NCBI RefSeq assembly: GCF_003217475.1
Contig: NZ_QJSP01000005.1
Coordinates: 1 to 64,000 of the forward strand
Origin: Williamsia limnetica
GTDB lineage: Bacteria > Actinomycetota > Actinomycetes > Mycobacteriales > Mycobacteriaceae
Length of the DNA: 64,000 bases
Reading direction: 5' to 3'
The position numbers were made by a program, and so were the translations under genes. This document shows, in pieces, positions 1 through 64,000 of this stretch (within the stretch, counting starts at the first letter, position 1; the number at the start of each line of letters is the position of its first letter). The notes under the pieces were generated by a model. The model saw only the letters and a program-made list of their open reading frames with translations, was not told the origin of the DNA and made no database searches.

Positions 1-1
1 C

Positions 2-277
2 TCCACGATCGCCGACTACTTCGACCAACTCAAGACGTTCACCATGCTTGACATGGCGTCACAGATCACTTGTCCGACACTACTTCTCGAATCTGTTGGC
101 GACCCGGTCGGCGGCGGTGGCCCTGCACTTCTGGACGCCATCAGCTCCACCACCAAAGAGCTCATCAGCCCGCCGGCGTCGAGCGGGTTGGCAGGCCACT
201 GTGGCGGTCTCGGTCAGAAGGTGTGGGAACGAATCGTTTTCGACTGGCTCGACACCATTCTCACTCCACAGGCCTGA
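2..277 (+). CDS. Alpha/beta hydrolase, C-terminal part only
   Basis: An open frame enters from the left edge and ends at a TGA, giving about 91 C-terminal residues. The pattern is the end of an alpha/beta hydrolase: a strand with CPTLLLES followed by GDPV (the region of the acid residue), then GHCGGLGQKVWERIVFDWLD, whose His is the probable catalytic histidine of the dipeptidyl-peptidase/acyl-transfer type hydrolases. The nucleophile and oxyanion region lie outside the window, so the substrate cannot be judged. The family call rests on this tail alone. Confidence 0.6.
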   Translation, partial: STIADYFDQLKTFTMLDMASQITCPTLLLESVGDPVGGGGPALLDAISSTTKELISPPASSGLAGHCGGLGQKVWERIVFDWLDTILTPQA

Positions 278-381
278 CAGACTGCGAGATGAGGCCGCAC
301 GCGGCGTGGTGGTACCTGAGGCCAAGCGCCTGCGGTCGCCGCTGAGGTCCTTGCGTCACGGTTCGAGTATCGCGAGGGCAG

Positions 382-993
382 CTAGCCATTGCGGGTATGC
401 GACGCCCAGCGGACTTCTCCCGGTGATGCGGCGCCATCGGCGCTGCCCAGGGGTTTCCTGTCGTCGGGAGCGCCTGCGGTGAGGGGAAATCGGCGGCGCA
501 GTAGCAGGGGATGAATCACCCAGATGGCGACAAATGCTGTTACCGCCGCAACCGCTACAGCGATGGCCGACGGCAGACCAACAACGACGTCGGTGACGAG
601 GACCACCACACCGGTCAGCGCCACGCCCAACAACATCAACCCGGTCAATGCTGCTCGATGGGCGGCAGAGACCAGGTCCGCGAGTGCCCGTCGCCGAAAC
701 AGTAAGCGATGAGCGGCCACGGGGGAGGTCAACAGAATGGTCGCGGCCACCGAGGCCAGGACAGTGACCATGTAGATGGCTTTGTCGGAGGTGGGAAGTT
801 GGGCGAACCGTTCCTGGAACGGAAGAATCAACAGAAATCCGGTCAGCAATTGAATGCCGGTCTGGACGACCCGAAGTTCCTGCAGAAGACTGGTCCAATT
901 GCGGTCGAGCGACTGCACCGGGCTTTCCCCGCGAAGCAGAGCATTGTATTCGTCGTTGCACCGCTCAGGGCGGGCTCGAAATGTGTCAGTCAT
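382..993 (-). CDS. DUF6328 family integral membrane protein
   Basis: 203 residues. The N-terminal half carries the signature of the DUF6328 membrane family: NWTSLLQELRVVQTGIQLL followed by TGFLLILPFQERF, then about four hydrophobic segments (around residues 48-62, 75-95, 118-138 and 142-162). The C-terminus is short, basic and hydrophilic. Such proteins are inner-membrane proteins of unknown function, common in actinobacteria. It stands alone, reading left, with an intergenic stretch upstream. An overlapping frame of similar length on the same strand lacks these motifs and is a shadow. Confidence 0.75.
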   Translation of the reverse strand: MTDTFRARPERCNDEYNALLRGESPVQSLDRNWTSLLQELRVVQTGIQLLTGFLLILPFQERFAQLPTSDKAIYMVTVLASVAATILLTSPVAAHRLLFRRRALADLVSAAHRAALTGLMLLGVALTGVVVLVTDVVVGLPSAIAVAVAAVTAFVAIWVIHPLLLRRRFPLTAGAPDDRKPLGSADGAASPGEVRWASHTRNG

Positions 994-1175
994 CGATATT
1001 GCCCCCGTTGATCGATGATCGCACAGGCTCCGGATCGCCAGAGCACAGCTCCGTCAAACATGCGAGTACCCGCCGGATGCGCGGTACGAGATGATCCCGC
1101 CAATCGCCACCGCGCTGATGACCCGCTGTCGGTCAGAGGCCATCAGGCGGTCTATGTGATCTACAGGCGTAGTCA

Positions 1176-1330
1176 TTGACGCTATGTACCGATCCTGCCG
1201 ACGGTGGAATCTGGCAGGTCGTACGCGGCGTCCTCGATCTACTCTCAGACCTGGCCACCAGCAACGGGTGATTTGGCCAGGACGTAATCGGCGCACGCCG
1301 AGATCGCACGGTCGTCGGCTTCGTTTTCTC
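1176..1330 (+). pseudogene. Remnant of a PrsW-like protease C-terminus
   Basis: A short frame translates to WQVVRGVLDLLSDLATSNG, then a TGA, and continues in the same frame with FGQDVIGARRDRTVV. The intact PrsW-type gene about 15 kb to the right, on the other strand, has RRHIIRGALDLLSDLAISKG followed by HDSDDVLQARAEIT at its C-terminus. Twelve of fifteen residues match in the core (RGxLDLLSDLAxSxG) and the match resumes past the stop (DV..AR...T). The catalytic membrane domain is absent and a TAG lies just upstream in frame, so this is a decayed fragment. The right-hand limit is approximate. Confidence 0.6.
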
Positions 1331-1365
1331 CGGAACCAGTTTCGCACTCATCGCACGCCATACGG

Positions 1366-1398
1366 ATGTGCGGACGCCACAGACGGGCGTCCGCACAT
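1366..1398. terminator. Perfect 13-bp inverted repeat, terminator-like
   Basis: Arms ATGTGCGGACGCC and GGCGTCCGCACAT are separated by a 7-base loop. It lies just beyond the stop codon of the leftward substrate-binding protein gene, so it could end that transcript. No T-run follows on either strand, so termination is inferred from the stem alone. Confidence 0.5.
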
Positions 1399-1435
1399 CG
1401 AGGTCAGGTCATGCGAGTGCCATATCCATCGGCGA

Positions 1436-2446
1436 TTACTGGCCGGCGGAGTTGAGCGGTGTGGACTCGAGCAACGGCATGATCTGATTCAGCAGCCAGG
1501 ACAAACTCGCCGGGCCGGCGGCTAGGCCCGCGTCGATGATCGGTCGTCCGACGAAGAACTGAGCCTCGTTCTGCACCGAAGGCAGGTCGGCGAAACGTGG
1601 ATCAGCCTCGAGGGCCGCGCGGGTTTCTTCGTCGTAGGTGGCGATGAGCGACACTTGACCCTCGAACTGATCAAGGTTCTCCGGCGACAACGGCTCCAGA
1701 GGACTGCCTGCGGGCGGCTGGTTGGCTGCCGGCTTCAGACCAAGATCCTCGACCCACCGATAGGTAGGCATGAGACGTAGCCCACCGCCGTAGAAGTCGG
1801 CGATGCTGACGGTCTTGTCCTGCAACCCCGTGAGAAGCTTGCGGGCCTCGACGAATTCGGCGTCAACATCGGCGATCACCTGAGCAGCCTCCGCAGACTT
1901 TCCGGTGAGCGTGCCAAAGTCGGTCAGATTGTCAGTCCACTGACGATCTGGCGAAAAGATGGTCACGAACGTTGGCGCGATTGCAGACAATTGGTCGTAC
2001 TGCGGCTGTTCGATGTAGTACGGCGTGCCAATGATCAAGTCCGGATTGAGACGTGCGATCGCCTCGGCGTTGGCCTTGTACTCGGTCGTGATGAGCGAGG
2101 CGTCGAAGGGGCCCGTCTGCACATCGGCCAGCCAAGGGTACAACTTGAACAGCGCCTCCTCATCTGCTTCTCCAGAGCCCGCATAGGCGATCGGCTTCTC
2201 TCCGAGGGCCGCCAGCATATCGACGTAATCAGCGCCGATGACGACAATACGCTCGGGCTTCTTGTCCACGGTGATTTCGCCGTATGTCGAATCAACGCGC
2301 ACTGGGTAGCCGGCGCCGGAGGCGGAATCATTGGCGTCGGTGTCGCTGGAGCCGTCGCTGCCACTGCATGCGGTCAGCAGCAGCAGTGTGCTGAGAATCG
2401 CCGCGACGAGTGTCGCGAGACGCCGCGATGGAAAGGGCGTGGTCAT
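1436..2446 (-). CDS. Iron-siderophore ABC transporter substrate-binding lipoprotein
   Basis: 336 residues. A signal peptide of about 27 residues ends in a lipobox (LLTAC), so the mature protein should be lipid-anchored outside the membrane. The rest is a FepB/FecB-type periplasmic-binding fold: YGEITVDKKPERIVVIG opens domain 1, and NPDLIIGTPYY followed later by LSAIAPT are typical of the family. It should capture a ferric siderophore or heme and hand it to an ABC permease. No permease or ATPase gene is adjacent, so it must use one encoded elsewhere. An IdeR-like iron box upstream suggests iron repression. The exact ligand cannot be read from sequence. Confidence 0.85.
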   Translation of the reverse strand: MTTPFPSRRLATLVAAILSTLLLLTACSGSDGSSDTDANDSASGAGYPVRVDSTYGEITVDKKPERIVVIGADYVDMLAALGEKPIAYAGSGEADEEALFKLYPWLADVQTGPFDASLITTEYKANAEAIARLNPDLIIGTPYYIEQPQYDQLSAIAPTFVTIFSPDRQWTDNLTDFGTLTGKSAEAAQVIADVDAEFVEARKLLTGLQDKTVSIADFYGGGLRLMPTYRWVEDLGLKPAANQPPAGSPLEPLSPENLDQFEGQVSLIATYDEETRAALEADPRFADLPSVQNEAQFFVGRPIIDAGLAAGPASLSWLLNQIMPLLESTPLNSAGQ

Positions 2447-3191
2447 CTGGTCCTCTTCTCTAGGAATGCCGAGCGTCTGTAGTCACAGAAATCACCGAAA
2501 CCTAGGCTGTCAATAGGTGCGGCCGACGGGTACAAAGGTGGTCACCGGAAGCACAAGTCCAAAGTCTCGCACAGTCAACGCCAAATTTAGGATAGGCTAT
2601 CTCCTTGTGTGACGCGGCATCGCCTATCCGGGTTCCGGTGTGTGCGCATCTGATCTGGACTGGTGCTGTCCGAGTAGCCGCAGGAGAGGGTCGTCAGCAT
2701 CATTCACCAGGACGTCGATTGGTTTGGTTGTGACCGAGACGTTGTTGCGCGCTGCATCACGGGTGCTTTTTGACTGCTTCCGAGCCTGCGCTCTGCTTGT
2801 GGCAAGTGCCTAGCGACGTCACTCTGTTACGAAGTAGATCGCGAAGCGGAAGTTTGCGCCAAATATTACTGATTGTGTTAACTAAACTTCATTGGGGGTG
2901 TGAGGGAGTGCAGCCGTTGATGAGCCCGTCGGCGTTTGCGGCGAGGTGGCGGTTCGCAGAATTCACGCAGAAAGCAGAATTCACTAAGATAAAGGGCCGA
3001 CAATATCCAGCGATGAGCGTTAGCTCTTAGTGCGCATCACTAATTGAAATCAAGAGCCGATTTCTTGATCTGCACCCGCAGCGTCGCTTTCGGAGGTAAT
3101 ATCGCACTGCAGCTCTGGCATAAGTGCAGTTATCTCGCTACGGTTATCTTGCGTGCTGCAAACCGACGTCGCGCAACTTTGGGGAGTTCGC
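2447..3191. other. 745-bp intergenic region, locally AT-rich
   Basis: This region separates the divergent siderophore-binding lipoprotein and the sensor kinase gene. It holds the IdeR-like box, a directly repeated GCAGAATTCAC (2956-2966 and 2974-2984, 18 bp apart) and AT-rich stretches suited to promoters for the kinase. A leftward open frame from about 2800 to 2624 has coding-like composition but no usable start codon. No convincing gene was found. Confidence 0.5.
2587..2605. promoter_or_regulatory. IdeR/DmdR-type iron box
   Basis: TTAGGATAGGCTATCTCCT matches the actinobacterial iron-box consensus TTAGGTTAGGCTAACCTAA well in the left half and centre (about 12-13 of 19 positions). It lies about 140 bp upstream of the start of the leftward siderophore-binding lipoprotein, which fits Fe-dependent repression. 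The family consensus is established; use of this site is inferred. Confidence 0.6.
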
Positions 3192-4901
3192 ATGAAGCCG
3201 TCGACCGAACTGCCTACGACAGGCCATCGGCTGCTGCGAGGAACGCGGCCAGGCCTGCGCAGAACCTTCGACGAAGTGCCCGACGCGTCCGGCGCCACGT
3301 CCGTTGCCGGCGGCCGGGTTCATGGCCTCGCCGAGGCGATAATGCACGTCAACGCGGACCTGGATCTACACGCGACCCTTGAGGCCTTGGTGACGTCGGC
3401 GATGGCGTTGACTGACGCGAAGTACGGCGGTCTGGGTGTGTGGGGACCCGACGGATGCTTCGATGAGGTCATTCCCGATGGCGCTGGGACGGCGAGACCG
3501 GCGGGGGTCAGTCGTAGGCTGACGGGCCGGGGTCGGATCGACCGGCTGCGGCACGAAGAACTATCGCGACATTCGCAATCGACAGGTCTTCCGTCCCGCG
3601 AGCCGGCGACGACCACGTTTCTCGGTGTCCAGATTCGGGTGCGTAACGAGGTGTTCGGAGCGCTCTACCTGACTCAGAAGCGGGGTGGTGGAGACTTCAC
3701 GAAAGTCGACGAGGTGAACATCCGGACGTTCATCGCGGCGGCCTCCACCGCAGTCGATCACGCACGCATGCACGAGAAGGCCCGGGTGCGTTTGGCCTGG
3801 AACCAGATCAGCAGTGAAATTCGCACCGAGTTGATGGCCGGGCCTGGAACGCTCTGCGCCTTCGCGATGATCGCACGTGGTCTGGTCGGACTGACCGATG
3901 CCGACATGGTGTTGGTCGCCCGGCCCTTGGTCGTCGACCAGCCCCCTGACGCAGTCAGCGAACTGGTCATCGCAGCGGCCGAAGGCGATTCTTCAGTGGC
4001 GAGTCTGCTGGGCAGGGTCATAAGCATTGGGCAAGTCGCTCGAGGCCACACATATGCCGATCTACGGCCCCTACGTCGCAGCAGGCTGGATCTGTGTGCG
4101 GTCGTGGGTCAGGCCGGCGTCGACGGCCCGGCCATGATTGTGCCCCTTGCTACAGATCAGACATTTTGCGGGTTGTTGGTGGTGTCACGGCTGGCTGGGA
4201 GGAGCTCGTACACGCAGGAAACGTTGGCACTCGCGTCAGATTTCGCGGACCAGATTGCGCAGGGGATCTCGATGGCGGCTGCTGTCGACCGGGGCCGTGA
4301 ACTCGAGGTGTTGGCCGATCGTGAGCGCATTGCACGCGTTCTTCACGACCATGTGATCCAGCGGATTTTCGCGGCCGGAATGAATGTGCAAGGTACCTTG
4401 CAACGTGCTCAGTCCCCGGTCATTCGGCGTCGTTTGACCGAGACGACGAATGACCTGCAGGACATCATTCAAGAAGTTCGCACGACCATCTTCGACCTGC
4501 AGCCTGACAGTCGTGGATCCACGCGGCTGCGACAGCGGGTTCATGAAGTGATCGACCAGCAAACCCGAGACTTCGCCGGCCGGACCTTTGTCCGGATGTC
4601 TGGCCCGATGTCGGTGGTGACGCCCAGGCTGGCAGAGCATGCGGTGGCCGTTGTGCGCGAGGGCGTGACCAACGCGGTGCATTACGCCGAGGCCGAGACG
4701 ATAACCGTGAGCATCTCCGTCGACGACGATCTTGTCATCGAGATCGTCGATGACGGTATCGGTATGGACGGCGATGTGACCCCCAGCGGCTTGACCAATC
4801 TGCGCGGTAGGGCGCACGAGCTCGGTGGGGACCTCGCACTCACCGCCAATGCAACGGGCTCGGGCGTCGCGCTGAAGTGGTGGGCGCCTTTCGATCAGTG
4901 A
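3192..4901 (+). CDS. DosS/DevS-like GAF sensor histidine kinase
   Basis: 569 residues from an ATG behind GGGGAG at 3181-3186; an upstream GTG at 3154 is in frame but lacks such a site. Order: GAF domain 1 (about residues 55-190), GAF domain 2 (about 205-365), a HisKA_3 dimerisation box with LHDHVIQRIFAAGMNVQG (phospho-acceptor His about 385), and an HATPase domain with DDGIGMD and GLTNLRGRAHELGGD. Layout and sequence follow mycobacterial DosS/DosT, which sense redox/gas through heme in GAF 1. Here the segment equivalent to the heme-ligand region reads TGLPSREPATTTFLG, with no His, so heme binding is doubtful. A convergent DosR-like regulator abuts it (10 bp gap), so the pair is functionally linked though not co-transcribed. 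Confidence 0.88.
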   Translation: MKPSTELPTTGHRLLRGTRPGLRRTFDEVPDASGATSVAGGRVHGLAEAIMHVNADLDLHATLEALVTSAMALTDAKYGGLGVWGPDGCFDEVIPDGAGTARPAGVSRRLTGRGRIDRLRHEELSRHSQSTGLPSREPATTTFLGVQIRVRNEVFGALYLTQKRGGGDFTKVDEVNIRTFIAAASTAVDHARMHEKARVRLAWNQISSEIRTELMAGPGTLCAFAMIARGLVGLTDADMVLVARPLVVDQPPDAVSELVIAAAEGDSSVASLLGRVISIGQVARGHTYADLRPLRRSRLDLCAVVGQAGVDGPAMIVPLATDQTFCGLLVVSRLAGRSSYTQETLALASDFADQIAQGISMAAAVDRGRELEVLADRERIARVLHDHVIQRIFAAGMNVQGTLQRAQSPVIRRRLTETTNDLQDIIQEVRTTIFDLQPDSRGSTRLRQRVHEVIDQQTRDFAGRTFVRMSGPMSVVTPRLAEHAVAVVREGVTNAVHYAEAETITVSISVDDDLVIEIVDDGIGMDGDVTPSGLTNLRGRAHELGGDLALTANATGSGVALKWWAPFDQ

Positions 4902-4911
4902 CCGGACTCCG

Positions 4912-5661
4912 TCAGCGTTCTCGGCTTCTACGGTCGGCGGTGAGCTTGGATGCATAGATCCCGGCTTGGGTCCGGCGTTCCATTCCCAGCTTCGCCAACA
5001 ATCTGGACACGTAGTTCTTCACAGTCTTTTCGGCCAGGTGCATCCGCTCAGCAATCTGCCGGTTCGTCAATCCCTCACCGAGCAGCGTCAGCAGCTTGCG
5101 CTCTTGTTCTGTGAGCCCGTCGAGGCGCCCCGCAGAGTTCTGTCCGCTGCGGACACGATCCATCAGGGCCGCCGCTGCGCGATTGTCCAAGAGAGACTTT
5201 CCTGCGCCCACATCGCGGATTGCCTTGGTCAGATCCATACCCGTGATGTCTTTGATGACGTACCCGCTGGCGCCGGCCGTGATCGCATCGATCATCGCCT
5301 GGTCATCGGTGTACGAGGTGAGCATCAAACACCGGAGACCATCGACTCTGAACAGCAACTCCCTGCACAGGTCTATGCCGCTGCCGTCAGGCATTCGTAC
5401 ATCAAGCACAGCGACATCCGGTTTCAGCGCCGGAATGCGTATCCGCGCCTGTGCGCACGTGCCGACATCGCCGATGACGGAGAGCTCCGCATCGGCGTTG
5501 ATCAGTTCGATGAGACCACGACGAACGACTTCGTGATCATCGGCCAAAAACACTGAGATGATGGTCTTGCTCCTCGAGAGTGAGTGCGCCTGTATTCTAT
5601 ACTCTCGTACACGAAATTGAAATGCCGCGATATCCAATACCTGATTCGGCCTAGCCGGCAT
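4912..5661 (-). CDS. DosR/DevR-like NarL-family response regulator
   Basis: A receiver domain ([12 protein letters not shown], phospho-acceptor in [22 protein letters not shown], and lysine in GYVIKDI) is followed by a LuxR-type HTH with [20 protein letters not shown], nearly identical to the mycobacterial DosR helix. The frame from the ATG gives 249 residues, but the first 33 or so match nothing in the family. The domain starts at about 5562, where an AGGAG sits 7 nt before two ATC codons; a GTG at 5553 would trim the first strand. The start is therefore uncertain. It probably controls the neighbouring stress genes via DosR-type boxes. Confidence 0.88.
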
Positions 5662-5906
5662 GTCTTCGAGGTACGTACTCTCTCATGATCATGAGGCTGG
5701 CGGTCGTCAGTATCGTCTAGGTTCATTCATAGGTTCTTTTCGCTAAATACCGAACGCCCGGCGTGGATTATGTTCAGCACAAGGGCCATTCGTCCTCCCA
5801 TCCGTGTGACTTTGTGCCCTGGTACACCGAAGCGGCAAAGTGGTCTACTGACTGTGCTACGTCATCTCCAAATGAGCAAGACGATACAGAAGCGGAGAAC
5901 GAACGC
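5662..5906. promoter_or_regulatory. Intergenic regulatory region with paired DosR-like boxes
   Basis: Two partial matches to the DosR box core GGGACTTTAGTCCC are visible: GGGCCATTCGTCCT at 5783-5796 and GTGACTTTGTGCCC at 5806-5819, each about 10 of 14, with centres 23 bp apart. Tandem boxes are typical of DosR-regulated promoters. Their position favours the ATG at 5907 as start of the next gene rather than the upstream in-frame GTG at 5763. Confidence 0.5.
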
Positions 5907-6290
5907 ATGTGGGATTCTTTTTGGGACTTCATCTGGTACACAATCGTAGTTTTCGCATTCGTCGCCTATCTGGTGATCTTGTTCCACGTCATTGGTGATC
6001 TGTTTCGTGACAACACGACATCAGGCTGGGTGAAGGCCGCGTGGATCTTGTTCCTGGTGTTCATCCCCTACATCGCCTTGTTCGTCTATCTCATCGCCCG
6101 TGGTGGTGGTATGGCCGAACGGTCCGTGGAGGCGCACGAGGCAGCCCGGAAACAAGCGGACGAGTACATCAGACGGACGGCCGGAACGTCGGCTGCGGAC
6201 CAGATTTCGACCGCGAAGGGGTTGCTCGACGACGGTGTGATCGACCGGGCCGAATTCGAGCAACTGAAGAGTGCGGCAATGAGCGCGTAG
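5907..6290 (+). CDS. SHOCT-domain membrane protein with PLDc_N-like region
   Basis: 127 residues from the ATG at 5907. Two membrane helices (about residues 8-30 and 44-66, the second with WILFLVFIPYIALFVYLIARG) resemble the PLDc_N two-helix module. A charged helix follows, then a C-terminal SHOCT motif (ISTAKGLLDDGVIDRAEFEQLK). SHOCT proteins act as small membrane-associated oligomerising modules of unknown biochemical role. An in-frame GTG at 5763 would add 48 residues without family similarity and would overlap the DosR-like boxes, so it is rejected. It is the first gene of the block facing away from the regulator. Confidence 0.75.
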   Translation: MWDSFWDFIWYTIVVFAFVAYLVILFHVIGDLFRDNTTSGWVKAAWILFLVFIPYIALFVYLIARGGGMAERSVEAHEAARKQADEYIRRTAGTSAADQISTAKGLLDDGVIDRAEFEQLKSAAMSA

Positions 6291-6397
6291 ATCAAGGCCC
6301 GGACCGGCTGTCATCGCCCCGTACTCGAAGCAACGCACTCAACCCCGAACGCACTGTAGGCATCCACGATCGACGAACCACTTGATGGAGAAACCAA

Positions 6398-6835
6398 ATG
6401 ACTTCGACCGAGCGAACAACAGCCCATGACTACGACCGCCATCCAGTGAGGGAGGGATTTGCCGCCGGGACGAACTTCGCAGCCGCGACGCTACTTTTGG
6501 TCGTCTCGATTCTGGGTGTGCTTCAAGGGATCTCAGCTCTGGCAAATGATGAGATATTCGTCGCCGGCATCGACTATGTCTACAAGTTCGATCTGACCAC
6601 CTGGGGTTGGATCGTGCTCATCCTCGGCCTTGTCGGGCCAGTGATCGCGTGCGGGATGTACACCGGGGCTGTGTGGGCACGAGTCGGTGCGGTCATAATC
6701 GCGGCGGTGTCCATCATCGTCAATTTCCTCTGGTTGCCGTACTACCCGATCTGGTCACTTGTGTTGATCGCTCTTGACGCGGTCATCATTTGGGCCGTTG
6801 CCACGTGGAGCCGCGATCGCGCGGATGGCGTGTGA
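6398..6835 (+). CDS. DUF7144 family four-helix membrane protein
   Basis: 145 residues with a GGAG 9 nt before the ATG. After a short polar N-terminus there are four hydrophobic helices (about residues 27-48, 66-86, 90-110 and 115-135). The region LQGISALANDEIFVAG with YVYKFDLTTWGWIVLILG is the pattern of the actinobacterial DUF7144 membrane family. Its function is unknown. It sits between the SHOCT protein and PPK2 and reads the same way, so it probably belongs to the same stress block. Confidence 0.75.
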   Translation: MTSTERTTAHDYDRHPVREGFAAGTNFAAATLLLVVSILGVLQGISALANDEIFVAGIDYVYKFDLTTWGWIVLILGLVGPVIACGMYTGAVWARVGAVIIAAVSIIVNFLWLPYYPIWSLVLIALDAVIIWAVATWSRDRADGV

Positions 6836-6862
6836 ACGCCGGCTTTCGTCGGGGATGTCGCC

Positions 6863-7705
6863 GTGAGCGCGAAGAAGCGAAAGTCACGGTCGGCGCTGGT
6901 CGAGCCAGGCGGACCTCATGCAGACGGTCCTCGGTTGATGAAGAACAAGGAATACCGGCACCTCATCCGGCCGCTGCACGGAGAGCTCGTCCAACTCCAG
7001 GAATGGGTGAAATCGACCGGGTCGCGGGTGTGCATCGTCTTCGAGGGCCGTGACACCGCAGGGAAGGGTGGTGTCATCAAGGCCATGACAGAGCGGGTGA
7101 GCCCGCGTGTGTTCCGGGTCGTGGCGCTGACGGCTCCGACCGATCGCGAGAAATCGCAGATGTACATCCAGCGGTATCTGCCACATCTACCTGCTGCCGG
7201 CGAAGTCGTCATCTTCGACCGAAGTTGGTACAACCGTGCGGGCGTCGAACGCGTGATGGGCTTCTGTACCGAGGAGGAGGCCCAGCATTTTCTCCAGATC
7301 ACCCCGATGGTCGAGCACGCCATAGCGAAGTCGGGTGTCATCCTCCTCAAGTACTGGCTCGAAGTGAGTGATTCGCAGCAAACAGCGCGCCTCCGTAGCA
7401 GAATCGACGATCCGCGGAAGATCTGGAAGCTGTCGGATCTCGACCTGGACTCGTACAGTCGCTGGTACGACTACTCCCGTGCACGCGATGACATGTTTCA
7501 TCTGACCGATACCGGTTGGGCTCCATGGTTTGTGGTCAACAATGACGACAAGAAGCGCGGGAGGCTGAACGTCATCAGCCATCTGCTGCAACAAGTTCCG
7601 TACGAGCGGATGGAACGCCCTGACGTCACCTTGCCGAAACGGCAAAAGCGCCATGGGTACACGGAACCGACACAACCGTTGCATTGGATACCGACGCCGT
7701 ACTGA
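6863..7705 (+). CDS. ppk2: Polyphosphate kinase 2 family protein
   Basis: 280 residues from a GTG. It has the PPK2 P-loop fold: Walker A in FEGRDTAGKGGVIKAM, the lid and substrate motifs TAPTDREKSQMYIQRYLPH, and Walker B in VVIFDRSWYNRAGVERVMGFC. Length and single-domain layout match class I PPK2 enzymes, which phosphorylate nucleoside diphosphates from polyphosphate (or the reverse). It is cytoplasmic. Placement with a DosR-like block suits a role in energy and polyphosphate balance during respiration stress. Nucleotide preference cannot be told from sequence alone. Confidence 0.9.
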   Translation: MSAKKRKSRSALVEPGGPHADGPRLMKNKEYRHLIRPLHGELVQLQEWVKSTGSRVCIVFEGRDTAGKGGVIKAMTERVSPRVFRVVALTAPTDREKSQMYIQRYLPHLPAAGEVVIFDRSWYNRAGVERVMGFCTEEEAQHFLQITPMVEHAIAKSGVILLKYWLEVSDSQQTARLRSRIDDPRKIWKLSDLDLDSYSRWYDYSRARDDMFHLTDTGWAPWFVVNNDDKKRGRLNVISHLLQQVPYERMERPDVTLPKRQKRHGYTEPTQPLHWIPTPY

Positions 7706-7733
7706 CGGCGCGACTCGGAAGGCGCATCGGCAC

Positions 7734-10487
7734 ATGGTTGTCATGAGATCGGCTGGACCAGAGGTCGGGTGGTACGCGCAGGAAGCCGACTCCGTGGTCG
7801 CGGCCATGGGGTCGAGTCAGGTGGCGGGCATCTCCTCACGTGATGCCGCAGAGCGTCGGTCAGAGGTCGGGCCGAACGAGATCGCTTCCGCGCCGGCTCT
7901 GTCACCATGGGCAATTGCGTCGACGCAGTTCAAAGACCTCATGAACCTGATGCTCATCGCGGTGGCGGTGGTCAGCATCGGGATCGGGGAAGTCCCGACC
8001 GCGACAGTGGTGGCTGTGCTGGTCGGGCTCAACGTGGTGCTGGGTACCCGCCAGGAGCTGAAGGCTCGCAGCAGTATCGACGCGCTCGCCAAGATGCACA
8101 CTCCCTCGGCCAGGGCGGTTCGCGACCATACTTTATGTAACCTCGATGCCACAGAACTTGTGCCAGGAGACATTGTTCAACTCGAGGCCGGCGACATCGT
8201 GCCGGCGGACGGCCGGCTCCTGACCGCGGCGTCTTTGGAGACGCAAGAGGCCGCGTTGACGGGCGAGAGCGCACCCGTTGCGAAAAATGCGCAATCCCTC
8301 AACGCCTTTGATGTGCCGCTGGGCGACCGGACGAACATGGTCTTCCAGAACACGTCGGTCACGCGCGGCACCGCAACCATGATCGTCACCGAAACGGGGA
8401 TGAAGACGGAGATCGGTCGGATTGCTTCGATGCTGTCGGCGGTCAGCCCTGGCAAGTCGCCGTTGCAACGTGAATTGAACTCCCTGACCAAGGTCCTCGG
8501 CGTTATCGCCTGGGCGGCCGTAGCGCTGATCGTCGTCATCGGTGTGGTTCGTGGACAAACTCTGACGACGGTGTTGCTGCTCGGTATCTCTATGGGTGTA
8601 TCGGCAATACCTACCGGCCTTCCGACCTTTGTGCAGGCCATGCTCGCCTACGGTGCCCGTCAGCTGGCCGCTGTGAACGCCGTTGTGAAGAACTTGACCG
8701 ATGTCGAGACTCTCGGGGCGACCAGCGCGATCAACTCGGACAAAACCGGCACGTTGACCATGAACCAGATGACTGTCAGAACTCTGTACTTCCACGGCAG
8801 GTGGTACACGGTGGAAGGGGAGGGGTACAGCAAGTCCGGGAGAATAGTTCAGGTTGCCGGTGAGGCACCGTCCGACTTCACGTTGTTGGCGTACGGGCTG
8901 TGCCTCGACAGTGATGCCACTGTCTCCGATGGGGGAGAAGTCGTCGGCGACCCGACCGAGGCCGCGCTGATCGTGCTTGCCGCCAAGATGGGAGTCGATG
9001 GCCCTCGTACGCGGTTGGCGTATCCGCGTCTGGCAGCGGTGCCGTTCGACTCGTCATACAAGTTCATGGCGACCTTTCACGATCTGCCGGCTGGTGGCTC
9101 CACGCAGTTCGTCGGATTGGTCAAGGGCGGTCCCGACGTGGTCTTGGCGCGGTGTAGCGGCGCCGTGGGCGCCGACGGACGGCTCGTCCCGATCGCGACG
9201 ATGCGTGAAGAGTTGTTCAGGGTGAATCGCGAGTTGTCAGAGAAAGGCCTTCGGGTACTGGCCTTCGCAGAAAGACGGCTCGCAGGGCGAAAGGAGGAGG
9301 TCCGGTCGAACCCGATGTCGTTCGTGGAAGATCTGACATTTGTCGGAATGGTCGGGATCATCGACCCGCTGCGGCCCGCCGCCGTCGAGGCGGTGCGTAC
9401 CGCCCAAGCGGCCGGGATCGAAGTCCGGATGATCACCGGTGACCACACGATCACTGCTTCGGCGATCGGCGACGAACTGGGGCTCGGGCCAGGGGCCGTC
9501 AGCGGCGCCGAGTTGCTCGCCATGGACGATGAGACTCTGGGCGATAGCCTTCCTCGTCTTCATGTTTTCGGCAGAGTCACGCCTCAGGACAAGCTTCGCT
9601 TGGCAAGTGTGATGCAAGAACGCGGTGCCGTGGTGGCGATGACCGGTGATGCAGTCAACGATGCTGCAGCCCTGAAGAAGGCAGACATCGGGGTCGCAAT
9701 GGGCTCTGGCAGCGAGGTGACCAAGCAGGCCGGCAAGATGGTCCTCACGGACGACAACTTCGGGACCCTGATCACCGCCATCCGACTGGGCCGGGACATC
9801 TACGAGAAGATCGTCGCGTACATCCGCTACCAGATGTCGAAACTCTTCTCTCTCGTCCTGCTGTTCCTCGCTGCGAGTGTGTTCAACATCAACGACGGTG
9901 TCGCGCTCACCCCCCTCATGGTGCTGTTCCAGCACTTCTTCATCACGCTCTTTCCTGTTGCCGTCATCATGCTCGATCCGCCGTCCCCTGACCTGATGAG
10001 CAGACGCCCAAGGGATCCGCGGACACCTATTGCCAACAGAAGAGCCCTGATGCAGTGGCTGTTCTATGGCGTCCTGCAGTTCGCCGTCACCCTTGCCGCG
10101 ATGTTGCTCGCACCTGGTGAGATGAGTACCTCGGAATCGAGTGTTCCAATGACCACGGCGTTCGTTGTGCTGTCCCTGGGTTCGGTTTTCGCAGGGCTCG
10201 TCATGCGCCGCGATCCCGAATCGGGCTGTGCATCACCGATATTGGGTGCACTGAAGATACTGTCGGTACCCGTGATCGTCACGGTCTGTGCCGTCGAAGT
10301 CGGATTCCTCCAGGACTTGCTCATGACGGCACCGTTGACGGGTGGGCAGTGGCTGGCCTGTATCGGCTGGGCATTGATCATTCCGGTCGTCGTCGAAGCC
10401 GAGAAACTCCTTCGGCGTCGAAGGCGGACGGATCTGCCGCCCGTACTGACCGTCGCCGCGGCGGTCAACCCCCGAAGCGTTCGCTGA
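7734..10487 (+). CDS. P-type (P2-like) cation-transporting ATPase
   Basis: 917 residues from an ATG 29 bp after ppk2; an in-frame start further left would overlap ppk2. It has an N-terminal cation ATPase region, an actuator motif ALTGESAPV, phosphorylation motif INSDKTGTLTMNQ, hinge MTGDAVNDAAALKKADIGVAMG and a C-terminal helix bundle: the layout of Ca/Mg-type P2 pumps such as mycobacterial CtpF. The membrane helix 4 motif reads AIPTGLPTF where Ca pumps have PEGLP, so a usual cation-ligand Glu is Thr and the ion is uncertain. It is probably co-transcribed with ppk2 and the SulP gene that starts 11 bp after its stop. Confidence 0.88.
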   Translation: MVVMRSAGPEVGWYAQEADSVVAAMGSSQVAGISSRDAAERRSEVGPNEIASAPALSPWAIASTQFKDLMNLMLIAVAVVSIGIGEVPTATVVAVLVGLNVVLGTRQELKARSSIDALAKMHTPSARAVRDHTLCNLDATELVPGDIVQLEAGDIVPADGRLLTAASLETQEAALTGESAPVAKNAQSLNAFDVPLGDRTNMVFQNTSVTRGTATMIVTETGMKTEIGRIASMLSAVSPGKSPLQRELNSLTKVLGVIAWAAVALIVVIGVVRGQTLTTVLLLGISMGVSAIPTGLPTFVQAMLAYGARQLAAVNAVVKNLTDVETLGATSAINSDKTGTLTMNQMTVRTLYFHGRWYTVEGEGYSKSGRIVQVAGEAPSDFTLLAYGLCLDSDATVSDGGEVVGDPTEAALIVLAAKMGVDGPRTRLAYPRLAAVPFDSSYKFMATFHDLPAGGSTQFVGLVKGGPDVVLARCSGAVGADGRLVPIATMREELFRVNRELSEKGLRVLAFAERRLAGRKEEVRSNPMSFVEDLTFVGMVGIIDPLRPAAVEAVRTAQAAGIEVRMITGDHTITASAIGDELGLGPGAVSGAELLAMDDETLGDSLPRLHVFGRVTPQDKLRLASVMQERGAVVAMTGDAVNDAAALKKADIGVAMGSGSEVTKQAGKMVLTDDNFGTLITAIRLGRDIYEKIVAYIRYQMSKLFSLVLLFLAASVFNINDGVALTPLMVLFQHFFITLFPVAVIMLDPPSPDLMSRRPRDPRTPIANRRALMQWLFYGVLQFAVTLAAMLLAPGEMSTSESSVPMTTAFVVLSLGSVFAGLVMRRDPESGCASPILGALKILSVPVIVTVCAVEVGFLQDLLMTAPLTGGQWLACIGWALIIPVVVEAEKLLRRRRRTDLPPVLTVAAAVNPRSVR

Positions 10488-10497
10488 GAACCGCGTC

Positions 10498-12216
10498 ATG
10501 TCGTGGGTGGCCGGTCTGGCACAGCTTCCGGGAATTGTGACGGCGCGTGGATACCGTCGCGGGTGGTTGCGAGCTGACGTGACCTCTGGGCTCGTGCTCA
10601 CCGCGCTGCTCATCCCGGCGGGGATGGGGTACGCCGAGGCAGCGGGACTGCCCGCTTATGCCGGCTTGTACGCAACGATCGTCCCTCTTACCGTGTACGC
10701 GCTGGTCGGTCCCTCAAAAATCTTGGTTCTCGGCCCTGATTCGTCTTTGGCCCCACTCATCGCTGCTGCGATAATTCCGCTCACCGTCACCGACGACCCC
10801 GAGGAAGCCTTGGCCCTGGCCGGCATTCTGGGCGTCCTGGTGGGTGTGATCCTTCTGCTCGGCGGCTATCTCCGACTCGGTTTTGTGACCGAATTGCTCT
10901 CGAAGCCCATCAGGCTCGGCTACCTGAACGCCATCGCGCTCGTCGTGATCGTCGGGCAACTGCCCAAACTACTCGGATTCGACGTCGAAGGAACCGGCGT
11001 CCTGACCGAGATACGGGAGATCGTTCGAGCAGTGTTCACGGGCGGCATTGATCCCGTTGCTGCCGCGGTGGGACTGTGCTCGCTGACCGTGATTCTTGCG
11101 TTCCGGGTATGGCTTCCGGTCGTGCCGGGGGTCTTGGTGGCGGTTGCCGGGGCGATCGTCGTATCCGCGATCCTGGGTTTGCAGGACGAGATCGAGATGG
11201 TCGGCGCCCTACCGGAAGGTCTTCCGCTCCCTTCGTTCGACGGAGTCGACTGGGGAGACGTCGGTCGTCTGGTCGGTCCCGCTGCCGGTATCGCTCTGAT
11301 CGCTTTCGCGGACACGGGTGTGTTGTCGCGTACGTTCGCAGCGCGTCGAGGTGAAGACGTGAACGGCAGCACTGAGATGAAGGCGGTGGGTGCAGCCAAC
11401 ATTGCGGGCGGACTCTTGGGAGGGTTTCCGGTGTCGGCCAGTGGCTCTCGGACCCCGGTGGCCGAACAGAGCGGCGCCAAAACCCAACTGGCCTGTGTAG
11501 TGGGTGCAGCTGCGGTACTACTCTTCATCCTGCTTGCGCCCGGGGTGACCTCCTATCTTCCCGACGCGGCCCTCGGCGCCGTAGTCATCGTGGCAGCCAC
11601 GGCCTTGATCGATGTAGGCGGCATGGTTCGTCTGTGGCGGATGAGCTCGGTCGAATTCAGCCTTGCCGCCGCGGCGTTTCTCGGTGTGGCACTTGTCGGG
11701 GTGCTACAGGGAATACTGGTCGCGATCGGCTTGTCGTTCGTGGCTGTGGTGGCGCGCGCCTGGCAGCCATATCGCACTGAACTGGTGCAGACGGAGAGTC
11801 GTCCGGGTTTCCACGACGTACAACGCCATCCGGACGGCCGGCGTATCCCTGGGCTGATTCTGGTGCGGTTCGATGCCCCGCTCTTCTTCGCGAACGGCGA
11901 GATCTTCGATCAGTATGTACGCACACTCGTGATGCAGGCAGCGGAGCCCGTCGAGTGGGTGATCATTGCGGCAGAACCGATCACCGGCCTCGACACCACG
12001 GCCGTCGACGAACTCGTCGACCTCGATACGTACCTGGAGACGAAAGACATCCGACTGGTATTCGCCGAGATGAAGGGCCCCATCAAGGACCGTCTCATCC
12101 GATACGGCCTGAGCGACAGGTTCGATGCATCGCACTTCTACCCGACGCTGGAATACGCGGTACAGGCGTACGCCGACAGAACAGGTCGCACCTCCGACTC
12201 TGCGGACCGGCCATGA
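10498..12216 (+). CDS. SulP family anion transporter with STAS domain
   Basis: 572 residues. The N-terminal half starts with LRADVTSGLVLTALLIPAGM then GYAEAAGLPAYAGLYA, the SulP signature, and has about 11-12 membrane helices, ending in a C-terminal STAS domain (about residues 430-560: ILVRFDAPLFFANGEIF, AAEPITGLDTTAVDEL). SulP proteins move sulfate, bicarbonate or other anions. It follows the P-type ATPase closely, and its stop overlaps the next start (ATGA), so the three form one transcription unit. The substrate is not resolvable. Confidence 0.9.
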   Translation: MSWVAGLAQLPGIVTARGYRRGWLRADVTSGLVLTALLIPAGMGYAEAAGLPAYAGLYATIVPLTVYALVGPSKILVLGPDSSLAPLIAAAIIPLTVTDDPEEALALAGILGVLVGVILLLGGYLRLGFVTELLSKPIRLGYLNAIALVVIVGQLPKLLGFDVEGTGVLTEIREIVRAVFTGGIDPVAAAVGLCSLTVILAFRVWLPVVPGVLVAVAGAIVVSAILGLQDEIEMVGALPEGLPLPSFDGVDWGDVGRLVGPAAGIALIAFADTGVLSRTFAARRGEDVNGSTEMKAVGAANIAGGLLGGFPVSASGSRTPVAEQSGAKTQLACVVGAAAVLLFILLAPGVTSYLPDAALGAVVIVAATALIDVGGMVRLWRMSSVEFSLAAAAFLGVALVGVLQGILVAIGLSFVAVVARAWQPYRTELVQTESRPGFHDVQRHPDGRRIPGLILVRFDAPLFFANGEIFDQYVRTLVMQAAEPVEWVIIAAEPITGLDTTAVDELVDLDTYLETKDIRLVFAEMKGPIKDRLIRYGLSDRFDASHFYPTLEYAVQAYADRTGRTSDSADRP

Positions 12217-13550
12217 TCAACCGGCGGAAGGATGCGGTCTTGTTCGAATCGGCAGGCAGCCGTTGGTGGGCACGAGCAGCGTTCCTGTTCGCGTTCTTGA
12301 CCGCTGCGGTGCCGCTGCTGTGGGCAGGTGTTGCGAGCACGATGGGTGTCCTGCTGGTCAGTGTCGGTACGGTCGTGGTGACGGTTGCGGGGTTGTACTG
12401 GGTCCTGGCCAGCCGGGGGATCCTGCGGTGGGTGTCGGCTGTGATCGTGCTGATCGCCCCCCTCGTCATGCTGATCGTGTTCATCCGTGCCGAGTTGTTG
12501 GCCGCGGTGATGTCTGCCTGCGTCTTGGCCCTGTCGGCGGTGTGCTGTGCGAGGGCTGCCTTGCACAAGCCGTTGTCGGACAAAAACATCGCGCCGTCTG
12601 TTGCCCGGGCCGAGAGGCCATTTTTCATCATGAACCCTCGTTCGGGGGGCGGGAAGGTGGCCAAGTTCGACCTCGAACGTAAGGCCGAGGACCTCGGCGC
12701 CGAGGTCGTGCTGTTAGGTCCTGCCACGGTGGACGTCACCGCATTGGCGCAGGACGCTGTTGAACGCGGCGCTGATCTGCTCGGCGTGGCCGGTGGTGAC
12801 GGAACGCAGGCCCTCGTAGCCGCGGTGGCCGCCGAGTGCGGAGTGCCGTTCGTGGTCATCAGTGCGGGAACTCGCAACCATTTCGCCATGGATCTGGGAC
12901 TCGATCGCACCGACCCGAGCCTTTGCCTCGATGCCTTGCGCGATGGCGTGGAGGTGTCGGTTGATCTGGGGCGGATCAACGGCAGGCCTTTCGTCAACAA
13001 TGCGTCGTTTGGTGTATACGCCGAGATCGTACGAAGTCCTGCTTACCGAAATGACAAGGCGGGAACCGTTCTATCCGCTATCCCGGACCTTCTCGCAGAG
13101 CACACCGGCTCGCGATTGACTGCTCGATTCGGTGGTGTGCAGGTTACCGGTCCGCAGGCAGTCTTGGTGAGCAATAACCCCTACGGCACCGGAGATCTGG
13201 CAGGACTGAGCCGGCGAGCGAGGCTCGACCGCGGCGTTCTCGGAGTGGTGACGCTGTCGGTCGCCAACACGCGACAGGCGGTGGGGTTGCTGCGCCGCGC
13301 AAAGATTCGAGGTCTGACCCAGCACACCACCGTCGAGGCCGTCGTCGAAGCCGATACAGCCGAAGTCCCTGTGGGTGTGGATGGAGAAACGTTGATGCTG
13401 ACTTCTCCGGTGCGATGCACGATCGAGCCGGGGGTACTTCGCGTCAGGCTGCCGCGAAACCTGCCCAATCTCCGTCCTGCTGAACCTCCGATCGACTGGG
13501 TTCGGCTGAGCCAACTGGCATGGCACCGTGGGCGGCGGCGTGCGTCCTGA
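12213..13550 (+). CDS. Diacylglycerol kinase-like lipid kinase with N-terminal membrane domain
   Basis: 445 residues from the ATG that overlaps the SulP stop by 4 bp. The N-terminal 115 residues hold four or so membrane helices. The rest is a DAGK catalytic domain: FFIMNPRSGGGK, then GVAGGDGTQALVAAVAAE (nucleotide loop GGDGT) and VISAGTRNHFAMDLGLDR, and a C-terminal beta sandwich with VGVDGETLML. It should phosphorylate a membrane lipid, diacylglycerol-like or related, with NTP. Fusion to a membrane domain fits work at the bilayer. The lipid substrate is unknown. Confidence 0.85.
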   Translation: MINRRKDAVLFESAGSRWWARAAFLFAFLTAAVPLLWAGVASTMGVLLVSVGTVVVTVAGLYWVLASRGILRWVSAVIVLIAPLVMLIVFIRAELLAAVMSACVLALSAVCCARAALHKPLSDKNIAPSVARAERPFFIMNPRSGGGKVAKFDLERKAEDLGAEVVLLGPATVDVTALAQDAVERGADLLGVAGGDGTQALVAAVAAECGVPFVVISAGTRNHFAMDLGLDRTDPSLCLDALRDGVEVSVDLGRINGRPFVNNASFGVYAEIVRSPAYRNDKAGTVLSAIPDLLAEHTGSRLTARFGGVQVTGPQAVLVSNNPYGTGDLAGLSRRARLDRGVLGVVTLSVANTRQAVGLLRRAKIRGLTQHTTVEAVVEADTAEVPVGVDGETLMLTSPVRCTIEPGVLRVRLPRNLPNLRPAEPPIDWVRLSQLAWHRGRRRAS

Positions 13551-13618
13551 CTCGATTTTTAACTGGTCATGCATCTCGTGGTCTACGGGCACAAGAGAAC
13601 AATGTGAGGATGTGGAAG

Positions 13619-13819
13619 ATGGGTGACAAGTTGGACCCAGAGCACCAGAGCATCGCGAAAGTTGTTCAGGGCCTCATTGATTGCCATCCTGGAACCTCGA
13701 CGGCGGACATGGAAAGCCTGGTCTGGTCCATTCACGAGCGTTTCGCGCACGCGCGGGTTCGTGACTTCGTACCATTGTTGGTCGAACGCAGCGCCCGGGA
13801 GGCCTTGGCGAAGGTGTGA
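13619..13819 (+). CDS. Small helical dimerisation-domain protein
   Basis: 66 residues from the ATG at 13619, with GAGG 9 nt upstream; the ATG at 13610 would add three residues. The sequence (KLDPEHQSIAKVVQGL, TADMESLVWSIHERF, VRDFVPLLVERSAREAL) predicts three helices and resembles the short three-helix bundle dimerisation domains found in actinobacteria (DUF3562-like). No catalytic residues are evident. It lies between the lipid kinase and the efflux pump. Confidence 0.6.
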   Translation: MGDKLDPEHQSIAKVVQGLIDCHPGTSTADMESLVWSIHERFAHARVRDFVPLLVERSAREALAKV

Positions 13820-13882
13820 TCGACGGCGTACCTACCGTACGAGGACGAGCCAGGCGATCACTCGCGCAGACTGGGAGGATGG

Positions 13883-15478
13883 ATGACCGACAAGTCGCCC
13901 TCGGAGGGTTCTGGGCAGCTGACGAGCTCGAATCGCGTACTCGCGTTGCTCCTGGCCATGGCCATGTTCGTCCTGGTCGTCGACACCTCGCTGATGAATG
14001 TCTCGATATCGTCGGTGGTCCGCGACCTCGACACCACAGTCAGTGGAGTGCAAGCAGCAATCGCGTTGGAGGCCCTGGTGTCGGCCGCATTCATTCTGAT
14101 CGGCGGTAAAGTCGGTGATCTCATCGGCCGGAGAAGGGCCTACGTGCTGGGGTTGCTCGGGTACGCCATCGGGGCCTCGGCCATGGCGTTCGCACAGACC
14201 CTGACCGCAATCGTCATCTTCTGGGCGATTCTCGGCGGAATCGGTGCCTCACTTCTCCTCCCCGCCATGCAGTCGCTCATCCACGGCAACTTCCACGGAG
14301 CCGCTCAGAAGAAGGTCTACGCGCTGGTCGGCGCGGCCGCAGCGATAGCCGCCGCCATCGGCCCCCTTCTCGGAGGCTTCATCACCACCTTCCTCTCCTG
14401 GAGAATCGGTTTCGTACTCGAGGTGGCCATAATCGCGATCGTGCTGTCGGGCATGAGTCTGGTCAAGGACGTGCCGTACACCGGACCCAAGAGTATCGAT
14501 CTCGTTGGTGCAGCGCTGTCAGTCATCGGCATGGGAACAATCGTGTTGGGCGTCCTGGTGTGGCAAGAAGGGGGCGAGGCGGTCGGACTCCTGCTGGCGA
14601 TCGGCGCGCTGTCGCTGGCAGGGCTCGCGTACTGGCTCGTCAGGCGCACACGTGAGGAAAAGTCGACGCTACTCGACCCCGACCTGTTCCGCTCAGCAAT
14701 GTACCGGCTGGGAATTTCGGCACAGATGCTCCAGCAGATCGCGCTCGGTGGGACGATGATTGTGCTGCCCATCTACTTGCAGATGGTGCTCGAGTACAAC
14801 GCGATGCAGGCCGGCCTGTCGCTGGCGCCGTTGTCGCTGAGCATGTTTGCTGTGGCACTGCTCGCGGGTAAGAAGAGCGGTAGTCGGTCGCCGAGCAGCA
14901 TCATCCGATGGGGTTTCGTACTGTTGATCATCGGAACCGTAGCGCTGATTCCCATCGTGCCTCGTGCGGAATTCGGGTGGGGGCTCATGATCCCACTGGT
15001 GATCATGGGCTCTGCACTGGGACTCCTGGTGTCACAGCTGAACAACTACACGTTGGCACCGATTCCCGAAGATCGGATCAGTGAGGCCGCCGGGGTCAAC
15101 TCAGCAGCGGGGTCATTCGGCTTGTCATTCGGACTGGCGGTCGCGGGCGCGATCATGCTGGCAGCGATGAGCATTGCCTTCACCACCCTGACCGAATCCA
15201 GTAGTGTTCTGCCTCCTGCGGAGCAACAACAGGTCGCGCAGGCCCTCGAAGACGACGCTGAGCTGATGAGTAACAGCCAGCTCGAACAACTGCTCGTCGA
15301 GCAGCCGGCGAGTATCCGGGACGAAATAGTCCGTATCAACACCGACGCGCGGCCCCTGGCCCTGCAGATCGCTTTGCTCATACCGCTATTCGCCGGTCTC
15401 GTCGGTACGGTCATTTCGACGCGAATGTCAAAGATCCACCGGATTCAGTCGCCACCATCGAGTGCGGGGCCGCTGTGA
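13883..15478 (+). CDS. DHA2-type MFS drug/multidrug transporter, 14 helices
   Basis: 531 residues behind a GGGAGGATGG site. The N-terminal half has MFVLVVDTSLMNVSISSV (helix 1, motif D1 of the 14-helix family) and GGKVGDLIGRRRAYVLGLL (MFS motif A); fourteen hydrophobic segments follow, and an extracytoplasmic loop near residues 435-490 precedes the last helix. DHA2 proteins are proton antiporters for drugs, lipids or metabolites. It is the last large rightward gene of the stress block. The substrate is unknown. Confidence 0.88.
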   Translation: MTDKSPSEGSGQLTSSNRVLALLLAMAMFVLVVDTSLMNVSISSVVRDLDTTVSGVQAAIALEALVSAAFILIGGKVGDLIGRRRAYVLGLLGYAIGASAMAFAQTLTAIVIFWAILGGIGASLLLPAMQSLIHGNFHGAAQKKVYALVGAAAAIAAAIGPLLGGFITTFLSWRIGFVLEVAIIAIVLSGMSLVKDVPYTGPKSIDLVGAALSVIGMGTIVLGVLVWQEGGEAVGLLLAIGALSLAGLAYWLVRRTREEKSTLLDPDLFRSAMYRLGISAQMLQQIALGGTMIVLPIYLQMVLEYNAMQAGLSLAPLSLSMFAVALLAGKKSGSRSPSSIIRWGFVLLIIGTVALIPIVPRAEFGWGLMIPLVIMGSALGLLVSQLNNYTLAPIPEDRISEAAGVNSAAGSFGLSFGLAVAGAIMLAAMSIAFTTLTESSSVLPPAEQQQVAQALEDDAELMSNSQLEQLLVEQPASIRDEIVRINTDARPLALQIALLIPLFAGLVGTVISTRMSKIHRIQSPPSSAGPL

Positions 15479-15491
15479 TTGGTCTCGATCG

Positions 15492-15650
15492 TCAGGGCGC
15501 GGCAGTGAGAGTGGATACCGCGAAGAAGAGCACAACGCCTGCCAACAGTGAGGCCGTCACGACAATCCATGCGAAGAAGAACACCTCGTCTCGTTTGAGT
15601 CGGCGATGATGGCTTGCATTACGTCGGGGTTCACCCATGCCGCGTTTCAT
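15492..15650 (-). CDS. Small single-span membrane protein
   Basis: 52 residues. A basic N-terminus (MKRGMGEPRRN, HHRRLKRDE) is followed by one hydrophobic helix from VFFFAWIVVTASLLAG to the end of VVLFFAVSTL. The ATG overlaps the stop of the upstream gene (ATGA), indicating translational coupling. No family is recognised. Its basic cytoplasmic face and C-terminal helix suggest a small inner-membrane accessory protein; this is inference. Confidence 0.6.
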   Translation of the reverse strand: MKRGMGEPRRNASHHRRLKRDEVFFFAWIVVTASLLAGVVLFFAVSTLTAAP

Positions 15651-15892
15651 GAGACATCGCGGTCAACATCGGATGCCGGACGGGCAGGCTGCGCGAAGGC
15701 CTCAGGAAAATCGGCGATGAGGGCATTCATCAGTCGGTATACTTCTTCGAGCTCACGTCGTTTGAGGAAAACAACACCAGGTATATTCGAATCATTCGTT
15801 TCGAGTTTGAGTACAGCAACCCATCGTTTCAATTCAGTGAAGAGATAACGGGCCTGTTCGACCTCAGCAGCAACGTGAATCACGGTAGCCAT
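15647..15892 (-). CDS. Conserved-looking small hypothetical protein
   Basis: 81 residues from an ATG with AAAGG nine bases upstream; a TTG three codons earlier is less likely. The protein is alpha/beta-like with a long charged helix (VAAEVEQARYLFTELKRW, then VFLKRRELEEVYRLMNALI), without membrane segments or known motifs. Its stop overlaps the start of a 52-residue membrane protein, so they form a two-gene leftward operon convergent with the efflux pump. Function unknown. Confidence 0.6.
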   Translation of the reverse strand: MATVIHVAAEVEQARYLFTELKRWVAVLKLETNDSNIPGVVFLKRRELEEVYRLMNALIADFPEAFAQPARPASDVDRDVS

Positions 15893-16331
15893 GCTGCTCA
15901 ACCTTTCGCCGTCGAGTCATATATATTGAGTTGTTTTTGCGGTGGAGAGCGTCGAAAAGTGCTTCTTGTGTAGCTGATTCGGAGCGCCGCAGCGGTCGGC
16001 AAGGACTGAGTCGGCGATCGCCGTATCGAGGCGTTCTGAGGTGCTCCACCCCTCTCGTCCGGGCCGTCGCGTGGCCCGTCCGTGTGGAACAAAGGTGAGA
16101 TTAGGACGCAGTCGGGAACTCGGGTGCAGCGTCCTCGACGCCCTTAGCGGGCGCACTTATGGGACGTTGGTGATCGCCCTCTAACGACCAAAAATGGCTG
16201 ATATGAAATACATGGTCAGCCTGAAACGATCGTCACCTGCAAATTGTATACTTCGATGCTGTCTGGTCGCCCAGCTTTGGCAGAAGGAATCTTTTGATGA
16301 TTGCCGGAGTACCTAAAGCTGGATGGCGTTG
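15893..16331. other. 438-bp intergenic region
   Basis: Contains an AT-rich tract (ATATATTGAGTTG near 15921-15935) suitable as promoter for the leftward two-gene unit, and otherwise no frame with convincing coding character. The frames present are short and rich in Arg and Ser, as expected of noncoding high-GC DNA. No RNA gene recognised. Confidence 0.45.
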
Positions 16332-17516
16332 TCAGCTCTCGGCAAGTACGTGCACCGGTGCGGTCTTACTACGGAGGCGGGTGATTTCGGCGCGCGCTTG
16401 CAGAACATCGTCACTGTCGTGTCCCTTGCTGATCGCTAGGTCCGACAGTAGGTCTAGAGCGCCTCGGATGATGTGTCGTCGCGTCTTTCGTTCGGCGCGA
16501 TCGGCTCCGGCTTTCACGTATTGACGCTGTTGACGCCATCCGGCAGCGGCGGTCACCTCGTCATCCGTGAGGACTCCGGACTCGACTTCGGGTGCAAGGA
16601 CATCACGGACGAAGTGCGCCTCGCGCGGATGGGCCCAGACGAACGCGATCCAGAGGGCGGTCAGTGCGAAGATGGCATCGCCAAGCATGATGACGAACAC
16701 CAGCAGCCCGGTGCCGCCGGCGATGGCGAGCATCGAGTCCCAGACTCCATGGACGACGACCGGCACGACGATCAGTGCGAGTCCTCTGGCGATGCGTCGG
16801 GGTTGAGCGGGTGTGCCGATGAGATAGATGACTCCAGCGCAGAACAGGGCGGTGAACAGTGGGTGCGAGATGATGTCGGAGTAGATGCGGGTGGCGATTG
16901 ATTCCACCAGTCCGTCGGTCTGGTGTGCCCCGAAACCCTCGGTGGCACCGGCTACCGAATACAGCAGGTCCTCGCTGGTCTGAAACCCGAGCCCGATGAA
17001 TGCGCCTAGCAGCAGGCCGTCAGTCGCGGTGCGAACCAGCCGAGGCGCTAGTGCGAGGAGCACCACGATGCCAACACCCTTCGCTGTTTCCTCGACGAAG
17101 GGCGCTGACAGGCCCGCATGCCAGTCCTGTGCCCAGACCTGGCCGAAGAGTTTCCCGTAGAGCGATCCGAGTGCGGTGTTGGCGGTCACGGCTATGGCAA
17201 AAGCCGCCGCCGTTGCCCCCCATACGAATGCGGTGATCACCAGCGAGATCGGCTGACGTTCGTATCGGTCCACGAAACGGAACCACCAGCCCCACACCAG
17301 AGCGCTGACGACACCGACCACGCTGGCGATCAGCAGGGCGCGCCCGAAGTACCCCGACAGGGGTGAGAACATCTGCCAGCCTTTGACTACGCCGGTTCCG
17401 CAAAGCCATAAGAACATCCAGAAGACGATGTTGCGGGGCTGAAAGAAATGGAATTTCTCGCCCCACGCCGTGGTCTCCAGTGCACGTGCCCGGGCGTCGA
17501 GCGTGGGGGTACTCAC
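16332..17516 (-). CDS. PrsW family intramembrane metalloprotease
   Basis: 394 residues, about eight to nine membrane helices. The hallmark motifs are present in order: APFVEETAKG (paired Glu), GFQTSEDLLYS, SHPLFTALFCAG (His) and VVVHGVWDS (His). PrsW-type proteases cut membrane proteins such as anti-sigma factors within the bilayer. A soluble C-terminal tail (about residues 315-394) contains RGALDLLSDLAISKGHDSDD, whose decayed copy lies near 1.2 kb. Its start overlaps the stop of an upstream anchored protein by 4 bp, so the two are coupled; that partner might be substrate or regulator. Confidence 0.88.
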   Translation of the reverse strand: MSTPTLDARARALETTAWGEKFHFFQPRNIVFWMFLWLCGTGVVKGWQMFSPLSGYFGRALLIASVVGVVSALVWGWWFRFVDRYERQPISLVITAFVWGATAAAFAIAVTANTALGSLYGKLFGQVWAQDWHAGLSAPFVEETAKGVGIVVLLALAPRLVRTATDGLLLGAFIGLGFQTSEDLLYSVAGATEGFGAHQTDGLVESIATRIYSDIISHPLFTALFCAGVIYLIGTPAQPRRIARGLALIVVPVVVHGVWDSMLAIAGGTGLLVFVIMLGDAIFALTALWIAFVWAHPREAHFVRDVLAPEVESGVLTDDEVTAAAGWRQQRQYVKAGADRAERKTRRHIIRGALDLLSDLAISKGHDSDDVLQARAEITRLRSKTAPVHVLAES

Positions 17517-18175
17517 GAGGCACGTCCTTCGGTTGCGCCGATGCTCGAGATCATGTCGGCGATCTCTGCACTGCGGTCGGTGATCTGGTCAGGGGGACCG
17601 ACCACTTGCACGTTGACGCCGGTGTCGTCGACGACGAATGACGTGATGGAGCCGGCGCTGCTGGGGGTGTTGAAGGTGATCTGCACTCCGATCAAACCGG
17701 CATCGGTGGCAAGGGGCTGGCGTGAGCCTGACATCGCGAGCACCGATTTGCCGTTGGTGGCGGTGTCAACCGCGTCGATCTGCGTGAGTAATTCGTCGGG
17801 CGTTCCGGTGAACGAGTCGGCCGTGACGGTGAGAACGATGTTGCCGCGGGTTAGTTCGACGGAAGGGACCGTATCCGATGCGCTACGTTCACCGACGCGA
17901 AAGCCACTGGCAATGTTCCAGTCGGTAGCCGGCACGAACGAAAGTGTCGGCGTGATTGCGAGTTGGTCACCGGTGACGGCTGGGTCATCGCTCGAGGCAG
18001 CGGAATCGATGGCCGGGACAATGACGGTCCACAGCAACCAGACCAGGAGGATCGCTGCTGCGTGCGGGAACACGCGCGTGTCGAATCCGAGGAACCGGTG
18101 ATCGGCCGGAGGGCGTCGGCGGTGCGGACTGGGTTGGTGCCGCGGACCGGTACCGGTTGAGGTGCTCAAAGCCAC
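17513..18175 (-). CDS. Single-span membrane protein, possible PrsW partner
   Basis: 220 residues: a basic, Pro-rich cytoplasmic N-terminus, one membrane helix (AAAILLVWLLWTVIVPAI, about residues 40-58) and an extracytoplasmic domain of about 160 residues rich in Ser, Thr and Val with no cysteines. No named family is recognised. It is translationally coupled (ATGA) to the PrsW-type protease downstream, suggesting a joint role in envelope stress sensing, though that is inference from position. Confidence 0.6.
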   Translation of the reverse strand: MALSTSTGTGPRHQPSPHRRRPPADHRFLGFDTRVFPHAAAILLVWLLWTVIVPAIDSAASSDDPAVTGDQLAITPTLSFVPATDWNIASGFRVGERSASDTVPSVELTRGNIVLTVTADSFTGTPDELLTQIDAVDTATNGKSVLAMSGSRQPLATDAGLIGVQITFNTPSSAGSITSFVVDDTGVNVQVVGPPDQITDRSAEIADMISSIGATEGRAS

Positions 18176-18564
18176 CCTCCTGGTGGTTGAAGTTGAGAGT
18201 AACTATATGCAGAGTTGTGTCGAGCTGGCGCAGTGGTCGGGATACCGCATCTGGTCGAGACTTCTGGGAAAAGGCTTCTGCCCATGGGGCGAGTCAAAGG
18301 TCCAGCAGTCGTAGATGCCAAGTCGATCTCGGGGTCTCAGAGCGCAGGCGGGAGGCACAGACTGTGCACAGCGCCCGACGAAGAGAATTGCAGCACAATT
18401 GGGTTCGTTTCGAGGGCATCGAAAGGGCTGTTCCGGTCGGGATAGGGCCGTTTCCGTATCGGGCGCCGCCCTTCGGTCGCAAAGACTGGCTCAGCCGTTC
18501 AGGCGTGCGGTTGACCTGACGGTGCAACCGGCAGGGTATAGTTAGGCTCTCTTAACTTCGAAGG
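18176..18564. other. 388-bp divergent intergenic region
   Basis: Lies between the leftward PrsW-partner gene and the rightward siderophore-binding lipoprotein. It carries promoter elements at the right end (TTGACC at 18511-18516, TATAGT at 18537-18542) and the iron box. No supported gene is seen in the remainder; the frames are Arg-rich and without a plausible product. Confidence 0.5.
18537..18555. promoter_or_regulatory. IdeR/DmdR-type iron box overlapping -10
   Basis: TATAGTTAGGCTCTCTTAA agrees with the consensus TTAGGTTAGGCTAACCTAA at about 13 of 19 positions, including the central GTTAGGCT. It overlaps the likely -10 (TATAGT) immediately before the siderophore-binding lipoprotein, the classic position for iron-dependent repression. 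Confidence 0.65.
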
Positions 18565-19599
18565 ATGAGGCTGTTTGTGAACCCTGTGTTGAGTCGCCGC
18601 GCGATGTTGTCGGTCACCTTTGCCACGGCAACGGGATTTGTGCTCGCAGGGTGCGGCCAGAATTCGAGCGACCCCGCGTCGCCCGACGCAAACCGCGGCG
18701 AGGGCGAACCGAACGCGTTCCCGGTGACGATCGATCACAAGTTCGGATCCACCACGATCGACCGGGCGCCCCAGCGCATCGCTGCGGTGGGCATCGGCGA
18801 TGCGGACGTGTTGCTCTCGCTCGGATTGACTCCGGTGCTTGTTCCGGTGTGGAAGGGGTCGACCGATGACGGGATCGGTGTCTGGGCGGACTCCAGCGTT
18901 ACGGGCGCAGAACCAACACCGTTGGCCAACGCCACCACTGAGTTCGATATCGAGACCATTCTTGCGTCGGCGCCGGATGTGATCATCGCGGTCAACAATG
19001 CGATCGACGAAGAGCTCTATGCTCAGCTCAGTGCTATCGCGCCCACTGTCCTGCATGCTGCCGACCAGACTGACTGGGTGCTCCCGTGGCAGGAAGTGAC
19101 CACCAGAATTGGTACAGCAGTTGGATTGGCTGCCCGCGCCGGCGAGGACGTGCGCGAGATCGAGGAGCTGATCGTTCGCACGCGCACCGAAAACCCGCAG
19201 TTCGAAGGCAAAACAGCAGTGCTGGTGATCCGCTGGAGCGATGGAATGCTGCGCGCATTCAGCCCCGAGGCCGCACGTTCGCAGCTGCTGACCCAGTTGG
19301 GATTTGCTGCCCCTGCGGGGTTGAGAGATCGGTTCGCCGGCAAGCTGAATTACGAGATCGCAGCCGAGAACTACGACATCCTCGAGTGCGACTATCTGGT
19401 CTTCGACAACTACGACAAGTCCCGTGCCGACATGGAGGCGCAAGCGACGTTCACCAGTCTCGAGGTCGTCGAGTCCGGTCGTCTGATCGCCCTGGATCCC
19501 ATTGTCAGCGACGCGGTTTCCATGCCGAATCCACTGACGATCCCCTTTGTCTTGGATGATTTGGTTGCGAAGATCAATGCCGCGGGTGCGCCGCGATAA
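18565..19599 (+). CDS. Iron-siderophore substrate-binding lipoprotein
   Basis: 344 residues from the ATG. The better initiator may be the GTG at 18577 (340 residues): AAGGATGAGG lies 6 nt before it. A signal peptide ends in the lipobox FVLAGCG. The FepB-like fold shows DHKFGSTTIDRAPQRIAAVG, DFETI-like ILASAPDVIIAVN and LSAIAPTVLH. It should bind a ferric siderophore outside the membrane. As with the other binding protein in this window, no permease or ATPase gene is adjacent. The iron box over the promoter predicts induction under iron limitation. Its 3' end overlaps the convergent MFS gene by 26 bp. Confidence 0.85.
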   Translation: MRLFVNPVLSRRAMLSVTFATATGFVLAGCGQNSSDPASPDANRGEGEPNAFPVTIDHKFGSTTIDRAPQRIAAVGIGDADVLLSLGLTPVLVPVWKGSTDDGIGVWADSSVTGAEPTPLANATTEFDIETILASAPDVIIAVNNAIDEELYAQLSAIAPTVLHAADQTDWVLPWQEVTTRIGTAVGLAARAGEDVREIEELIVRTRTENPQFEGKTAVLVIRWSDGMLRAFSPEAARSQLLTQLGFAAPAGLRDRFAGKLNYEIAAENYDILECDYLVFDNYDKSRADMEAQATFTSLEVVESGRLIALDPIVSDAVSMPNPLTIPFVLDDLVAKINAAGAPR

Positions 19600-20884
19600 C
19601 GCTCGATCGACCCGACCACACCCACAGTCCCGCCGCCGAGGCAGCAACTCCGGTCGCCACCAGCAACCACGGTGTGGCCGGTACGGCGTGGCCGTTGTCG
19701 ACGAGGTCGTACACGCCGCCGACGGTGACGGTTCCGAGAAGCGCAAGAGTGCCGCCGATGGTGTTGAGCATGCCGTAATGCGCTCCGAGGTTGTTCTCAC
19801 GACCCAAGATCGCGATCGTGTCGCGCATGGGTGGGACCATCAGCATCTGGCCCAGATGCAACACCGCGATCCACATGGCGAGACCCACGATCTGGGTGGA
19901 ATACGACGCTGGTGCGATCACGCCCGTGGCCAGTGGAGCGAGGAATGACGCAGCGATCAGCAACAGTCCGATGGTGATCGCCCGCCGATGTCCCAACCGA
20001 TGGGCAACCGACACCGTGGGCCCCTGGCCGACGATCACCAACACCGCGCCGCCGACATAGAACCAGCCCAGTGACGACTGCGAGCCGATTCCACGGTCGA
20101 GTTGTTCGGGCAGCATGAGGTACAGCTGACTGTAGGCCGCCAGCTGGACGCTGCAAAGCGCCGCGAACAGCAGGAAAGGCCTGTTGCTCAACACACTCCG
20201 CCACACAGTGCGCAAACTGTGGGTCACGGCCGGTACGTCGGGCAACCGGCCGTCAATGCCGCCGGTGGGCCGCTCGAAGTAGCGATAGAAACCGACCCAC
20301 AGCACAGCAAACAACACTGCTGCGGCCGACGCCGTCCACGAGAACGGAACCACCAGCAAGGCTGCCCCCAGCGCCGGCCCAATGACGGTGCCCAGTCGGC
20401 TGCACATTTGTTCCAGAGCAAACAACTCCGTCCGCCGCATCACCCCGGCCTCTTCGAGACCACGTCCGTACACCGCGTTCGCAGACTCCACCGCAGGAGC
20501 AAACAGCGCCGCGGCAAAGCCCACCAGCAGTATCCCGGCGATCACGAGGGCCACGCTCTGAGCCAGTCCCAGCAGCAGGAAGCCTGCAACTCGAATGGCG
20601 ATGCCCACGAGAATGACCGGCCGCGTGCCGAATTTGTCGGCGAGGCTTCCGCCGAGGAAGAACATGCCCTGCTGGCTGAACATTCGCAGCCCCAACACCA
20701 GGCCGACGATCCACGCCGCGAAGCCGAGATCCTGTGACAGATGCACTGCCAGAAAGGGAACGACGAGGTAGAAGCCGATGTTGAACAGCACCATCGAGAC
20801 AAGTAGCAGCCTGACCACGGGAGGCGCAACGCGCAGCTTCGCGATCGTCTTGCTACCAGGAAAGAATCGCGCGCTGAGCACCAC
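19574..20884 (-). CDS. MFS transporter, 12 helices
   Basis: 436 residues from a GTG. MFS motif A-like GGSLADKFGTRPVILVG follows helix 2, and twelve hydrophobic segments are evident with a central loop around residues 205-235. The sequence pattern is of the MdtH/YfcJ-like drug:proton group. It faces the siderophore-binding gene tail to tail, overlapping its end; a siderophore exporter is possible but unsupported by motif. The substrate is unknown. Confidence 0.82.
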   Translation of the reverse strand: MVLSARFFPGSKTIAKLRVAPPVVRLLLVSMVLFNIGFYLVVPFLAVHLSQDLGFAAWIVGLVLGLRMFSQQGMFFLGGSLADKFGTRPVILVGIAIRVAGFLLLGLAQSVALVIAGILLVGFAAALFAPAVESANAVYGRGLEEAGVMRRTELFALEQMCSRLGTVIGPALGAALLVVPFSWTASAAAVLFAVLWVGFYRYFERPTGGIDGRLPDVPAVTHSLRTVWRSVLSNRPFLLFAALCSVQLAAYSQLYLMLPEQLDRGIGSQSSLGWFYVGGAVLVIVGQGPTVSVAHRLGHRRAITIGLLLIAASFLAPLATGVIAPASYSTQIVGLAMWIAVLHLGQMLMVPPMRDTIAILGRENNLGAHYGMLNTIGGTLALLGTVTVGGVYDLVDNGHAVPATPWLLVATGVAASAAGLWVWSGRSSVIAAHPRH

Positions 20885-20925
20885 AGTCGAGACCCTATTG
20901 CCCGCAACGCCGCCAATGGAAATCG

Positions 20926-21765
20926 CTAGGCAGGGAAATCCGCGCCGCGGGAGAGAGTTTCGTTTGCCCGGATGTCTGCCAACGCTTCCTCCAGGGTGTC
21001 GGTCACGGCGTCAAAACCGCCGTTGCCCAGCACCAGCCGCCGGGGTGGAGGGTGCTGGGCCATTGCTGCGATCACCGCACGGGCACCGCGGCGCGGATCG
21101 CCGGGCTGCGCACCGTCAATGTCCACGAACGCGGAGCGGACCTGCTCTAGCATCTCGTGGTACTCCACGATCGGCTCTGACACCGGCTCGTCGGCGAAGC
21201 CGGCGTACGCGTTCGTGCGCGACGCCCCCGGTTCGACTGCCAGCACGGAGATCCCCTGTGCGGCGACTTCGGCGCGCAGCGTCTCGGTGACTGCTTCGAC
21301 GGCGAACTTCGTCGCGCTGTAGTAGCCGAATCCGGTCGCCGCCACGATCCCGGCCACCGATGAGACGTTCACGACCCACCCGTTGCCGCGAGCGCGCATC
21401 CCCGGTAGCACCGCGCGCGTCACGGACAACACAGCGAAGAAGTTCAGCTCGAACATCGCCCGCACCGAAGACTCGGTCATGCCCTCGATCGATCCGAACC
21501 ACCCGCGGCCGGCGTTGTTGACCAGCACGTCGATACCGCCGTAGTGCTGTTCGGCGGCGCGCACCGCGCGCTGAACCTGCGCGCTGTCGGTGACATCGAG
21601 CGGCACGACGAGAACACGGTCACCGTACTGCTCGGCCCACGTCGCCAGCTCCTGCGGACGACGGGACGTGAGCACCACGCGGTCCCCCGTCTCCAGCGCC
21701 GCCTCGGCGAACGCAACACCGAAGCCGCCGGGCGTGCCTCCTGTGATGAACCATCGCCGTGTCAT
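20926..21765 (-). CDS. Classical SDR family oxidoreductase
   Basis: 279 residues. Rossmann dinucleotide site ITGGTPGGFG, adenine-side Asp in PLDVTD, NNAG at residues about 87-90, catalytic Ser in VVNVSSVAG and YSATK (Tyr and Lys). The R-rich turn after strand 2 (TSRRPQEL) suggests NADP(H). Its start overlaps the stop of an NTF2-like gene by 4 bp, so they are co-translated. Divergence from a MerR-type regulator with intervening dyads suggests effector-induced expression. The substrate is unknown. Confidence 0.88.
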   Translation of the reverse strand: MTRRWFITGGTPGGFGVAFAEAALETGDRVVLTSRRPQELATWAEQYGDRVLVVPLDVTDSAQVQRAVRAAEQHYGGIDVLVNNAGRGWFGSIEGMTESSVRAMFELNFFAVLSVTRAVLPGMRARGNGWVVNVSSVAGIVAATGFGYYSATKFAVEAVTETLRAEVAAQGISVLAVEPGASRTNAYAGFADEPVSEPIVEYHEMLEQVRSAFVDIDGAQPGDPRRGARAVIAAMAQHPPPRRLVLGNGGFDAVTDTLEEALADIRANETLSRGADFPA

Positions 21766-22100
21766 GGCTCGATCACCAACCGGCTGATCAGCGCGCCGTC
21801 CAACGTGAAGCGATAGTGCAGGTCGGCGACCCCGCCGGGGAAGTTGCCCTCCAGGTGCTGCCCGAGGTCGACGGTCGTGGCGGTCGTGGTCGCGCCGGTG
21901 AACTCGGATGTGTAGGTGTACTCACTGACCGAGCCGGCCAGCCAGGCTCCTATCTCTTCGTGGCCCGTGTAGTCGCGGCCCTCATCGGTCACGACGGCGG
22001 CGGCGGAGAGGGTGGCGAGCGCTCGGTCATCTTCTCGGTTGTCGAGCGCGGTCATAAACGTTTTCACGGTGTTCGGGAGTGCATCCCATTCTGTTGTCAT
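21762..22100 (-). CDS. NTF2/SnoaL-like small protein
   Basis: 112 residues with the cone-shaped NTF2-like pattern: helix FMTALDNREDDRALATL, then VVTDEGRDYTGHEEIGAWL, and alternating strands to the end (ADLHYRFTLDGALISRLVIE). Members are small isomerases, cyclases or ligand-binding proteins. It precedes and overlaps the SDR gene, so it may act on the same metabolite. It is the first gene of the unit that faces the MerR regulator. Confidence 0.75.
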   Translation of the reverse strand: MTTEWDALPNTVKTFMTALDNREDDRALATLSAAAVVTDEGRDYTGHEEIGAWLAGSVSEYTYTSEFTGATTTATTVDLGQHLEGNFPGGVADLHYRFTLDGALISRLVIEP

Positions 22101-22114
22101 GGCACCACGGTGGA

Positions 22115-22134
22115 ACTTTCCCTAAGGGGAAAGT
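22115..22134. promoter_or_regulatory. MerR-type operator for the leftward NTF2/SDR unit
   Basis: Arms ACTTTCCC and GGGAAAGT flank a TAAG centre. Read leftward, TTGACT is followed by about 19 bp carrying the dyad, the long spacer typical of MerR-activated promoters. Confidence 0.6.
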
Positions 22135-22151
22135 CAACCCGGGGTGCGCTG

Positions 22152-22182
22152 TTGACCTTGCCCCAGGGGGACACTGCAGGAT
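22152..22182 (+). promoter_or_regulatory. MerR-type promoter/operator for the regulator itself
   Basis: TTGACC (22152-22157) and CAGGAT (22177-22182) are 19 bp apart, with a CCTTGCCCCAGGGGGACA dyad in the spacer. This resembles the leftward operator and suggests autoregulation of the MerR-family gene downstream. Confidence 0.55.
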
Positions 22183-22216
22183 GCTCTTACACCGGTAACG
22201 CGCAGAGGAGGACGCC

Positions 22217-23044
22217 GTGAGCGCACAGGTCTCGATTGGTGACTTCGCAGTGATGACCAGCCTGAGCAGGAAGGCGCTCCGGCACTACCACGAGATCGGC
22301 ATCCTCGAACCAGCCCACATCGATGCCCACACGGGCTACCGCTTCTACGACACCAGCCAGGTCGATCATGCGCACATCATCCGGCGGTTCCGTTCTCTCG
22401 GTATGTCCATACCCGACATCAAAGCGCTGCTGAGTACGGACGACCCCGCCACTCGCACCGAGATCATCACGACTCATCTCGAACAGATGGAAATGCAGCT
22501 GCAGCAGACTCGAGACACTGTCGGCGCGCTGCGTGAGCTGCTGTCTCCGGTGCACACCCCGGCCTTCGTGGCGGTGCGCCACGAACCGGCACTCGCGGTG
22601 TGGTCGATTGGCGCCACCGTCGAGGCTTCCGAGATCGACATCTGGTTCGCGGCGACGCTGATGAAACTGTGGGACGCAGTGGCCATCGCCACAAGGGCGC
22701 CGTCCACGGTAGTGCCAGGCGGCCTCTATGACCGAGAGCTCTTTCTCGAATCACGTGGTAGAGCAACCCTTTTCGTCCCTGCGCCGCACTCAGTGGAACC
22801 TCCGGAGGGCGTCCGCGCCGAGGTCCTACCCCCGGCCGAATTTGCGGTACTCACCCACCCCGGCGGCCACGAAGGCATCGACCGCAGCTACGCGGCCCTG
22901 GGCACCTACGCAAACGAGCACCTGATCAGCCACCAGGGGCCAATCCGCGAACACTACTTCGGTGGCACGCCCTCAGCGCCAACACAGTTCACCGCCACCG
23001 AAATCTGCTGGCCGATCTTCAGCACCACTCCTGCGCCGCAGTGA
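22217..23044 (+). CDS. MerR family regulator with GyrI-like effector domain
   Basis: 275 residues from a GTG. The N-terminal MerR winged helix (ISIGDFAVMTSLSRKALRHYHEIG-type pattern, GYRFYDTSQVDHAHIIRRF) is followed by a coiled dimerisation helix (about residues 80-115) and a C-terminal GyrI-like/BmrR-like ligand domain starting near residue 120. Such regulators twist a 19-bp-spaced promoter when they bind a bulky, often cationic ligand. It is divergent from the NTF2/SDR operon, with suitable operators in between. Confidence 0.85.
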   Translation: MSAQVSIGDFAVMTSLSRKALRHYHEIGILEPAHIDAHTGYRFYDTSQVDHAHIIRRFRSLGMSIPDIKALLSTDDPATRTEIITTHLEQMEMQLQQTRDTVGALRELLSPVHTPAFVAVRHEPALAVWSIGATVEASEIDIWFAATLMKLWDAVAIATRAPSTVVPGGLYDRELFLESRGRATLFVPAPHSVEPPEGVRAEVLPPAEFAVLTHPGGHEGIDRSYAALGTYANEHLISHQGPIREHYFGGTPSAPTQFTATEICWPIFSTTPAPQ

Positions 23045-23099
23045 CAGCAGCACGTCCCGCAGTCACCGCTTCCGGCGTGGATGGTGCATGACCAGTAGG

Positions 23100-23630
23100 T
23101 CACCGTTGCGTAATGCTTTTCACGAGTAGGTCGATGATCTCTCGTTGTTCGGTTTCGTCGCCGGGATGGGTCAGTAGACCTTCGACCACGAACGCGATGA
23201 TGTGGCTTGCGGGCTGCGCATCCTCAGGTGGCAGGTCAGCACGGGTGAGGGCGTCGGCCGTTGCGTGAAAACCGTTGTGCCAATTGTGGATCACCGGCGA
23301 GGTGGAGCGTCGCGAATGGACAGTGTCGACGAGGTTGCGCAAGGGTGACAACTCACTGACCGCGAACATGATCTTGTCCGCCAGGGGACGCTGTGCCACC
23401 GGCTCGTATCGCGCCATCGCCTCGGCCAGCAGTTGCTCGAGTACTGCCACCAGTAGATGGTCTTTGTCCGGGAAGTACCAGTAGACGGTGTTGGCGGTGA
23501 CTCCGGCATCGGCCGCGATCTTGGACAGTGCTGTGTCGTCGTAGCCGTTGGCCACAAAGCGCAGACGGGCGGCGGCGATGATCTCGTCCCGTTTTTCTGC
23601 CCGTGCTTGTGGACGACGGTTGGCCGGCAT
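23100..23630 (-). CDS. TetR family transcriptional regulator
   Basis: 176 residues. N-terminal HTH: IIAAARLRFVANGYDDTALS then IAADAGVTANTVYWYFPDKD, the canonical TetR pattern. The C-terminal ligand domain has no assignable specificity. It is divergent from an alpha/beta hydrolase gene, and a large paired inverted repeat lies between them, so it probably represses the hydrolase and itself. Confidence 0.88.
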   Translation of the reverse strand: MPANRRPQARAEKRDEIIAAARLRFVANGYDDTALSKIAADAGVTANTVYWYFPDKDHLLVAVLEQLLAEAMARYEPVAQRPLADKIMFAVSELSPLRNLVDTVHSRRSTSPVIHNWHNGFHATADALTRADLPPEDAQPASHIIAFVVEGLLTHPGDETEQREIIDLLVKSITQR

Positions 23631-23642
23631 GCGAACACCTTA

Positions 23643-23690
23643 CTTGATTGGCGTTCAAGAAGGCGCTACTATTCTTGAACACCAATCAAG
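23643..23690. promoter_or_regulatory. Paired inverted repeat, probable TetR operator
   Basis: CTTGATTGGCGTTCAAGAA (23643-23661) and TTCTTGAACACCAATCAAG (23672-23690) are reverse complements at 18 of 19 positions. Each arm is itself partly dyadic (TTGA, 7 bases, TCAA). The site lies between the TetR gene and the divergent hydrolase gene, so two dimers could bind side by side. Confidence 0.7.
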
Positions 23691-23706
23691 AAGATGGGGG
23701 CGCGCC

Positions 23707-24651
23707 GTGTCGAGTGGTAGTGAGTACGCCAAGACCGAAGAGTTCTTCTCCAGCCGCGGGGTCAGGTGCGCTGCGACGGTGTACCGACCGAGTGCACCCG
23801 TGGGTCGGGTGCCGGTGGTTGTGATGGCTCACGGCTTCGCCGGAACGCGGGGGATCCGGTTGCCGTCCTACGCGGAGTCCTTCGCCGCTGCGGGATACGC
23901 CGTGGTCCTGTTCGACTACCGCTACTTCGGCGACAGTGAGGGTGAGCCCCGCCAATTGCTCGACGTGCGAGCGCAACTCGATGACTGGCGAGCCGCGATC
24001 GGTTTTGCCCGGTCTCTGCAGTGCGTTGATGGCGACCGCGTCGTCGCGTGGGGCACGTCGTTTGCCGGAGGTCATGTGTTGACGCTGGCCGGCCGTGGTG
24101 AGCGGTTGGCGGCAGTGATCGCTCAGGTTCCCCACGTCAGTGGACCGGCGGCGGTGCGAGCCACCGGTCTGCGGCAGGTGCTGCGGCTCGCGCCGGTGGG
24201 TGTGGCCGACCTCGTGGGAGCGTACTTTCGGCGGCCGCCACGCTACGTCGCGGCGGTCGGAGACAACAATGCGGTGGCGGCCCTCGCTGCGCCCGGCGCG
24301 ATGGCCGGGTTCGAGCGACTGATTGCCGAATCAGGCCTGAGACGTGGAGATTACCCGGAGACAGTGGCGGCGCGGATCCTGGTGAAGATCGGGCTCTATT
24401 CTCCTGCCCGAACGGCCCGGAAGATCATGTGTCCAGCGCTGATCCAGGTGGCTACGTTGGACAACATCGCGCCTGCTGTGGCCGCGGCGAAAGCTGCCGC
24501 GAAGATTCCGCGGTCGACGCTGCGGCGCTATGAATGCGGTCATTTCGATCCCTATGTTGACCCCGACTTTCCCCGAGTGGTCGCAGACCAACTCCAATTC
24601 CTGACCGAGACTGTGCCCGTCGGCGCCAGGCAGGTGTCCCAAAGGGATTGA
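23707..24651 (+). CDS. Alpha/beta hydrolase (dienelactone-hydrolase-like/X-Pro-like fold)
   Basis: 314 residues from the GTG at 23707; a longer frame would overlap the divergent TetR start and its operator. Motifs: MAHGFAGTRGIRLPSYAE (oxyanion side), the nucleophile elbow GTSFAGGHVL (Ser), VATLDNIAP as acid region, and a C-terminal YECGHFDPY (His). The pattern fits a serine hydrolase of the DLH/CocE-like group acting in the cytoplasm. The divergent TetR and operator imply induction by the substrate. Substrate unknown. Confidence 0.82.
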   Translation: MSSGSEYAKTEEFFSSRGVRCAATVYRPSAPVGRVPVVVMAHGFAGTRGIRLPSYAESFAAAGYAVVLFDYRYFGDSEGEPRQLLDVRAQLDDWRAAIGFARSLQCVDGDRVVAWGTSFAGGHVLTLAGRGERLAAVIAQVPHVSGPAAVRATGLRQVLRLAPVGVADLVGAYFRRPPRYVAAVGDNNAVAALAAPGAMAGFERLIAESGLRRGDYPETVAARILVKIGLYSPARTARKIMCPALIQVATLDNIAPAVAAAKAAAKIPRSTLRRYECGHFDPYVDPDFPRVVADQLQFLTETVPVGARQVSQRD

Positions 24652-24764
24652 CAGACAAGACTGCGCGCGCAGCTGAGGCCGCAGGGCATTCCGATTGAAT
24701 CGGACCGGAACTGTCGGGTGGGGGCCGCGATCGACGTGCAGACTCAACTGAGAAAGGGGTCGCC

Positions 24765-25631
24765 GTGATCACTGAGCTGAACAAGTTACTCGAGGGCGTC
24801 GAGACGCATCTGTGCGAAAGCCTCGACATTCCTGCGCTGGCGAACAGCCTGGGCACGACTGAATACCACTTGCGGCGGATGTTCTCATCGCTGACGGGTA
24901 TGCCGCTGTCGGAGTACGTCCGGCGGCGGCGGATGACCGTCGCAGCGGCCGAGGTGGTCGAGGGTGCGCCGCTACTGGATGTCGCGGTCAGGTTCGGGTA
25001 CAGCTCCGCTGAGGCGTTCGGCCGGGCATTTCTGGCCGTGCACGGTGCCGGCCCGGGTGAAGTGCGCAGGAACGGCGGCCCCCTTCGGTCACAACCAAAA
25101 CTCAGGCTCCGCCTGACCGTCGAAGGGAACACATCAATGGACACTCGCATCGCCGACCGACCGGCATTCCGTCTTGTCGGTCACGCCACGCGCGTCCCAC
25201 TCCTGCACGAGGGAGTGAACCCACACATCGCGGCGCACATTGCCGCGCTACCCGGAGTCGAGCATGCGCGGCTCAAAGCACTCGCGAACACCGAACCGGC
25301 CGGCCTCCTACAGGTCAGTGCCGATGTCGATCCCGACTACACCGAAGGGAGCGAACTCACCTACATGCATGGCGTCGCACTCGATGCGGCGACTGCTGCG
25401 CCAGATGACCTCGATGTGATTGAGGTCCCAGCGGGCGTGTGGGCCGTGTTTCGCACCAGTGGCCCGTACCCGACCGCGCTACAGCAGACCTACGCCGCGT
25501 CGGCGACCGAGTGGTTCCCGTCGAACCCGTGGCGCCTGCGTCCGGGGCCATCAATTGCCGCTGTCCTCGACCGTGCTGAAGACTTCTCCACTGCGACAAC
25601 TGAACTCTGGTTGCCGATCGAGCGCGCGTAG
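24765..25631 (+). CDS. AraC family regulator with GyrI-like effector domain
   Basis: 288 residues from a GTG behind GAAAGGGG. N-terminal double HTH of the AraC type (LDIPALANSLGTTEYHLRRM, FSSLTGMPLSEYVRRRRM, VAVRFGYSSAEAFGRAF) is joined to a C-terminal GyrI-like ligand domain (from about residue 125). This Rob/SoxS-like combination senses small toxic molecules and activates export or detoxification genes. It has no closely coupled partner in the window. Confidence 0.88.
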   Translation: MITELNKLLEGVETHLCESLDIPALANSLGTTEYHLRRMFSSLTGMPLSEYVRRRRMTVAAAEVVEGAPLLDVAVRFGYSSAEAFGRAFLAVHGAGPGEVRRNGGPLRSQPKLRLRLTVEGNTSMDTRIADRPAFRLVGHATRVPLLHEGVNPHIAAHIAALPGVEHARLKALANTEPAGLLQVSADVDPDYTEGSELTYMHGVALDAATAAPDDLDVIEVPAGVWAVFRTSGPYPTALQQTYAASATEWFPSNPWRLRPGPSIAAVLDRAEDFSTATTELWLPIERA

Positions 25632-25874
25632 CGCACCACACAGGGCTGGTATGCCTTCCCACCGGATCGGTGGTCATTGCCGTTGCATCATCGATGAAGG
25701 TGTGGCCGAGCGGTCGCGGTTGACATCTGCGACGTCTCGCCGGACGATATGTGAGTTGAATCACAGCATTGGCGTGGTGGCTCGATTTTCGGGTGATCGA
25801 CGTCCGGCGCGTGTTGATCTGAAGTCCAGCGGCACGCTGCGTGACAACCGATCACGTCAGGTTGGGAGGACAAC
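25632..25874. other. Intergenic region before the nitrile hydratase operon
   Basis: A 242-bp stretch with no supported gene. A GGGAGGAC site immediately precedes the nitrile hydratase beta start. No clear -35/-10 or operator was recognised. Confidence 0.4.
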
Positions 25875-26585
25875 GTGAACGGCGTATTCGATCTCGGGGG
25901 GACCGATGGTCTTGGTCCGGTCAATCCTCCGGACAGCGAACCGGTATTCAGGGCCGAATGGGAAAAGGCCGTATTCGCCATGTACCCGGCCTGCGTGGGC
26001 GCTGGGTACTTCGGAATCGACCAGTTCCGCCACGGCGTCGAGAAGATGGACCCGGCGACGTACCTCACTTCGGCCTACTACGAGCATTGGCTGCACTCCA
26101 TTGAGGCTCACGCCGTCGCGGTTGGGGCCATCGATCCGGATGAACTGGATCGCCGTACCCAGCACTATCTCGACAACCCCGAAGCCCCTCTCCCAGAACA
26201 CGAACAACGCCAAGATCTGCTCGACTTCGTCGATGCCGCGGTATCGGTGGGTGCTTCCGCTGGAAGAAGAACGGTCGAACAGCCGCGTTTCTCGGTCGGC
26301 GACAAGGTGCGCGCTGCGGACATCAGCCCGTTCGGACACACCCGTTTGGCTCGGTACATTCGAGGCAAGCAGGCCGTGGTCGTTGCCCATCGCGGGTCGT
26401 TCATCTACCCCGATTCCGCAGGAAATGGGTTCGGAGATGCGCCGGAGCATGTCTACACCGTCAAGTTCTCCAGCGAAGAACTGTGGGGCAGAGGCTTTGG
26501 GGATCCCAGTGGGTCGGTGTGCTTCGACGTATGGGATCCCTACCTCGAATCGATCGATGAGAAAGAAGAAGCGAGGAGCGCATGA
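25875..26585 (+). CDS. nthB: Nitrile hydratase subunit beta
   Basis: 236 residues. The N-terminus [18 protein letters not shown] is the family hallmark, and the C-terminal SH3-like domain is present: [33 protein letters not shown] and [13 protein letters not shown]. With the alpha subunit it forms the enzyme that hydrates nitriles to amides. Beta before alpha is the order seen in cobalt-type operons such as those of Rhodococcus rhodochrous J1. Its stop overlaps the alpha start (ATGA). Confidence 0.95.
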
Positions 26586-27184
26586 GCACAGAGGGACCCT
26601 CGCGTCAGGAGGCAACTGCGGCCCGCGTCAAGGCACTGGAGTCGATGCTCATCGAACGCGGGGTCATGACGACCTCGATGGTCGACCGCATCGTCGACAT
26701 CTACGAAAATCAGGTTGGCCCTCAGCTGGGCGCCAGGGTGGTTGCGAAAGCGTGGAATGACAACGAATTCCGGCGACGCCTCCTCGACGACGCGACCGCA
26801 GCCTGCAGAGAGATGGGTATAGGTGGCTTGCAGGGTGAAGACATGGTGGTTCTCGAGGACACCGACGCCGCCCACAACGCCATCGTGTGCACCTTGTGCT
26901 CGTGCTATCCCTGGCCCGTACTCGGACTCCCTCCCAACTGGTACAAAGGTCCGCAATACCGGGCTCGCATCGTGCGTGAGCCGCGCAGGGTCCTCGCCGA
27001 CGACTTCGGGTTCACCGTCCCCGACTCCGTCGAGATCCGTATCTGGGACTCGAGTTCGGAAATGCGTTACTGGGTACTTCCTCAGCGACCCGCCGGTACC
27101 GAGGGGTGGAGCGAAGAACAACTCGCCGCACTGGTCACGCGGGACTCGATGATCGGTGTTGGCCCGGTGAAGGCGGCACCGTGA
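26582..27184 (+). CDS. nthA: Nitrile hydratase subunit alpha, cobalt type
   Basis: 200 residues. The metal site reads [10 protein letters not shown] with Cys103, Cys106 and Cys108; Thr in the second position marks cobalt-type enzymes, where iron types have Ser. Cys106 and Cys108 are the ones normally oxidised to sulfinic and sulfenic acid. [20 protein letters not shown] follows as expected. It is overlapped by nthB upstream and by the activator gene downstream (GTGA), so the three are translationally coupled. No amidase gene is adjacent, so further amide breakdown must be encoded elsewhere. Confidence 0.95.
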
Positions 27185-27609
27185 ACGACGTGAGCGCTGC
27201 CGCGCCAGATGTGGACCGCCGCGCGGTGGACAACCTGGTCTTCGACCTGCCAGGTGGCCGGCCAGGGGAGTCGTCATTCGAACAACCATGGGAAATAAGA
27301 GCATTCGCATTGGCGATAGCGGCGCACACCGCAGGCGAGCTGGATTGGCAAGTGTTCCAGCGCGCACTCATCGACTCCATCGACGAGTGGGAATCGACCC
27401 GCTCCGGCGCCTCCGATGATTCGTGGTCGTACTACCACCATTGGGTGAGTGCCCTGGAGGAGGTCTTGGCGACGGCCGGAGCCATTGACCACGAAGCCCT
27501 GGAAAGCCGGACGGCAGATGTGCTGGCCGCGCCGCCGAACCGCAACCACCACAGAGCGATACTCGATCCCGTCGCGATCGACGCAGCGATCACTGCAGGA
27601 GAAAGCTGA
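27181..27609 (+). CDS. Nitrile hydratase accessory/activator protein
   Basis: 142 residues from a GTG overlapping the nthA stop. It resembles the N-terminal half of beta subunits: [20 protein letters not shown], then [13 protein letters not shown] and [13 protein letters not shown]. This matches the NhlE/P14K-type accessory proteins that load cobalt into the alpha subunit by self-subunit swapping. The terminal region is short and lacks the usual Cys-rich metal site of iron-type activators. Confidence 0.85.
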
Positions 27610-27652
27610 CCGCGCCGGCAGGTTGGGGTTTGTACAGGCATCCCCCGGCTAG

Positions 27653-28135
27653 CTAGTGGAGTTCGAGTACGACGTGGTTGTCGCGCTGGGCCGCCTCGTT
27701 GACGAACTCGGTCATGATGGTGAACTTGGATCTGAGGTATTCGAAGTGCTCGTCCTTCCAGTTCCGGAAGGGATCTATCTGCTGCCGGGTGAGGTCGGCT
27801 GCCGTAGTGGCATCGCGCAGTGTGTCGAACGTGGTGTGAGCGAGTATGTCACGGGTGGCCTTGACGTACTCGGGACACATGTAGTTGGGAATGCCTTCGC
27901 TGAAGTTGATGTCGCCGGGTATGGAACCCTGGCCCCTGATCGGATTGACCGGCAGTCCTGACCGGTCGAATATCAGCTCGAGTGCGGTGTGTGCCTTGTC
28001 GATGCTGACTGTGACGGTCGGGTCGGCGTCGCGCAGCGCGTAGACGAACTCGATGACGTCGGTAGTCGAGCCGCGCAGGTGAATCTCGTGTAGGTCGGCG
28101 TCGCTGAGTCTGGTGTATGACTGGATGAGTCCCAT
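27653..28135 (-). CDS. DUF1877 (YfbM-like) family protein
   Basis: 160 residues from an ATG behind GGAGGAACGGCACAC. MGLIQSYTRLSD begins the protein and VSIDKAHTALELIFDR carries the family core (I-DK-W/H-ALHxLL type). The C-terminal half is helical with a tail ending HVVLELH. Function unknown; cytoplasmic. A longer frame upstream is possible but without good start signals. Confidence 0.7.
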   Translation of the reverse strand: MGLIQSYTRLSDADLHEIHLRGSTTDVIEFVYALRDADPTVTVSIDKAHTALELIFDRSGLPVNPIRGQGSIPGDINFSEGIPNYMCPEYVKATRDILAHTTFDTLRDATTAADLTRQQIDPFRNWKDEHFEYLRSKFTIMTEFVNEAAQRDNHVVLELH

Positions 28136-28197
28136 GTGTGCCGTTCCTCCTTCGCGCACCAAACTACTGCTATATCGGCTGCGCGGCAGTCGGTCAG

Positions 28198-28665
28198 TCA
28201 GAGGACGGGTGGCGTCGAAACTCGTTGGTGCCGCCTGATGCACGGGTGCCCGCCTTCACAGAGTCGAACGATTTCATCAATCTGCGTCGAGTGCGAGATG
28301 TGGTGGACCTCGTAGACGAGGGCGACCAGGCTCAGGAAGAGAAGCGCAATGGCGCCGGACACCGCAGCTCGGGGAAATGACTCACTGCGATCTCCCGCCG
28401 AGACTCCGACTGTGTACAGTCCCGCTGCGGTGTCGGTGAACGTGGCGACGAATACGCTCAAGACGATCTGGTTCGGTCTGTCCCGCAGTAAGTTTCGCAC
28501 GATGCGCGGCGAGTACTGCGCGATCACCATGGCAGCGAGAGGCAGAATCCACATCGTTCCGCCCGCCAGCTCTCGCCAGGCCTCGCCGCGCCGGCGGGAA
28601 ACCAGCTGCGTTCGGCCCTCATCCGTAGCGGATGAATGCTGAACTGCTGAGCAGAGAAAGGTCAC
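28198..28665 (-). pseudogene. Truncated DUF2254-like membrane protein
   Basis: The 155-codon frame shows the conserved centre of DUF2254 membrane proteins: QYSPRIVRNLLRDRPNQIVL, VFVATFTDTAAGLYTV and LVYEVHHISHSTQIDEIV. Full-length members have over 400 residues, with a longer N-terminal membrane region and a large C-terminal domain, both missing here. The first 30 codons and last 20 do not look family-like. It is most likely a gene remnant, though a short functional version cannot be excluded. Confidence 0.55.
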
Positions 28666-28850
28666 CTGACGGCGTGTTCGCGGTTAGACTTCGCGCACCA
28701 ATGACAGTGGCGATACCCGAATATGCCTTCGCGCGAGAAAGCTGTGCCGATGAGGAACCTCTGCGACCTGTCCGCCGGTGAGACCGATCGCGAGACACCC
28801 TCCCTCCGGTCATCCGGTCAGAAGACGACATACGCGGACAGTGAGCGCGC

Positions 28851-30080
28851 ATGAGTGTCGATGTCGCGCAGTCGTTGTTCTGGATCGTGTTGGCGGCAGC
28901 CGTGGCCCCGCTGCTCGCATCGACCGTACCGAGGCGGTTGGTGCCCGAGGTGGTGGTCCTACTGGTTGCCGGTATCGCGATCGGCCCCTTCGGGTTCGGC
29001 ATCGCGGAGTTGTCTCCGGGCATCGACGTGCTGCAAGATCTCGGTCTCGGTCTGCTGTTCCTGCTTGCCGGCTACGAACTCGATCAACGAGAGCTCGTCG
29101 GCAGCGGCGGTCGCCGGGCTTTCATCACGTGGGTCTGCTGTTTGGCGCTCGCCTTCGCGGTGACATTCGGCGTGGCACAGGTGATGACCATTCGGGCCGA
29201 GGTTGCCACAGCGATAGCACTGACCTCGACTGCCATCGGGACGCTCTTACCGATTCTGGACGAACGAGGACTGATCGAAACCCGCATGGGCCGCACCATT
29301 CTCAACCACGGTGCGATCGGGGAACTCTGCCCCGTGCTGGCGATGGCGATTCTGCTCGGTGTCAGGGACGCGGCAGGGTCCCTGCTCGTCCTTGTACTGT
29401 TCGGGATGGCCGCAGTAGTGGTCGCGATGTTGCCGCGACGCATGGGGAAGACCGATTCCCGTCTGGCTGGAACGATCCGGCGGGGTGCCGACACGACGTC
29501 CCAAACCCCGGTGCGCCTGACGGTGTTGCTGCTCGTCGGACTGGTTGCACTCGCCGCGACCTTTCAGATCGACATCATCATCGGCGCGTTCGCTGCCGGG
29601 TTCATTCTCCGGCGGACACTTCCCGTCGGTCATGAGGGCTTGGAGATGAAGTTGGCGGGACTGGCATTTGGCCTGCTGATCCCGGTCTTCTTTGTCACCT
29701 CGGGTATGAACATCGACGTGGAGAGTGTGCTCGGTCGTCCAGATCTCCTCGCTCTGACGATCGCCTCGTTGCTGCTCGTTCGAGGACTTCCGGTGTTCAT
29801 TTCCACTCATTTTGAAAAGGACAACGGTGCGAGGGTCTTCGACCTGCGCGAGCGCGCTCAGATTTCGCTCTACTCCACCACGGGTCTACCCCTCATCGTC
29901 GCGGTGACCACTGTCGCGGTCGACGCGGGACCGATGACGCCGTCGAACGCATCGATCCTGGTTGCCGCCGGAGCTGTCACCGTGCTGATCTTGCCGATGA
30001 TCGCCAGCCTCCTCGGCCGCGGGGAGGTCGAAGAATCGCCTTCGAAAGGCACTGAGAAACCCGCGGCGGAGCAGGGCTGA
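28851..30080 (+). CDS. Kef/NhaP-like cation:proton antiporter (CPA2)
   Basis: 409 residues with about twelve membrane helices. PEVVVLLVAGIAIGPFGFG and LLFLLAGYELDQREL are the entry motifs of the CPA2 family, and GAFAAGFILRRTLP with VFFVTSGMNIDVES follow. There is no C-terminal RCK/TrkA-N domain, unlike KefB/C. It would exchange K+ or Na+ for protons across the membrane. The start (ATG) is preceded by GTGAGCGC, a weak ribosome site. Confidence 0.85.
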   Translation: MSVDVAQSLFWIVLAAAVAPLLASTVPRRLVPEVVVLLVAGIAIGPFGFGIAELSPGIDVLQDLGLGLLFLLAGYELDQRELVGSGGRRAFITWVCCLALAFAVTFGVAQVMTIRAEVATAIALTSTAIGTLLPILDERGLIETRMGRTILNHGAIGELCPVLAMAILLGVRDAAGSLLVLVLFGMAAVVVAMLPRRMGKTDSRLAGTIRRGADTTSQTPVRLTVLLLVGLVALAATFQIDIIIGAFAAGFILRRTLPVGHEGLEMKLAGLAFGLLIPVFFVTSGMNIDVESVLGRPDLLALTIASLLLVRGLPVFISTHFEKDNGARVFDLRERAQISLYSTTGLPLIVAVTTVAVDAGPMTPSNASILVAAGAVTVLILPMIASLLGRGEVEESPSKGTEKPAAEQG

Positions 30081-30113
30081 TAGCGATCGACGTCGTGGCC
30101 GGCCGGGCGCGGG

Positions 30114-30515
30114 TCAGGCGACGGCAGTGCCCTCTAGCTCCACCATCTGACCCGGTATGGCCAGCCGTGTCACACCCAGCATGGTGGTTGCGGGTGCGAC
30201 GGCGGCAGCCCCCAGGCGCGACGCCAACTCGCCGTAGTGCTGCAGCAATAGGTCGACATCAGTGGTGTAAACGTTGAGCCGCACCAGGTTTGCCAAGGAC
30301 ATATCCGCATCGCGGAGTACGGACAACAGATTGTCCACACTCAACCTCAGTTGGCCGGCCATGTCACCGGCGTGCTCGGGCGAGCCGTCGTTGTTCACTG
30401 CAGTCTGTCCTGAGCAGTAGAGGACTTGGGTATGCCCGGACACAAGCTCGCCCTGGTTGAAACCCATATCCAAAGACCACGTCACCGGGTTGATTGCTGT
30501 TCGATTCACTGCCAT
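30114..30515 (-). CDS. RidA family protein
   Basis: 133 residues with the YjgF/RidA trimer fold: GELVSGHTQVLYCSGQTAVN, SLANLVRLNVYTTDVDLLL and ATTMLGVTRLAIPGQMVELEG. The Arg normally at about position 105 of RidA that binds the carboxylate of reactive imines is seen in VTRLA. Members hydrolyse reactive enamine/imine intermediates, though subgroups vary. It is divergent from a WYL-domain regulator with an operator-like dyad in between. Confidence 0.85.
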   Translation of the reverse strand: MAVNRTAINPVTWSLDMGFNQGELVSGHTQVLYCSGQTAVNNDGSPEHAGDMAGQLRLSVDNLLSVLRDADMSLANLVRLNVYTTDVDLLLQHYGELASRLGAAAVAPATTMLGVTRLAIPGQMVELEGTAVA

Positions 30516-30565
30516 TTCAGCTCCAATTGAGTTGTCGAATATCTACTCCGGTGAGCTTCGCAGCA

Positions 30566-30590
30566 ATACACGACATCTACTGTCATGTAT
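30566..30590. promoter_or_regulatory. Inverted repeat, candidate WYL-regulator operator
   Basis: ATACACGACA (30566-30575) and TGTCATGTAT (30581-30590) are reverse complements at 9 of 10 positions with a 5-bp centre. It lies between the divergent RidA gene and the HTH-WYL regulator, 17 bp before the latter's ATG. Confidence 0.6.
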
Positions 30591-30607
30591 TCCGGTATCG
30601 TCTGTGG

Positions 30608-31582
30608 ATGCGAGCGGACCGACTGGTTTCCCTGGTGTTGCTGCTACGCCAGGGCGGCCAGATGTCGGCGACCGAGCTTGCCCGGGAGTTGGAGGTCTCC
30701 ACCCGTACGGTGTTTCGTGACATCGAAGCGTTGTCCGTGTCGGGAGTTCCCGTGTATGCCGAACGCGGCCGCCATGGCGGCTTCGCATTGCTTCCGGGGT
30801 TCCGAACCGAACTCACCGGCCTCAACCACGACGAGGCTTTGGCGCTGTTGGCGGCCGGGTCAGGGAGCGGCGAGCACGCGTTCGGCCTCGGGTCCGCGCT
30901 GTCGTCTGCGCTACGAAAGGTCGTCGACGCGCTACCCGATGACCATCGCGCGGCCGCGAGCGGCGCGGCGCAACGTCTGCTCATCGACGCCGAGTTCGAC
31001 CTGCTCTCACGCCGTCCGCACAGCGAGGAATTGTCGCGCCCAGCCATGACCGAGGTACGCCGAGCGGTGTTGACCGGACACAAGCTGCGTATTCACTACG
31101 CGGCCACCGGGCAACAACCGCAGTGGCGGACGGTGGACCCGATCGGGCTGGTGACGGCCCGCGACAACGCATACCTGCTGGCAACGCGATCAGGCGCCGA
31201 CCGCACCTATCGGCTGTCGCGAGTACTGGCCGCCGAGGAGTTGCCCGAGGCAGCGCAACGGCCAGACGACATAAACCTGGCGCAGATGTGGCGTGAGCGC
31301 AGCGCGCAGTTTCGCGCGGGCGACCGGCAGTTCAAAGTTGTGGTCCGAGTGCACCGTCGGCGCCGTGATGACGTGGCGACGGCCGCGCTGGCAGTATTGA
31401 CCGAGCACACCGATCCAGACGGTTGGCTTCGACTCCAAGTGACATATCAGGATGAACGGCACGCCGATTGGGCCCTGTGGCAATTCGGTCCGGACGTGCA
31501 GGTCCTGGCTCCCGAGTCACTCGTATCAGCTCTGCACGAACGCGCTGTCGCCGTGATGAAACGCTACGAGCTCTTGTCTTGA
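30608..31582 (+). CDS. HTH_11-WYL domain transcriptional regulator (YafY-like)
   Basis: 324 residues from MRADRLVSLVLLLRQGG. The winged HTH (MSATELARELEVSTRTVFRD, then GGFALLPGFRT) is followed by a WYL domain (about residues 145-225) and a WCX domain at the C-terminus. WYL regulators bind nucleic acid or small ligands and act as repressors or activators. The upstream frame extends 38 codons without family match and would overlap the RidA side, so the ATG is preferred. It probably controls the divergent RidA gene. Confidence 0.85.
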   Translation: MRADRLVSLVLLLRQGGQMSATELARELEVSTRTVFRDIEALSVSGVPVYAERGRHGGFALLPGFRTELTGLNHDEALALLAAGSGSGEHAFGLGSALSSALRKVVDALPDDHRAAASGAAQRLLIDAEFDLLSRRPHSEELSRPAMTEVRRAVLTGHKLRIHYAATGQQPQWRTVDPIGLVTARDNAYLLATRSGADRTYRLSRVLAAEELPEAAQRPDDINLAQMWRERSAQFRAGDRQFKVVVRVHRRRRDDVATAALAVLTEHTDPDGWLRLQVTYQDERHADWALWQFGPDVQVLAPESLVSALHERAVAVMKRYELLS

Positions 31583-31887
31583 CGCCGGGCCGATTCCGGT
31601 CGCGGATACGCACTGCGGTAGCGGGCTCGACGAAGCCTCGCCATCCGATTGTCCAAGTCCGGATCGTCGGTTTCGTGCCTGTTCGAGATGATCACGGCGA
31701 CGGTGACGGACGCGAACACCACGGCGGCCACCACCGCGATCACCGCGCCCAACGCTGAACCGCCTGCCCAGAAGAAGAGCGCGAAAGCGATTCCTCCGAA
31801 CGTCGCGAGCGCGCTGAGAAAACCCGTCCAGCCCTTGGCGCGCAACCGGACGATCTTGCGCCGTCGTTCCTTGGCGTCTCCCGGCAT
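31564..31887 (-). CDS. Two-helix membrane protein of unknown function
   Basis: 107 residues: basic N-terminus (AKERRRKIVRLRAKGW), two hydrophobic helices (about residues 24-44 and 47-68, rich in Ala, Val and Phe), and a basic C-terminus with DDPDLDNRMARLRRARYR. No known family was recognised. It is convergent with, and overlaps by 19 bp, the WYL regulator gene. Confidence 0.55.
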   Translation of the reverse strand: MPGDAKERRRKIVRLRAKGWTGFLSALATFGGIAFALFFWAGGSALGAVIAVVAAVVFASVTVAVIISNRHETDDPDLDNRMARLRRARYRSAYPRPESARRQDKSS

Positions 31888-32171
31888 CTGATGTCCCTTC
31901 GATTATGGATCAGCGAGGTCGTCTCCCGACCGTCGAGGGATTGAATACCCAGTACTGGACCGCCCAAACGATCGTCAATCGCAGATTCGGCCGATCGCGA
32001 TGGTGGTTGGCCGGTAAATGCCTCGCGGTATCGCCGAGCTGCCTGTTAGCGTGTCGCTCGACATAGACCGACCAGACCGAGGACTGAACTCATGACTGCG
32101 ATGACCGTCGCCACGGACGCCCAGCGTCCTCATCCGCATCAGCTGTTCCTTCATCTCTCAAAGGTCTCACC

Positions 32172-33245
32172 ATGTCTTCATCACCGAAAGAAATCCCACT
32201 CGCGCACCTGATCAAGCACGGTTGGGGTGACCGCGTGGCACACGCGTTCGCCCCGTTCGCCGGCCCGAGCACGGTCCCAGGGCGCGTTGTCTGCGTGTAC
32301 CGCGGCCAGTGCGACGTCGCGACCCCAACTGGCACGATTCGGGCGGATACCCGGCCGCTGACCGGTGCCGATCCGGTGTGCACCGGCGATTGGGTGGCCA
32401 TCGAGGGGGCGTCGTCCCCACGGGTGGTCGCGGTGCTACCCCGAAGCAGTGCACTCGTTCGGTCAGCGGCGGATCGCACCTCCAGACATCAAGTGTTGGC
32501 GGCCAACATCGACACTGTCGTGATCGCCGTGTCGGCAGCGATGCCGGTCAGGAGTGCGCGCATCGAACGCCTGCTCGCCGTGGCCTGGGACAGCGGCGCG
32601 ACGCCTGTCGTCGCCGTCACCAAGGCCGATCTCAGCGACGACCCTGCAGCTTTCGCGGCCGCAGTCTGTGCAGTGGCACCGGGCGTCGAGGTCGTTGTCA
32701 CCAGCGCGACAACGACTGCCGGGCTGGATTCACTTCGGGCGGCGCTGAACGGCACCGCGGTGGTGATCGGGCCGTCCGGCGCGGGCAAGTCAACACTCGC
32801 GAATGCCTTGCTCGGGGTGGACGCCATTGCCACCGGAGCGGTGCGGGCAGCCGACGGCAAGGGGCGGCACACGACCGTGCATCGAGAATTGCATTCGTTG
32901 CCGGGCGGCGGCGTGCTGATCGACACCCCGGGACTACGGGCGCTGGGTATCGCGGATGTCGGTGCCGCGCTCGAGAGCGTCTTCAGCGACATCGATGAAC
33001 TTGCGAGGCGTTGCGGTTTCCGCAACTGCACGCATCGGACGGAACCGGGTTGCGCAGTCGGTGAGGCAGTCGACGCGGGCCAACTCGCCGCGGATCGGCT
33101 GCAGCGTTATCGCACCTTGCAACGGGAAAGTGACTGGGAAGCATCGCGTTCGAGCGTGCGGAAAGCCACGGAGCGTAAGAACCGCGACAAGTCCATCAGT
33201 CGCGATCAGCGGGCGATGTACCGGTTCCGCAACCGTCAGCGCTGA
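32172..33245 (+). CDS. rsgA: Ribosome small-subunit-dependent GTPase A
   Basis: 357 residues. OB-fold N-terminus (GRVVCVYRGQCDVATPTGTI), then a circularly permuted GTPase domain with G4 VTKADL, G1 GPSGAGKSTLANAL, G3 DTPGLRALGI, and a C-terminal zinc finger CGFRNCTHRTEPGCAV. RsgA aids late maturation of the 30S subunit. The basic C-terminus (ATERKNRDKSISRDQRAM) is typical. A short in-frame-free leader lies upstream with no obvious gene. Confidence 0.92.
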   Translation: MSSSPKEIPLAHLIKHGWGDRVAHAFAPFAGPSTVPGRVVCVYRGQCDVATPTGTIRADTRPLTGADPVCTGDWVAIEGASSPRVVAVLPRSSALVRSAADRTSRHQVLAANIDTVVIAVSAAMPVRSARIERLLAVAWDSGATPVVAVTKADLSDDPAAFAAAVCAVAPGVEVVVTSATTTAGLDSLRAALNGTAVVIGPSGAGKSTLANALLGVDAIATGAVRAADGKGRHTTVHRELHSLPGGGVLIDTPGLRALGIADVGAALESVFSDIDELARRCGFRNCTHRTEPGCAVGEAVDAGQLAADRLQRYRTLQRESDWEASRSSVRKATERKNRDKSISRDQRAMYRFRNRQR

Positions 33246-33366
33246 ATCCGGCAGCGAGCCCGACTCCAGCGATTGCTGTGAATGCTCGGGAACTTTCTGC
33301 CCAGCGCGGTGCTCTTACCTACACAACCGAGAACGACCCCCACCGCACAGCAAAGGACACCTCATC

Positions 33367-33582
33367 ATGAGCATCGAAAACTACGACACCAACGCAGACG
33401 GATACATCGACACCGTCCTGACCGACACCAACGGCGACGGCTGGGCCGACGTCGAGGAATACGACACCAACTTCGATGGCTGGACCGACACCGTCATGAC
33501 CGACGTCGACTATGACGGCTGGAGCGACGTCACCGAATACGACACCGACTACGACGGCTACTTCGACACCGTCGCAGCCTGA
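33367..33582 (+). CDS. Small acidic repeat protein with EF-hand/TSP3-like calcium loops
   Basis: 71 residues built almost entirely of five tandem units of about 13 residues with D-x-N/D-x-D-G cores: YDTNADGYIDT, TDTNGDGWADV, YDTNFDGWTDT, TDVDYDGWSDV, YDTDYDGYFDT. Each resembles the calcium loop of EF-hands or thrombospondin type 3 repeats. The net charge is strongly negative, with no signal peptide or membrane helix, so it seems cytosolic unless exported by an unseen route. A good ribosome site (AAAGGACACCTCATC) precedes the ATG. A strong terminator follows. Probably calcium-binding; the role is unknown. Confidence 0.8.
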   Translation: MSIENYDTNADGYIDTVLTDTNGDGWADVEEYDTNFDGWTDTVMTDVDYDGWSDVTEYDTDYDGYFDTVAA

Positions 33583-33603
33583 ACCTCTTTTCCAAGCCCT
33601 GCC

Positions 33604-33640
33604 AAGCCCGCTGGTCGCGTCGCGATCAGCGGGCTTGTCT
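33604..33640 (+). terminator. Strong hairpin terminator
   Basis: AAGCCCGCTG (33604-33613) pairs perfectly with CAGCGGGCTT (33627-33636); the 13-base interior can form a short second stem. TGTCT follows. It isolates the acidic repeat gene from the promoter of the next operon. Confidence 0.75.
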
Positions 33641-33653
33641 GTGCGGTAGGCCC

Positions 33654-33684
33654 TTGCCATCGTTTAATTACTCAGTTAGAGTAA
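33654..33684 (+). promoter_or_regulatory. Promoter with palindrome over -10, near-leaderless
   Basis: TTGCCA (33654-33659) and TAGAGT (33677-33682) have a 17-bp spacer. The ATG at 33690 lies 7-8 nt beyond the -10, so transcription should begin almost at the start codon. A perfect dyad TTACTC (33668-33673) / GAGTAA (33679-33684) overlaps the -10, an ideal repressor site, possibly for the NrtR-like protein encoded by the fourth gene of this operon. Confidence 0.65.
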
Positions 33685-33689
33685 AAGGC

Positions 33690-34589
33690 ATGAACGTCTG
33701 GACGGCAGCAGAAGCAGTGGACCTGATCAGCAAGGCTCGCAGCGCATCTGACGTATTCGGATCAGATCCGGTGACACCGGCCGGCAAGCGTGCCGGCCGT
33801 CGTATACATCGCGTACTGATCGCCGCAGTCCATCCGGACCACGCTGCGGCCTCTGGCCTCGATCGCATGGTTGCGGCGCGGGCAAGCGCGGAACTGAACC
33901 GGCTCTACAACGCGTGGGTGGTGGATGAAGCGGACGTCCGGGAACCGCACGTTGTGGGGCCACGGAGCACCTACCGTTTGAAAGATCGGGTGTGGACGAC
34001 GCCGGGCACCGTCGCGTACCGCGCTGCTGATCCGCGAGTGAGGATCGAGATCGCCCGGCGAGCCGGTGGCGGCGCACCGGTGCTCGGGCATCTGTGCGAC
34101 GCACTCGCCGCTCAACGCATGGAGGCCTTCGTGCCGGAGATTCTCGAGTCGGCGATCACCGACGGCCATCCGTGGGTCGCCTACCGTTTGCCTGCGGGTA
34201 TGCGGTCTTTGCGTGAGGTGTACGCCGCCTTCCCAGCGGGCCTGGACGGCCGCGACTGGGCCTGGATGGCTCGCCGGATTCTCATGACGTTGGCGGCTGC
34301 CAATCGCACCCACGGGGCTCTGACCCTCGACACGGTGCTGATCCATCCCGCTGAGCACGGCGTGATGCTCACCGGCTGGGAGCCTACGGGCCACGCCAGT
34401 GCCGATGACGGGGCGGCGGCCGCAGACCTGTTCGTAACCATGCTGAATGGTCGATCACCACAACAGGTCTCGTTCGCGCGAGCGTCCGAACGAGTATCTC
34501 CGGCAAAGGAACTACACGAATACGACCTGCTCCTGCGACGCCTGTACGGCCAACGCCGCTTTCGGCCGTTCGTACTGGCCCACCACTAG
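33690..34589 (+). CDS. J-domain-like/pseudokinase-like protein, gene 1 of a four-gene unit
   Basis: 299 residues. Residues about 5-75 look like a J domain: helical, with HPD in VLIAAVHPDHAAAS followed by ARASAELNRLYNAW. The remainder (about 95-290) has a kinase-like flow (strand-rich start with TYRLKDRVWTTPG, hinge-like VAYRLPAGMRSLREV, and a helix-loop MTLAAANRTHGALTLDTVLIHP where kinases carry HGDL.P.N), yet the catalytic Asp and DFG are missing, so it would be a pseudokinase or scaffold. Homology is by pattern only. The next gene starts 67 bp on, same strand. Confidence 0.55.
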   Translation: MNVWTAAEAVDLISKARSASDVFGSDPVTPAGKRAGRRIHRVLIAAVHPDHAAASGLDRMVAARASAELNRLYNAWVVDEADVREPHVVGPRSTYRLKDRVWTTPGTVAYRAADPRVRIEIARRAGGGAPVLGHLCDALAAQRMEAFVPEILESAITDGHPWVAYRLPAGMRSLREVYAAFPAGLDGRDWAWMARRILMTLAAANRTHGALTLDTVLIHPAEHGVMLTGWEPTGHASADDGAAAADLFVTMLNGRSPQQVSFARASERVSPAKELHEYDLLLRRLYGQRRFRPFVLAHH

Positions 34590-34655
34590 GTCCGGCGGCA
34601 ACCAAACCACAGCGGCGTCCACTCCGGACGCGCTGAACGATGAAGGAGTATCACC

Positions 34656-35615
34656 ATGGGTGGAGGATATTGGGACACGAGCGCCTACCAGGCGGCCGCA
34701 GCGTCACGTCGGACCGCCGGCGTCGATGACTTCGGCTACTCGGCCACGATGCGAAACGTCCCGCGTAACAAGCGTAAAGCCGCTCCGGCTCTTGACGTAT
34801 ACGGAGCCCGGACCCGCGAGGCGCGCGATTCGGATGAACACCCCACCTCGACCCCGATCGTCGTGCTGTTCGACGTCACCGGATCGATGGGACGGGTACC
34901 GGTGACCGTGCAGCGGCGCCTTGGTGATCTGCTCGGCTTGCTCACCAGGGGTGGGTACGTCGAGGATCCTCAGATCATGGTCGGTGCGATCGGCGACGAC
35001 CAATTCGATGCCGTGCCATTGCAGATGGGCCAATTCGAATCCGACAACCGGATCGACGAGCAACTGCGGGACATCTACCTCGAGGGTGGCGGCGGCGGCG
35101 ACAAACGCGAAGGCTATGCCCTTGCCGCGTACTTTCTGAACACGCGTGCGCAGACCGACGCCTGGGACAAACGCGGCAAGAAGGGATACGTGTTCTTCAT
35201 CGGGGACGAGATGAACAAGCCGGTGCTGTTCGCAGAATCGGTGCGCCGCTTCATCGGCGATGACCTCACCGAGAACGTCGACGTCGGACAGGTGTTCCGA
35301 CAGTTGCAGGAGAAGTGGAATGTCCACTACGTCTTGCCGAATCTCACGAGCTATTACAACGACCCGGAGGTCGAGGAGCACTGGCGGGCGCTTGTCGGTG
35401 AGCTGTTTCTCAAGCTCGACGATCCGGACGGTGTCGCCGATCTGATCGCTCTGACCATCGGCATCGTCGAGGACGCGATCTCGCTCGATGAGGGGTTGGC
35501 GGACCTGCAGAGCGCGGGGGCGACCACGACCGCCGCCGTCGGCACCGCACTTGCCCGGATCCGGACCAGCACAGACGTTGTCGTCGGTGGTGGCCGACTA
35601 CCAGCGGATCTGTGA
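34656..35615 (+). CDS. vWA domain protein, gene 2 of a four-gene unit
   Basis: 319 residues behind GAAGGAG. An unstructured N-terminus (about 65 residues, Gly/Arg-rich) precedes a von Willebrand A domain with the metal-ion site VVLFDVTGSMG (Asp73, Thr75, Ser77). YLEGGGGGDKREGYALAAYF and GYVFFIGDEMNK follow. vWA proteins commonly scaffold AAA+ or nucleotide-using partners. Its stop overlaps the start of the adenylosuccinate synthetase paralogue, so the two are made together. Confidence 0.85.
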   Translation: MGGGYWDTSAYQAAAASRRTAGVDDFGYSATMRNVPRNKRKAAPALDVYGARTREARDSDEHPTSTPIVVLFDVTGSMGRVPVTVQRRLGDLLGLLTRGGYVEDPQIMVGAIGDDQFDAVPLQMGQFESDNRIDEQLRDIYLEGGGGGDKREGYALAAYFLNTRAQTDAWDKRGKKGYVFFIGDEMNKPVLFAESVRRFIGDDLTENVDVGQVFRQLQEKWNVHYVLPNLTSYYNDPEVEEHWRALVGELFLKLDDPDGVADLIALTIGIVEDAISLDEGLADLQSAGATTTAAVGTALARIRTSTDVVVGGGRLPADL

Positions 35616-37015
35616 TGAACGCAGCAACAAACGGTACCGGCCGGGGAGCGTTGCTCCCCGGCCGGACCGCCGGCGCACCCGTCATCGTCGTCGGACTCGG
35701 TTACGGCGATGAGGCCAAGGGCGCGACGGTCGACTTCCTGGCGTCGCAGATTCCCGACACAGCTGCCGTGGTGCGCTGGTCCGGTGGGGCCCAGGCCGCG
35801 CACAACGTGAGTCACGGCCCGCGCCACCACACGTTCCGACAGTTCGGGTCAGCGTCGCTGCTGGACGTCCGGACCATCCTGCGGGCCCCGATGATGGTGA
35901 ACCCGATCAACCTCGCAGCCGAGGCTGGTGAACTCGAGGAACTCGGCGTCGTGGACCCACTCGGACTCATCACGGCAGACGATCGTGCCCTGGTGACGAC
36001 CCCGATACACGTCGCGATGAACCGGGCACGAGAGATCCTGCGCGGCAATGCGCGTCACGGCTCGACGGGTGAGGGCATCGGCGAGACGTCGGCATACGCT
36101 CTCGCGGTTGCGGGACGGGCCCGTGCCGGTTCGATGGTCGGTAACTTCCCGGTACTCGTGGATGCTCCCGCAGTACCGGCTCCGACGCTGGCGACCCTGC
36201 AAAATCGCGCTGCGACGGTACAGGCCCTCGATGCTTTGGCTGCCTATGCGCAGCCACTGTTGGCGGCCGCCGGTGAGGGCGCACTGCACGAACCGATCGA
36301 GACGATCGCAGACGTACTGTGCGGCGTCGCCTCCCAGATCCGGATCACTGACGACGTCGACAACGAGATCGTCGCCGCGATGGCTGCGGGCACCGTCCTG
36401 TTCGAAGGCAGTCAGGGCGTGCTGTTGGACGAGTGGAACGGATTTCACCCGCACACCACATGGTCGACGGTCGTTCCCACCGACCTTGTCGAGTGGATCA
36501 CCCGCACCGGCCATACTCCCTATGTGCTGGGGCTGACCCGCTGTTACGCCACTCGCCATGGCGCGGGGCCGATGCCCACCGAGGACACGAAGCTCCAGTT
36601 GCCGGACGTCCACAACCGAGAAGGGCTGTACCAGGGAGCCTGGCGAACCGGTCATCTCGACCTGCCCGCCCTGCGCTACGCGGCCGCGATCACAGGACGG
36701 ATCGACGGCATCGCGGTCTCACACCTGGACATTCTCGGCGCTGCCGAACTCCAAGTGGCCGACACCTGGGACGGGAATCGGCAACCCCTCGCGCCGGTCC
36801 AGGCGCAGGACACGACGGCCCTCGAACAACTGGCCGCAGTCGCCTCCGCGGCGCGGCCCGACTACCGTCCACTACCGGTAGGTGTCGACGGCGTCACCGA
36901 CCTGATAGCGGGAGCAACCGGAGCTCCCGTTGTGATCACCGCCGCAGGCCCACGTCGTATCGACAGGAGCATCCGATGTCCACCGAGCACTCAGGGCCCG
37001 ACAAGAGCTTCCTGA
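35612..37015 (+). CDS. Adenylosuccinate synthetase paralogue, gene 3 of a four-gene unit
   Basis: 467 residues from a GTG overlapping the vWA stop (ATG at 35615 is equally possible). PurA-like motifs are recognisable but changed: GYGDEAKGATVD for GDEGKGK (catalytic Asp and Lys kept), VRWSGGAQAAHN (catalytic His kept), GSTGEGIGETSAY for TTGRGIGPAY (Arg to Glu), EGSQGVLLDEWNG for EGAQGTLLD, LTRCYATRHGAGPMPTE, and RTGHLD for the aspartate loop RRTGWLD. It probably joins aspartate (or another amine) to a purine-like nucleotide using GTP, but the IMP-binding parts differ. It is not in a purine operon. The 3' end overlaps the next gene by 40 bp. Confidence 0.85.
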   Translation: MMNAATNGTGRGALLPGRTAGAPVIVVGLGYGDEAKGATVDFLASQIPDTAAVVRWSGGAQAAHNVSHGPRHHTFRQFGSASLLDVRTILRAPMMVNPINLAAEAGELEELGVVDPLGLITADDRALVTTPIHVAMNRAREILRGNARHGSTGEGIGETSAYALAVAGRARAGSMVGNFPVLVDAPAVPAPTLATLQNRAATVQALDALAAYAQPLLAAAGEGALHEPIETIADVLCGVASQIRITDDVDNEIVAAMAAGTVLFEGSQGVLLDEWNGFHPHTTWSTVVPTDLVEWITRTGHTPYVLGLTRCYATRHGAGPMPTEDTKLQLPDVHNREGLYQGAWRTGHLDLPALRYAAAITGRIDGIAVSHLDILGAAELQVADTWDGNRQPLAPVQAQDTTALEQLAAVASAARPDYRPLPVGVDGVTDLIAGATGAPVVITAAGPRRIDRSIRCPPSTQGPTRAS

Positions 37016-37659
37016 GCATCGTCTGCGTCGACGTGGTCGCACTGACCTACGACCGCGTCGCGCGGCGTGTGCTGATCGGAACCCATCGCCGGGAGATCGC
37101 ACCGTTCCGCGGCAAGCAGGCACTCCCCGGGGTCGTGGTGCACAGCGGCGAACGACTGCGCGATGCCGCAGGCCGCGCACTCGTGAAACTCGGGATCACC
37201 ACGCCGACACCGGCGATGGGACAGTTGCGTACGTTCGATGAGCCGTCGCGTGACCCGCGGGGTCCGTCGCTGTCCATCGCGATGTGGGCGGCATTGCCTG
37301 ATCACACCGTGCTACCGCAGGAGCCCGCGTTGTGGGTGCCCATCGACGCGGCGCCCCCGTTGGTGTTCGACCACAATCTGATGGTCGATGACGCCCGCGC
37401 GATTCTGGCGGAAAGGCTCTGGCGCGATGCCGATTTCACCCGCAACCTCACGGGGTCCGAGTTCACCGCGACCGACGCGGTGGCCATCACCGAGCAACTC
37501 AGCGGGGCCCCGCCGCATCGGGCGAATCTCAACCGCGAACTCGCACATACATCTGGTCTGATCCAGGCAGGTATCGCCGCGGGAACAGGTGGGCGGCCGC
37601 CGAAATTGTGGCGGTGGGAGGCGGTGACCCCGGCGGGGTCCACTCAACGCATGAGGTAA
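36976..37659 (+). CDS. NrtR-like Nudix plus winged-helix protein, gene 4 of a four-gene unit
   Basis: 227 residues. The N-terminal half is a Nudix fold whose box (GVVVHSGERLRDAAGRALVKLG, about residues 52-73; quoted in parts it lacks the REUxEE glutamates) is degenerate: GRALVKLG stands where RExxEExG is needed. The C-terminal part has the winged-helix pattern of NrtR regulators (FTATDAVAITEQLSG, NLNRELAHTSGLIQ, GGRPPKLWRW). NrtR proteins use a dead Nudix domain to sense ADP-ribose-like nucleotides and bind DNA. Here the likely target is the palindrome over the operon promoter. Confidence 0.75.
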   Translation: MSTEHSGPDKSFLSIVCVDVVALTYDRVARRVLIGTHRREIAPFRGKQALPGVVVHSGERLRDAAGRALVKLGITTPTPAMGQLRTFDEPSRDPRGPSLSIAMWAALPDHTVLPQEPALWVPIDAAPPLVFDHNLMVDDARAILAERLWRDADFTRNLTGSEFTATDAVAITEQLSGAPPHRANLNRELAHTSGLIQAGIAAGTGGRPPKLWRWEAVTPAGSTQRMR

Positions 37660-37736
37660 CGCATGTCGCAGCTGTCGAATACGGTGCTACCTGTCGACCT
37701 CGGTGCCCGGGTTCCTACCGGTCCAGCGGCGGGGGA

Positions 37737-39224
37737 TCAGACGTCAGAACGCACGACCTGTCGCCGTGCTGCCCTGCGGCCGATGATCACCCGGTACGTC
37801 CGCTGCAGCATGGTGGTGTGAGCGGTCTCGGGGTCCATCAACTCGTTCTCGGCCAACGGGCTGTCTTCGCCGTCGATCACATCGTGGTCGAACTCGACGA
37901 GCGTCTTGCCGTCGCCGCTATGTTTTTCGACTGCAGCGATGAGTGAGGACGTGTCGTCGAGGGTGCGCTGGAACTCGTCGGGATCGATATCGAGGTGCTC
38001 ACCGAGCAACCGATTGCGTACACCCCGGATGGCGGTTCGCCGGTCTGCGGCGTCGACAGTATCGGGCCGTACTTCTACGGCGAGATCGCATTCGCTGTCG
38101 AATCCGAGCGATCGGTTGTTGAGGTTCGATGAGCCGACGCGCAACAGTTCGTCGTCCATGACCAGAATTTTTGCGTGGACGTAGATCGGTTCGCCGCTGC
38201 TGGTGACGGGATGGTATGCGCTGAAACGGTTTCCGGCATCGGCGCGCCACAGCATCTTGAGTAGGGTGTGACGGGCACCGTCCATGGTCTCTTGTTCGAG
38301 CCACCCATCTGCGTGCCGGGGGAGGACCAGCACGATCTCGGGTCCCTCAGGCTCGCGCAACCGTTCCGCCATGGCCTCGGCGAGCGTTCTCGATGCGAGA
38401 TACTGGCTTTCGACATAGAGGTACCTCTTCGCGCCGGCGATGGCCGCGAGGTACAACGCCTCGACTTCTCGCGCCTCTTCGCGTCCGGGAATCGTGGGCA
38501 GCGTCCGGGCGATCGCCACGTCGACGGACCGCATCGTCGGCTCCAGGTCTTGCGGCCAGTGATCCGACACGGTGTCGGTGATCGGCTCGAGCACCCGTCC
38601 GGTCGCCGCCTTCCACCGGTCGCGGGCCATCTCTCCCACCGCCCGGGCGGCTGCGCCGTCGACTGCGGTGGTGGCATCGTGCCACGGGCCGTATGCCTTG
38701 CCGTTGGGTTTGGTGCGGTAGCCGTTGCGGTCACTGTGGTCGGACGTGTCCCACCGGTCGACAGTCATGTCGATACCGCCGCAGAACGCGATCTGGTCGT
38801 CGATCACCAGGATCTTCTGGTGATGCGCAGCGCCGACGGGGTGCGCTGTGTCGATCTCGAAGTGCAGTTTCCGGTCGGTCAGCCAATTTTCCACGAAGAT
38901 CGGTGCCATGCCTCGGGTGACCGCGGCGAACGCGCCGAGACTCCACTTCAGGAGGTGGATCTCGAGGTCGGGGTTCTGTTCCGGGAGCCACTTGAGGAAG
39001 GGTCCGAGCCGGTTCGGACCGTCGAGGGTCTTCTCGGCCGGTTCGAGTTTGATGCGGGTGTCGAAATCCCAGCCGATCAGCACGATTCTGTGGCGGGCCT
39101 GCAGCATCGCGGCCTTGGCATGCCGGAAGTAATCCGCGGCGTCGACGATCACGGACAGGCGGTCGGCCTCAGCGATCTGCCAGCATGTTTCGCCGGGGAC
39201 CAGCACAGGTCGTTCATCACTCAC
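37737..39224 (-). CDS. Phospholipase D family protein (cardiolipin synthase-like)
   Basis: 495 residues with two HKD-type motifs: HHQKILVIDDQIAFCGGIDM (about residues 135-153) and HAKILVMDDELLRVGSSNLN (about 350-370). The first Asp-containing turn GWDFDTRIKL and the central region LYVESQYLASR match bacterial and plant-like PLDs. It would hydrolyse or transfer phosphatidyl groups. There is no signal peptide or membrane helix at the N-terminus. It converges on the four-gene unit, and its 3' end overlaps a short frame that may be the relic of a fifth gene. Confidence 0.88.
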   Translation of the reverse strand: MSDERPVLVPGETCWQIAEADRLSVIVDAADYFRHAKAAMLQARHRIVLIGWDFDTRIKLEPAEKTLDGPNRLGPFLKWLPEQNPDLEIHLLKWSLGAFAAVTRGMAPIFVENWLTDRKLHFEIDTAHPVGAAHHQKILVIDDQIAFCGGIDMTVDRWDTSDHSDRNGYRTKPNGKAYGPWHDATTAVDGAAARAVGEMARDRWKAATGRVLEPITDTVSDHWPQDLEPTMRSVDVAIARTLPTIPGREEAREVEALYLAAIAGAKRYLYVESQYLASRTLAEAMAERLREPEGPEIVLVLPRHADGWLEQETMDGARHTLLKMLWRADAGNRFSAYHPVTSSGEPIYVHAKILVMDDELLRVGSSNLNNRSLGFDSECDLAVEVRPDTVDAADRRTAIRGVRNRLLGEHLDIDPDEFQRTLDDTSSLIAAVEKHSGDGKTLVEFDHDVIDGEDSPLAENELMDPETAHTTMLQRTYRVIIGRRAARRQVVRSDV

Positions 39225-39366
39225 GGGTTACTCGGTTTCCTTCCGCGCGGCTGGTTTGGTGGATCTACCGACAGTCGCGCGTCGCAGCACAGTGGATCAC
39301 CCGGTGCGCCGAGTGCCACGTACAGAGTAGAGGGTGGCAGCCGTCAATCCGACCTGCGCCGAGGTC

Positions 39367-40146
39367 TCAGCGATCGGCGATGGTCAGGGCCGCCCGCATT
39401 TGGCTGAACCGGAACAACGCTGGTTCGCCGATCTGTTCCTGGTAGCGCTCGATGACGTCGTCGACGAAGTGCCCCACCTCGAAGTCGGGGAGTCTGGCGG
39501 TCCAGTCGCTCGCGCCGACGGCGAACCACTGGGCGAAGTCGCCGGTCGAGTCGAACTGCCACTGCAGAGTCTGGGTCTGCAGGTCGGTGACGGTGAATCC
39601 GGCCTCGGTCGCGTACTCCCGGAACCGGCCGGGCTCGACATGAAAGTGCGGCGGCTCGTAGCCGGAGAAGTGCTTCTGCCAGCGTGGGCCCGTCGCGACC
39701 TCCATCGCGACGTCCTCGATGCTGCGTTGGTCGGTGGCGCAAACCATCTGGATGACGGCTCGGCCACCGCTGTCGAGACTGCGGGCGATTCCTCGCAGGG
39801 CGGTGGTCTGATCATGCACCCAGTGCAGCGCGTTGAAGGACACCGCGATGTCGAAGTCGCGGTCGAAGGGGAGCGCCAGGGCGTCGTCGACGTGAAATTG
39901 CACGCGAAGCTGATCTGCGGGCACCCGACCCAGCGCCTTCTCGATCATGCGACGGGACGCATCGACCCCGACCACGGATCCTCTCGGCAGCCGCTCTGCC
40001 AGCTGCATCGTGATGAATCCGTCGCCGCAGCCGACGTCGAGAAGGCGCTCGTCACCGGCGAGTTCTAGGCCCCGGATGGACGCTTCGGCAACCATCCGCT
40101 GTAGGGCGCTGACGTCCGAGTACCGATCGCCGTCCCAATCGACCAC
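39367..40146 (-). CDS. Class I SAM-dependent methyltransferase
   Basis: 259 residues from a GTG with GAAGGAG six bases upstream; a longer frame exists but lacks this. Motif I is LLDVGCGDGFITMQLA, followed by VVGVDASRRMIEKA (acidic end of strand 2) and FDIAVSFNALHWVHD (motif IV), the pattern of trans-aconitate methyltransferase-like enzymes. The C-terminal half is a substrate cap. The substrate is not predictable. Confidence 0.85.
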   Translation of the reverse strand: MVDWDGDRYSDVSALQRMVAEASIRGLELAGDERLLDVGCGDGFITMQLAERLPRGSVVGVDASRRMIEKALGRVPADQLRVQFHVDDALALPFDRDFDIAVSFNALHWVHDQTTALRGIARSLDSGGRAVIQMVCATDQRSIEDVAMEVATGPRWQKHFSGYEPPHFHVEPGRFREYATEAGFTVTDLQTQTLQWQFDSTGDFAQWFAVGASDWTARLPDFEVGHFVDDVIERYQEQIGEPALFRFSQMRAALTIADR

Positions 40147-40298
40147 GTGCAACTCCTTCGAAGGCCCCCGAGGCACAATTGTGCCGCACCGGGACCGTCT
40201 GAGGCCTCGACTCTCATTCTCTTGACGCGACTGATCCCATCCGGCAGACGGTCCGCGACGAACTCAAGATAGATGCAACCGGAGAAGGGGTGCCGACG

Positions 40299-40586
40299 AT
40301 GGCTTCCAGCGTGACTGCCAGACAGGGCGACATGCGGACACAGGGCGACATGCGGCATCGTGCCGCCGACAATCAGGTGCGTGCGCGGGTTCCGAACAAC
40401 CGTCCCATCAGCAACGACAAGTTCATCGAGCTGGTCAATCCCGATGGCTCCGTGACCACGATCTGCCAGCGCGCCGACGGAACCATCGAGGTCCACACGG
40501 CAGCGATGGCGGTCTCAGGTCAGGCGATCGGCGTTCCAGTGGCCGGCTCCGTCCAAGCCGTTCCTTCCGAAGGTACTCAGCGCTGA
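40299..40586 (+). CDS. Small hypothetical protein
   Basis: 95 residues behind GAGAAGGGG. A polar N-terminus with a duplicated QGDMR (QGDMRTQGDMR) is followed by SNDKFIELVNPDGSVTTICQ and ADGTIEVHTAAMAVSG, alternating strands of a small beta domain. No named family recognised. It is convergent with the large NTPase gene. Confidence 0.5.
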   Translation: MASSVTARQGDMRTQGDMRHRAADNQVRARVPNNRPISNDKFIELVNPDGSVTTICQRADGTIEVHTAAMAVSGQAIGVPVAGSVQAVPSEGTQR

Positions 40587-40608
40587 ATGCTCGAACCGGC
40601 GCGCCGGG

Positions 40609-43600
40609 TCACGTGAGTGATCTGATCCGGTTGGCGACGATTCCTGGATCGGTTGTGACCACCTGTGCGTAACCGGAACCGCCGACCACGAACAGATTGC
40701 GATCGTCGATCGCCACAAGGCGGGTCCGACCCCGCTGGCTGGGTCCTATCGTCGCGTCGGTGACCGCGAGATCGCCTTCGGTCTCGATGAGCTGGATGAC
40801 ACCACTGCCGCCGCTGATGGCCACTGATCCGCCAACCCGAACGATCGACAGAACTGGTCCGACACCTGACTCCGTCGGATCTCCAGGAGTCGGATCCCCG
40901 TCCCGCCACCAGCGCAGGCTTCCATCCGAACGACCGATCACGAGTGCCGTTCCGTCCGCTGAATAGGTCAGAGTAGACACGTCCCCGTCACCAACCTGTT
41001 CAGCAGTGCGGGTGAGGCGGCCATCTGCGGATACGTGCCACTGCGCGATGGCGCCGTCGACCCCGCCGATCGCGATGGTGTCGCCGGTCGGATCGAACGC
41101 CAGCGCGTTGATCCAGTGCCCGGCCAACGCAGCGTCTGACCGTGCCACCAGTCCTTGGTCGGTGACCGCCCACGTCCCGATCGCGTTGTCCGTGGTGGTG
41201 GTGGCCAGCAGCGTTCCTGACGGATTGAAGGCAAGATGGTTCCGAAAGCGGTTGTCCAAGAGGCGGGTTGGCCCGATCTGCCGGGGCGATTGTCGATCGG
41301 TGAGATCCCATAGAGCGAGTGAGCGCCCCGCGATCGTGGCGATCAGTCGACCGTCACCGCTGAGTGCGGTCGACGAGAAGCGCTGCTCGGGTAGCAGTGT
41401 CGTGACCATGGGGCGTCGGGGGTCGAATGTATCGGCAAGAACCGTCACGCCGTCGTCGAACGTCGCGACGCAGAGACTGATTTCGACTGCGCAGCTGGGC
41501 TGCTGACCCTGGCCGGCCGCGCCCGGCACCAGCCCGTCGGGTAGCTGCCATCGGAGCGGTCCGCCGTCGGTGGCACTCACGAGGCTGTTGTCATCGAGGA
41601 ACCGGGAGGCGTAGATCGGCGTTCCCTGCGCCCGCAGCGGCACTCCCGTCAACAGCGGGTTCTCCGGACGGGAGACGTTCCAGACGTGAATGCTGCCGTC
41701 GAGGCTGGACACGGCGAGCTCGGAACCATTCGAATTGAATGCGGTGGACCAGACGGCCGCAGTTGGCCCTTTCAGTGGAGTGCCGATGGGTGTCAACGAT
41801 GCGCCATCGATCGACCAGAGTTGGGTCTCTCCGGAATCATCGGCCGACGTTGCGAGAGTTCCGTCGGGAGCGAAAGCGACGGAGTGGACGCCGGAGGTGT
41901 CGGCGAATGTCTGCTGCGCTCGCGGTCTTCGGGGGTCGGTGACATCCCACAAGGTCATCGTGTGGTCGTCATTTCCGGTCAGGATCAGGGGACGAGTGGG
42001 ATGCCAGGCAATCGTGCGTGCGGGCGATCCCCCGGTGGGCGACAACGACAGTTCCAGCGGCGCAGTGTCGTCGGCAACATCCCACAAGGTCATCATGCCC
42101 GCCCCGTCTGTCGTTGCCAGCAACGGTTGCGTGGGCGAATAAGCGACGGTGAAGGTGGCCTGCGATCCCCGCGTCTCCACTGTGGCGGAGCCTTCGATCC
42201 CGCCCTGATCGTCGAATCGCCACAATCGGACCGAGCCATCGGCCCCGGTGCTGGCCATACCCCTTCCCCGCGGATCGAATGCTGTCGTCGTGGTGTAACC
42301 CGCATGTGCGTCGGGAACCACTGCGAGCTGGGTCGGCGGGGAGGTGTTGCGCCACAGCTCGATCGAGCCGTCGGCTCCGGCGAAGGCAAGTACGTCACCG
42401 TTGCCGGCCACGCTCCAGGCAGCCCCTGCCGGATCCGGGAAACGTTGGTAGAGGCCATCGGCCTGGGTCGCCAGCACCCGCGCGACGATCGACTGATCAA
42501 ACGGATACTTGGACAGTGCCTCCGAGGCGAGACGTGCGGAGGCCGTCGGGTCGGTCATGGCGGAGCGATCGATCTCGGCCAGGGTTGCGTCGCGATTGGC
42601 CAGGTCCAGCGCCCGCGCAGCATCGTTGCTCTTCATCGTCGCCAGCAAGCCGGCGACCAGGGCGATGGTCGCGAGCAGGGTGACCGAGACCTGGGCGATG
42701 CGGCGTCGGCGGTGACTCCGCTTCGCGCGACGGCGCGACGTCTCGAGAAACTCATTGATGCCGGGTCCCGGGGTGCCCTGGTGATCGAGCCACTGCTTCG
42801 TCGAATTGAGCTGTGCGTCACGGTAGAGCAAGCGGGGGTCCCGCCCACTCGCCTCCCACTGCTCGGCGTCGACTTCGACGTACCGGCGGATGGGAGCCCA
42901 CTCGCGCTCGGCGCAGACCCAATCACGGAGCCGTGGCCACGAATCGAGGAGTGAGCGGTGCGACAACTCGATCTGATCGTTGGACAGGACGAGTAGTCGC
43001 TGATCGAGGAAGTGATCGGCGACGTCGGTGGCGCGGACGTCATGGCGGTCGAAGGTCTCGAGCGATTGGACGGGCGTCCGAATCGCCACGACCGACCCGT
43101 CCGGAGTGAGGTGCACCAGTTGTAAGAACACGTGCCGGGCGACTTCCTGCTCGTCAGGAGTCAGCCTCACAAATGCCCCTTCGGCAACGGTGGAGACGAT
43201 GCCCGCGATCCCGCCCGTGCGCTGGTAGGCGGCGATCGTCAGCGATGAGGACTCCCGCGCTTCCCAGGTCTGGCGCATGAGCAGCTGCAGCATGGCCAGT
43301 GGCGCGACGTTCCCGGTCTCGGCGGTGAGATCTTTGATGATCAGATCCGAGAGGCCCGTGGCGACCGCCACGCCCCGTACCTTCGCCGGCTTCTCGATGA
43401 TCTGAGGGAAGCCCTCGGGCGCGACCGGCTTCACCACGATCGATCGATGCTCGAGCGCTTCGGCGAAGGGTTGATCCCCGAGCGCCCGCCCATAGAAGTC
43501 GGCGCGCAGGACAGTGACAACGGCCGCCCCGGACCAGCTTCCCAGGCTGTGGAGGACCGACAGGTACTCAGCGCGATCCTGCGGGTTCACCTCGGTGTAC

Positions 43601-44328
43601 AGGTCTTCGCATTGGTCGACGACGATGAGGACGACTGGGCTCTCGCGTTGCTCGAGCGCGGCAATGATCTCCGTCGCCGACGCGCCATCGGGCCCGATCT
43701 CATCTGCCACTCCGAGGCCGGTCAGCAACTCCCTGACCGGGTCGGAGCCCGGCCGCATCGAGGTCATCGTGCAGGACACTTTTCGCCTGCCCAGGTACAG
43801 ACCTGCTCCGGTGGCGAGAGGGCCGATCCCAGCGTTCAGCAGGGAGGTCTTCCCGACGCCCGCGGCACCGAGCACCATCGTGATCCCGGCCCCGGGCGTG
43901 ATCTGCCGATAGAGACGTTTGGTCAATTCCTCCCGGCCGAAGAACACGTCGGCATCCTCGGCCCTGAAGGGAAGCAAACCCCGGTACGGACATTCCTGAG
44001 AATCCGACTCCGGTGCGGCTATGGAATGTGAGGTCCACAGCATTTCCCAGTCGTCGAGCTGGCGGCGATAGGACTCCGGATCGGCTCCGCGTTTATCGGC
44101 GATGTCGAAGAGGGCCAGCAGATATGGCCGGAGATCGTCGAATTGTCGGGGCGAGGACACGCCACGCCGCCAATCGCTCAGACGTTGCGTTCCGCCGCGG
44201 GCCCCGTACGACCTGGCGCGCCTCGCGACGGCTACCAGGATCGGATCCCCGGCGGCAGCGAACAGCTCGACCAACCACGTATTGATGACTTCGCGACGTG
44301 CTCGCAAACGGTCCCCCAACCGACTCAT
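40609..44328 (-). CDS. nSTAND-type NTPase with WD40 repeats and a membrane helix
   Basis: 1239 residues from the ATG (a TTG one codon earlier is possible). Order: helical, HTH-like N-terminus (about residues 10-80, with QRLSDWRRGVSSP), the nSTAND entry motif CPYRGLLPFRAEDADVFFGR, Walker A GAAGVGKTS (about 155), Walker B VVLIVVDQCED (about 235), sensor region RADFYGRAL, a membrane helix (VSVTLLATIALVAGLLAT, near 570) and about a dozen WD40-like blades to the end (e.g. GADGSVRLWRF, GNDDHTMTLWDVTD). STAND NTPases act as ATP-dependent switches in regulation or defence. It lies head to head with the lanthipeptide precursors, 270 bp apart. Confidence 0.88.
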   Translation of the reverse strand: MSRLGDRLRARREVINTWLVELFAAAGDPILVAVARRARSYGARGGTQRLSDWRRGVSSPRQFDDLRPYLLALFDIADKRGADPESYRRQLDDWEMLWTSHSIAAPESDSQECPYRGLLPFRAEDADVFFGREELTKRLYRQITPGAGITMVLGAAGVGKTSLLNAGIGPLATGAGLYLGRRKVSCTMTSMRPGSDPVRELLTGLGVADEIGPDGASATEIIAALEQRESPVVLIVVDQCEDLYTEVNPQDRAEYLSVLHSLGSWSGAAVVTVLRADFYGRALGDQPFAEALEHRSIVVKPVAPEGFPQIIEKPAKVRGVAVATGLSDLIIKDLTAETGNVAPLAMLQLLMRQTWEARESSSLTIAAYQRTGGIAGIVSTVAEGAFVRLTPDEQEVARHVFLQLVHLTPDGSVVAIRTPVQSLETFDRHDVRATDVADHFLDQRLLVLSNDQIELSHRSLLDSWPRLRDWVCAEREWAPIRRYVEVDAEQWEASGRDPRLLYRDAQLNSTKQWLDHQGTPGPGINEFLETSRRRAKRSHRRRRIAQVSVTLLATIALVAGLLATMKSNDAARALDLANRDATLAEIDRSAMTDPTASARLASEALSKYPFDQSIVARVLATQADGLYQRFPDPAGAAWSVAGNGDVLAFAGADGSIELWRNTSPPTQLAVVPDAHAGYTTTTAFDPRGRGMASTGADGSVRLWRFDDQGGIEGSATVETRGSQATFTVAYSPTQPLLATTDGAGMMTLWDVADDTAPLELSLSPTGGSPARTIAWHPTRPLILTGNDDHTMTLWDVTDPRRPRAQQTFADTSGVHSVAFAPDGTLATSADDSGETQLWSIDGASLTPIGTPLKGPTAAVWSTAFNSNGSELAVSSLDGSIHVWNVSRPENPLLTGVPLRAQGTPIYASRFLDDNSLVSATDGGPLRWQLPDGLVPGAAGQGQQPSCAVEISLCVATFDDGVTVLADTFDPRRPMVTTLLPEQRFSSTALSGDGRLIATIAGRSLALWDLTDRQSPRQIGPTRLLDNRFRNHLAFNPSGTLLATTTTDNAIGTWAVTDQGLVARSDAALAGHWINALAFDPTGDTIAIGGVDGAIAQWHVSADGRLTRTAEQVGDGDVSTLTYSADGTALVIGRSDGSLRWWRDGDPTPGDPTESGVGPVLSIVRVGGSVAISGGSGVIQLIETEGDLAVTDATIGPSQRGRTRLVAIDDRNLFVVGGSGYAQVVTTDPGIVANRIRSLT

Positions 44329-44598
44329 CAACCAGTTCGTTACCCCGGTTCACAAGCTACCGGACTATTGCGATCATCCGGAACCTAACCGGAGGCGTCC
44401 AAAGCGGAAACATCAGAAGTTGCCGCTGAACTGCACTTTCCCCCGTCCTCCGCTGTGGCTGTCGCCGGTCGGCGATCAAATTGATCTGCGTCCATGTGGT
44501 CCACCCGACTTGCGAACAGCCTGGTCCGGACACAGCGGCGTAGCACCCGGTGGCCGAATGCCTCGGTGCCGGTACCGAGAGAAATGAAGGGAAATCGA
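44329..44598. promoter_or_regulatory. Divergent promoter region of NTPase and lanthipeptide operon
   Basis: A 270-bp region with a perfect palindrome GATCAAATTGATC (44474-44486), a candidate operator, roughly 115 bp before the first precursor start. Ribosome site AAGGGAAA directly precedes the first precursor. No classical -35/-10 pair was clear. Confidence 0.45.
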
Positions 44599-44763
44599 AT
44601 GATCGACAAGAGCATCTCGCTCGCCGAAGAAATCGATGAGCAACATTTCGATGGCGTCGCTTACGGCGCGTGCACCACGAACACATTCACCCTGTCCGAC
44701 TTCCTCGGAAACGACGGTGGTTGGTGCACGTTGACCAAAGAATCCCAGAACAACTGCCAGTAA
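44599..44763 (+). CDS. Class II lanthipeptide precursor A1 (lacticin 3147 A1-like alpha)
   Basis: 54 residues. A 24-residue acidic leader (with LAEEIDEQHF) ends at a double-glycine-type site GVAYGA, leaving a 30-residue core starting with Cys. The core parallels lacticin 3147 A1, also 30 residues: CTTNTFTLSDF against CSTNTFSLSDY, then GNDGGWCTLTKE against GNNGAWCTLTHE, about 18 of 30 identical. Cysteines lie at core positions 1, 19 and 29. The Cys at 25 of the CTLTxEC lipid II motif is Ser (codon TCC, one base from TGC), so that ring cannot form. Likely the lipid II-binding half of a two-component lantibiotic. Confidence 0.85.
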   Translation: MIDKSISLAEEIDEQHFDGVAYGACTTNTFTLSDFLGNDGGWCTLTKESQNNCQ

Positions 44764-44796
44764 GTGGCGTTCGAACATCACGGAGAGGTGTGAAAC

Positions 44797-44964
44797 ATGG
44801 CAGTAGACAAGGCCGGGCGGTACGACGAGTCCGAATTGATCGCACTGAACGAGACCGAAGCGGCGGGTGGCACTCATCCGACGACCATCAGCCTCGCATC
44901 TGCACTGTCCGTCGCGCTGTGCCCCACGTTCAAGTGCACCGGCGTCGACGGTGGCTGCGGCTAG
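44797..44964 (+). CDS. Class II lanthipeptide precursor A2 (beta-like)
   Basis: 55 residues behind GGAGAGG. The 25-residue leader contains ESELIAL and ends in AAGG. The 30-residue core has a hydroxyl-rich, hydrophobic first half (THPTTISLASALSVAL) and a cysteine-bearing tail with CPTFKCTG and a final GGC, resembling lacticin 3147 A2, whose tail reads CPTTKCTRAC. Three core cysteines (17, 22, 29) can form rings with upstream Ser/Thr. Likely the beta, pore-forming half of the pair. The frame is too short for many gene finders. Confidence 0.85.
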   Translation: MAVDKAGRYDESELIALNETEAAGGTHPTTISLASALSVALCPTFKCTGVDGGCG

Positions 44965-44979
44965 CACAAGGAGAAGAAC

Positions 44980-45123
44980 ATGATTTGCAACAACATCGAG
45001 AAGGCGCAGGAAGCCGATCTCATCGCTCTGGCGGATGAGCAGGAGTCCGACGCCCATGCCGGCACGATCAGCATGACCAGTCTGGTCGAGACCATCTTGA
45101 TATCGATCGTCACCGCGGCCTGA
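44980..45123 (+). CDS. Beta-like precursor A3 without core cysteine
   Basis: 47 residues behind AAGGAG. The leader of 28 residues (NIEKAQEADLIALADE) ends in HAG; its only Cys is at residue 3, inside the leader. The 19-residue core TISMTSLVETILISIVTAA has seven Ser/Thr and no Cys, so no lanthionine can form. It resembles the first half of the beta core (TISLASALS). The LIALAD leader motif is shared with A2 and A4, implying the same LanM handles it. Dehydration, perhaps followed by reduction, is the expected modification. Confidence 0.75.
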   Translation: MICNNIEKAQEADLIALADEQESDAHAGTISMTSLVETILISIVTAA

Positions 45124-45157
45124 CCACAAGAGTCAATCACCAGTAAGGAGCTCGACA

Positions 45158-45310
45158 ATGCCCTACAGCAATATCGAAAGAGTAGACGAAGCAGAGCTGA
45201 TCGCCCTGGCCGACGACCGGGATTCCGATACCTACGGTGGAACTCTCACTGTCACCAGCCTGCCGGGAACAACCATCATTCCCGTCTCGATCATCGTGAC
45301 CAAGGCCTGA
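45158..45310 (+). CDS. Beta-like precursor A4 without cysteine
   Basis: 50 residues behind TAAGGAG. The leader of 28 residues (NIERVDEAELIALADD) ends in the double glycine TYGG and closely parallels A3. The 22-residue core starts TLTVTSLPGTTIIPVSI and has eight Ser/Thr and no Cys anywhere. Ser/Thr at core positions 1, 3, 5, 6 and 10 align with A3. A recent duplication of a beta-type precursor that lost the ring-forming tail is the simplest reading. Confidence 0.75.
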   Translation: MPYSNIERVDEAELIALADDRDSDTYGGTLTVTSLPGTTIIPVSIIVTKA

Positions 45311-45405
45311 CCCTCGGTTGCGTCGGCGCGGGCCGGTGCCTGGACGTGTCATCTGGCTCCGGCCCGCGCCTCACCACTCGAATCCCGTCCACGAAGGAGT
45401 CACCC

Positions 45406-48387
45406 ATGACCGCGGATCTGCAGGTGTATCCCGAACTCACCGCCGAAGAGACCCGAGAACTGCTGGAGCCGCTCGCGCAATTCGACGACCGACTGGACGC
45501 GGCGCTATCGCACGACACATTCCATTCCTTCCCGCCGGTCCTGGTTTCGCCTGCCCCCCAGCACGAATCGCGTCCATTTCAATCCATCGTCCGTGTGTTG
45601 GTCGAGCCCGAACGCGCGGAGACAGAAGAGGCACTGGCCGCCCACGGTCACAGCCCCCGCCAACAGCTCATCGAAGAATGGGCTTCGTCGCTCGAGGCCG
45701 CGCTGTATGAGGTGTACGTGCGGGTGCTCGTCCGTCACCTGTCGACGGTCTCGGCGGCGAATGGTCTCGACGGCGAGACGCCAGAAGAGCGGTACCAGTC
45801 GTACGTCAGCGGCTTCGGCAACTCCGTGCTCGAGGAGCTCCATCGCGACCATCCGATGCTCGAACGTATTCACCGAAGCCATGTGACCACCCGACGCCGT
45901 GCCTTGGTCGAGATGTTGAACCGCGTGCACCGCCACAGGGCTGACCTCGAGGGCCGGCTGTCGATACCTTCCGATGCCGAGATCACCGCGGTCGACCTCG
46001 GTCGCGGTGATACCCATGCCGGGGGCCGAAGCGTCGCGGTCATCACTTTCGACGGCGGGATGAAGGTGGTGTACAAGCCGCGCCCGGTCGACTGTGAGGC
46101 CGGCTATGCCGAATTGGTCGACTGGTGCGCCGAGCGTGGCATCGTCCTGCCTGCTGCCGAGGTCGTCCGCTGCGACGGCTACGGATTCGTCGAGTTCATC
46201 ACCGCCGTCGATGTCGACGACAGCGACCGGAACGCCTTCATGGACGCCTCAGGCCAACTGGCCTGTGTGCTCTACCTCCTCAACGCCCGGGACATGCACC
46301 ACGAGAACGTGATCGCCGATCATCGTGGACCGGTTCCGGTGGACCTCGAGACGCTGATGCATCCTCCCCGTAACCGGAGCGGCGGCATCCCCGAGGTCCC
46401 GCGAAACGCCCACGAGATCCTCAGGACCTCGATCTACGGTGTAGGTCTGCTGCCGCTGGTCCTCGTTCGGGAAGATGCATCGGGCGGTTACGACCAGATC
46501 GACCTGGGATTTCTCGGCGCCGACGAAGAAGGGCGCTCGCCCTTTTCAGCGCTGACCTTCACAAACCCTTTCCGTGACGACATGGCTGTCGTCCTTTCCC
46601 GTCCTGACAAGCAGGGTCTGCGTGCGAGTACCATTCGTGGCCACAGCCGCGCCGATGTACTGCAACTCGCCGACGCGATGGCTGCCGGCTTCAGACGTGC
46701 CTACGAGGCGATTTCGGCTGAGGCGGCCGAGTTCGAAGCCGTCGTCATCCGGACATTCAATCGTGCCAAGGTCCGGTACGTTCACAATCCCACCGCGACC
46801 TACGCCCAATTGCTTCGGACGACAACGTCGCCGGAGGCTCTCGCGTCGCCCGAGCTGTCTGCGCTGTTGCTCAAGCGTCTGGTGATCGCCAACCGGTACT
46901 GCGCTCCGGAGCTGACAGCCACCGAGGTCACGCAGATGGCCAGTCGGGACGTGCCGTATCTGCTGGTCGACGCGACCGGTACCGAGGTGCGGGACGCTGA
47001 GGGCAATCCAGCAGGGGCGACTGTTCCAGCGTCGCCTCTCGGGACGGTTGTCGACAAGATCCGCGGTCTCGGTGACTCGGACCTCGCGCAACAGATCGAC
47101 CTCATCTACGCGGCCTTCACGGCACGCTTTCCGGACAACCACCTGGAAGCAGACTCGCCCGCTTCGATGCCCACCCTGCGACGCGACGAGGGTCTGCCAG
47201 GTTTGGCCCGGCGCCTCGGCGATCAGTTCACCGAGTCCATGCTTTCTGACCTTTTCGGGCATCTGCCGACGACCTGGCTCAGCCCGCTGGCGTCGATGCA
47301 AACCCGGCGTGCCTGGCCACCGGGTGTCCTCGGATACGACCTCTACAGCGGTCGGATGGGTCCTGCGCTGGCGCTCGCCACCCTCGGGACAGTGCTCGAC
47401 CACAAACGCTTTCATACCGCCGCGGCAAGGGTATTCGATCCCATGGCCGGGATCCTCACCGATCAGAGCTACGAAGACCGGTCGCTCTCGGCCATCGGGG
47501 CGGGCGCGTACACAGGACTGTCGGGATGCCTGTTTGCGCTTGCCGCAGCAGGTGAGGTGGCAGGCCGGGCGGATTGGATCGCCGCCGCCAGGGCGTCGAT
47601 ACCGGAGGTGGTCGCCAGGGCTTCAGCCGGCGCCTCGCTCGGCGCCATCGACGTGATCAGAGGACGCATCGGGATTGCGTCGGCGCTGCGTGCAGTCGCG
47701 GGCGACCACCGCGAATCGTTCGCGATGGTGGACGGCGTGGCCCGCGACGCGGTCGACGAGATCCGGGTGGCAATGCAGGTTCCGCGCGACGAGCGCGATC
47801 AGGTCCTGCGTCAGTCCGGCTTCGCCCATGGCATCGCGGGTCTGGTGTTCCATCTCACGGCCCTCGCGTCCGACGGATTCGGCGGCGGCGATGCGCAACC
47901 TCTCGCGCGGGACCTGTTCGATGAGCTCCCGCAATTCTTCTCACCGGAGCAGGGCAACTGGCGCACCAGCTTCGATGAACCGCACCACTCCACCGGTTGG
48001 TGCCACGGAGTGTCGGGTATGGCGCTCGCGCTCAACGAGTTCGCCGCCTCGGAGGCTGCGGTCGGCAACCGGGCGACCGAGTTCACCGCTCTCGCCATCG
48101 ATACCCTGCAACAGCACGGATTCTCGCGCAATCTGACTCTCTGTCACGGCGATCTCGGTAACTGGGAGGTCGTGCAGCGGGTGGGTTCGGAAGCCCAAAC
48201 GCGCGAGGTTGCGGAACTGCTCACTGCACAGGTCGTCGGGGCAAAGTCCCACGACCGGCACAGTCGACACGCGAACACGGCGAGCCTGATGGTCGGCACC
48301 GCGGGCGTGGCCTATCACCTGGCCAGAAGGCTCGAACCCGATCTGCCCTATTCGCCACTCACCCTGAAGATCGGTGGTGCAGCATGA
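45406..48387 (+). CDS. lanM1: Class II lanthipeptide synthetase LanM (first copy)
   Basis: 993 residues behind GAAGGAG. The N-terminal dehydratase (DUF4135) has VVYKPRP, ARDMHHENVIAD and PVDLETLMHP, the kinase-like residues that phosphorylate and eliminate Ser/Thr. The C-terminal LanC-like cyclase has zinc ligands Cys866 (GWCHG), Cys913 and His914 (LCHGD). It is the bifunctional enzyme that makes (methyl)lanthionine. It starts 95 bp after the last precursor and overlaps lanT by 4 bp. Two LanMs in one cluster is the rule for two-component lantibiotics, one per peptide; which serves which cannot be told here. Confidence 0.95.
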   Translation: MTADLQVYPELTAEETRELLEPLAQFDDRLDAALSHDTFHSFPPVLVSPAPQHESRPFQSIVRVLVEPERAETEEALAAHGHSPRQQLIEEWASSLEAALYEVYVRVLVRHLSTVSAANGLDGETPEERYQSYVSGFGNSVLEELHRDHPMLERIHRSHVTTRRRALVEMLNRVHRHRADLEGRLSIPSDAEITAVDLGRGDTHAGGRSVAVITFDGGMKVVYKPRPVDCEAGYAELVDWCAERGIVLPAAEVVRCDGYGFVEFITAVDVDDSDRNAFMDASGQLACVLYLLNARDMHHENVIADHRGPVPVDLETLMHPPRNRSGGIPEVPRNAHEILRTSIYGVGLLPLVLVREDASGGYDQIDLGFLGADEEGRSPFSALTFTNPFRDDMAVVLSRPDKQGLRASTIRGHSRADVLQLADAMAAGFRRAYEAISAEAAEFEAVVIRTFNRAKVRYVHNPTATYAQLLRTTTSPEALASPELSALLLKRLVIANRYCAPELTATEVTQMASRDVPYLLVDATGTEVRDAEGNPAGATVPASPLGTVVDKIRGLGDSDLAQQIDLIYAAFTARFPDNHLEADSPASMPTLRRDEGLPGLARRLGDQFTESMLSDLFGHLPTTWLSPLASMQTRRAWPPGVLGYDLYSGRMGPALALATLGTVLDHKRFHTAAARVFDPMAGILTDQSYEDRSLSAIGAGAYTGLSGCLFALAAAGEVAGRADWIAAARASIPEVVARASAGASLGAIDVIRGRIGIASALRAVAGDHRESFAMVDGVARDAVDEIRVAMQVPRDERDQVLRQSGFAHGIAGLVFHLTALASDGFGGGDAQPLARDLFDELPQFFSPEQGNWRTSFDEPHHSTGWCHGVSGMALALNEFAASEAAVGNRATEFTALAIDTLQQHGFSRNLTLCHGDLGNWEVVQRVGSEAQTREVAELLTAQVVGAKSHDRHSRHANTASLMVGTAGVAYHLARRLEPDLPYSPLTLKIGGAA

Positions 48388-50570
48388 ACATCGGCATCAC
48401 ACGGCGGCCCCGAGCACAACATGAGCCTGCGCTCCGTCGGGTACCGACGGTCATGCAGCTCTCCCAGACCGAATGCGGACTCGCCAGCTCCATTGCGCTC
48501 CTGTCCTATTACGGCCGCGACGAAGAACTGGCAGAACTACGCAAGGAGTTCGAGGCGGGACGAGATGGTCTCAGCGCGAAACGGATCGGAGATCTGCTCC
48601 GATCCCGCAACATGGATGTCGCCATCTATCGGGTACGCGCAGCCAGAGGCCTGAAGGCGTTTCTCAACCCGGTCATCCTCTACTGGGAGAACTACCACTT
48701 CGTGGTGCTCGAATCGGTCGGCAAACGTCACGCGGTCATCGTGGATCCGGCGGCCGGGCGTCGCAAGGTGACGCTCGACGAACTCGAGAAATCGTTCAGC
48801 GGCGTCGCCATCGACGCCACGCCGGGAGCGGATTTCGAACGTAAACGGATGCCTGTGCTGCACGAATGGCGCAACATCCCGTTGCTGACCCGCGCGGCTG
48901 CGCGCCAGCTCGGTGTCACCGCCATCCTGGCCATCTGCGGTTACGCAGCCACACTTGGTCTTCCGTTCATCACGCAGTGGGCGGTGAACAGCTTTACGAG
49001 CTCTCCGGATTCTTCGCGGCTGTCGACACTGTTGGCCCTGGTTGCCGCAGCGGCCGTCGGATTCTATGCGCTGCAGGTGATTCGTACTCATGTGCTGGCA
49101 CATGCTGTGACACTCATCGGCAGTCACCTCATGTTCGGCACCTTCAGCCGGCTGCTGAGTCTGCCGTACAAGTATTTCTCCACACGATCGCCCGGTGAAC
49201 TGCTCTTTCGTCTCAACAGCGTCAACTCGATACGCGACCTGCTCTCGGCCCGGTTCGTCCAGGGCGCACTGGACATCGGAACTGCGCTCTGCGTACTCGG
49301 CTACATGTTCTGGGTCTCGTGGGAGATCGGTCTCGTCGCCTTGGGTATCTACAGTCTGACCATTGTCGTGCTCGTGACCACGCGCAGGCAGGTGAATGAA
49401 GCGCTCGATTCCGAGATCAGTCAGATGAGCAAGAGCCAGGCAATCCAGCTCGATGCGACGGTGACCATCGAGACCATCAAGATGGGCGGCTACAGCGCGC
49501 AGTTCTTGAATCGCTGGAACGACGAGTACGCCCGGTCGCTGACCGCGATGAAGCGGCGCATGCGCTTGCAGCAGGGGTGGATCTCGGGTCTGGTCTCGAC
49601 CATTCAGCTGGCAGGCCCGCTTGCCATGCTGCTGATCGGTCTGCACATGGTGTCCACCGGCACGATCTCGCTCGGTGCGGCGGTGGCCATCCAGGCGGTG
49701 TCGGGAATGCTGTTCGCCGTCGCCAGCTCGATCTTCGCCGCGTACAACGAGTTCGTCGAGGCATCGCGCTACATGTCGCGCATCCACGACATCACCTCTG
49801 CTGAGCCCGAGTCCGCGGGCGGTGATCTCGACACACTCGACGCGGCGTCCGTTCATGTCGACTCCGTCCGGTTCCGCTTCGACAAGCATTCGGCGAACGT
49901 GCTGGACGGCGTGGATCTCGACATCCCGGCCGGAGCCAAGGTCTCGTTGGTCGGGGCGTCTGGTTCGGGCAAGAGCACTCTGGGACGGATCATCTGCGGT
50001 CTCTACCAACCCACCAGCGGCACAATCCGATTCGGCGGGCACGATAGTCGGGACTACTCAACCGACGCACTCCGCAGCGAGATCGGATATGTCTCCCAAG
50101 AAGTGCACCTGCACAACCGCACCGTGGTGGACAACCTCAAAGCAGGAGCGACGATGGACGACGACGAGGTCATCGCATTCGCCAGGAGCCTCGGCATCAT
50201 CGACTTCGTCGATGCACTCCCGATGGGGTACAACACAGTGATCTCGGAGATGGGTGCCAACTTCTCCGGCGGTCAACGGCAGCGGCTGGCGCTCGCCCGC
50301 ACGCTTCTGAAGCGGCCGGCGATCTTGGTCCTGGATGAGGCCACGGCAGCGTTGGATTCATTGAACGAGCGGCGCGTGACCGAGATCCTGGAGAACCTGG
50401 GCTGCACCCAGATCATCATCGCCCACCGTCTCTCGACCGTGCGGGGTTCCGATGTCATCTACGTCCTCGACGGCGGCCGAGTGGTCGAGTGTGGCGACCA
50501 CGATGAACTCATCGGCAGCGGGGGGCATTACAGCGAGCTCTATGGCCGGCTCGAACCCGTGACTGCCTGA
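48384..50570 (+). CDS. lanT: LanT peptidase-containing ABC transporter
   Basis: 728 residues. The N-terminal C39 peptidase has the catalytic triad Cys31 (QTECGLASS), His105 (NYHFVVLE) and Asp121 (DPAAGRR); a six-helix membrane domain spans about residues 165-445; the ATPase has GASGSGKSTLG, FSGGQRQRLALARTL and VLDEATAALDS. It should cut after the GG/GA/AG leader ends and export the peptides. Fusion of protease and exporter is standard for class II lanthipeptides. Overlaps lanM1 (ATGA). Confidence 0.95.
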   Translation: MNIGITRRPRAQHEPALRRVPTVMQLSQTECGLASSIALLSYYGRDEELAELRKEFEAGRDGLSAKRIGDLLRSRNMDVAIYRVRAARGLKAFLNPVILYWENYHFVVLESVGKRHAVIVDPAAGRRKVTLDELEKSFSGVAIDATPGADFERKRMPVLHEWRNIPLLTRAAARQLGVTAILAICGYAATLGLPFITQWAVNSFTSSPDSSRLSTLLALVAAAAVGFYALQVIRTHVLAHAVTLIGSHLMFGTFSRLLSLPYKYFSTRSPGELLFRLNSVNSIRDLLSARFVQGALDIGTALCVLGYMFWVSWEIGLVALGIYSLTIVVLVTTRRQVNEALDSEISQMSKSQAIQLDATVTIETIKMGGYSAQFLNRWNDEYARSLTAMKRRMRLQQGWISGLVSTIQLAGPLAMLLIGLHMVSTGTISLGAAVAIQAVSGMLFAVASSIFAAYNEFVEASRYMSRIHDITSAEPESAGGDLDTLDAASVHVDSVRFRFDKHSANVLDGVDLDIPAGAKVSLVGASGSGKSTLGRIICGLYQPTSGTIRFGGHDSRDYSTDALRSEIGYVSQEVHLHNRTVVDNLKAGATMDDDEVIAFARSLGIIDFVDALPMGYNTVISEMGANFSGGQRQRLALARTLLKRPAILVLDEATAALDSLNERRVTEILENLGCTQIIIAHRLSTVRGSDVIYVLDGGRVVECGDHDELIGSGGHYSELYGRLEPVTA

Positions 50571-50639
50571 CGGCTGTCTGCTCAGACAGGCTTTGCGTTC
50601 GGCCTGATCAACCTGTCCGGTACTTTCCGAGAGGACATC

Positions 50640-53444
50640 ATGACTGCAACAGTGTCAGCCAATCCGTTTGCAAACCAGCTTTTTTCACCCTTCTATCGCC
50701 CTGTGATGCAATCGGCCACCGACGCGTTGAACGCCTTGGTGGCATCGCCGGTGATCGCCGACGATTCGCGCGGTGGAGTACGTGAACAGCTTGATGCCGC
50801 ACTTGCCCGGAAGGTCGAGATGGAGAGCTTCCGAGTGCTCATCAGCGACTTCCACGAGCATCGCCGGCGGTGGGGCCTGCCATCTGATGCGGAATCGACC
50901 ACCGCTCTGGACCGGTATTCCGCCCTGTTGACAAGTGAATCTGTTCGCGCCGACATTTTGACCCGGCACCCGGTGCTGGCCAAGAACCTCGAGGTGGTGC
51001 AACGCAACTTCGTCCGGTCTGTCGAAGAACTGATCGACCACTACGCAGCCGACCTGGCGGTCCTTCGAGATGAAGGCTGGATCGGCGGTGAGGACCTGAT
51101 CAGCACCATCGTCGCGACCGGATCGGATTCGCACAACGGCGGGCGCCAAGTCTTCATCGTCACACAGGAATCGGGCGTGAAGATCGTCTACAAACCCCGC
51201 CCCCTCGCGATCGACAGGTTCGTGCGGAGTTTGTTCGAGCGGGTATCCGAGGTGGTGGGCGTATCGCTGGATCGATGTGTCCCCAAAGTTCTCGACCGAG
51301 GTGAGCACGGCTGGCAGGAGTTCATCCAAGCGGATCGCTCGGTGACCACGGAGGAGGCTGAGCGCTACTTCTACCGCTTCGGTGTGACGACAATGGTGCT
51401 CGGTGCCATCGGCACCAGCGACATGCATCACGAGAACGTGGTCGCGTGCGGCGAGTATCCCTGCTTTGTCGACGTGGAGACCGCGCTGCGGCCCGACAAC
51501 GGGGTGCTCGATGACAGTCTCGCGCACTTGCTGGTCAACCGGATGAAGCAGGCACCGACCACGACGATGCTACTGCCGATCCAGATCCCGAACGGGCCGT
51601 TCGACGTGATCCTCGCCGGTATCGGGGTGCCTCGCGAGCAGGTGTCGGAGCGTAAGTCGTTCCAGATGTCGGACCGGGACACCGACGCGGTCTCAGTGTT
51701 TCGTAAGACCTTCACCTACAACCACTCCGACAACCTCGTCCGGATCGGTACAGCAGTCGTGGATCCGCTGGACCATTTCGAGACCATCAGGAGTGGCTAC
51801 CTCGCCTGCTTCGAGGCCATCCGGTCCGGCCGCATCGACATCGACGGGGTCTTCGATCTGTTTCCCGAACTACCGGTGCGCTACCTGGTCCGGGCGACCA
51901 CCGTCTACGCTCAGTTCATCGATGCTGCAACGCATCCGGATTATCTGAGTTCACCGGACGAGTATGGCAGGTTACTGGGCCTCCTCAAGGCCCCGTCGTC
52001 GTACAACGACGCCGGGCAGGAGTTCATAACATCCACAGAGTCGGCGGACATGCACAACAGGGATGTCCCATACTTCAGTGTCGACGCCGATTCGCGACGT
52101 CTCGGAACCCGGTCGGTGGTCGGGCCGGAGGTGTTCGACAGATCTCCGAGGAGCATCACCCGCGACTCGATCACCGCATTGCGTGAGACCTCAGGGCTGG
52201 TGCACGAGTTCGTCCTCGAGGAGAGTCTCAACGAGCTGGTCGGCGAGGGTGTGGCATCTCCTCTGTGGAAGTCCGGAGTCTTCGCATCGACGCTCCGTGC
52301 GGGTCCGACGCCTCAGACGGGGGAGGCTGTTGCCGAGATCGTCTCGGAGTTGGCGCATCGCCATGAGGATCCGGATGGGCCGCAGGTGGGCTGGGTGTAT
52401 GGCGGTGGCGGACCGTCGTCGCCGACGCTGGCCCCTGGGACCCTGATCGCCTTCCACGACGGCGGTGGAATCCCGGTGTTCCTCGATCGGGCGGCAGGTG
52501 CTGGTCTCGCGGCATCGTCGTTTGCGGAAGCGGCGGCGCGGGGTCATCAAAAACTGGCCGAGGAGTATCGAAGCGTCCTTCGCGACAGTCCGGAATCGGT
52601 GTTCTCGGGTGAGGCCGGAGCTCTGTTCGGCGCTGTTCCTCTGATGGACAACATGTTCGATGAGTTGCTCACCACCATCTGGGATCGCTTCGAGGCCGGG
52701 ACAGCAGAAACTGACGTGGCAGGGGGAGTCGCCGGCGTGTTGCTGATGTTGTCCGCACAGCACACGGACCGCCGTGTGCTGCGGGGTCGGGCAGCGGACC
52801 TGGTTGCAGAGGCTCCGCGTCGACTGTGGGCAGCAGAAGGGCATTCCGACAGGGCGTGGTTCGATCTTGCCCACGGCCGACTCGGGACCGCCTGGGCAGC
52901 GGCGCGTGCAGCAGACTCCACCGGAGACGATCGACTGCTCGGCGAGGTCGCGGACTGGATCATTGCTGCGCTCGACACCGACTGTCACTCTGAGGGTGGG
53001 GAATTCAAGGGCAGCAAAGCCTGGTGCGCGGGGTCGGCGGGGGTTGCGCTCGTCGCCGGTGAGGTGTTGACCCGCGCAGGTCGGATCGATGCACTCCCTA
53101 CGGGGCGCATGTCAGGCCTGCTCGATCACATGACGACGATCAAGACTACGAATCCTGCAGATCTCAGTGTATGCCATGGTGGTTCGGGAGTCATCCAGTC
53201 ATTGCTTGCCCTGCAACCCTGGCTGCTCGAGGACGAGCTGTTGGCTCGGGCTGTCGACTATCGCGACCGGCTCTACTCCCACGCTGTCGCACACGGCTAC
53301 TCCACCGGAACAGCTGGTAAGACGTCGACGCTCGGCTACATGCTCGGGTGGGCAGGCATCGGCGACACCGACGTGCTGCTCGGCCGCGCGGTCGCGGGCG
53401 ACAACGATCAGCTCATCCCCGTGGCGCTGAACGGAGTTCGCTGA
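50640..53444 (+). CDS. lanM2: Class II lanthipeptide synthetase LanM (second copy)
   Basis: 934 residues behind GAGAGGA. Dehydratase motifs KIVYKPRPLA, TSDMHHENVV and CFVDVETALRP are intact. Cyclase zinc ligands are Cys796 (AWCAG), Cys845 and His846 (VCHGG). It is clearly diverged from the first LanM, so it is not a recent duplicate but a partner with different leader specificity, as in lacticin 3147 (M1/M2) and haloduracin. Its stop overlaps the next start (TGATG). Confidence 0.95.
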   Translation: MTATVSANPFANQLFSPFYRPVMQSATDALNALVASPVIADDSRGGVREQLDAALARKVEMESFRVLISDFHEHRRRWGLPSDAESTTALDRYSALLTSESVRADILTRHPVLAKNLEVVQRNFVRSVEELIDHYAADLAVLRDEGWIGGEDLISTIVATGSDSHNGGRQVFIVTQESGVKIVYKPRPLAIDRFVRSLFERVSEVVGVSLDRCVPKVLDRGEHGWQEFIQADRSVTTEEAERYFYRFGVTTMVLGAIGTSDMHHENVVACGEYPCFVDVETALRPDNGVLDDSLAHLLVNRMKQAPTTTMLLPIQIPNGPFDVILAGIGVPREQVSERKSFQMSDRDTDAVSVFRKTFTYNHSDNLVRIGTAVVDPLDHFETIRSGYLACFEAIRSGRIDIDGVFDLFPELPVRYLVRATTVYAQFIDAATHPDYLSSPDEYGRLLGLLKAPSSYNDAGQEFITSTESADMHNRDVPYFSVDADSRRLGTRSVVGPEVFDRSPRSITRDSITALRETSGLVHEFVLEESLNELVGEGVASPLWKSGVFASTLRAGPTPQTGEAVAEIVSELAHRHEDPDGPQVGWVYGGGGPSSPTLAPGTLIAFHDGGGIPVFLDRAAGAGLAASSFAEAAARGHQKLAEEYRSVLRDSPESVFSGEAGALFGAVPLMDNMFDELLTTIWDRFEAGTAETDVAGGVAGVLLMLSAQHTDRRVLRGRAADLVAEAPRRLWAAEGHSDRAWFDLAHGRLGTAWAAARAADSTGDDRLLGEVADWIIAALDTDCHSEGGEFKGSKAWCAGSAGVALVAGEVLTRAGRIDALPTGRMSGLLDHMTTIKTTNPADLSVCHGGSGVIQSLLALQPWLLEDELLARAVDYRDRLYSHAVAHGYSTGTAGKTSTLGYMLGWAGIGDTDVLLGRAVAGDNDQLIPVALNGVR

Positions 53445-54412
53445 TGAAGGAGAAGACGACGCCCGATCTGTCGGTGGTCTACCCGATGTCGGTCGACAAG
53501 ATGGCCAATGTGATGTCGATGGCAGATGCGGTTCGGCACGGTCCCTTTCATCGACTGTGGTTCGGCCAATCGCTCATGGTCGATCCGGTCGCGGCGATGC
53601 ACTGGTTGCTCGGTGCCGGCTACGACATCCCGTTCGGTCTCGGTGTCGGGCTGATACCTGTCCGGACACCTTTCGAAACTGCCCTCGCCATCAGCACTTT
53701 GGCTCGGATGACCGACCAGCGGATCACATACGGATTGGGGGTCTCGGAGCCGCTGATGGTCGGCGCCTTACACGGAGACCCGTACGCGAGTCCGACTCGC
53801 GCGGCCACCGAATTCATCGGTGCAGTCCGGGCCGTGCTAGGACGCGAGCCCGGGGGGCAGCTCGAGCGGCCGGAGTATTATCACGATCCCGTATTGCGTT
53901 TGACGGACGTCGCCACGGATTCGGTCGAGATCGGACTCGGGGCGTTGTCGCCGAAGCTGGCCACCGTGGCGGGGGCGTCGGCAGACGCCCTGATTCCGTG
54001 GATGACCCCGCCGTATCGGCTCGCCCAGTTGGTCGACAAGGCTGCGGCCGCCGCGGACGACGCAGGCCGCCCCGCACCACGAACTGCGGTGTGCGTCCCC
54101 ATCATCGCTGATTCCAAGGAGTGGGCGACGGATGCATTCAAGGCGTGCGCACTGCACGGCTCGCGCGACCACTACCGAAAGATGTTCGTCGAATCCGGGA
54201 TCACCTGGGACCCGGATTCACCGCACCGCACCGGCGAGAGTCTGGTCGAGGCGAACCTGGTCTTGGTCGCGGGCCGAGACCTGGCAGAGGGTGTGGCTGC
54301 CTATGCAGCAGCAGGGGCAGACGAGGTGTTCCTCAATCCTTTCGGCATCATCCGTCGCACGGGCAGCGTTGACCGCGCGATGGCCTTGTTGGAGGGTGGG
54401 GTACTGAAGTGA
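53444..54412 (+). CDS. LLM-class oxidoreductase, candidate LanJ-type reductase
   Basis: 322 residues, a luciferase-like (F420/flavin-dependent) TIM barrel: YDIPFGLGVGLIPVRTPFE, TDQRITYGLGVSEPLM, VEIGLGALSPKLATVAGASA and AAGADEVFLNPFGI. It is translationally coupled to lanM2. In other lanthipeptide clusters dedicated reductases (LanJ), including an F420H2-dependent type, convert dehydroalanine to D-alanine; lacticin 3147 itself uses LtnJ for this. By position, this enzyme may do the same for the Ser/Thr-rich cores. F420 versus FMN use cannot be settled from sequence. Confidence 0.75.
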   Translation: MKEKTTPDLSVVYPMSVDKMANVMSMADAVRHGPFHRLWFGQSLMVDPVAAMHWLLGAGYDIPFGLGVGLIPVRTPFETALAISTLARMTDQRITYGLGVSEPLMVGALHGDPYASPTRAATEFIGAVRAVLGREPGGQLERPEYYHDPVLRLTDVATDSVEIGLGALSPKLATVAGASADALIPWMTPPYRLAQLVDKAAAAADDAGRPAPRTAVCVPIIADSKEWATDAFKACALHGSRDHYRKMFVESGITWDPDSPHRTGESLVEANLVLVAGRDLAEGVAAYAAAGADEVFLNPFGIIRRTGSVDRAMALLEGGVLK

Positions 54413-54642
54413 CGAGCGACAACGAAGAGAAAGGTGGATTGATGTACTGGATGACGCATGGGAGTTGGGGAAGCGTATTTGCTGTCGGTGCGATCATGTC
54501 CGCAGTCATGCTCGTCGTCTACGACGCGCAGGCCGCCGGTTTCACCGCGATTGTCACGGTGGTCGGAACGATCGCCATCTTTGTGTTCTCGGACCGCCCG
54601 CGTCGCAGGCGAGAGCTGGAGCGCAATTCCCCGACACGGTGA
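54409..54642 (+). CDS. Small membrane protein, possible lantibiotic immunity protein
   Basis: 77 residues from a GTG overlapping the preceding stop by 4 bp. Two hydrophobic helices (SVFAVGAIMSAVMLVVY and FTAIVTVVGTIAIFVF) precede a basic tail (RPRRRRELERN). It is the last gene of the lanthipeptide unit. Small membrane immunity proteins (LanI/LanH-like) are common in such clusters, and no LanFEG transporter is present here, so immunity is a reasonable guess, without family evidence. Confidence 0.55.
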   Translation: MTSDNEEKGGLMYWMTHGSWGSVFAVGAIMSAVMLVVYDAQAAGFTAIVTVVGTIAIFVFSDRPRRRRELERNSPTR

Positions 54643-54722
54643 GCCGACTGCGTATTTCTGCAGTTGACTCAGATCGGTGATCTCGCCTCTGTGCCAGCAT
54701 AGGTTCACTTATTCTGAGCCGT

Positions 54723-55364
54723 ATGGGGACGTTCACAGACACCCGCACCTACGGCGGCCAGTCGATGGCGGTGCGACGCGCAGAACGTCGGGCCAAGTTC
54801 ATCGAAGCGGGGCTGACGGTCTTCAGTGGCAAGGGCTACGCGGGCAGTTCCGTTGCCGACATCTGCTCGGAGGCGGGCCTGGCGCGCAGCCAGTTCTATG
54901 CGGAGTTCCGTAGTCGGGAAGATCTCCTGCTCGGTCTTTACGACGTAATCCAAGATGATTCACAGGCGGCAGTGGTCGCAGCTCTCGAACGGGAAGACGC
55001 CGACGCCGAGAAGTCGCTGCTGACCGCTGCCGCGATGGCAGCGCTGGTCCGCTCGGTGGGTGATGATCCGCGCCGGGCCCGGATCGTCTTCGTCGAGATG
55101 ATCGGTGTCAGTTCCCGGGTTGAGACTCATCGCGCCAACCGCCGAGCGTTGTGGGCGGAGTTCATCGCTGCGACGATCGCCGAGCGCTCGGACGGGGGTT
55201 TCACGCCGCCAGGTGGATACGCGTTGGCGACGGCGGCCTTCCTCGGCGCTCTCACCGAACTGGTGCACACATGGAGCAGCAGCGACCCGCGGCCGCCGAT
55301 CGACGACCTCATCGCGGTCATCACCGCAGTTCTCGACGCACTGGTCCGGCAGCCGACCGAGTAG
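54723..55364 (+). CDS. TetR family transcriptional regulator
   Basis: 213 residues. HTH pattern FIEAGLTVFSGKGYAGSSVA, then ICSEAGLARSQFYAEFRSRE. The ligand domain has no assigned specificity (TetR_C). It begins 80 bp after the lanthipeptide unit on the same strand, so it may regulate that cluster, or simply be the next gene; no operator was identified to decide. Confidence 0.85.
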   Translation: MGTFTDTRTYGGQSMAVRRAERRAKFIEAGLTVFSGKGYAGSSVADICSEAGLARSQFYAEFRSREDLLLGLYDVIQDDSQAAVVAALEREDADAEKSLLTAAAMAALVRSVGDDPRRARIVFVEMIGVSSRVETHRANRRALWAEFIAATIAERSDGGFTPPGGYALATAAFLGALTELVHTWSSSDPRPPIDDLIAVITAVLDALVRQPTE

Positions 55365-55384
55365 ACAGGCTGCGCAGCGTGGGG

Positions 55385-55891
55385 TCAGGGTGCGACGAAC
55401 CCGCCTCCACCGGGAAGCGACGGCTGACCCGCATTCGGGTAGGCCCATGAACCGGTGATCGACACGGTGAAGACAACAGGGCCGGAACCGGTGCGCACGG
55501 TCTGATGTGTCGGTGCCGAATCGAGGAAGAACGGGCACGGTTTCACGACGCTGGTGCCGCGGTCGCCGGTGCGGACATTGACATAGCTGATCCGGACCAG
55601 AGAACCGCCGACCGTCGTCGCACACGTCTCGGGACTGGCAGGCGCGGAGAAGGTCGTCCGACCCGGCGCCGCGGACGAGGCGTTCACCGACGCCAGATGC
55701 GGGCCGGGTATCACCAGACCGCTCACCTTCACGCCGATGGCCGGTATCTGGAATACCGAGACCGGCGCTCCGGTGAGGGTCGGACCGACCGGTGCCGCTG
55801 ACGCGGAGGGTGCGCCGGCCATGGTTAAGGCGCACGCCGCCAGGAGGCTCGTGGCAACTGTGCTGAACTGTCGTGGGAATCGCATCTGCAT
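55385..55891 (-). CDS. Secreted protein of unknown function
   Basis: 168 residues. A signal peptide (about 33 residues, with LLAACALTMAGAPSASA) ends at an ASA-A type site. The mature part is Pro/Gly/Ser/Thr/Val-rich with two Cys (ETCATT and KPCPFF) that could form a disulfide, predicted mostly beta. No known family. It converges on the TetR gene. Confidence 0.65.
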   Translation of the reverse strand: MQMRFPRQFSTVATSLLAACALTMAGAPSASAAPVGPTLTGAPVSVFQIPAIGVKVSGLVIPGPHLASVNASSAAPGRTTFSAPASPETCATTVGGSLVRISYVNVRTGDRGTSVVKPCPFFLDSAPTHQTVRTGSGPVVFTVSITGSWAYPNAGQPSLPGGGGFVAP

Positions 55892-56062
55892 TCCTATCTC
55901 TTGAATGTCTACGAACCGGTACTTACCTATCGCAACTCGACTCCCCGCGTTAACCGACAGGGCCCGCTGTCCTACCCACGAATGTCAGTCGGGCGAACGA
56001 CAGGCGGCGTAGTTTGAGGCCGTAGGAGAGGTTCGACGCGCGACTCGACGACAGGAGACCCG

Positions 56063-56536
56063 ATGCGGTCCATCATCAAAACGGGTATCGGCACGGCCCT
56101 GGCGGCAGGTGTCGGCGCACTTGCCTCGCGTGATGCGGACTCACGCTGGTACCGGCGGCTGTCGAAACCGCCCTTTCAACCGCCTGCGGTCGCGTTCCCC
56201 ATCGTGTGGACGTTGCTCTACACCGACATCGCGATCAGCTCGGCCGTCACGATCGACACCCTCCGCGACGAGATGCGGCATATCGACGCAGCGGCGTTCG
56301 AGCGGGCACTGGCGGTCAACGTCGTGCTCAACGGCGCATGGACCTGGGTGTTCTTCCGCGCGCACCGCACCGGAACCGCTGCGATCACGGCGGCGGTGCT
56401 CACCCTCAGCAGTGCCGACCTGATCCGGCGCGCGGCCCCGGCATCACCGCCGGCAGCAGCGGCTTTGGTGCCCTACGCCGGATGGTGCGCCTTCGCGACT
56501 GCGCTCTCGACGGAGATCTGGCGCCGCAACCGCTGA
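56063..56536 (+). CDS. TspO/MBR family membrane protein
   Basis: 157 residues with five membrane helices. WYRRLSKPPFQPPAVAFPIVW is the family hallmark and NVVLNGAWTWVFFRAH the second (N-x-x-W-x-x-x-F). TspO binds porphyrins and sterols and influences tetrapyrrole stress responses. A good site GACAGGAGACC precedes the ATG. Standalone gene, divergent from the secreted protein. Confidence 0.9.
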   Translation: MRSIIKTGIGTALAAGVGALASRDADSRWYRRLSKPPFQPPAVAFPIVWTLLYTDIAISSAVTIDTLRDEMRHIDAAAFERALAVNVVLNGAWTWVFFRAHRTGTAAITAAVLTLSSADLIRRAAPASPPAAAALVPYAGWCAFATALSTEIWRRNR

Positions 56537-56558
56537 CGCTCACCGAAGACGTGGTGGG

Positions 56559-57182
56559 TCAGGCGACCACCAGACGCGCGATGTCGGTGGCGTGCTGTTG
56601 CATAGGGCCCTGCAGATCCTTGGGGCCTTCGATCTCGATGGCGATGAGTGCCTCCTCGACGCAGATGGTCAGCTTTCCTTCGGCGTCGGTGGAGTTCTCG
56701 AAGTCCTGCGCTTGCCACCACGCAGAGTCGCCGAGACCATCGACTGCGATGACCGGATAGAGATGGTCAGAGGGTTCGACACAGTGGACCGCACCGTCGT
56801 CGAATTGTTCTGCGAACGAGAGGTTCACGTCGACCTCGATCTCGGAATCGGTGGATTCGAAACTGCACCCGACAGTTTTGTAGTTGAAGTCGTCGACGGT
56901 GCTGACCCCGCCGCTGGACTCGGTCGGCAGCTCGAAATCGATGGAGAATATCGAGCCGAGGTCGTCGCGGGTCAGACCGGCGCAATCATCTCGCAGGTTC
57001 GTCGCCGATGCGGTCGACGAAGGGTCCGTCGAGGACGGTTCGCTGGCCGGGCTCGGCGTTCGAGTCGAAGACGTTGCCGTGGAGCTACTCTCAGCGGAAG
57101 TGCCGTCGCCGCCGTCAGAGCATCCGGTGATCACCATCATGGTCAATGCCGCAGCGGCCACGGCCGGCAGAATACGTCGCAT
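56559..57182 (-). CDS. DUF3558 family lipoprotein
   Basis: 207 residues. A signal peptide ends in VITGCS (lipobox). After an S/T-rich linker (about residues 25-65) comes a folded domain with DDCAGLTRDDLGSIFSID and Cys in VGCSFES, matching the DUF3558 lipoproteins of actinobacteria. The role is unknown. It converges with the TspO gene. Confidence 0.75.
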   Translation of the reverse strand: MRRILPAVAAAALTMMVITGCSDGGDGTSAESSSTATSSTRTPSPASEPSSTDPSSTASATNLRDDCAGLTRDDLGSIFSIDFELPTESSGGVSTVDDFNYKTVGCSFESTDSEIEVDVNLSFAEQFDDGAVHCVEPSDHLYPVIAVDGLGDSAWWQAQDFENSTDAEGKLTICVEEALIAIEIEGPKDLQGPMQQHATDIARLVVA

Positions 57183-57337
57183 CGCTCATCCTCTTCTGAC
57201 TGGCCGCGGACGCGACCTGCAGAAGCAAGATTAATTCGTCTGTAAGCCGGCCTGACTCGGTTCACCGGATCGGTACCGCTCGAATGACAGTCAGACCGCC
57301 TGCAACGCCGTGAAACGAGCGATGGGAGACTGGCGAC

Positions 57338-57886
57338 ATGACTGCGCTCGAGGTGGAACCCGCGTCGACGCACTGGTCGGCGAACTCGTTTCCGGACGAC
57401 CTTCTCGCCGCAAAGAACTTGATCTACGACGTTGCCGCAATGGCATGTTCGCGCCCCGTGCCGGAGGTCGAAAGCGCGGGATATGGCGCCCACGAGTTCG
57501 CCGTGGCAGACCGCGCGATCAGATTCCGGGTGGCCAGGATGACCCCGAAGAAGCCGGGGCAGTTCGTCACCCTGTGGACCAGGACTGCGCACGGACCCAT
57601 CGCGCCCTTCGACATGACCGACGATGTCGACCTGTATGTGATCAGCGTCCGTGATGAGCGTGGATTCGGCCAGTTCGTCTTTCCGCGAGAGGTACTCGGC
57701 GCCCACGGAGTGCTGTCGACGAACTCCGTGGGCGGCAAGCGCGGCTTCCGCGTGTACCCGCCCTGGGTGAGCGTGCACAGTCGTCAGGCCACGCTGACCC
57801 GGGCATGGCAGATCGAATACTTCCTGGAGGTGCCCGCAGATGGTGCCGTCGACACGGCTACCGCGAGAAAGCTGTACGGGCGGTAG
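57338..57886 (+). CDS. MepB family protein
   Basis: 182 residues. YGAHEFAVADRAIRFRVARM then TPKKPGQFVTLWTR is the MepB signature, with FPREVLGAHGVLS and GKRGFRVYPPWVS in the second half. MepB is a small cytosolic protein seen with multidrug pumps in staphylococci, function unknown. No pump is adjacent here. Confidence 0.85.
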   Translation: MTALEVEPASTHWSANSFPDDLLAAKNLIYDVAAMACSRPVPEVESAGYGAHEFAVADRAIRFRVARMTPKKPGQFVTLWTRTAHGPIAPFDMTDDVDLYVISVRDERGFGQFVFPREVLGAHGVLSTNSVGGKRGFRVYPPWVSVHSRQATLTRAWQIEYFLEVPADGAVDTATARKLYGR

Positions 57887-57969
57887 CCGCCCCGACGTCG
57901 GCTGCGCGATTTGCGAGTTCGTCGCATTTCTTCAAGCGTCCGTCCCGGTTGTCGGCGAGACTCGGGCAT

Positions 57970-58557
57970 ATGACAACGACAACTGTTGACCTGCTCCGAC
58001 CGGTACTGGCCGACCTCGCGGTAGTGGTCGAGAACTCCGGCGGCCACGAGAGCGCCCCGACCCCGTGCACCGAACTCGACGTCGCTGAGCTGCGCACTCA
58101 CATCGCGGGATGGCTGACCACGTTCGCGTCCGGATTCGCTGATCCCGAAGGCCGTGCCGAGGCCTCCGGCGCGGAGGTGCCGCAGGATGCCGCAGGGGCG
58201 GCGGACGTGATCCGCTCCGCTGCGGACCGACTCGACACTGCCGTGCGATCGGGCGCCGACCAGCGACCGCTGTACCTCGGGGAGAGTCCGATGCCCGGCG
58301 AGATGGCCATGTCGATGATCCTGTGGGAGTACATCGTTCACGGCTGGGACCTCGCCGTGGCAACCGGGCAGGAGTGGAACCCGGCCCCCGAGGCGGCCGC
58401 AGCGTCTGCCGCATTCGCGCCGAACATGCTGACAGATGACTACCAGGGTCCGGGCAAGCCCTTCGGTCCGCGGATACCGACTCCGAACGACGCCTCCGAC
58501 CTCGACGCGTTGCTGGGTCTGTCCGGCCGGGACCCGCGGTGGAGCGCCTCCGCCTGA
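57970..58557 (+). CDS. TIGR03086 family (mycothiol-dependent-like) metal-binding protein
   Basis: 195 residues from the ATG. The four-helix DinB/MDMPI-like fold is seen in TPCTELDVAELRTHIAGWL and YIVHGWDLAVATGQEW, with metal-ligand His candidates in RTHIAGW and VHGWDLA. Related proteins include mycothiol-dependent maleylpyruvate isomerase. Substrate unknown. The stop is followed by an unusual palindromic repeat. Confidence 0.82.
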   Translation: MTTTTVDLLRPVLADLAVVVENSGGHESAPTPCTELDVAELRTHIAGWLTTFASGFADPEGRAEASGAEVPQDAAGAADVIRSAADRLDTAVRSGADQRPLYLGESPMPGEMAMSMILWEYIVHGWDLAVATGQEWNPAPEAAAASAAFAPNMLTDDYQGPGKPFGPRIPTPNDASDLDALLGLSGRDPRWSASA

Positions 58558-58569
58558 CCCCCGCCCGCT

Positions 58570-58638
58570 CAAACCCACCCGTTCCGGTCAAACCCACGGG
58601 TTCGGGACCCCTGGGTTTGCCCAGAACGAGTGGGTTTG
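58570..58638. repeat. Four-fold CAAACCCA inverted repeat, probable terminator
   Basis: CAAACCCACCCGTTC (58570-58584) and CAAACCCACGGGTTC (58589-58603) face TGGGTTTG (58612-58619) and GAACGAGTGGGTTTG (58624-58638). The outer pair matches at 14 of 15 positions and the inner pair nests inside, so the 69 bp could fold as a double stem. It lies directly after the TIGR03086 gene and before a small membrane protein. Confidence 0.65.
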
Positions 58639-58659
58639 GTTCGGCGGTAGAGTCGGCCT

Positions 58660-58956
58660 GTGACCGAATCCTTCACCGCACCTGTTGTCGCCGCCGGACT
58701 CATCGGCGGATTTGCTGCCGCCCGATACAGCGGACGCCGTGAACTCGGCGGCGTGGTGCTCGCTGCCGCCGGCGCCTGGTGCACCACGGAGTGGTTCAAG
58801 GCGAAGGGTCCGGTCGTTGCCGGTTCGCTCCTGGGCGGGTATCTCGTCGCGTTCGGCGCCTCGCATCCACTGGCCAAGAAAATCGGCGCCTGGCCCGCGG
58901 TGTTCGCGGTGACCACCGCAGCAGCAGGTGCGGCGTACGCGGTCGCCGACCACTGA
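58660..58956 (+). CDS. Small membrane protein of unknown function
   Basis: 98 residues from a GTG. Four short hydrophobic stretches rich in Gly and Ala (around residues 8-23, 28-42, 50-66 and 77-95). No family recognised. It is 30 bp before the sensor kinase gene on the same strand and may be part of that operon. Confidence 0.55.
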   Translation: MTESFTAPVVAAGLIGGFAAARYSGRRELGGVVLAAAGAWCTTEWFKAKGPVVAGSLLGGYLVAFGASHPLAKKIGAWPAVFAVTTAAAGAAYAVADH

Positions 58957-58985
58957 CCGCATGGTGCTGACGTGAGCGACCACTG

Positions 58986-60191
58986 ATGTCCGGGCTCACG
59001 ATCACCCTTGCTCTGCTCGCAGTCCTCCTCGTGGTGGTGGCCGTCCTGGCCCTGCGGGTCCGCACCCGACCGACCCTGACGACGCCGGCTGAACGGGCGG
59101 TGCACGCGACGCTGCACACCGCGTCGTTGGCCGCCCGTCCGCTGCGGCGCGGATTGGACGCGGATTCGGCGGCCGAGGCCGCGCCCCACCTGCGCGGTCT
59201 CACCGCCGCCGACGCCCTCGGTCTCGCCGACGCGAACGGTGTGGTCCTCGCGTGGACCGGACCACACGCACGCTTGAGCACACACTTCGCCGACGCCGCC
59301 GTCCGCGCCTCGGAGGAGGGGCGACGGATCTTGATCAAGGCCGACGAACTCGACGAACCCGGGGTACGGGCGCTGGTGGTGCAACCGCTGCTGCCCGGCG
59401 AGTCGGGATCGGTCGGGGTGATGGGGGTGGTCACCCGTACCCAGCCCGGCCCCGGGATGCTGTCGGCGATCGCCGAGGTGGCGCGCTACGCGGGCAACCA
59501 GATCGAACTCGCCGAACTGGACGCATCGCGCGCCCGACTCGATCGTGCAGAGGTCCGCGCCCTGCGCGCGCAGATCAGTCCGCACTTCATCTACAACGCA
59601 CTGGGCACCGTCGCGTCGTTCGTGCGCACCGACCCCGAGCAGGCCCGTGAACTGATCCTCGAGTTCGCGGACTTCACCCGGTATTCGTTCCGGGCGGCAG
59701 GGGAGTACACCGTGCTCGCCGATGAACTGCGCAACATCGACCGCTACCTGACACTCGAGCGCGCTCGCTTCGGTGGCTCGCTCGAGGTTCGTCTGCAGGT
59801 GGCGCCCGAGGTCCTCAATGTCGTGTTGCCGTTTCTGGCTTTGCAGCCTTTGGTCGAAAATGCGGTACGACACGGAATTTCGAGCAAACCCGACGGCGGT
59901 ACGGTGACAATCGTGGCGGCGGACGAAGGCACCGATTGTGTGATCAGCGTCGAAGACGACGGGATCGGGATGGATCCCGACCTACTGAGGTCTGGCGATC
60001 TCGACGCCATCATCTCCGGCGCGAGCGGTCACAGTGCCACCGAGAGCGCTCACGTCGGGCTGGCCAACGTCGACGACAGACTCCGCGCGGCATTCGGGAA
60101 CGACTACGGGTTGGTCGTCGAGACGGCGCCCGGCGCGGGTACCAAGGTCAGCATGAGGGTGCCGAAGTTTCGCCCCGGGGTCGCGGTGTGA
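58986..60191 (+). CDS. LytS/BtsS-like sensor histidine kinase
   Basis: 401 residues. A single N-terminal membrane helix precedes a GAF-like region (about residues 60-180) and a His_kinase domain with the LytS box ALRAQISPHFIYNALGTVASF (phospho-acceptor His about 201), VENAVRHGISS (N box) and DDGIGMD, then HVGLANVDDRL. It pairs with the LytTR regulator two genes on, with a sodium/solute symporter downstream, reminiscent of BtsS/YpdA-type systems that control carboxylate uptake. Confidence 0.88.
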   Translation: MSGLTITLALLAVLLVVVAVLALRVRTRPTLTTPAERAVHATLHTASLAARPLRRGLDADSAAEAAPHLRGLTAADALGLADANGVVLAWTGPHARLSTHFADAAVRASEEGRRILIKADELDEPGVRALVVQPLLPGESGSVGVMGVVTRTQPGPGMLSAIAEVARYAGNQIELAELDASRARLDRAEVRALRAQISPHFIYNALGTVASFVRTDPEQARELILEFADFTRYSFRAAGEYTVLADELRNIDRYLTLERARFGGSLEVRLQVAPEVLNVVLPFLALQPLVENAVRHGISSKPDGGTVTIVAADEGTDCVISVEDDGIGMDPDLLRSGDLDAIISGASGHSATESAHVGLANVDDRLRAAFGNDYGLVVETAPGAGTKVSMRVPKFRPGVAV

Positions 60192-60256
60192 GGCGTGGGC
60201 GCCCGCGAAATCCTCGACCGGCCACGAACGTCAGTCGCGTGATTTAAAGTCAGCTG

Positions 60257-60730
60257 GTGGAGATTACCGAAGTCGCCGACAGGCTCGAGATCACCGACGT
60301 TCTCAGTAGGTACGCGCGTGCGGTGGACACGGGCGACTGGGACCTCTGGCGGTCGCTGTTCACCGAGGACGCCGAGATCGACTACAGCGCCGTCGACGGC
60401 CCCGTGGGTCGCCGCGGAGAAGTGTCGCAGTGGCTGGCCGAGTCGATGGCCCTGCTGCCGATGAAACAGCACTACATCACCAACATCGAGTGCGACGTGG
60501 ACGGCGATACTGCGCAGGCACTGGCGATGTTCTACAACCCGATGATGCTGCCGGGGCAGACTGAGCTCACGATCTGCGGAGGTTGGTACCGGCACCAACT
60601 GGTCCGCACCCCGGAAGGATGGCGCACCAGGGCGTTTCGGGAAGAGAACGTCTGGTTCGGCAGTCCCGTCGGAGATCGTCGCCCCGCCGGTCCGGCCGGG
60701 GCGGGCTCCTCCACACGGCACGCCGACTGA
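60257..60730 (+). CDS. SnoaL-like/NTF2-like protein
   Basis: 157 residues from a GTG. The ring-hydroxylating-beta/SnoaL_4 pattern: ITDVLSRYARAVDTGDWDLW, LFTEDAEIDYSAVDGPVG, MLPGQTELTICGGWYRHQL then TPEGWRTRAFREENVWF. It probably binds or isomerises a small molecule. It sits between kinase and response regulator genes, an odd place for an enzyme, so it might modulate the signal; that is inference. Confidence 0.75.
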   Translation: MEITEVADRLEITDVLSRYARAVDTGDWDLWRSLFTEDAEIDYSAVDGPVGRRGEVSQWLAESMALLPMKQHYITNIECDVDGDTAQALAMFYNPMMLPGQTELTICGGWYRHQLVRTPEGWRTRAFREENVWFGSPVGDRRPAGPAGAGSSTRHAD

Positions 60731-60794
60731 ACTGCCCTTTCTCGCCGGGTTGGTTGGCCCGGCAGGGGCCCCGGCATGAGATCATGGATGCGTT

Positions 60795-61607
60795 GTGACG
60801 CAGAACTCATTGCCGCCGAACCGGCACGGACCGCTGACGGTGCTGGCTGTCGACGACGAGGCGCCCGCCCTCGATGAACTGGCCTACCTGCTCCGGAAGG
60901 AGGAGGCTGTCGGCGAGGTGATGACGGCCGCCGACGCCACGACAGCCCTGCGGGTGATCAAGGATCGGCCGGACACCATCGACGCGGTGTTCCTCGACAT
61001 CAACATGCCCGGACTCGACGGTCTCGAACTGGCGGGTGTGCTGGCCGCGTTCGCGAGCCCGCCCGCGGTGGTGTTCGTGACCGCGCACGACGACCGCGCG
61101 GTCCGGGCGTTCGATCTCGGTGCCGTCGACTATCTACTCAAACCTCTGCGGGCACAGCGGCTCTCCGAGTCGGTACGCCGGGTGGTCGAGCTCCGTGAGC
61201 AGCGGGAGTCGTCGGTCACACCGCCGGGCCCCGCCGCCGAGAACGACTCCGACGAGGTGATCCCTGTCGAGATGGGCGGGGCCACCACGCTGGTGCACCG
61301 CTCGGCGGTGTTGTGGGTCGAGGCCGACGGCGACTACTCGAGACTGCACACCGAAACAGGGTCGCACCTGGTTCGCATACCCATCTCGACTCTTGAAAGT
61401 CGTTGGGAAAAAGCGGGATTCTTGCGAGTGCACCGCTCCTACCTGGTGTTGCTGCGCCTGGTCACCGGGATCCGCACGGTCGGTTCGGGCACTGTCGTCT
61501 GCCTGGGCCCCGGCCAGGATCGAGCACTCGTCGAGTTGCCGGTCAGTCGGCGGCATACGCGTGAACTCAAAGACCGGCTGGTCCGAAGTACGAAGCCGGG
61601 CCGATGA
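60795..61607 (+). CDS. LytTR family response regulator
   Basis: 270 residues. The receiver domain has VLAVDDEAPALDELAYLL, the phospho-acceptor Asp in AVFLDINMPGLDGLEL, and AVDYLLKPLRAQRL. The LytTR DNA-binding domain (from about residue 155) has VLWVEADGDYSRLHTETGSH and FLRVHRSYLVLL. It works with the LytS-like kinase upstream. Its stop overlaps the next start (ATGA), so the regulator is co-translated with the symporter accessory gene. Confidence 0.92.
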   Translation: MTQNSLPPNRHGPLTVLAVDDEAPALDELAYLLRKEEAVGEVMTAADATTALRVIKDRPDTIDAVFLDINMPGLDGLELAGVLAAFASPPAVVFVTAHDDRAVRAFDLGAVDYLLKPLRAQRLSESVRRVVELREQRESSVTPPGPAAENDSDEVIPVEMGGATTLVHRSAVLWVEADGDYSRLHTETGSHLVRIPISTLESRWEKAGFLRVHRSYLVLLRLVTGIRTVGSGTVVCLGPGQDRALVELPVSRRHTRELKDRLVRSTKPGR

Positions 61608-61981
61608 CCTCATCGGGTGACGGCACACCGAAGGCCCGCGAGCGTGTCGTGCTCGCCAAGCGCCGCGGGGCGCGAACGGTCCGCTCGCGTGTCGAGGTCC
61701 AGGAACACACGGAGGTCGGCGACGCGCTGATCAGGGGGCTCATGCGGGCCCAACTCGGACTGGCGTTGCGGCTGGGCGGCCTCACGCTGCTGGTGCTGGG
61801 GTCGATCCCGTTGCTGGCGGCCATCTTCCCCGAACTCTCGGACGTGACCGTATTCGGCGTCCGGCTGCCCTGGTTGGTGCTCGGCGTAGGGGTTTATCCG
61901 ATGTTGCTGGCCGTGTGCTGGCTCTACAACCGGTTGGCGGACCGCAACGAACAAGAGTTCGCAGACCTGGTCGACGACTGA
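61604..61981 (+). CDS. Small two-helix membrane protein, symporter accessory
   Basis: 125 residues. A basic N-terminus, an amphipathic stretch, and two membrane helices (about residues 52-72 and 85-107) ending NRLADRNEQEFADLVDD. Genes with this layout often precede sodium/solute symporters in actinobacteria, like the short partner proteins of acetate permeases. It overlaps the LytTR regulator and is 8 bp before the symporter. Confidence 0.7.
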   Translation: MTSSGDGTPKARERVVLAKRRGARTVRSRVEVQEHTEVGDALIRGLMRAQLGLALRLGGLTLLVLGSIPLLAAIFPELSDVTVFGVRLPWLVLGVGVYPMLLAVCWLYNRLADRNEQEFADLVDD

Positions 61982-61989
61982 CGGCGCCG

Positions 61990-63777
61990 GTGCAGATGCA
62001 GACGATATCCGGCCAGTCGGTGCCGCTGCCGACGCTGATCGCCCTGATCGCGGCTGCGGTCGCCACGGTGGCGATCGGCACCTACGGGGTCCGGCTGGCC
62101 CGCACCACCTCCGACTTCCTCGTCGCATCACGCAGTGTGGGATCGAACTGGAACGCCGCCGCGATCTCGGGCGAGTACCTCTCGGCGGCCTCGTTTCTCG
62201 GGGTCGCCGGCCTCATCGCAAAATACGGTGCCGATGCGCTCTGGTACCCGATCGGGTTCACCGCCGGTTACGTGGGCCTGTTGCTGTTCGTCGCCGCCCC
62301 GCTGCGAAGGTCGGGTGCCTATACCGTCCCCGACTTCGCAGAGTTCCGGCTGGGCTCCAAACGACTTCGTAAACTCGCCACCGGCGTTGTGGTGCTGATC
62401 TGCATCCTCTATCTGGTACCCCAGCTTCAGGGTGCCGGCCTGACCCTCAACATCCTGCTGGGAGTGCCTGCGTGGGTCGGGGCGGTGGTGGTCGGCGTGA
62501 TCGTCATCGCGAATGTCATCGGCGGCGGCATGCGGTCGATCACGTTCGTCCAGGCGTTTCAGTACTGGCTCAAACTCACCGCGATCGCGGTACCCGCGTT
62601 GGTGCTCGCCATCCACTTCTACGGCGACGACCAGAAATTGGGGTCGGATGCACCGCCGACGGTGACCGAGCAGACCACGGTCGACGTCACCACCGATGTC
62701 GTCGTACGGGTGTCGGGCGACCTACTGGTGGCCGCGACGGGTCGCATCGACGGTGACCAGGTCGCGGGTCCGGTGCGCCTGGGCCCCGGCGACCACGAGA
62801 TCAGTGCAGGAACATCGCTGGAGCTCGCCGCAGGCTCCTCTGTGCCGGTGGTCGCAGGCGCGCCGGCCACCCACGACGAATGGGCGGCACCTGGATGGGG
62901 TTTCGGCGGGAAACACCCGATGTATCAGGTCTATTCGCTGATCATCGGTATCTTCCTCGGCACGATGGGTCTACCGCATGTGCTGGTGCGGTTCTATACG
63001 AACCCGGACGGGCGGGCCGCCCGCGCGACCTCGCTGGCGGTGGTCGGTCTGCTGGCCGTCTTCTATCTCTTCCCGACCCTGCTCGGTGCGTTCGCCCGGC
63101 TGTGGGTTCCGCAGTTGCTGATCACCGGGGCGTCCGATGCCGCGGTGCTGCTGTTACCGGGGAGTGTGGTGTCCGGCATCGGTGGCCAGTTGCTGGCGGC
63201 GCTGGTGGCCGCGGGTGCGATCGCCGCCTTCCTCGCCACGTCGTCGGGTTTGCTCGTGAGTGTGGCAGGCGTCCTGAGCACCGACGTCCTGCGTGGTCGG
63301 GTCCGCGACTTCAGGATCGCCTCTTTGCTCGCCGGCATCGTTCCACTTCTGCTCGCGGTCGCGGTCACCTCCATCGATCTGTCCCGAACCGTCGGTTTGG
63401 TGTTCGCGGTTGCGGCCTCCACCCTGTGCCCGCTGTTGGTCCTCGGGATCTGGTGGCGCGGACTGACCGCGACCGGCGCCGCGGCAGGGCTGATCGTCGG
63501 TGGTGTGGTGGCAGGCGGGGCGGCGCTGGCGACGGCGGTGGGCGGCTTCTCTGAGAGCCTCCTCGGAGGTTGGCCGGCCGCGCTGGTCGGCTATCCGGCA
63601 GCGGTGAGCGTGCCGCTTGCCTTCGCGACGATGGTGGTGGTCAGCAAGATGACGGCGGCTCAGATCCCCGCCGATGTCGGTCGATTGTTCACCCGATTGC
63701 ATGCTCCCGAGGGTCTCGGCATGGGTAAGGACCGCGAATCGAACCTCAATCCCGGGGAGCGACCCCACTCGGAGTGA
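61990..63777 (+). CDS. Sodium/solute symporter (SSS family, ActP-like)
   Basis: 595 residues from a GTG 8 bp after the accessory gene (an ATG two codons in is an alternative). About 13 membrane helices. The opening TTSDFLVASRSVGSNWNAAA, SGEYLSAASFLGVAGLIA and VPDFAEFRLGSKRLR are the acetate permease-type signatures, and LPHVLVRFYTNPDGRAARAT is the SSS motif in helix 8. An inserted loop (about residues 220-305) is longer than usual. It probably imports a short carboxylate with sodium under control of the adjacent LytS/LytTR pair. Confidence 0.88.
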   Translation: MQMQTISGQSVPLPTLIALIAAAVATVAIGTYGVRLARTTSDFLVASRSVGSNWNAAAISGEYLSAASFLGVAGLIAKYGADALWYPIGFTAGYVGLLLFVAAPLRRSGAYTVPDFAEFRLGSKRLRKLATGVVVLICILYLVPQLQGAGLTLNILLGVPAWVGAVVVGVIVIANVIGGGMRSITFVQAFQYWLKLTAIAVPALVLAIHFYGDDQKLGSDAPPTVTEQTTVDVTTDVVVRVSGDLLVAATGRIDGDQVAGPVRLGPGDHEISAGTSLELAAGSSVPVVAGAPATHDEWAAPGWGFGGKHPMYQVYSLIIGIFLGTMGLPHVLVRFYTNPDGRAARATSLAVVGLLAVFYLFPTLLGAFARLWVPQLLITGASDAAVLLLPGSVVSGIGGQLLAALVAAGAIAAFLATSSGLLVSVAGVLSTDVLRGRVRDFRIASLLAGIVPLLLAVAVTSIDLSRTVGLVFAVAASTLCPLLVLGIWWRGLTATGAAAGLIVGGVVAGGAALATAVGGFSESLLGGWPAALVGYPAAVSVPLAFATMVVVSKMTAAQIPADVGRLFTRLHAPEGLGMGKDRESNLNPGERPHSE

Positions 63778-63918
63778 GTGCCGTTCGTCGCAGATTTTCG
63801 ACCGTTCACCGCACAGATCGACAGCTCACCGTGTGAGCGCGGCCACATCATTTTGCTGTGATCCAGACCTCACTAACGTACGAACGAGTTCTAGATCCCT
63901 TCACACCAGGAGTCTCCC

Positions 63919-64000
63919 GTGACCACACCAGACCTGAGCCCGGAGGCGTCGCCACAGCGACCCGCCCCGGATGAGCAGGCGTTCATCGACATGCAGGCCA
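63919..64000 (+). CDS. Start of a DUF485-like protein (cut by window edge)
   Basis: A GTG 6 bases after AGGAG opens a frame that runs off the right edge. The visible 27 residues end with FIDMQA, the lead into the conserved F-x-x-M/L-x-x-S-x-E-F of DUF485 proteins, which pair with acetate/solute symporters. Only the first residues are visible, so this is a tentative call. Confidence 0.45.
   Translation, partial: MTTPDLSPEASPQRPAPDEQAFIDMQA

Follow-up and report, generated by a model that had tools for sequence, protein, structure and literature searches.

A lacticin 3147/birimositide-like lantibiotic cluster in Williamsia limnetica with altered peptide motifs and two predicted cysteine-free precursors

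The described systems closest to the locus studied here are lacticin 3147, encoded on the plasmid pMRC01, and birimositide (brt) of Streptomyces rimosus, whose alpha peptide is lacticin-like and whose reductase (LanJC) belongs to PF00296 (PMC7268733). Previous reports have described two signatures in the peptides of two-component lantibiotics: in alphas, the lipid II motif CTxT/SxEC, and in betas, CPTxxC(T/S)xxC (PMC11519912, PMC9431498, PMC3918158). The core lipid II site has been assigned to the ring of the alpha motif (PMC3918158, PMC9431498). The modification enzymes can be specialized, as in rodencin, where M1 is dedicated to the alpha peptide and M2 to the beta peptide (PMC11519912). Extra precursors are described as arising by duplication in the lacticin family, and relatives of roseocin have a nonduplicate third precursor (PMC10027976). 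Precursors that lack Cys have also been reported: in the npn cluster of Nostoc punctiforme, a dehydratase and a Dha reductase accompany a precursor that is rich in Ser/Thr and free of Cys, and linear D-amino acid peptides have been proposed as its products (PMC5808125); the prochlorosins include LanM substrates without Cys, and some class III clusters have a Cys-free extra peptide (PMC11251773). Among the matches listed in our literature searches, we found no work on a Williamsia lanthipeptide, no additional precursor without Cys in a cluster of the lacticin type, and no ring-less beta peptide alongside a normal one.

We analyzed a window of 64,000 nucleotides of Williamsia limnetica (contig NZ_QJSP01000005.1, positions 1 to 64,000). 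The initial annotation had placed an alpha-like and a beta-like precursor, two LanM synthetases, a LanT exporter, and a reductase at 44599 to 54642 on the forward strand. Family searches confirmed each of these genes at its position; the lantibiotic cluster is genuine, and all of its reading frames are open. There is, however, more than one alpha-like and one beta-like precursor, since two more precursor-like genes are present at 44980 to 45123 and 45158 to 45310. Apart from these two, the genes follow the lacticin 3147/birimositide order of alpha and beta followed by M1, T, and M2. The loci of Williamsia sp. 1138 (L001), Streptomyces sp. NBC_01431 (L008), and the genomes G859 (L035) and G791 (L036) share the arrangement alpha, beta, M1, T, M2, PF00296 reductase. 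Thus, judged by its enzymes and gene order, the cluster is almost certainly that of a two-component class II lantibiotic of the lacticin 3147/birimositide kind. We rejected the idea that this kind is unprecedented in Actinobacteria, because birimositide comes from Streptomyces rimosus (PMC7268733); the basic claim of a real cluster is therefore right, but the kind is already known. What is unusual is the presence of four precursor genes, the loss of the alpha motif, an enlarged spacing in the beta peptide, and the location of the cluster on a 14-kb stretch that is missing from the corresponding site in two other Williamsia genomes.

The synthetases are LanM1 (45406 to 48387, +), of the alpha (LtnM1) type, and LanM2 (50640 to 53444, +), of the beta (LtnM2) type. 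They scored 512 and 364 bits, respectively, with TIGR03897 (cut-off 304), and a search of the genome for LanC-like domains found only theirs. In a tree of 39 LanMs, LanM1 grouped with the M1 enzymes of lacticin 3147 (L009), a staphylococcal plasmid locus (L010), L008, L035, and L036, with 100/100 support. LanM2 grouped with the M2 enzymes of the same five loci, also with 100/100 support, and the branching order of the M1 and M2 enzymes was identical (the M2 of L010 is truncated by the end of the locus). LanM1 and LanM2 are dedicated synthetases, orthologs of LtnM1 and LtnM2, respectively. This tree upholds the proposal of a lacticin 3147-type cluster with two LanMs in an actinomycete; the reading as a plain pair of one alpha and one beta is incomplete, with four precursors and departing motifs. 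LanT (48384 to 50570, +), a leader-cutting ABC exporter by its domains and motifs, has a Peptidase_C39 and an ABC domain. The kinase-like and Zn-ligand motifs of both LanMs and the protease and ATPase motifs of LanT are intact in comparison with the corresponding proteins of lacticin 3147, the staphylococcal locus, and L008, and these motifs hold the residues that we take to be catalytic. The statement of the initial annotation that the key residues are intact is thus correct for the enzymes but not for the peptides, where the lipid II motif of the alpha lacks its last Cys.

The gene at 53444 to 54412 (+) encodes a LanJC-like oxidoreductase that matched PF00296 (E 4.7e-25) and scored below the cut-off for every specific NCBIfam model listed. 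A reductase gene of the LanJ kind is present, and its activity is predicted from sequence. Lacticin 3147 differs here, with a medium-chain dehydrogenase gene after lanM2 where Williamsia has the PF00296 reductase. We rejected a recent borrowing of the reductase from similar genes of the host: it scored 102 to 140 bits against PF00296 genes near LanMs in the genomes G859, G1029, G1015, and G791, compared with 51.5 bits for the best other copy in its own genome. In the G859 copy, the frame covered by the match contains one TAG, so either the gene is broken or the match perhaps runs too far. There were CofD matches in the genome; because the CofD family was also found in 10 of 14 control genomes, these are not specific for F420. 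The operon closes with a gene for a 77-amino-acid protein (54409 to 54642, +), a probable membrane protein as read by eye, which matched no family above the cut-off. Our guess is that it may be an immunity protein.

The alpha precursor, A1 (44599 to 44763, +; core CTTNTFTLSDFLGNDGGWCTLTKESQNNCQ), was assigned by family matches and alignment, with 39.3 bits for the plantaricin C family (cut-off 29) and 27.4 bits for Pfam Lantibiotic_a (cut-off 27). As the initial annotation had it, the core is identical to that of lacticin 3147 A1 at exactly 18 of 30 residues, at equal length and without gaps; the identity to the alpha of L010 is 17/30. Searching plasmids with lacticin A1 yielded no further alpha. 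Where the motif CTxT/SxEC is expected, A1 reads CTLTKES in both Williamsia genomes, so that Ser replaces the final Cys. The motif is kept in all 12 other alphas examined, which comprise those of L008, L009, and L010 as annotated and nine above-cut-off matches in seven genomes. Ten alpha-family matches below the cut-off (L052 to L056 and L059 to L063) were left out of this count; the five of them that were read, L062, in the motif comparison, and L052 to L055, by eye, lack CTxT/SxEC. Three alpha-like precursors (L044, L057, and L062) lie in tandem at G1015:C6:55386-55956, and the third, which is below the family cut-off, is the L062 without the motif. We rejected a sequencing slip as the source of the Cys-to-Ser change, since the codon is identical in the separate assembly of Williamsia sp. 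1138; at the DNA level, neither the alpha nor the beta gene differs there, so a local sequencing error is not the cause. A second change concerns residue 7, where lacticin alpha carries D-Ala: it is Thr in A1 and Ser in the five closest alphas; the Ser at this site is described as conserved in the birimositide account (PMC7268733). An S7T mutant of lacticin alpha was reported to be active (PMC3918158), so Thr at this position need not be harmful.

A1 has no Cys with which to close the lipid II ring, and its docking to lipid II is therefore probably weaker or altered. We considered whether A1 could still bind lipid II through a rearranged ring, with Thr20 or Thr22 closing on Cys29, in which case the system would work as birimositide does and the additional precursors would be accessories. 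The retention of Cys19, Thr20, Leu21, Thr22, Glu24, and Cys29 and the activity of the S7T lacticin mutant (PMC3918158) fit this explanation, but it has to account for a closing Cys that is kept in 12/12 other alphas and for the published description of the motif ring as the core lipid II site (PMC3918158, PMC9431498). We regard it as a tentative possibility.

The beta precursor, A2 (44797 to 44964, +; core after GG, THPTTISLASALSVALCPTFKCTGVDGGCG), belongs to the LchA2/BrtA2 family with 49.6 bits (cut-off 26). Its segment CPTFKCTGVDGGC keeps the start of CPTxxC(T/S)xxC, but five residues instead of two separate the last two Cys. All eight of the other distinct beta cores have two residues there, one of them (L070) coming from a match below the family cut-off and the two G859 copies, which share a core, being counted once. 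These G859 copies are tandem beta genes with slightly different leaders (L035, positions 6733 to 7215 on the reversed strand); beta duplication has thus occurred outside Williamsia too. Lacticin 3147 and the staphylococcal locus, which have LanM1, LanM2, and LanT orthologous to those of Williamsia and an identical gene order, keep both the CTxT/SxEC and the beta motif and have one alpha and one beta each, unlike Williamsia. L008, L035, and L036 share the gene order and the PF00296 reductase with Williamsia but have complete alpha and beta motifs, and we saw no Cys-free precursor in them. Because the peptides fail both the lipid II and the beta signature, the cluster, as far as sequence motifs go, should not be classed as that of a plain lipid II-binding two-component lantibiotic.

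The two further precursor genes, A3 (44980 to 45123, +) and A4 (45158 to 45310, +), are located between the beta gene and lanM1, with purine-rich stretches preceding both starts. By profile and alignment, each has a beta-type leader and a Cys-free core, namely, TISMTSLVETILISIVTAA for A3 (predicted cut after AG) and TLTVTSLPGTTIIPVSIIVTKA for A4 (predicted cut after GG), and the two are 49% identical over 43 residues. In the LchA2/BrtA2 family search, A4 scored 24.1 bits, just below the cut-off of 26, and A3, at 14.6 bits, was also below it; a genome scan detected A4 at E 6.7e-4, and A3 was absent from its listing at E 1. Against a profile of six betas (those of the window, G859, L008, G791, lacticin, and the staphylococcal locus), A3 scored 15.7 bits and A4 scored 11.9 bits; none of 1,000 shuffles of either peptide did as well, the best reaching 9.8 and 10.9 bits, respectively. 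In the alignment, both peptides stop where the beta ring block CPTTKCTxxC begins, so that A3 and A4 read as beta peptides minus the ring block. Ser and Thr make up 7 of 19 residues of the predicted core in A3 and 8 of 22 in A4 (P = 0.007 and P = 0.004, respectively, compared with the enzymes of the cluster).

A predicted hairpin at 45325 to 45370 (+) separates the four precursor genes from lanM1. The 98 bases from 45308 to 45405 fold at -46.9 kcal/mol (z = -2.83), with 0 of 200 shuffles as good; the equivalent in Williamsia sp. 1138 folds at -46.7 kcal/mol, with 1 of 200 shuffles as good, and a hairpin between beta and lanM in L008 folds at -59.1 kcal/mol. The fold at 5630 to 5690 of L009 sits between its alpha and beta genes and has no bearing on where the hairpin belongs. 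Because the hairpin lacks a T run, a terminator scan of 44300 to 45450 found nothing. The position of the hairpin, after A4 and before lanM1, groups A3 and A4 with the precursor genes of the operon. In our judgment, A3 and A4 are very probably true precursor genes.

A fate for these peptides is suggested by the npn cluster, where there is precedent for pairing a dehydratase and a reductase with a precursor that has no Cys (PMC5808125): in Williamsia, too, Cys-free, Ser/Thr-rich cores are encoded beside a LanM and a reductase. The npn system is described outside an alpha/beta lantibiotic, and its reductase, NpnJA, is NADPH dependent (PMC5808125). By analogy with rodencin, whose M1 and M2 are dedicated to alpha and beta (PMC11519912), LanM2 would be the likely enzyme for A3 and A4. 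Rodencin also resembles the Williamsia system as a two-component lantibiotic with D-Ala and D-Abu, but it has rings on both peptides, in contrast to the ring-less A3 and A4 (PMC11519912). Roseocin-type clusters have extra precursor genes, as Williamsia does, although the third one is described as alpha related rather than as a ring-less beta (PMC10027976). Birimositide shares with the Williamsia cluster a lacticin-like alpha, a BrtA2-kind beta, a PF00296 reductase, and an actinobacterial host; by its published description, against which the comparison was made rather than against its own sequence, it has one alpha and one beta (PMC7268733). The two extra Cys-free precursors are found only on the Williamsia side.

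We propose that this is a lacticin 3147/birimositide-kind operon on a lineage-specific stretch, with four precursors, in which A3 and A4 give rise to linear modified peptides that act with alpha and beta; our confidence in this reading as a whole is evenly divided. LanM1 would dehydrate and cyclize A1, and LanM2 would do the same for A2. The LanJC-like reductase would convert some dehydro residues to D-amino acids, leaving position 7 of the alpha as D-Abu or, if it is not reduced, as Dhb, and LanT would remove the leaders and export the peptides. A3 and A4 would have arisen by duplication of the beta gene, keeping the leader and the N-terminal half of the core and losing the Cys ring block. 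Since no Cys ring block is left, they could be only dehydrated and reduced, without cyclization. Most likely, then, we infer, LanM2 and the reductase turn A3 and A4 into linear peptides with Dha or Dhb and D-Ala or D-Abu, and we slightly favor the view that such modification occurs. These products may act at membranes with alpha and beta. A stronger form of this proposal is improbable, namely, a lipid II-independent, four-component lantibiotic in which the alpha gave up its lipid II ring and linear, D-amino acid-rich A3 and A4, made by LanM2 and LanJC, act at membranes with alpha and beta.

The main rival, and a real one, is that an ordinary two-component lantibiotic cluster is decaying, A3 and A4 being dying copies of the beta gene and the Cys-to-Ser change having already weakened or spoiled the product. 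Decay explains the motif losses well, as the alpha and the beta each lack a motif kept in 12/12 and 8/8 other peptides, and the G859 pair shows duplicated beta genes with an identical core elsewhere. The distribution of A3 and A4 also fits: they were seen in two Williamsia genomes only, L001 being the one locus among L001, L008, L035, and L036 that has them. A profile search of 335 genomes of the class found them in no other lineage, giving, besides the two window genes, only one weak match with a stop inside a 713-codon frame, which we took as chance; a plasmid search with A4 gave one chance match. Decay accounts less well for the open frames and intact enzyme motifs and for changes that are mostly silent. 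In a comparison with Williamsia sp. 1138, the crude dN/dS of the cluster enzymes was 0.12 to 0.25. A3 and A4 together differ there by four silent changes and a single one that alters the protein, Cys3Arg in the leader of A3 (P = 0.014, from five changes only), and the alpha, the beta, and the A3 and A4 cores show no amino acid change between the two genomes. We consider decay doubtful. That A3 and A4 are made and exported unmodified, or are signal or immunity peptides instead of antibiotic components, is unlikely: their cores lack Cys and LanT could process them by leader type, but their leaders are akin to the LanM-dependent beta leader and their cores are rich in Ser and Thr.

If A3 and A4 are made and modified as we propose, the same enzymes would yield ring-bearing and ring-less products from related leaders, which would be a natural test of the purpose of the beta ring, and the peptides would reveal the action of LanJC on several dehydro residues per chain. 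An otherwise intact family member that has naturally lost the lipid II Cys is also a test of the extent to which the motif is required.

The initial annotation had allowed that the cluster might belong to a common, well-described actinobacterial family with a known product. Only half of this proved true: birimositide is a known product, but the cluster kind is not common in the genomes searched. LanM1 matches, counting its own genome, were found in 2 of 9 Williamsia genomes (E 1e-20), in 7 of 401 genomes drawn from the family (1e-30), in 8 of 397 from the order and 9 of 394 from the class (both 1e-60), and in 2 of 396 from the phylum (1e-80). Two other genomes in the class draw of 394 had LanM1 matches with E below 1e-100. 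The nearest named relative among the genomes compared is Williamsia sp. 1138, whose cluster enzymes are about 98% identical.

The whole cluster is held by a lineage-specific stretch of about 14.1 kb (40553 to 54673, exact ends uncertain), delimited by comparison with the genomes G006 and G004. In both, DNA matching the window runs to 40551/40552, is followed by 62 to 63 bases, and resumes with a match from 54674 on; neither genome has a LanM1 match. The flanking TetR gene had no match at E 1e-20 in five other Williamsia genomes. Divergent from the operon, at 40609 to 44331 (-), is a gene for an nSTAND1 NTPase with WD40 repeats (Pfam nSTAND1, E 3.4e-90). The protein has a counterpart of 99% identity in Williamsia sp. 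1138, but its first 640 residues matched nothing in the DNA retrieved around nine other lanthipeptide loci, nor in the empty-site loci L115 and L116. PADLOC matched the WD40 protein with HEAT-ARM_XIII (E 8e-12) and a weaker second model. A role as a regulator or in a defense-like function is possible, and as a guess, the protein may regulate the cluster. For a flank of L035, the best 3 of 27 matching records were transposases or unannotated. Elsewhere in the window, the gene at 26582 to 27184 (+) encodes a nitrile hydratase alpha chain (PF02979, E 6.4e-88), and the flanking open reading frames at 25875 to 26585 and 27106 to 27609 may encode its partners. The open reading frame at 32956 to 33582 (+) ends in a C-terminal run of short Asp-rich repeats resembling YDTNxDGxxDT and perhaps binds calcium.
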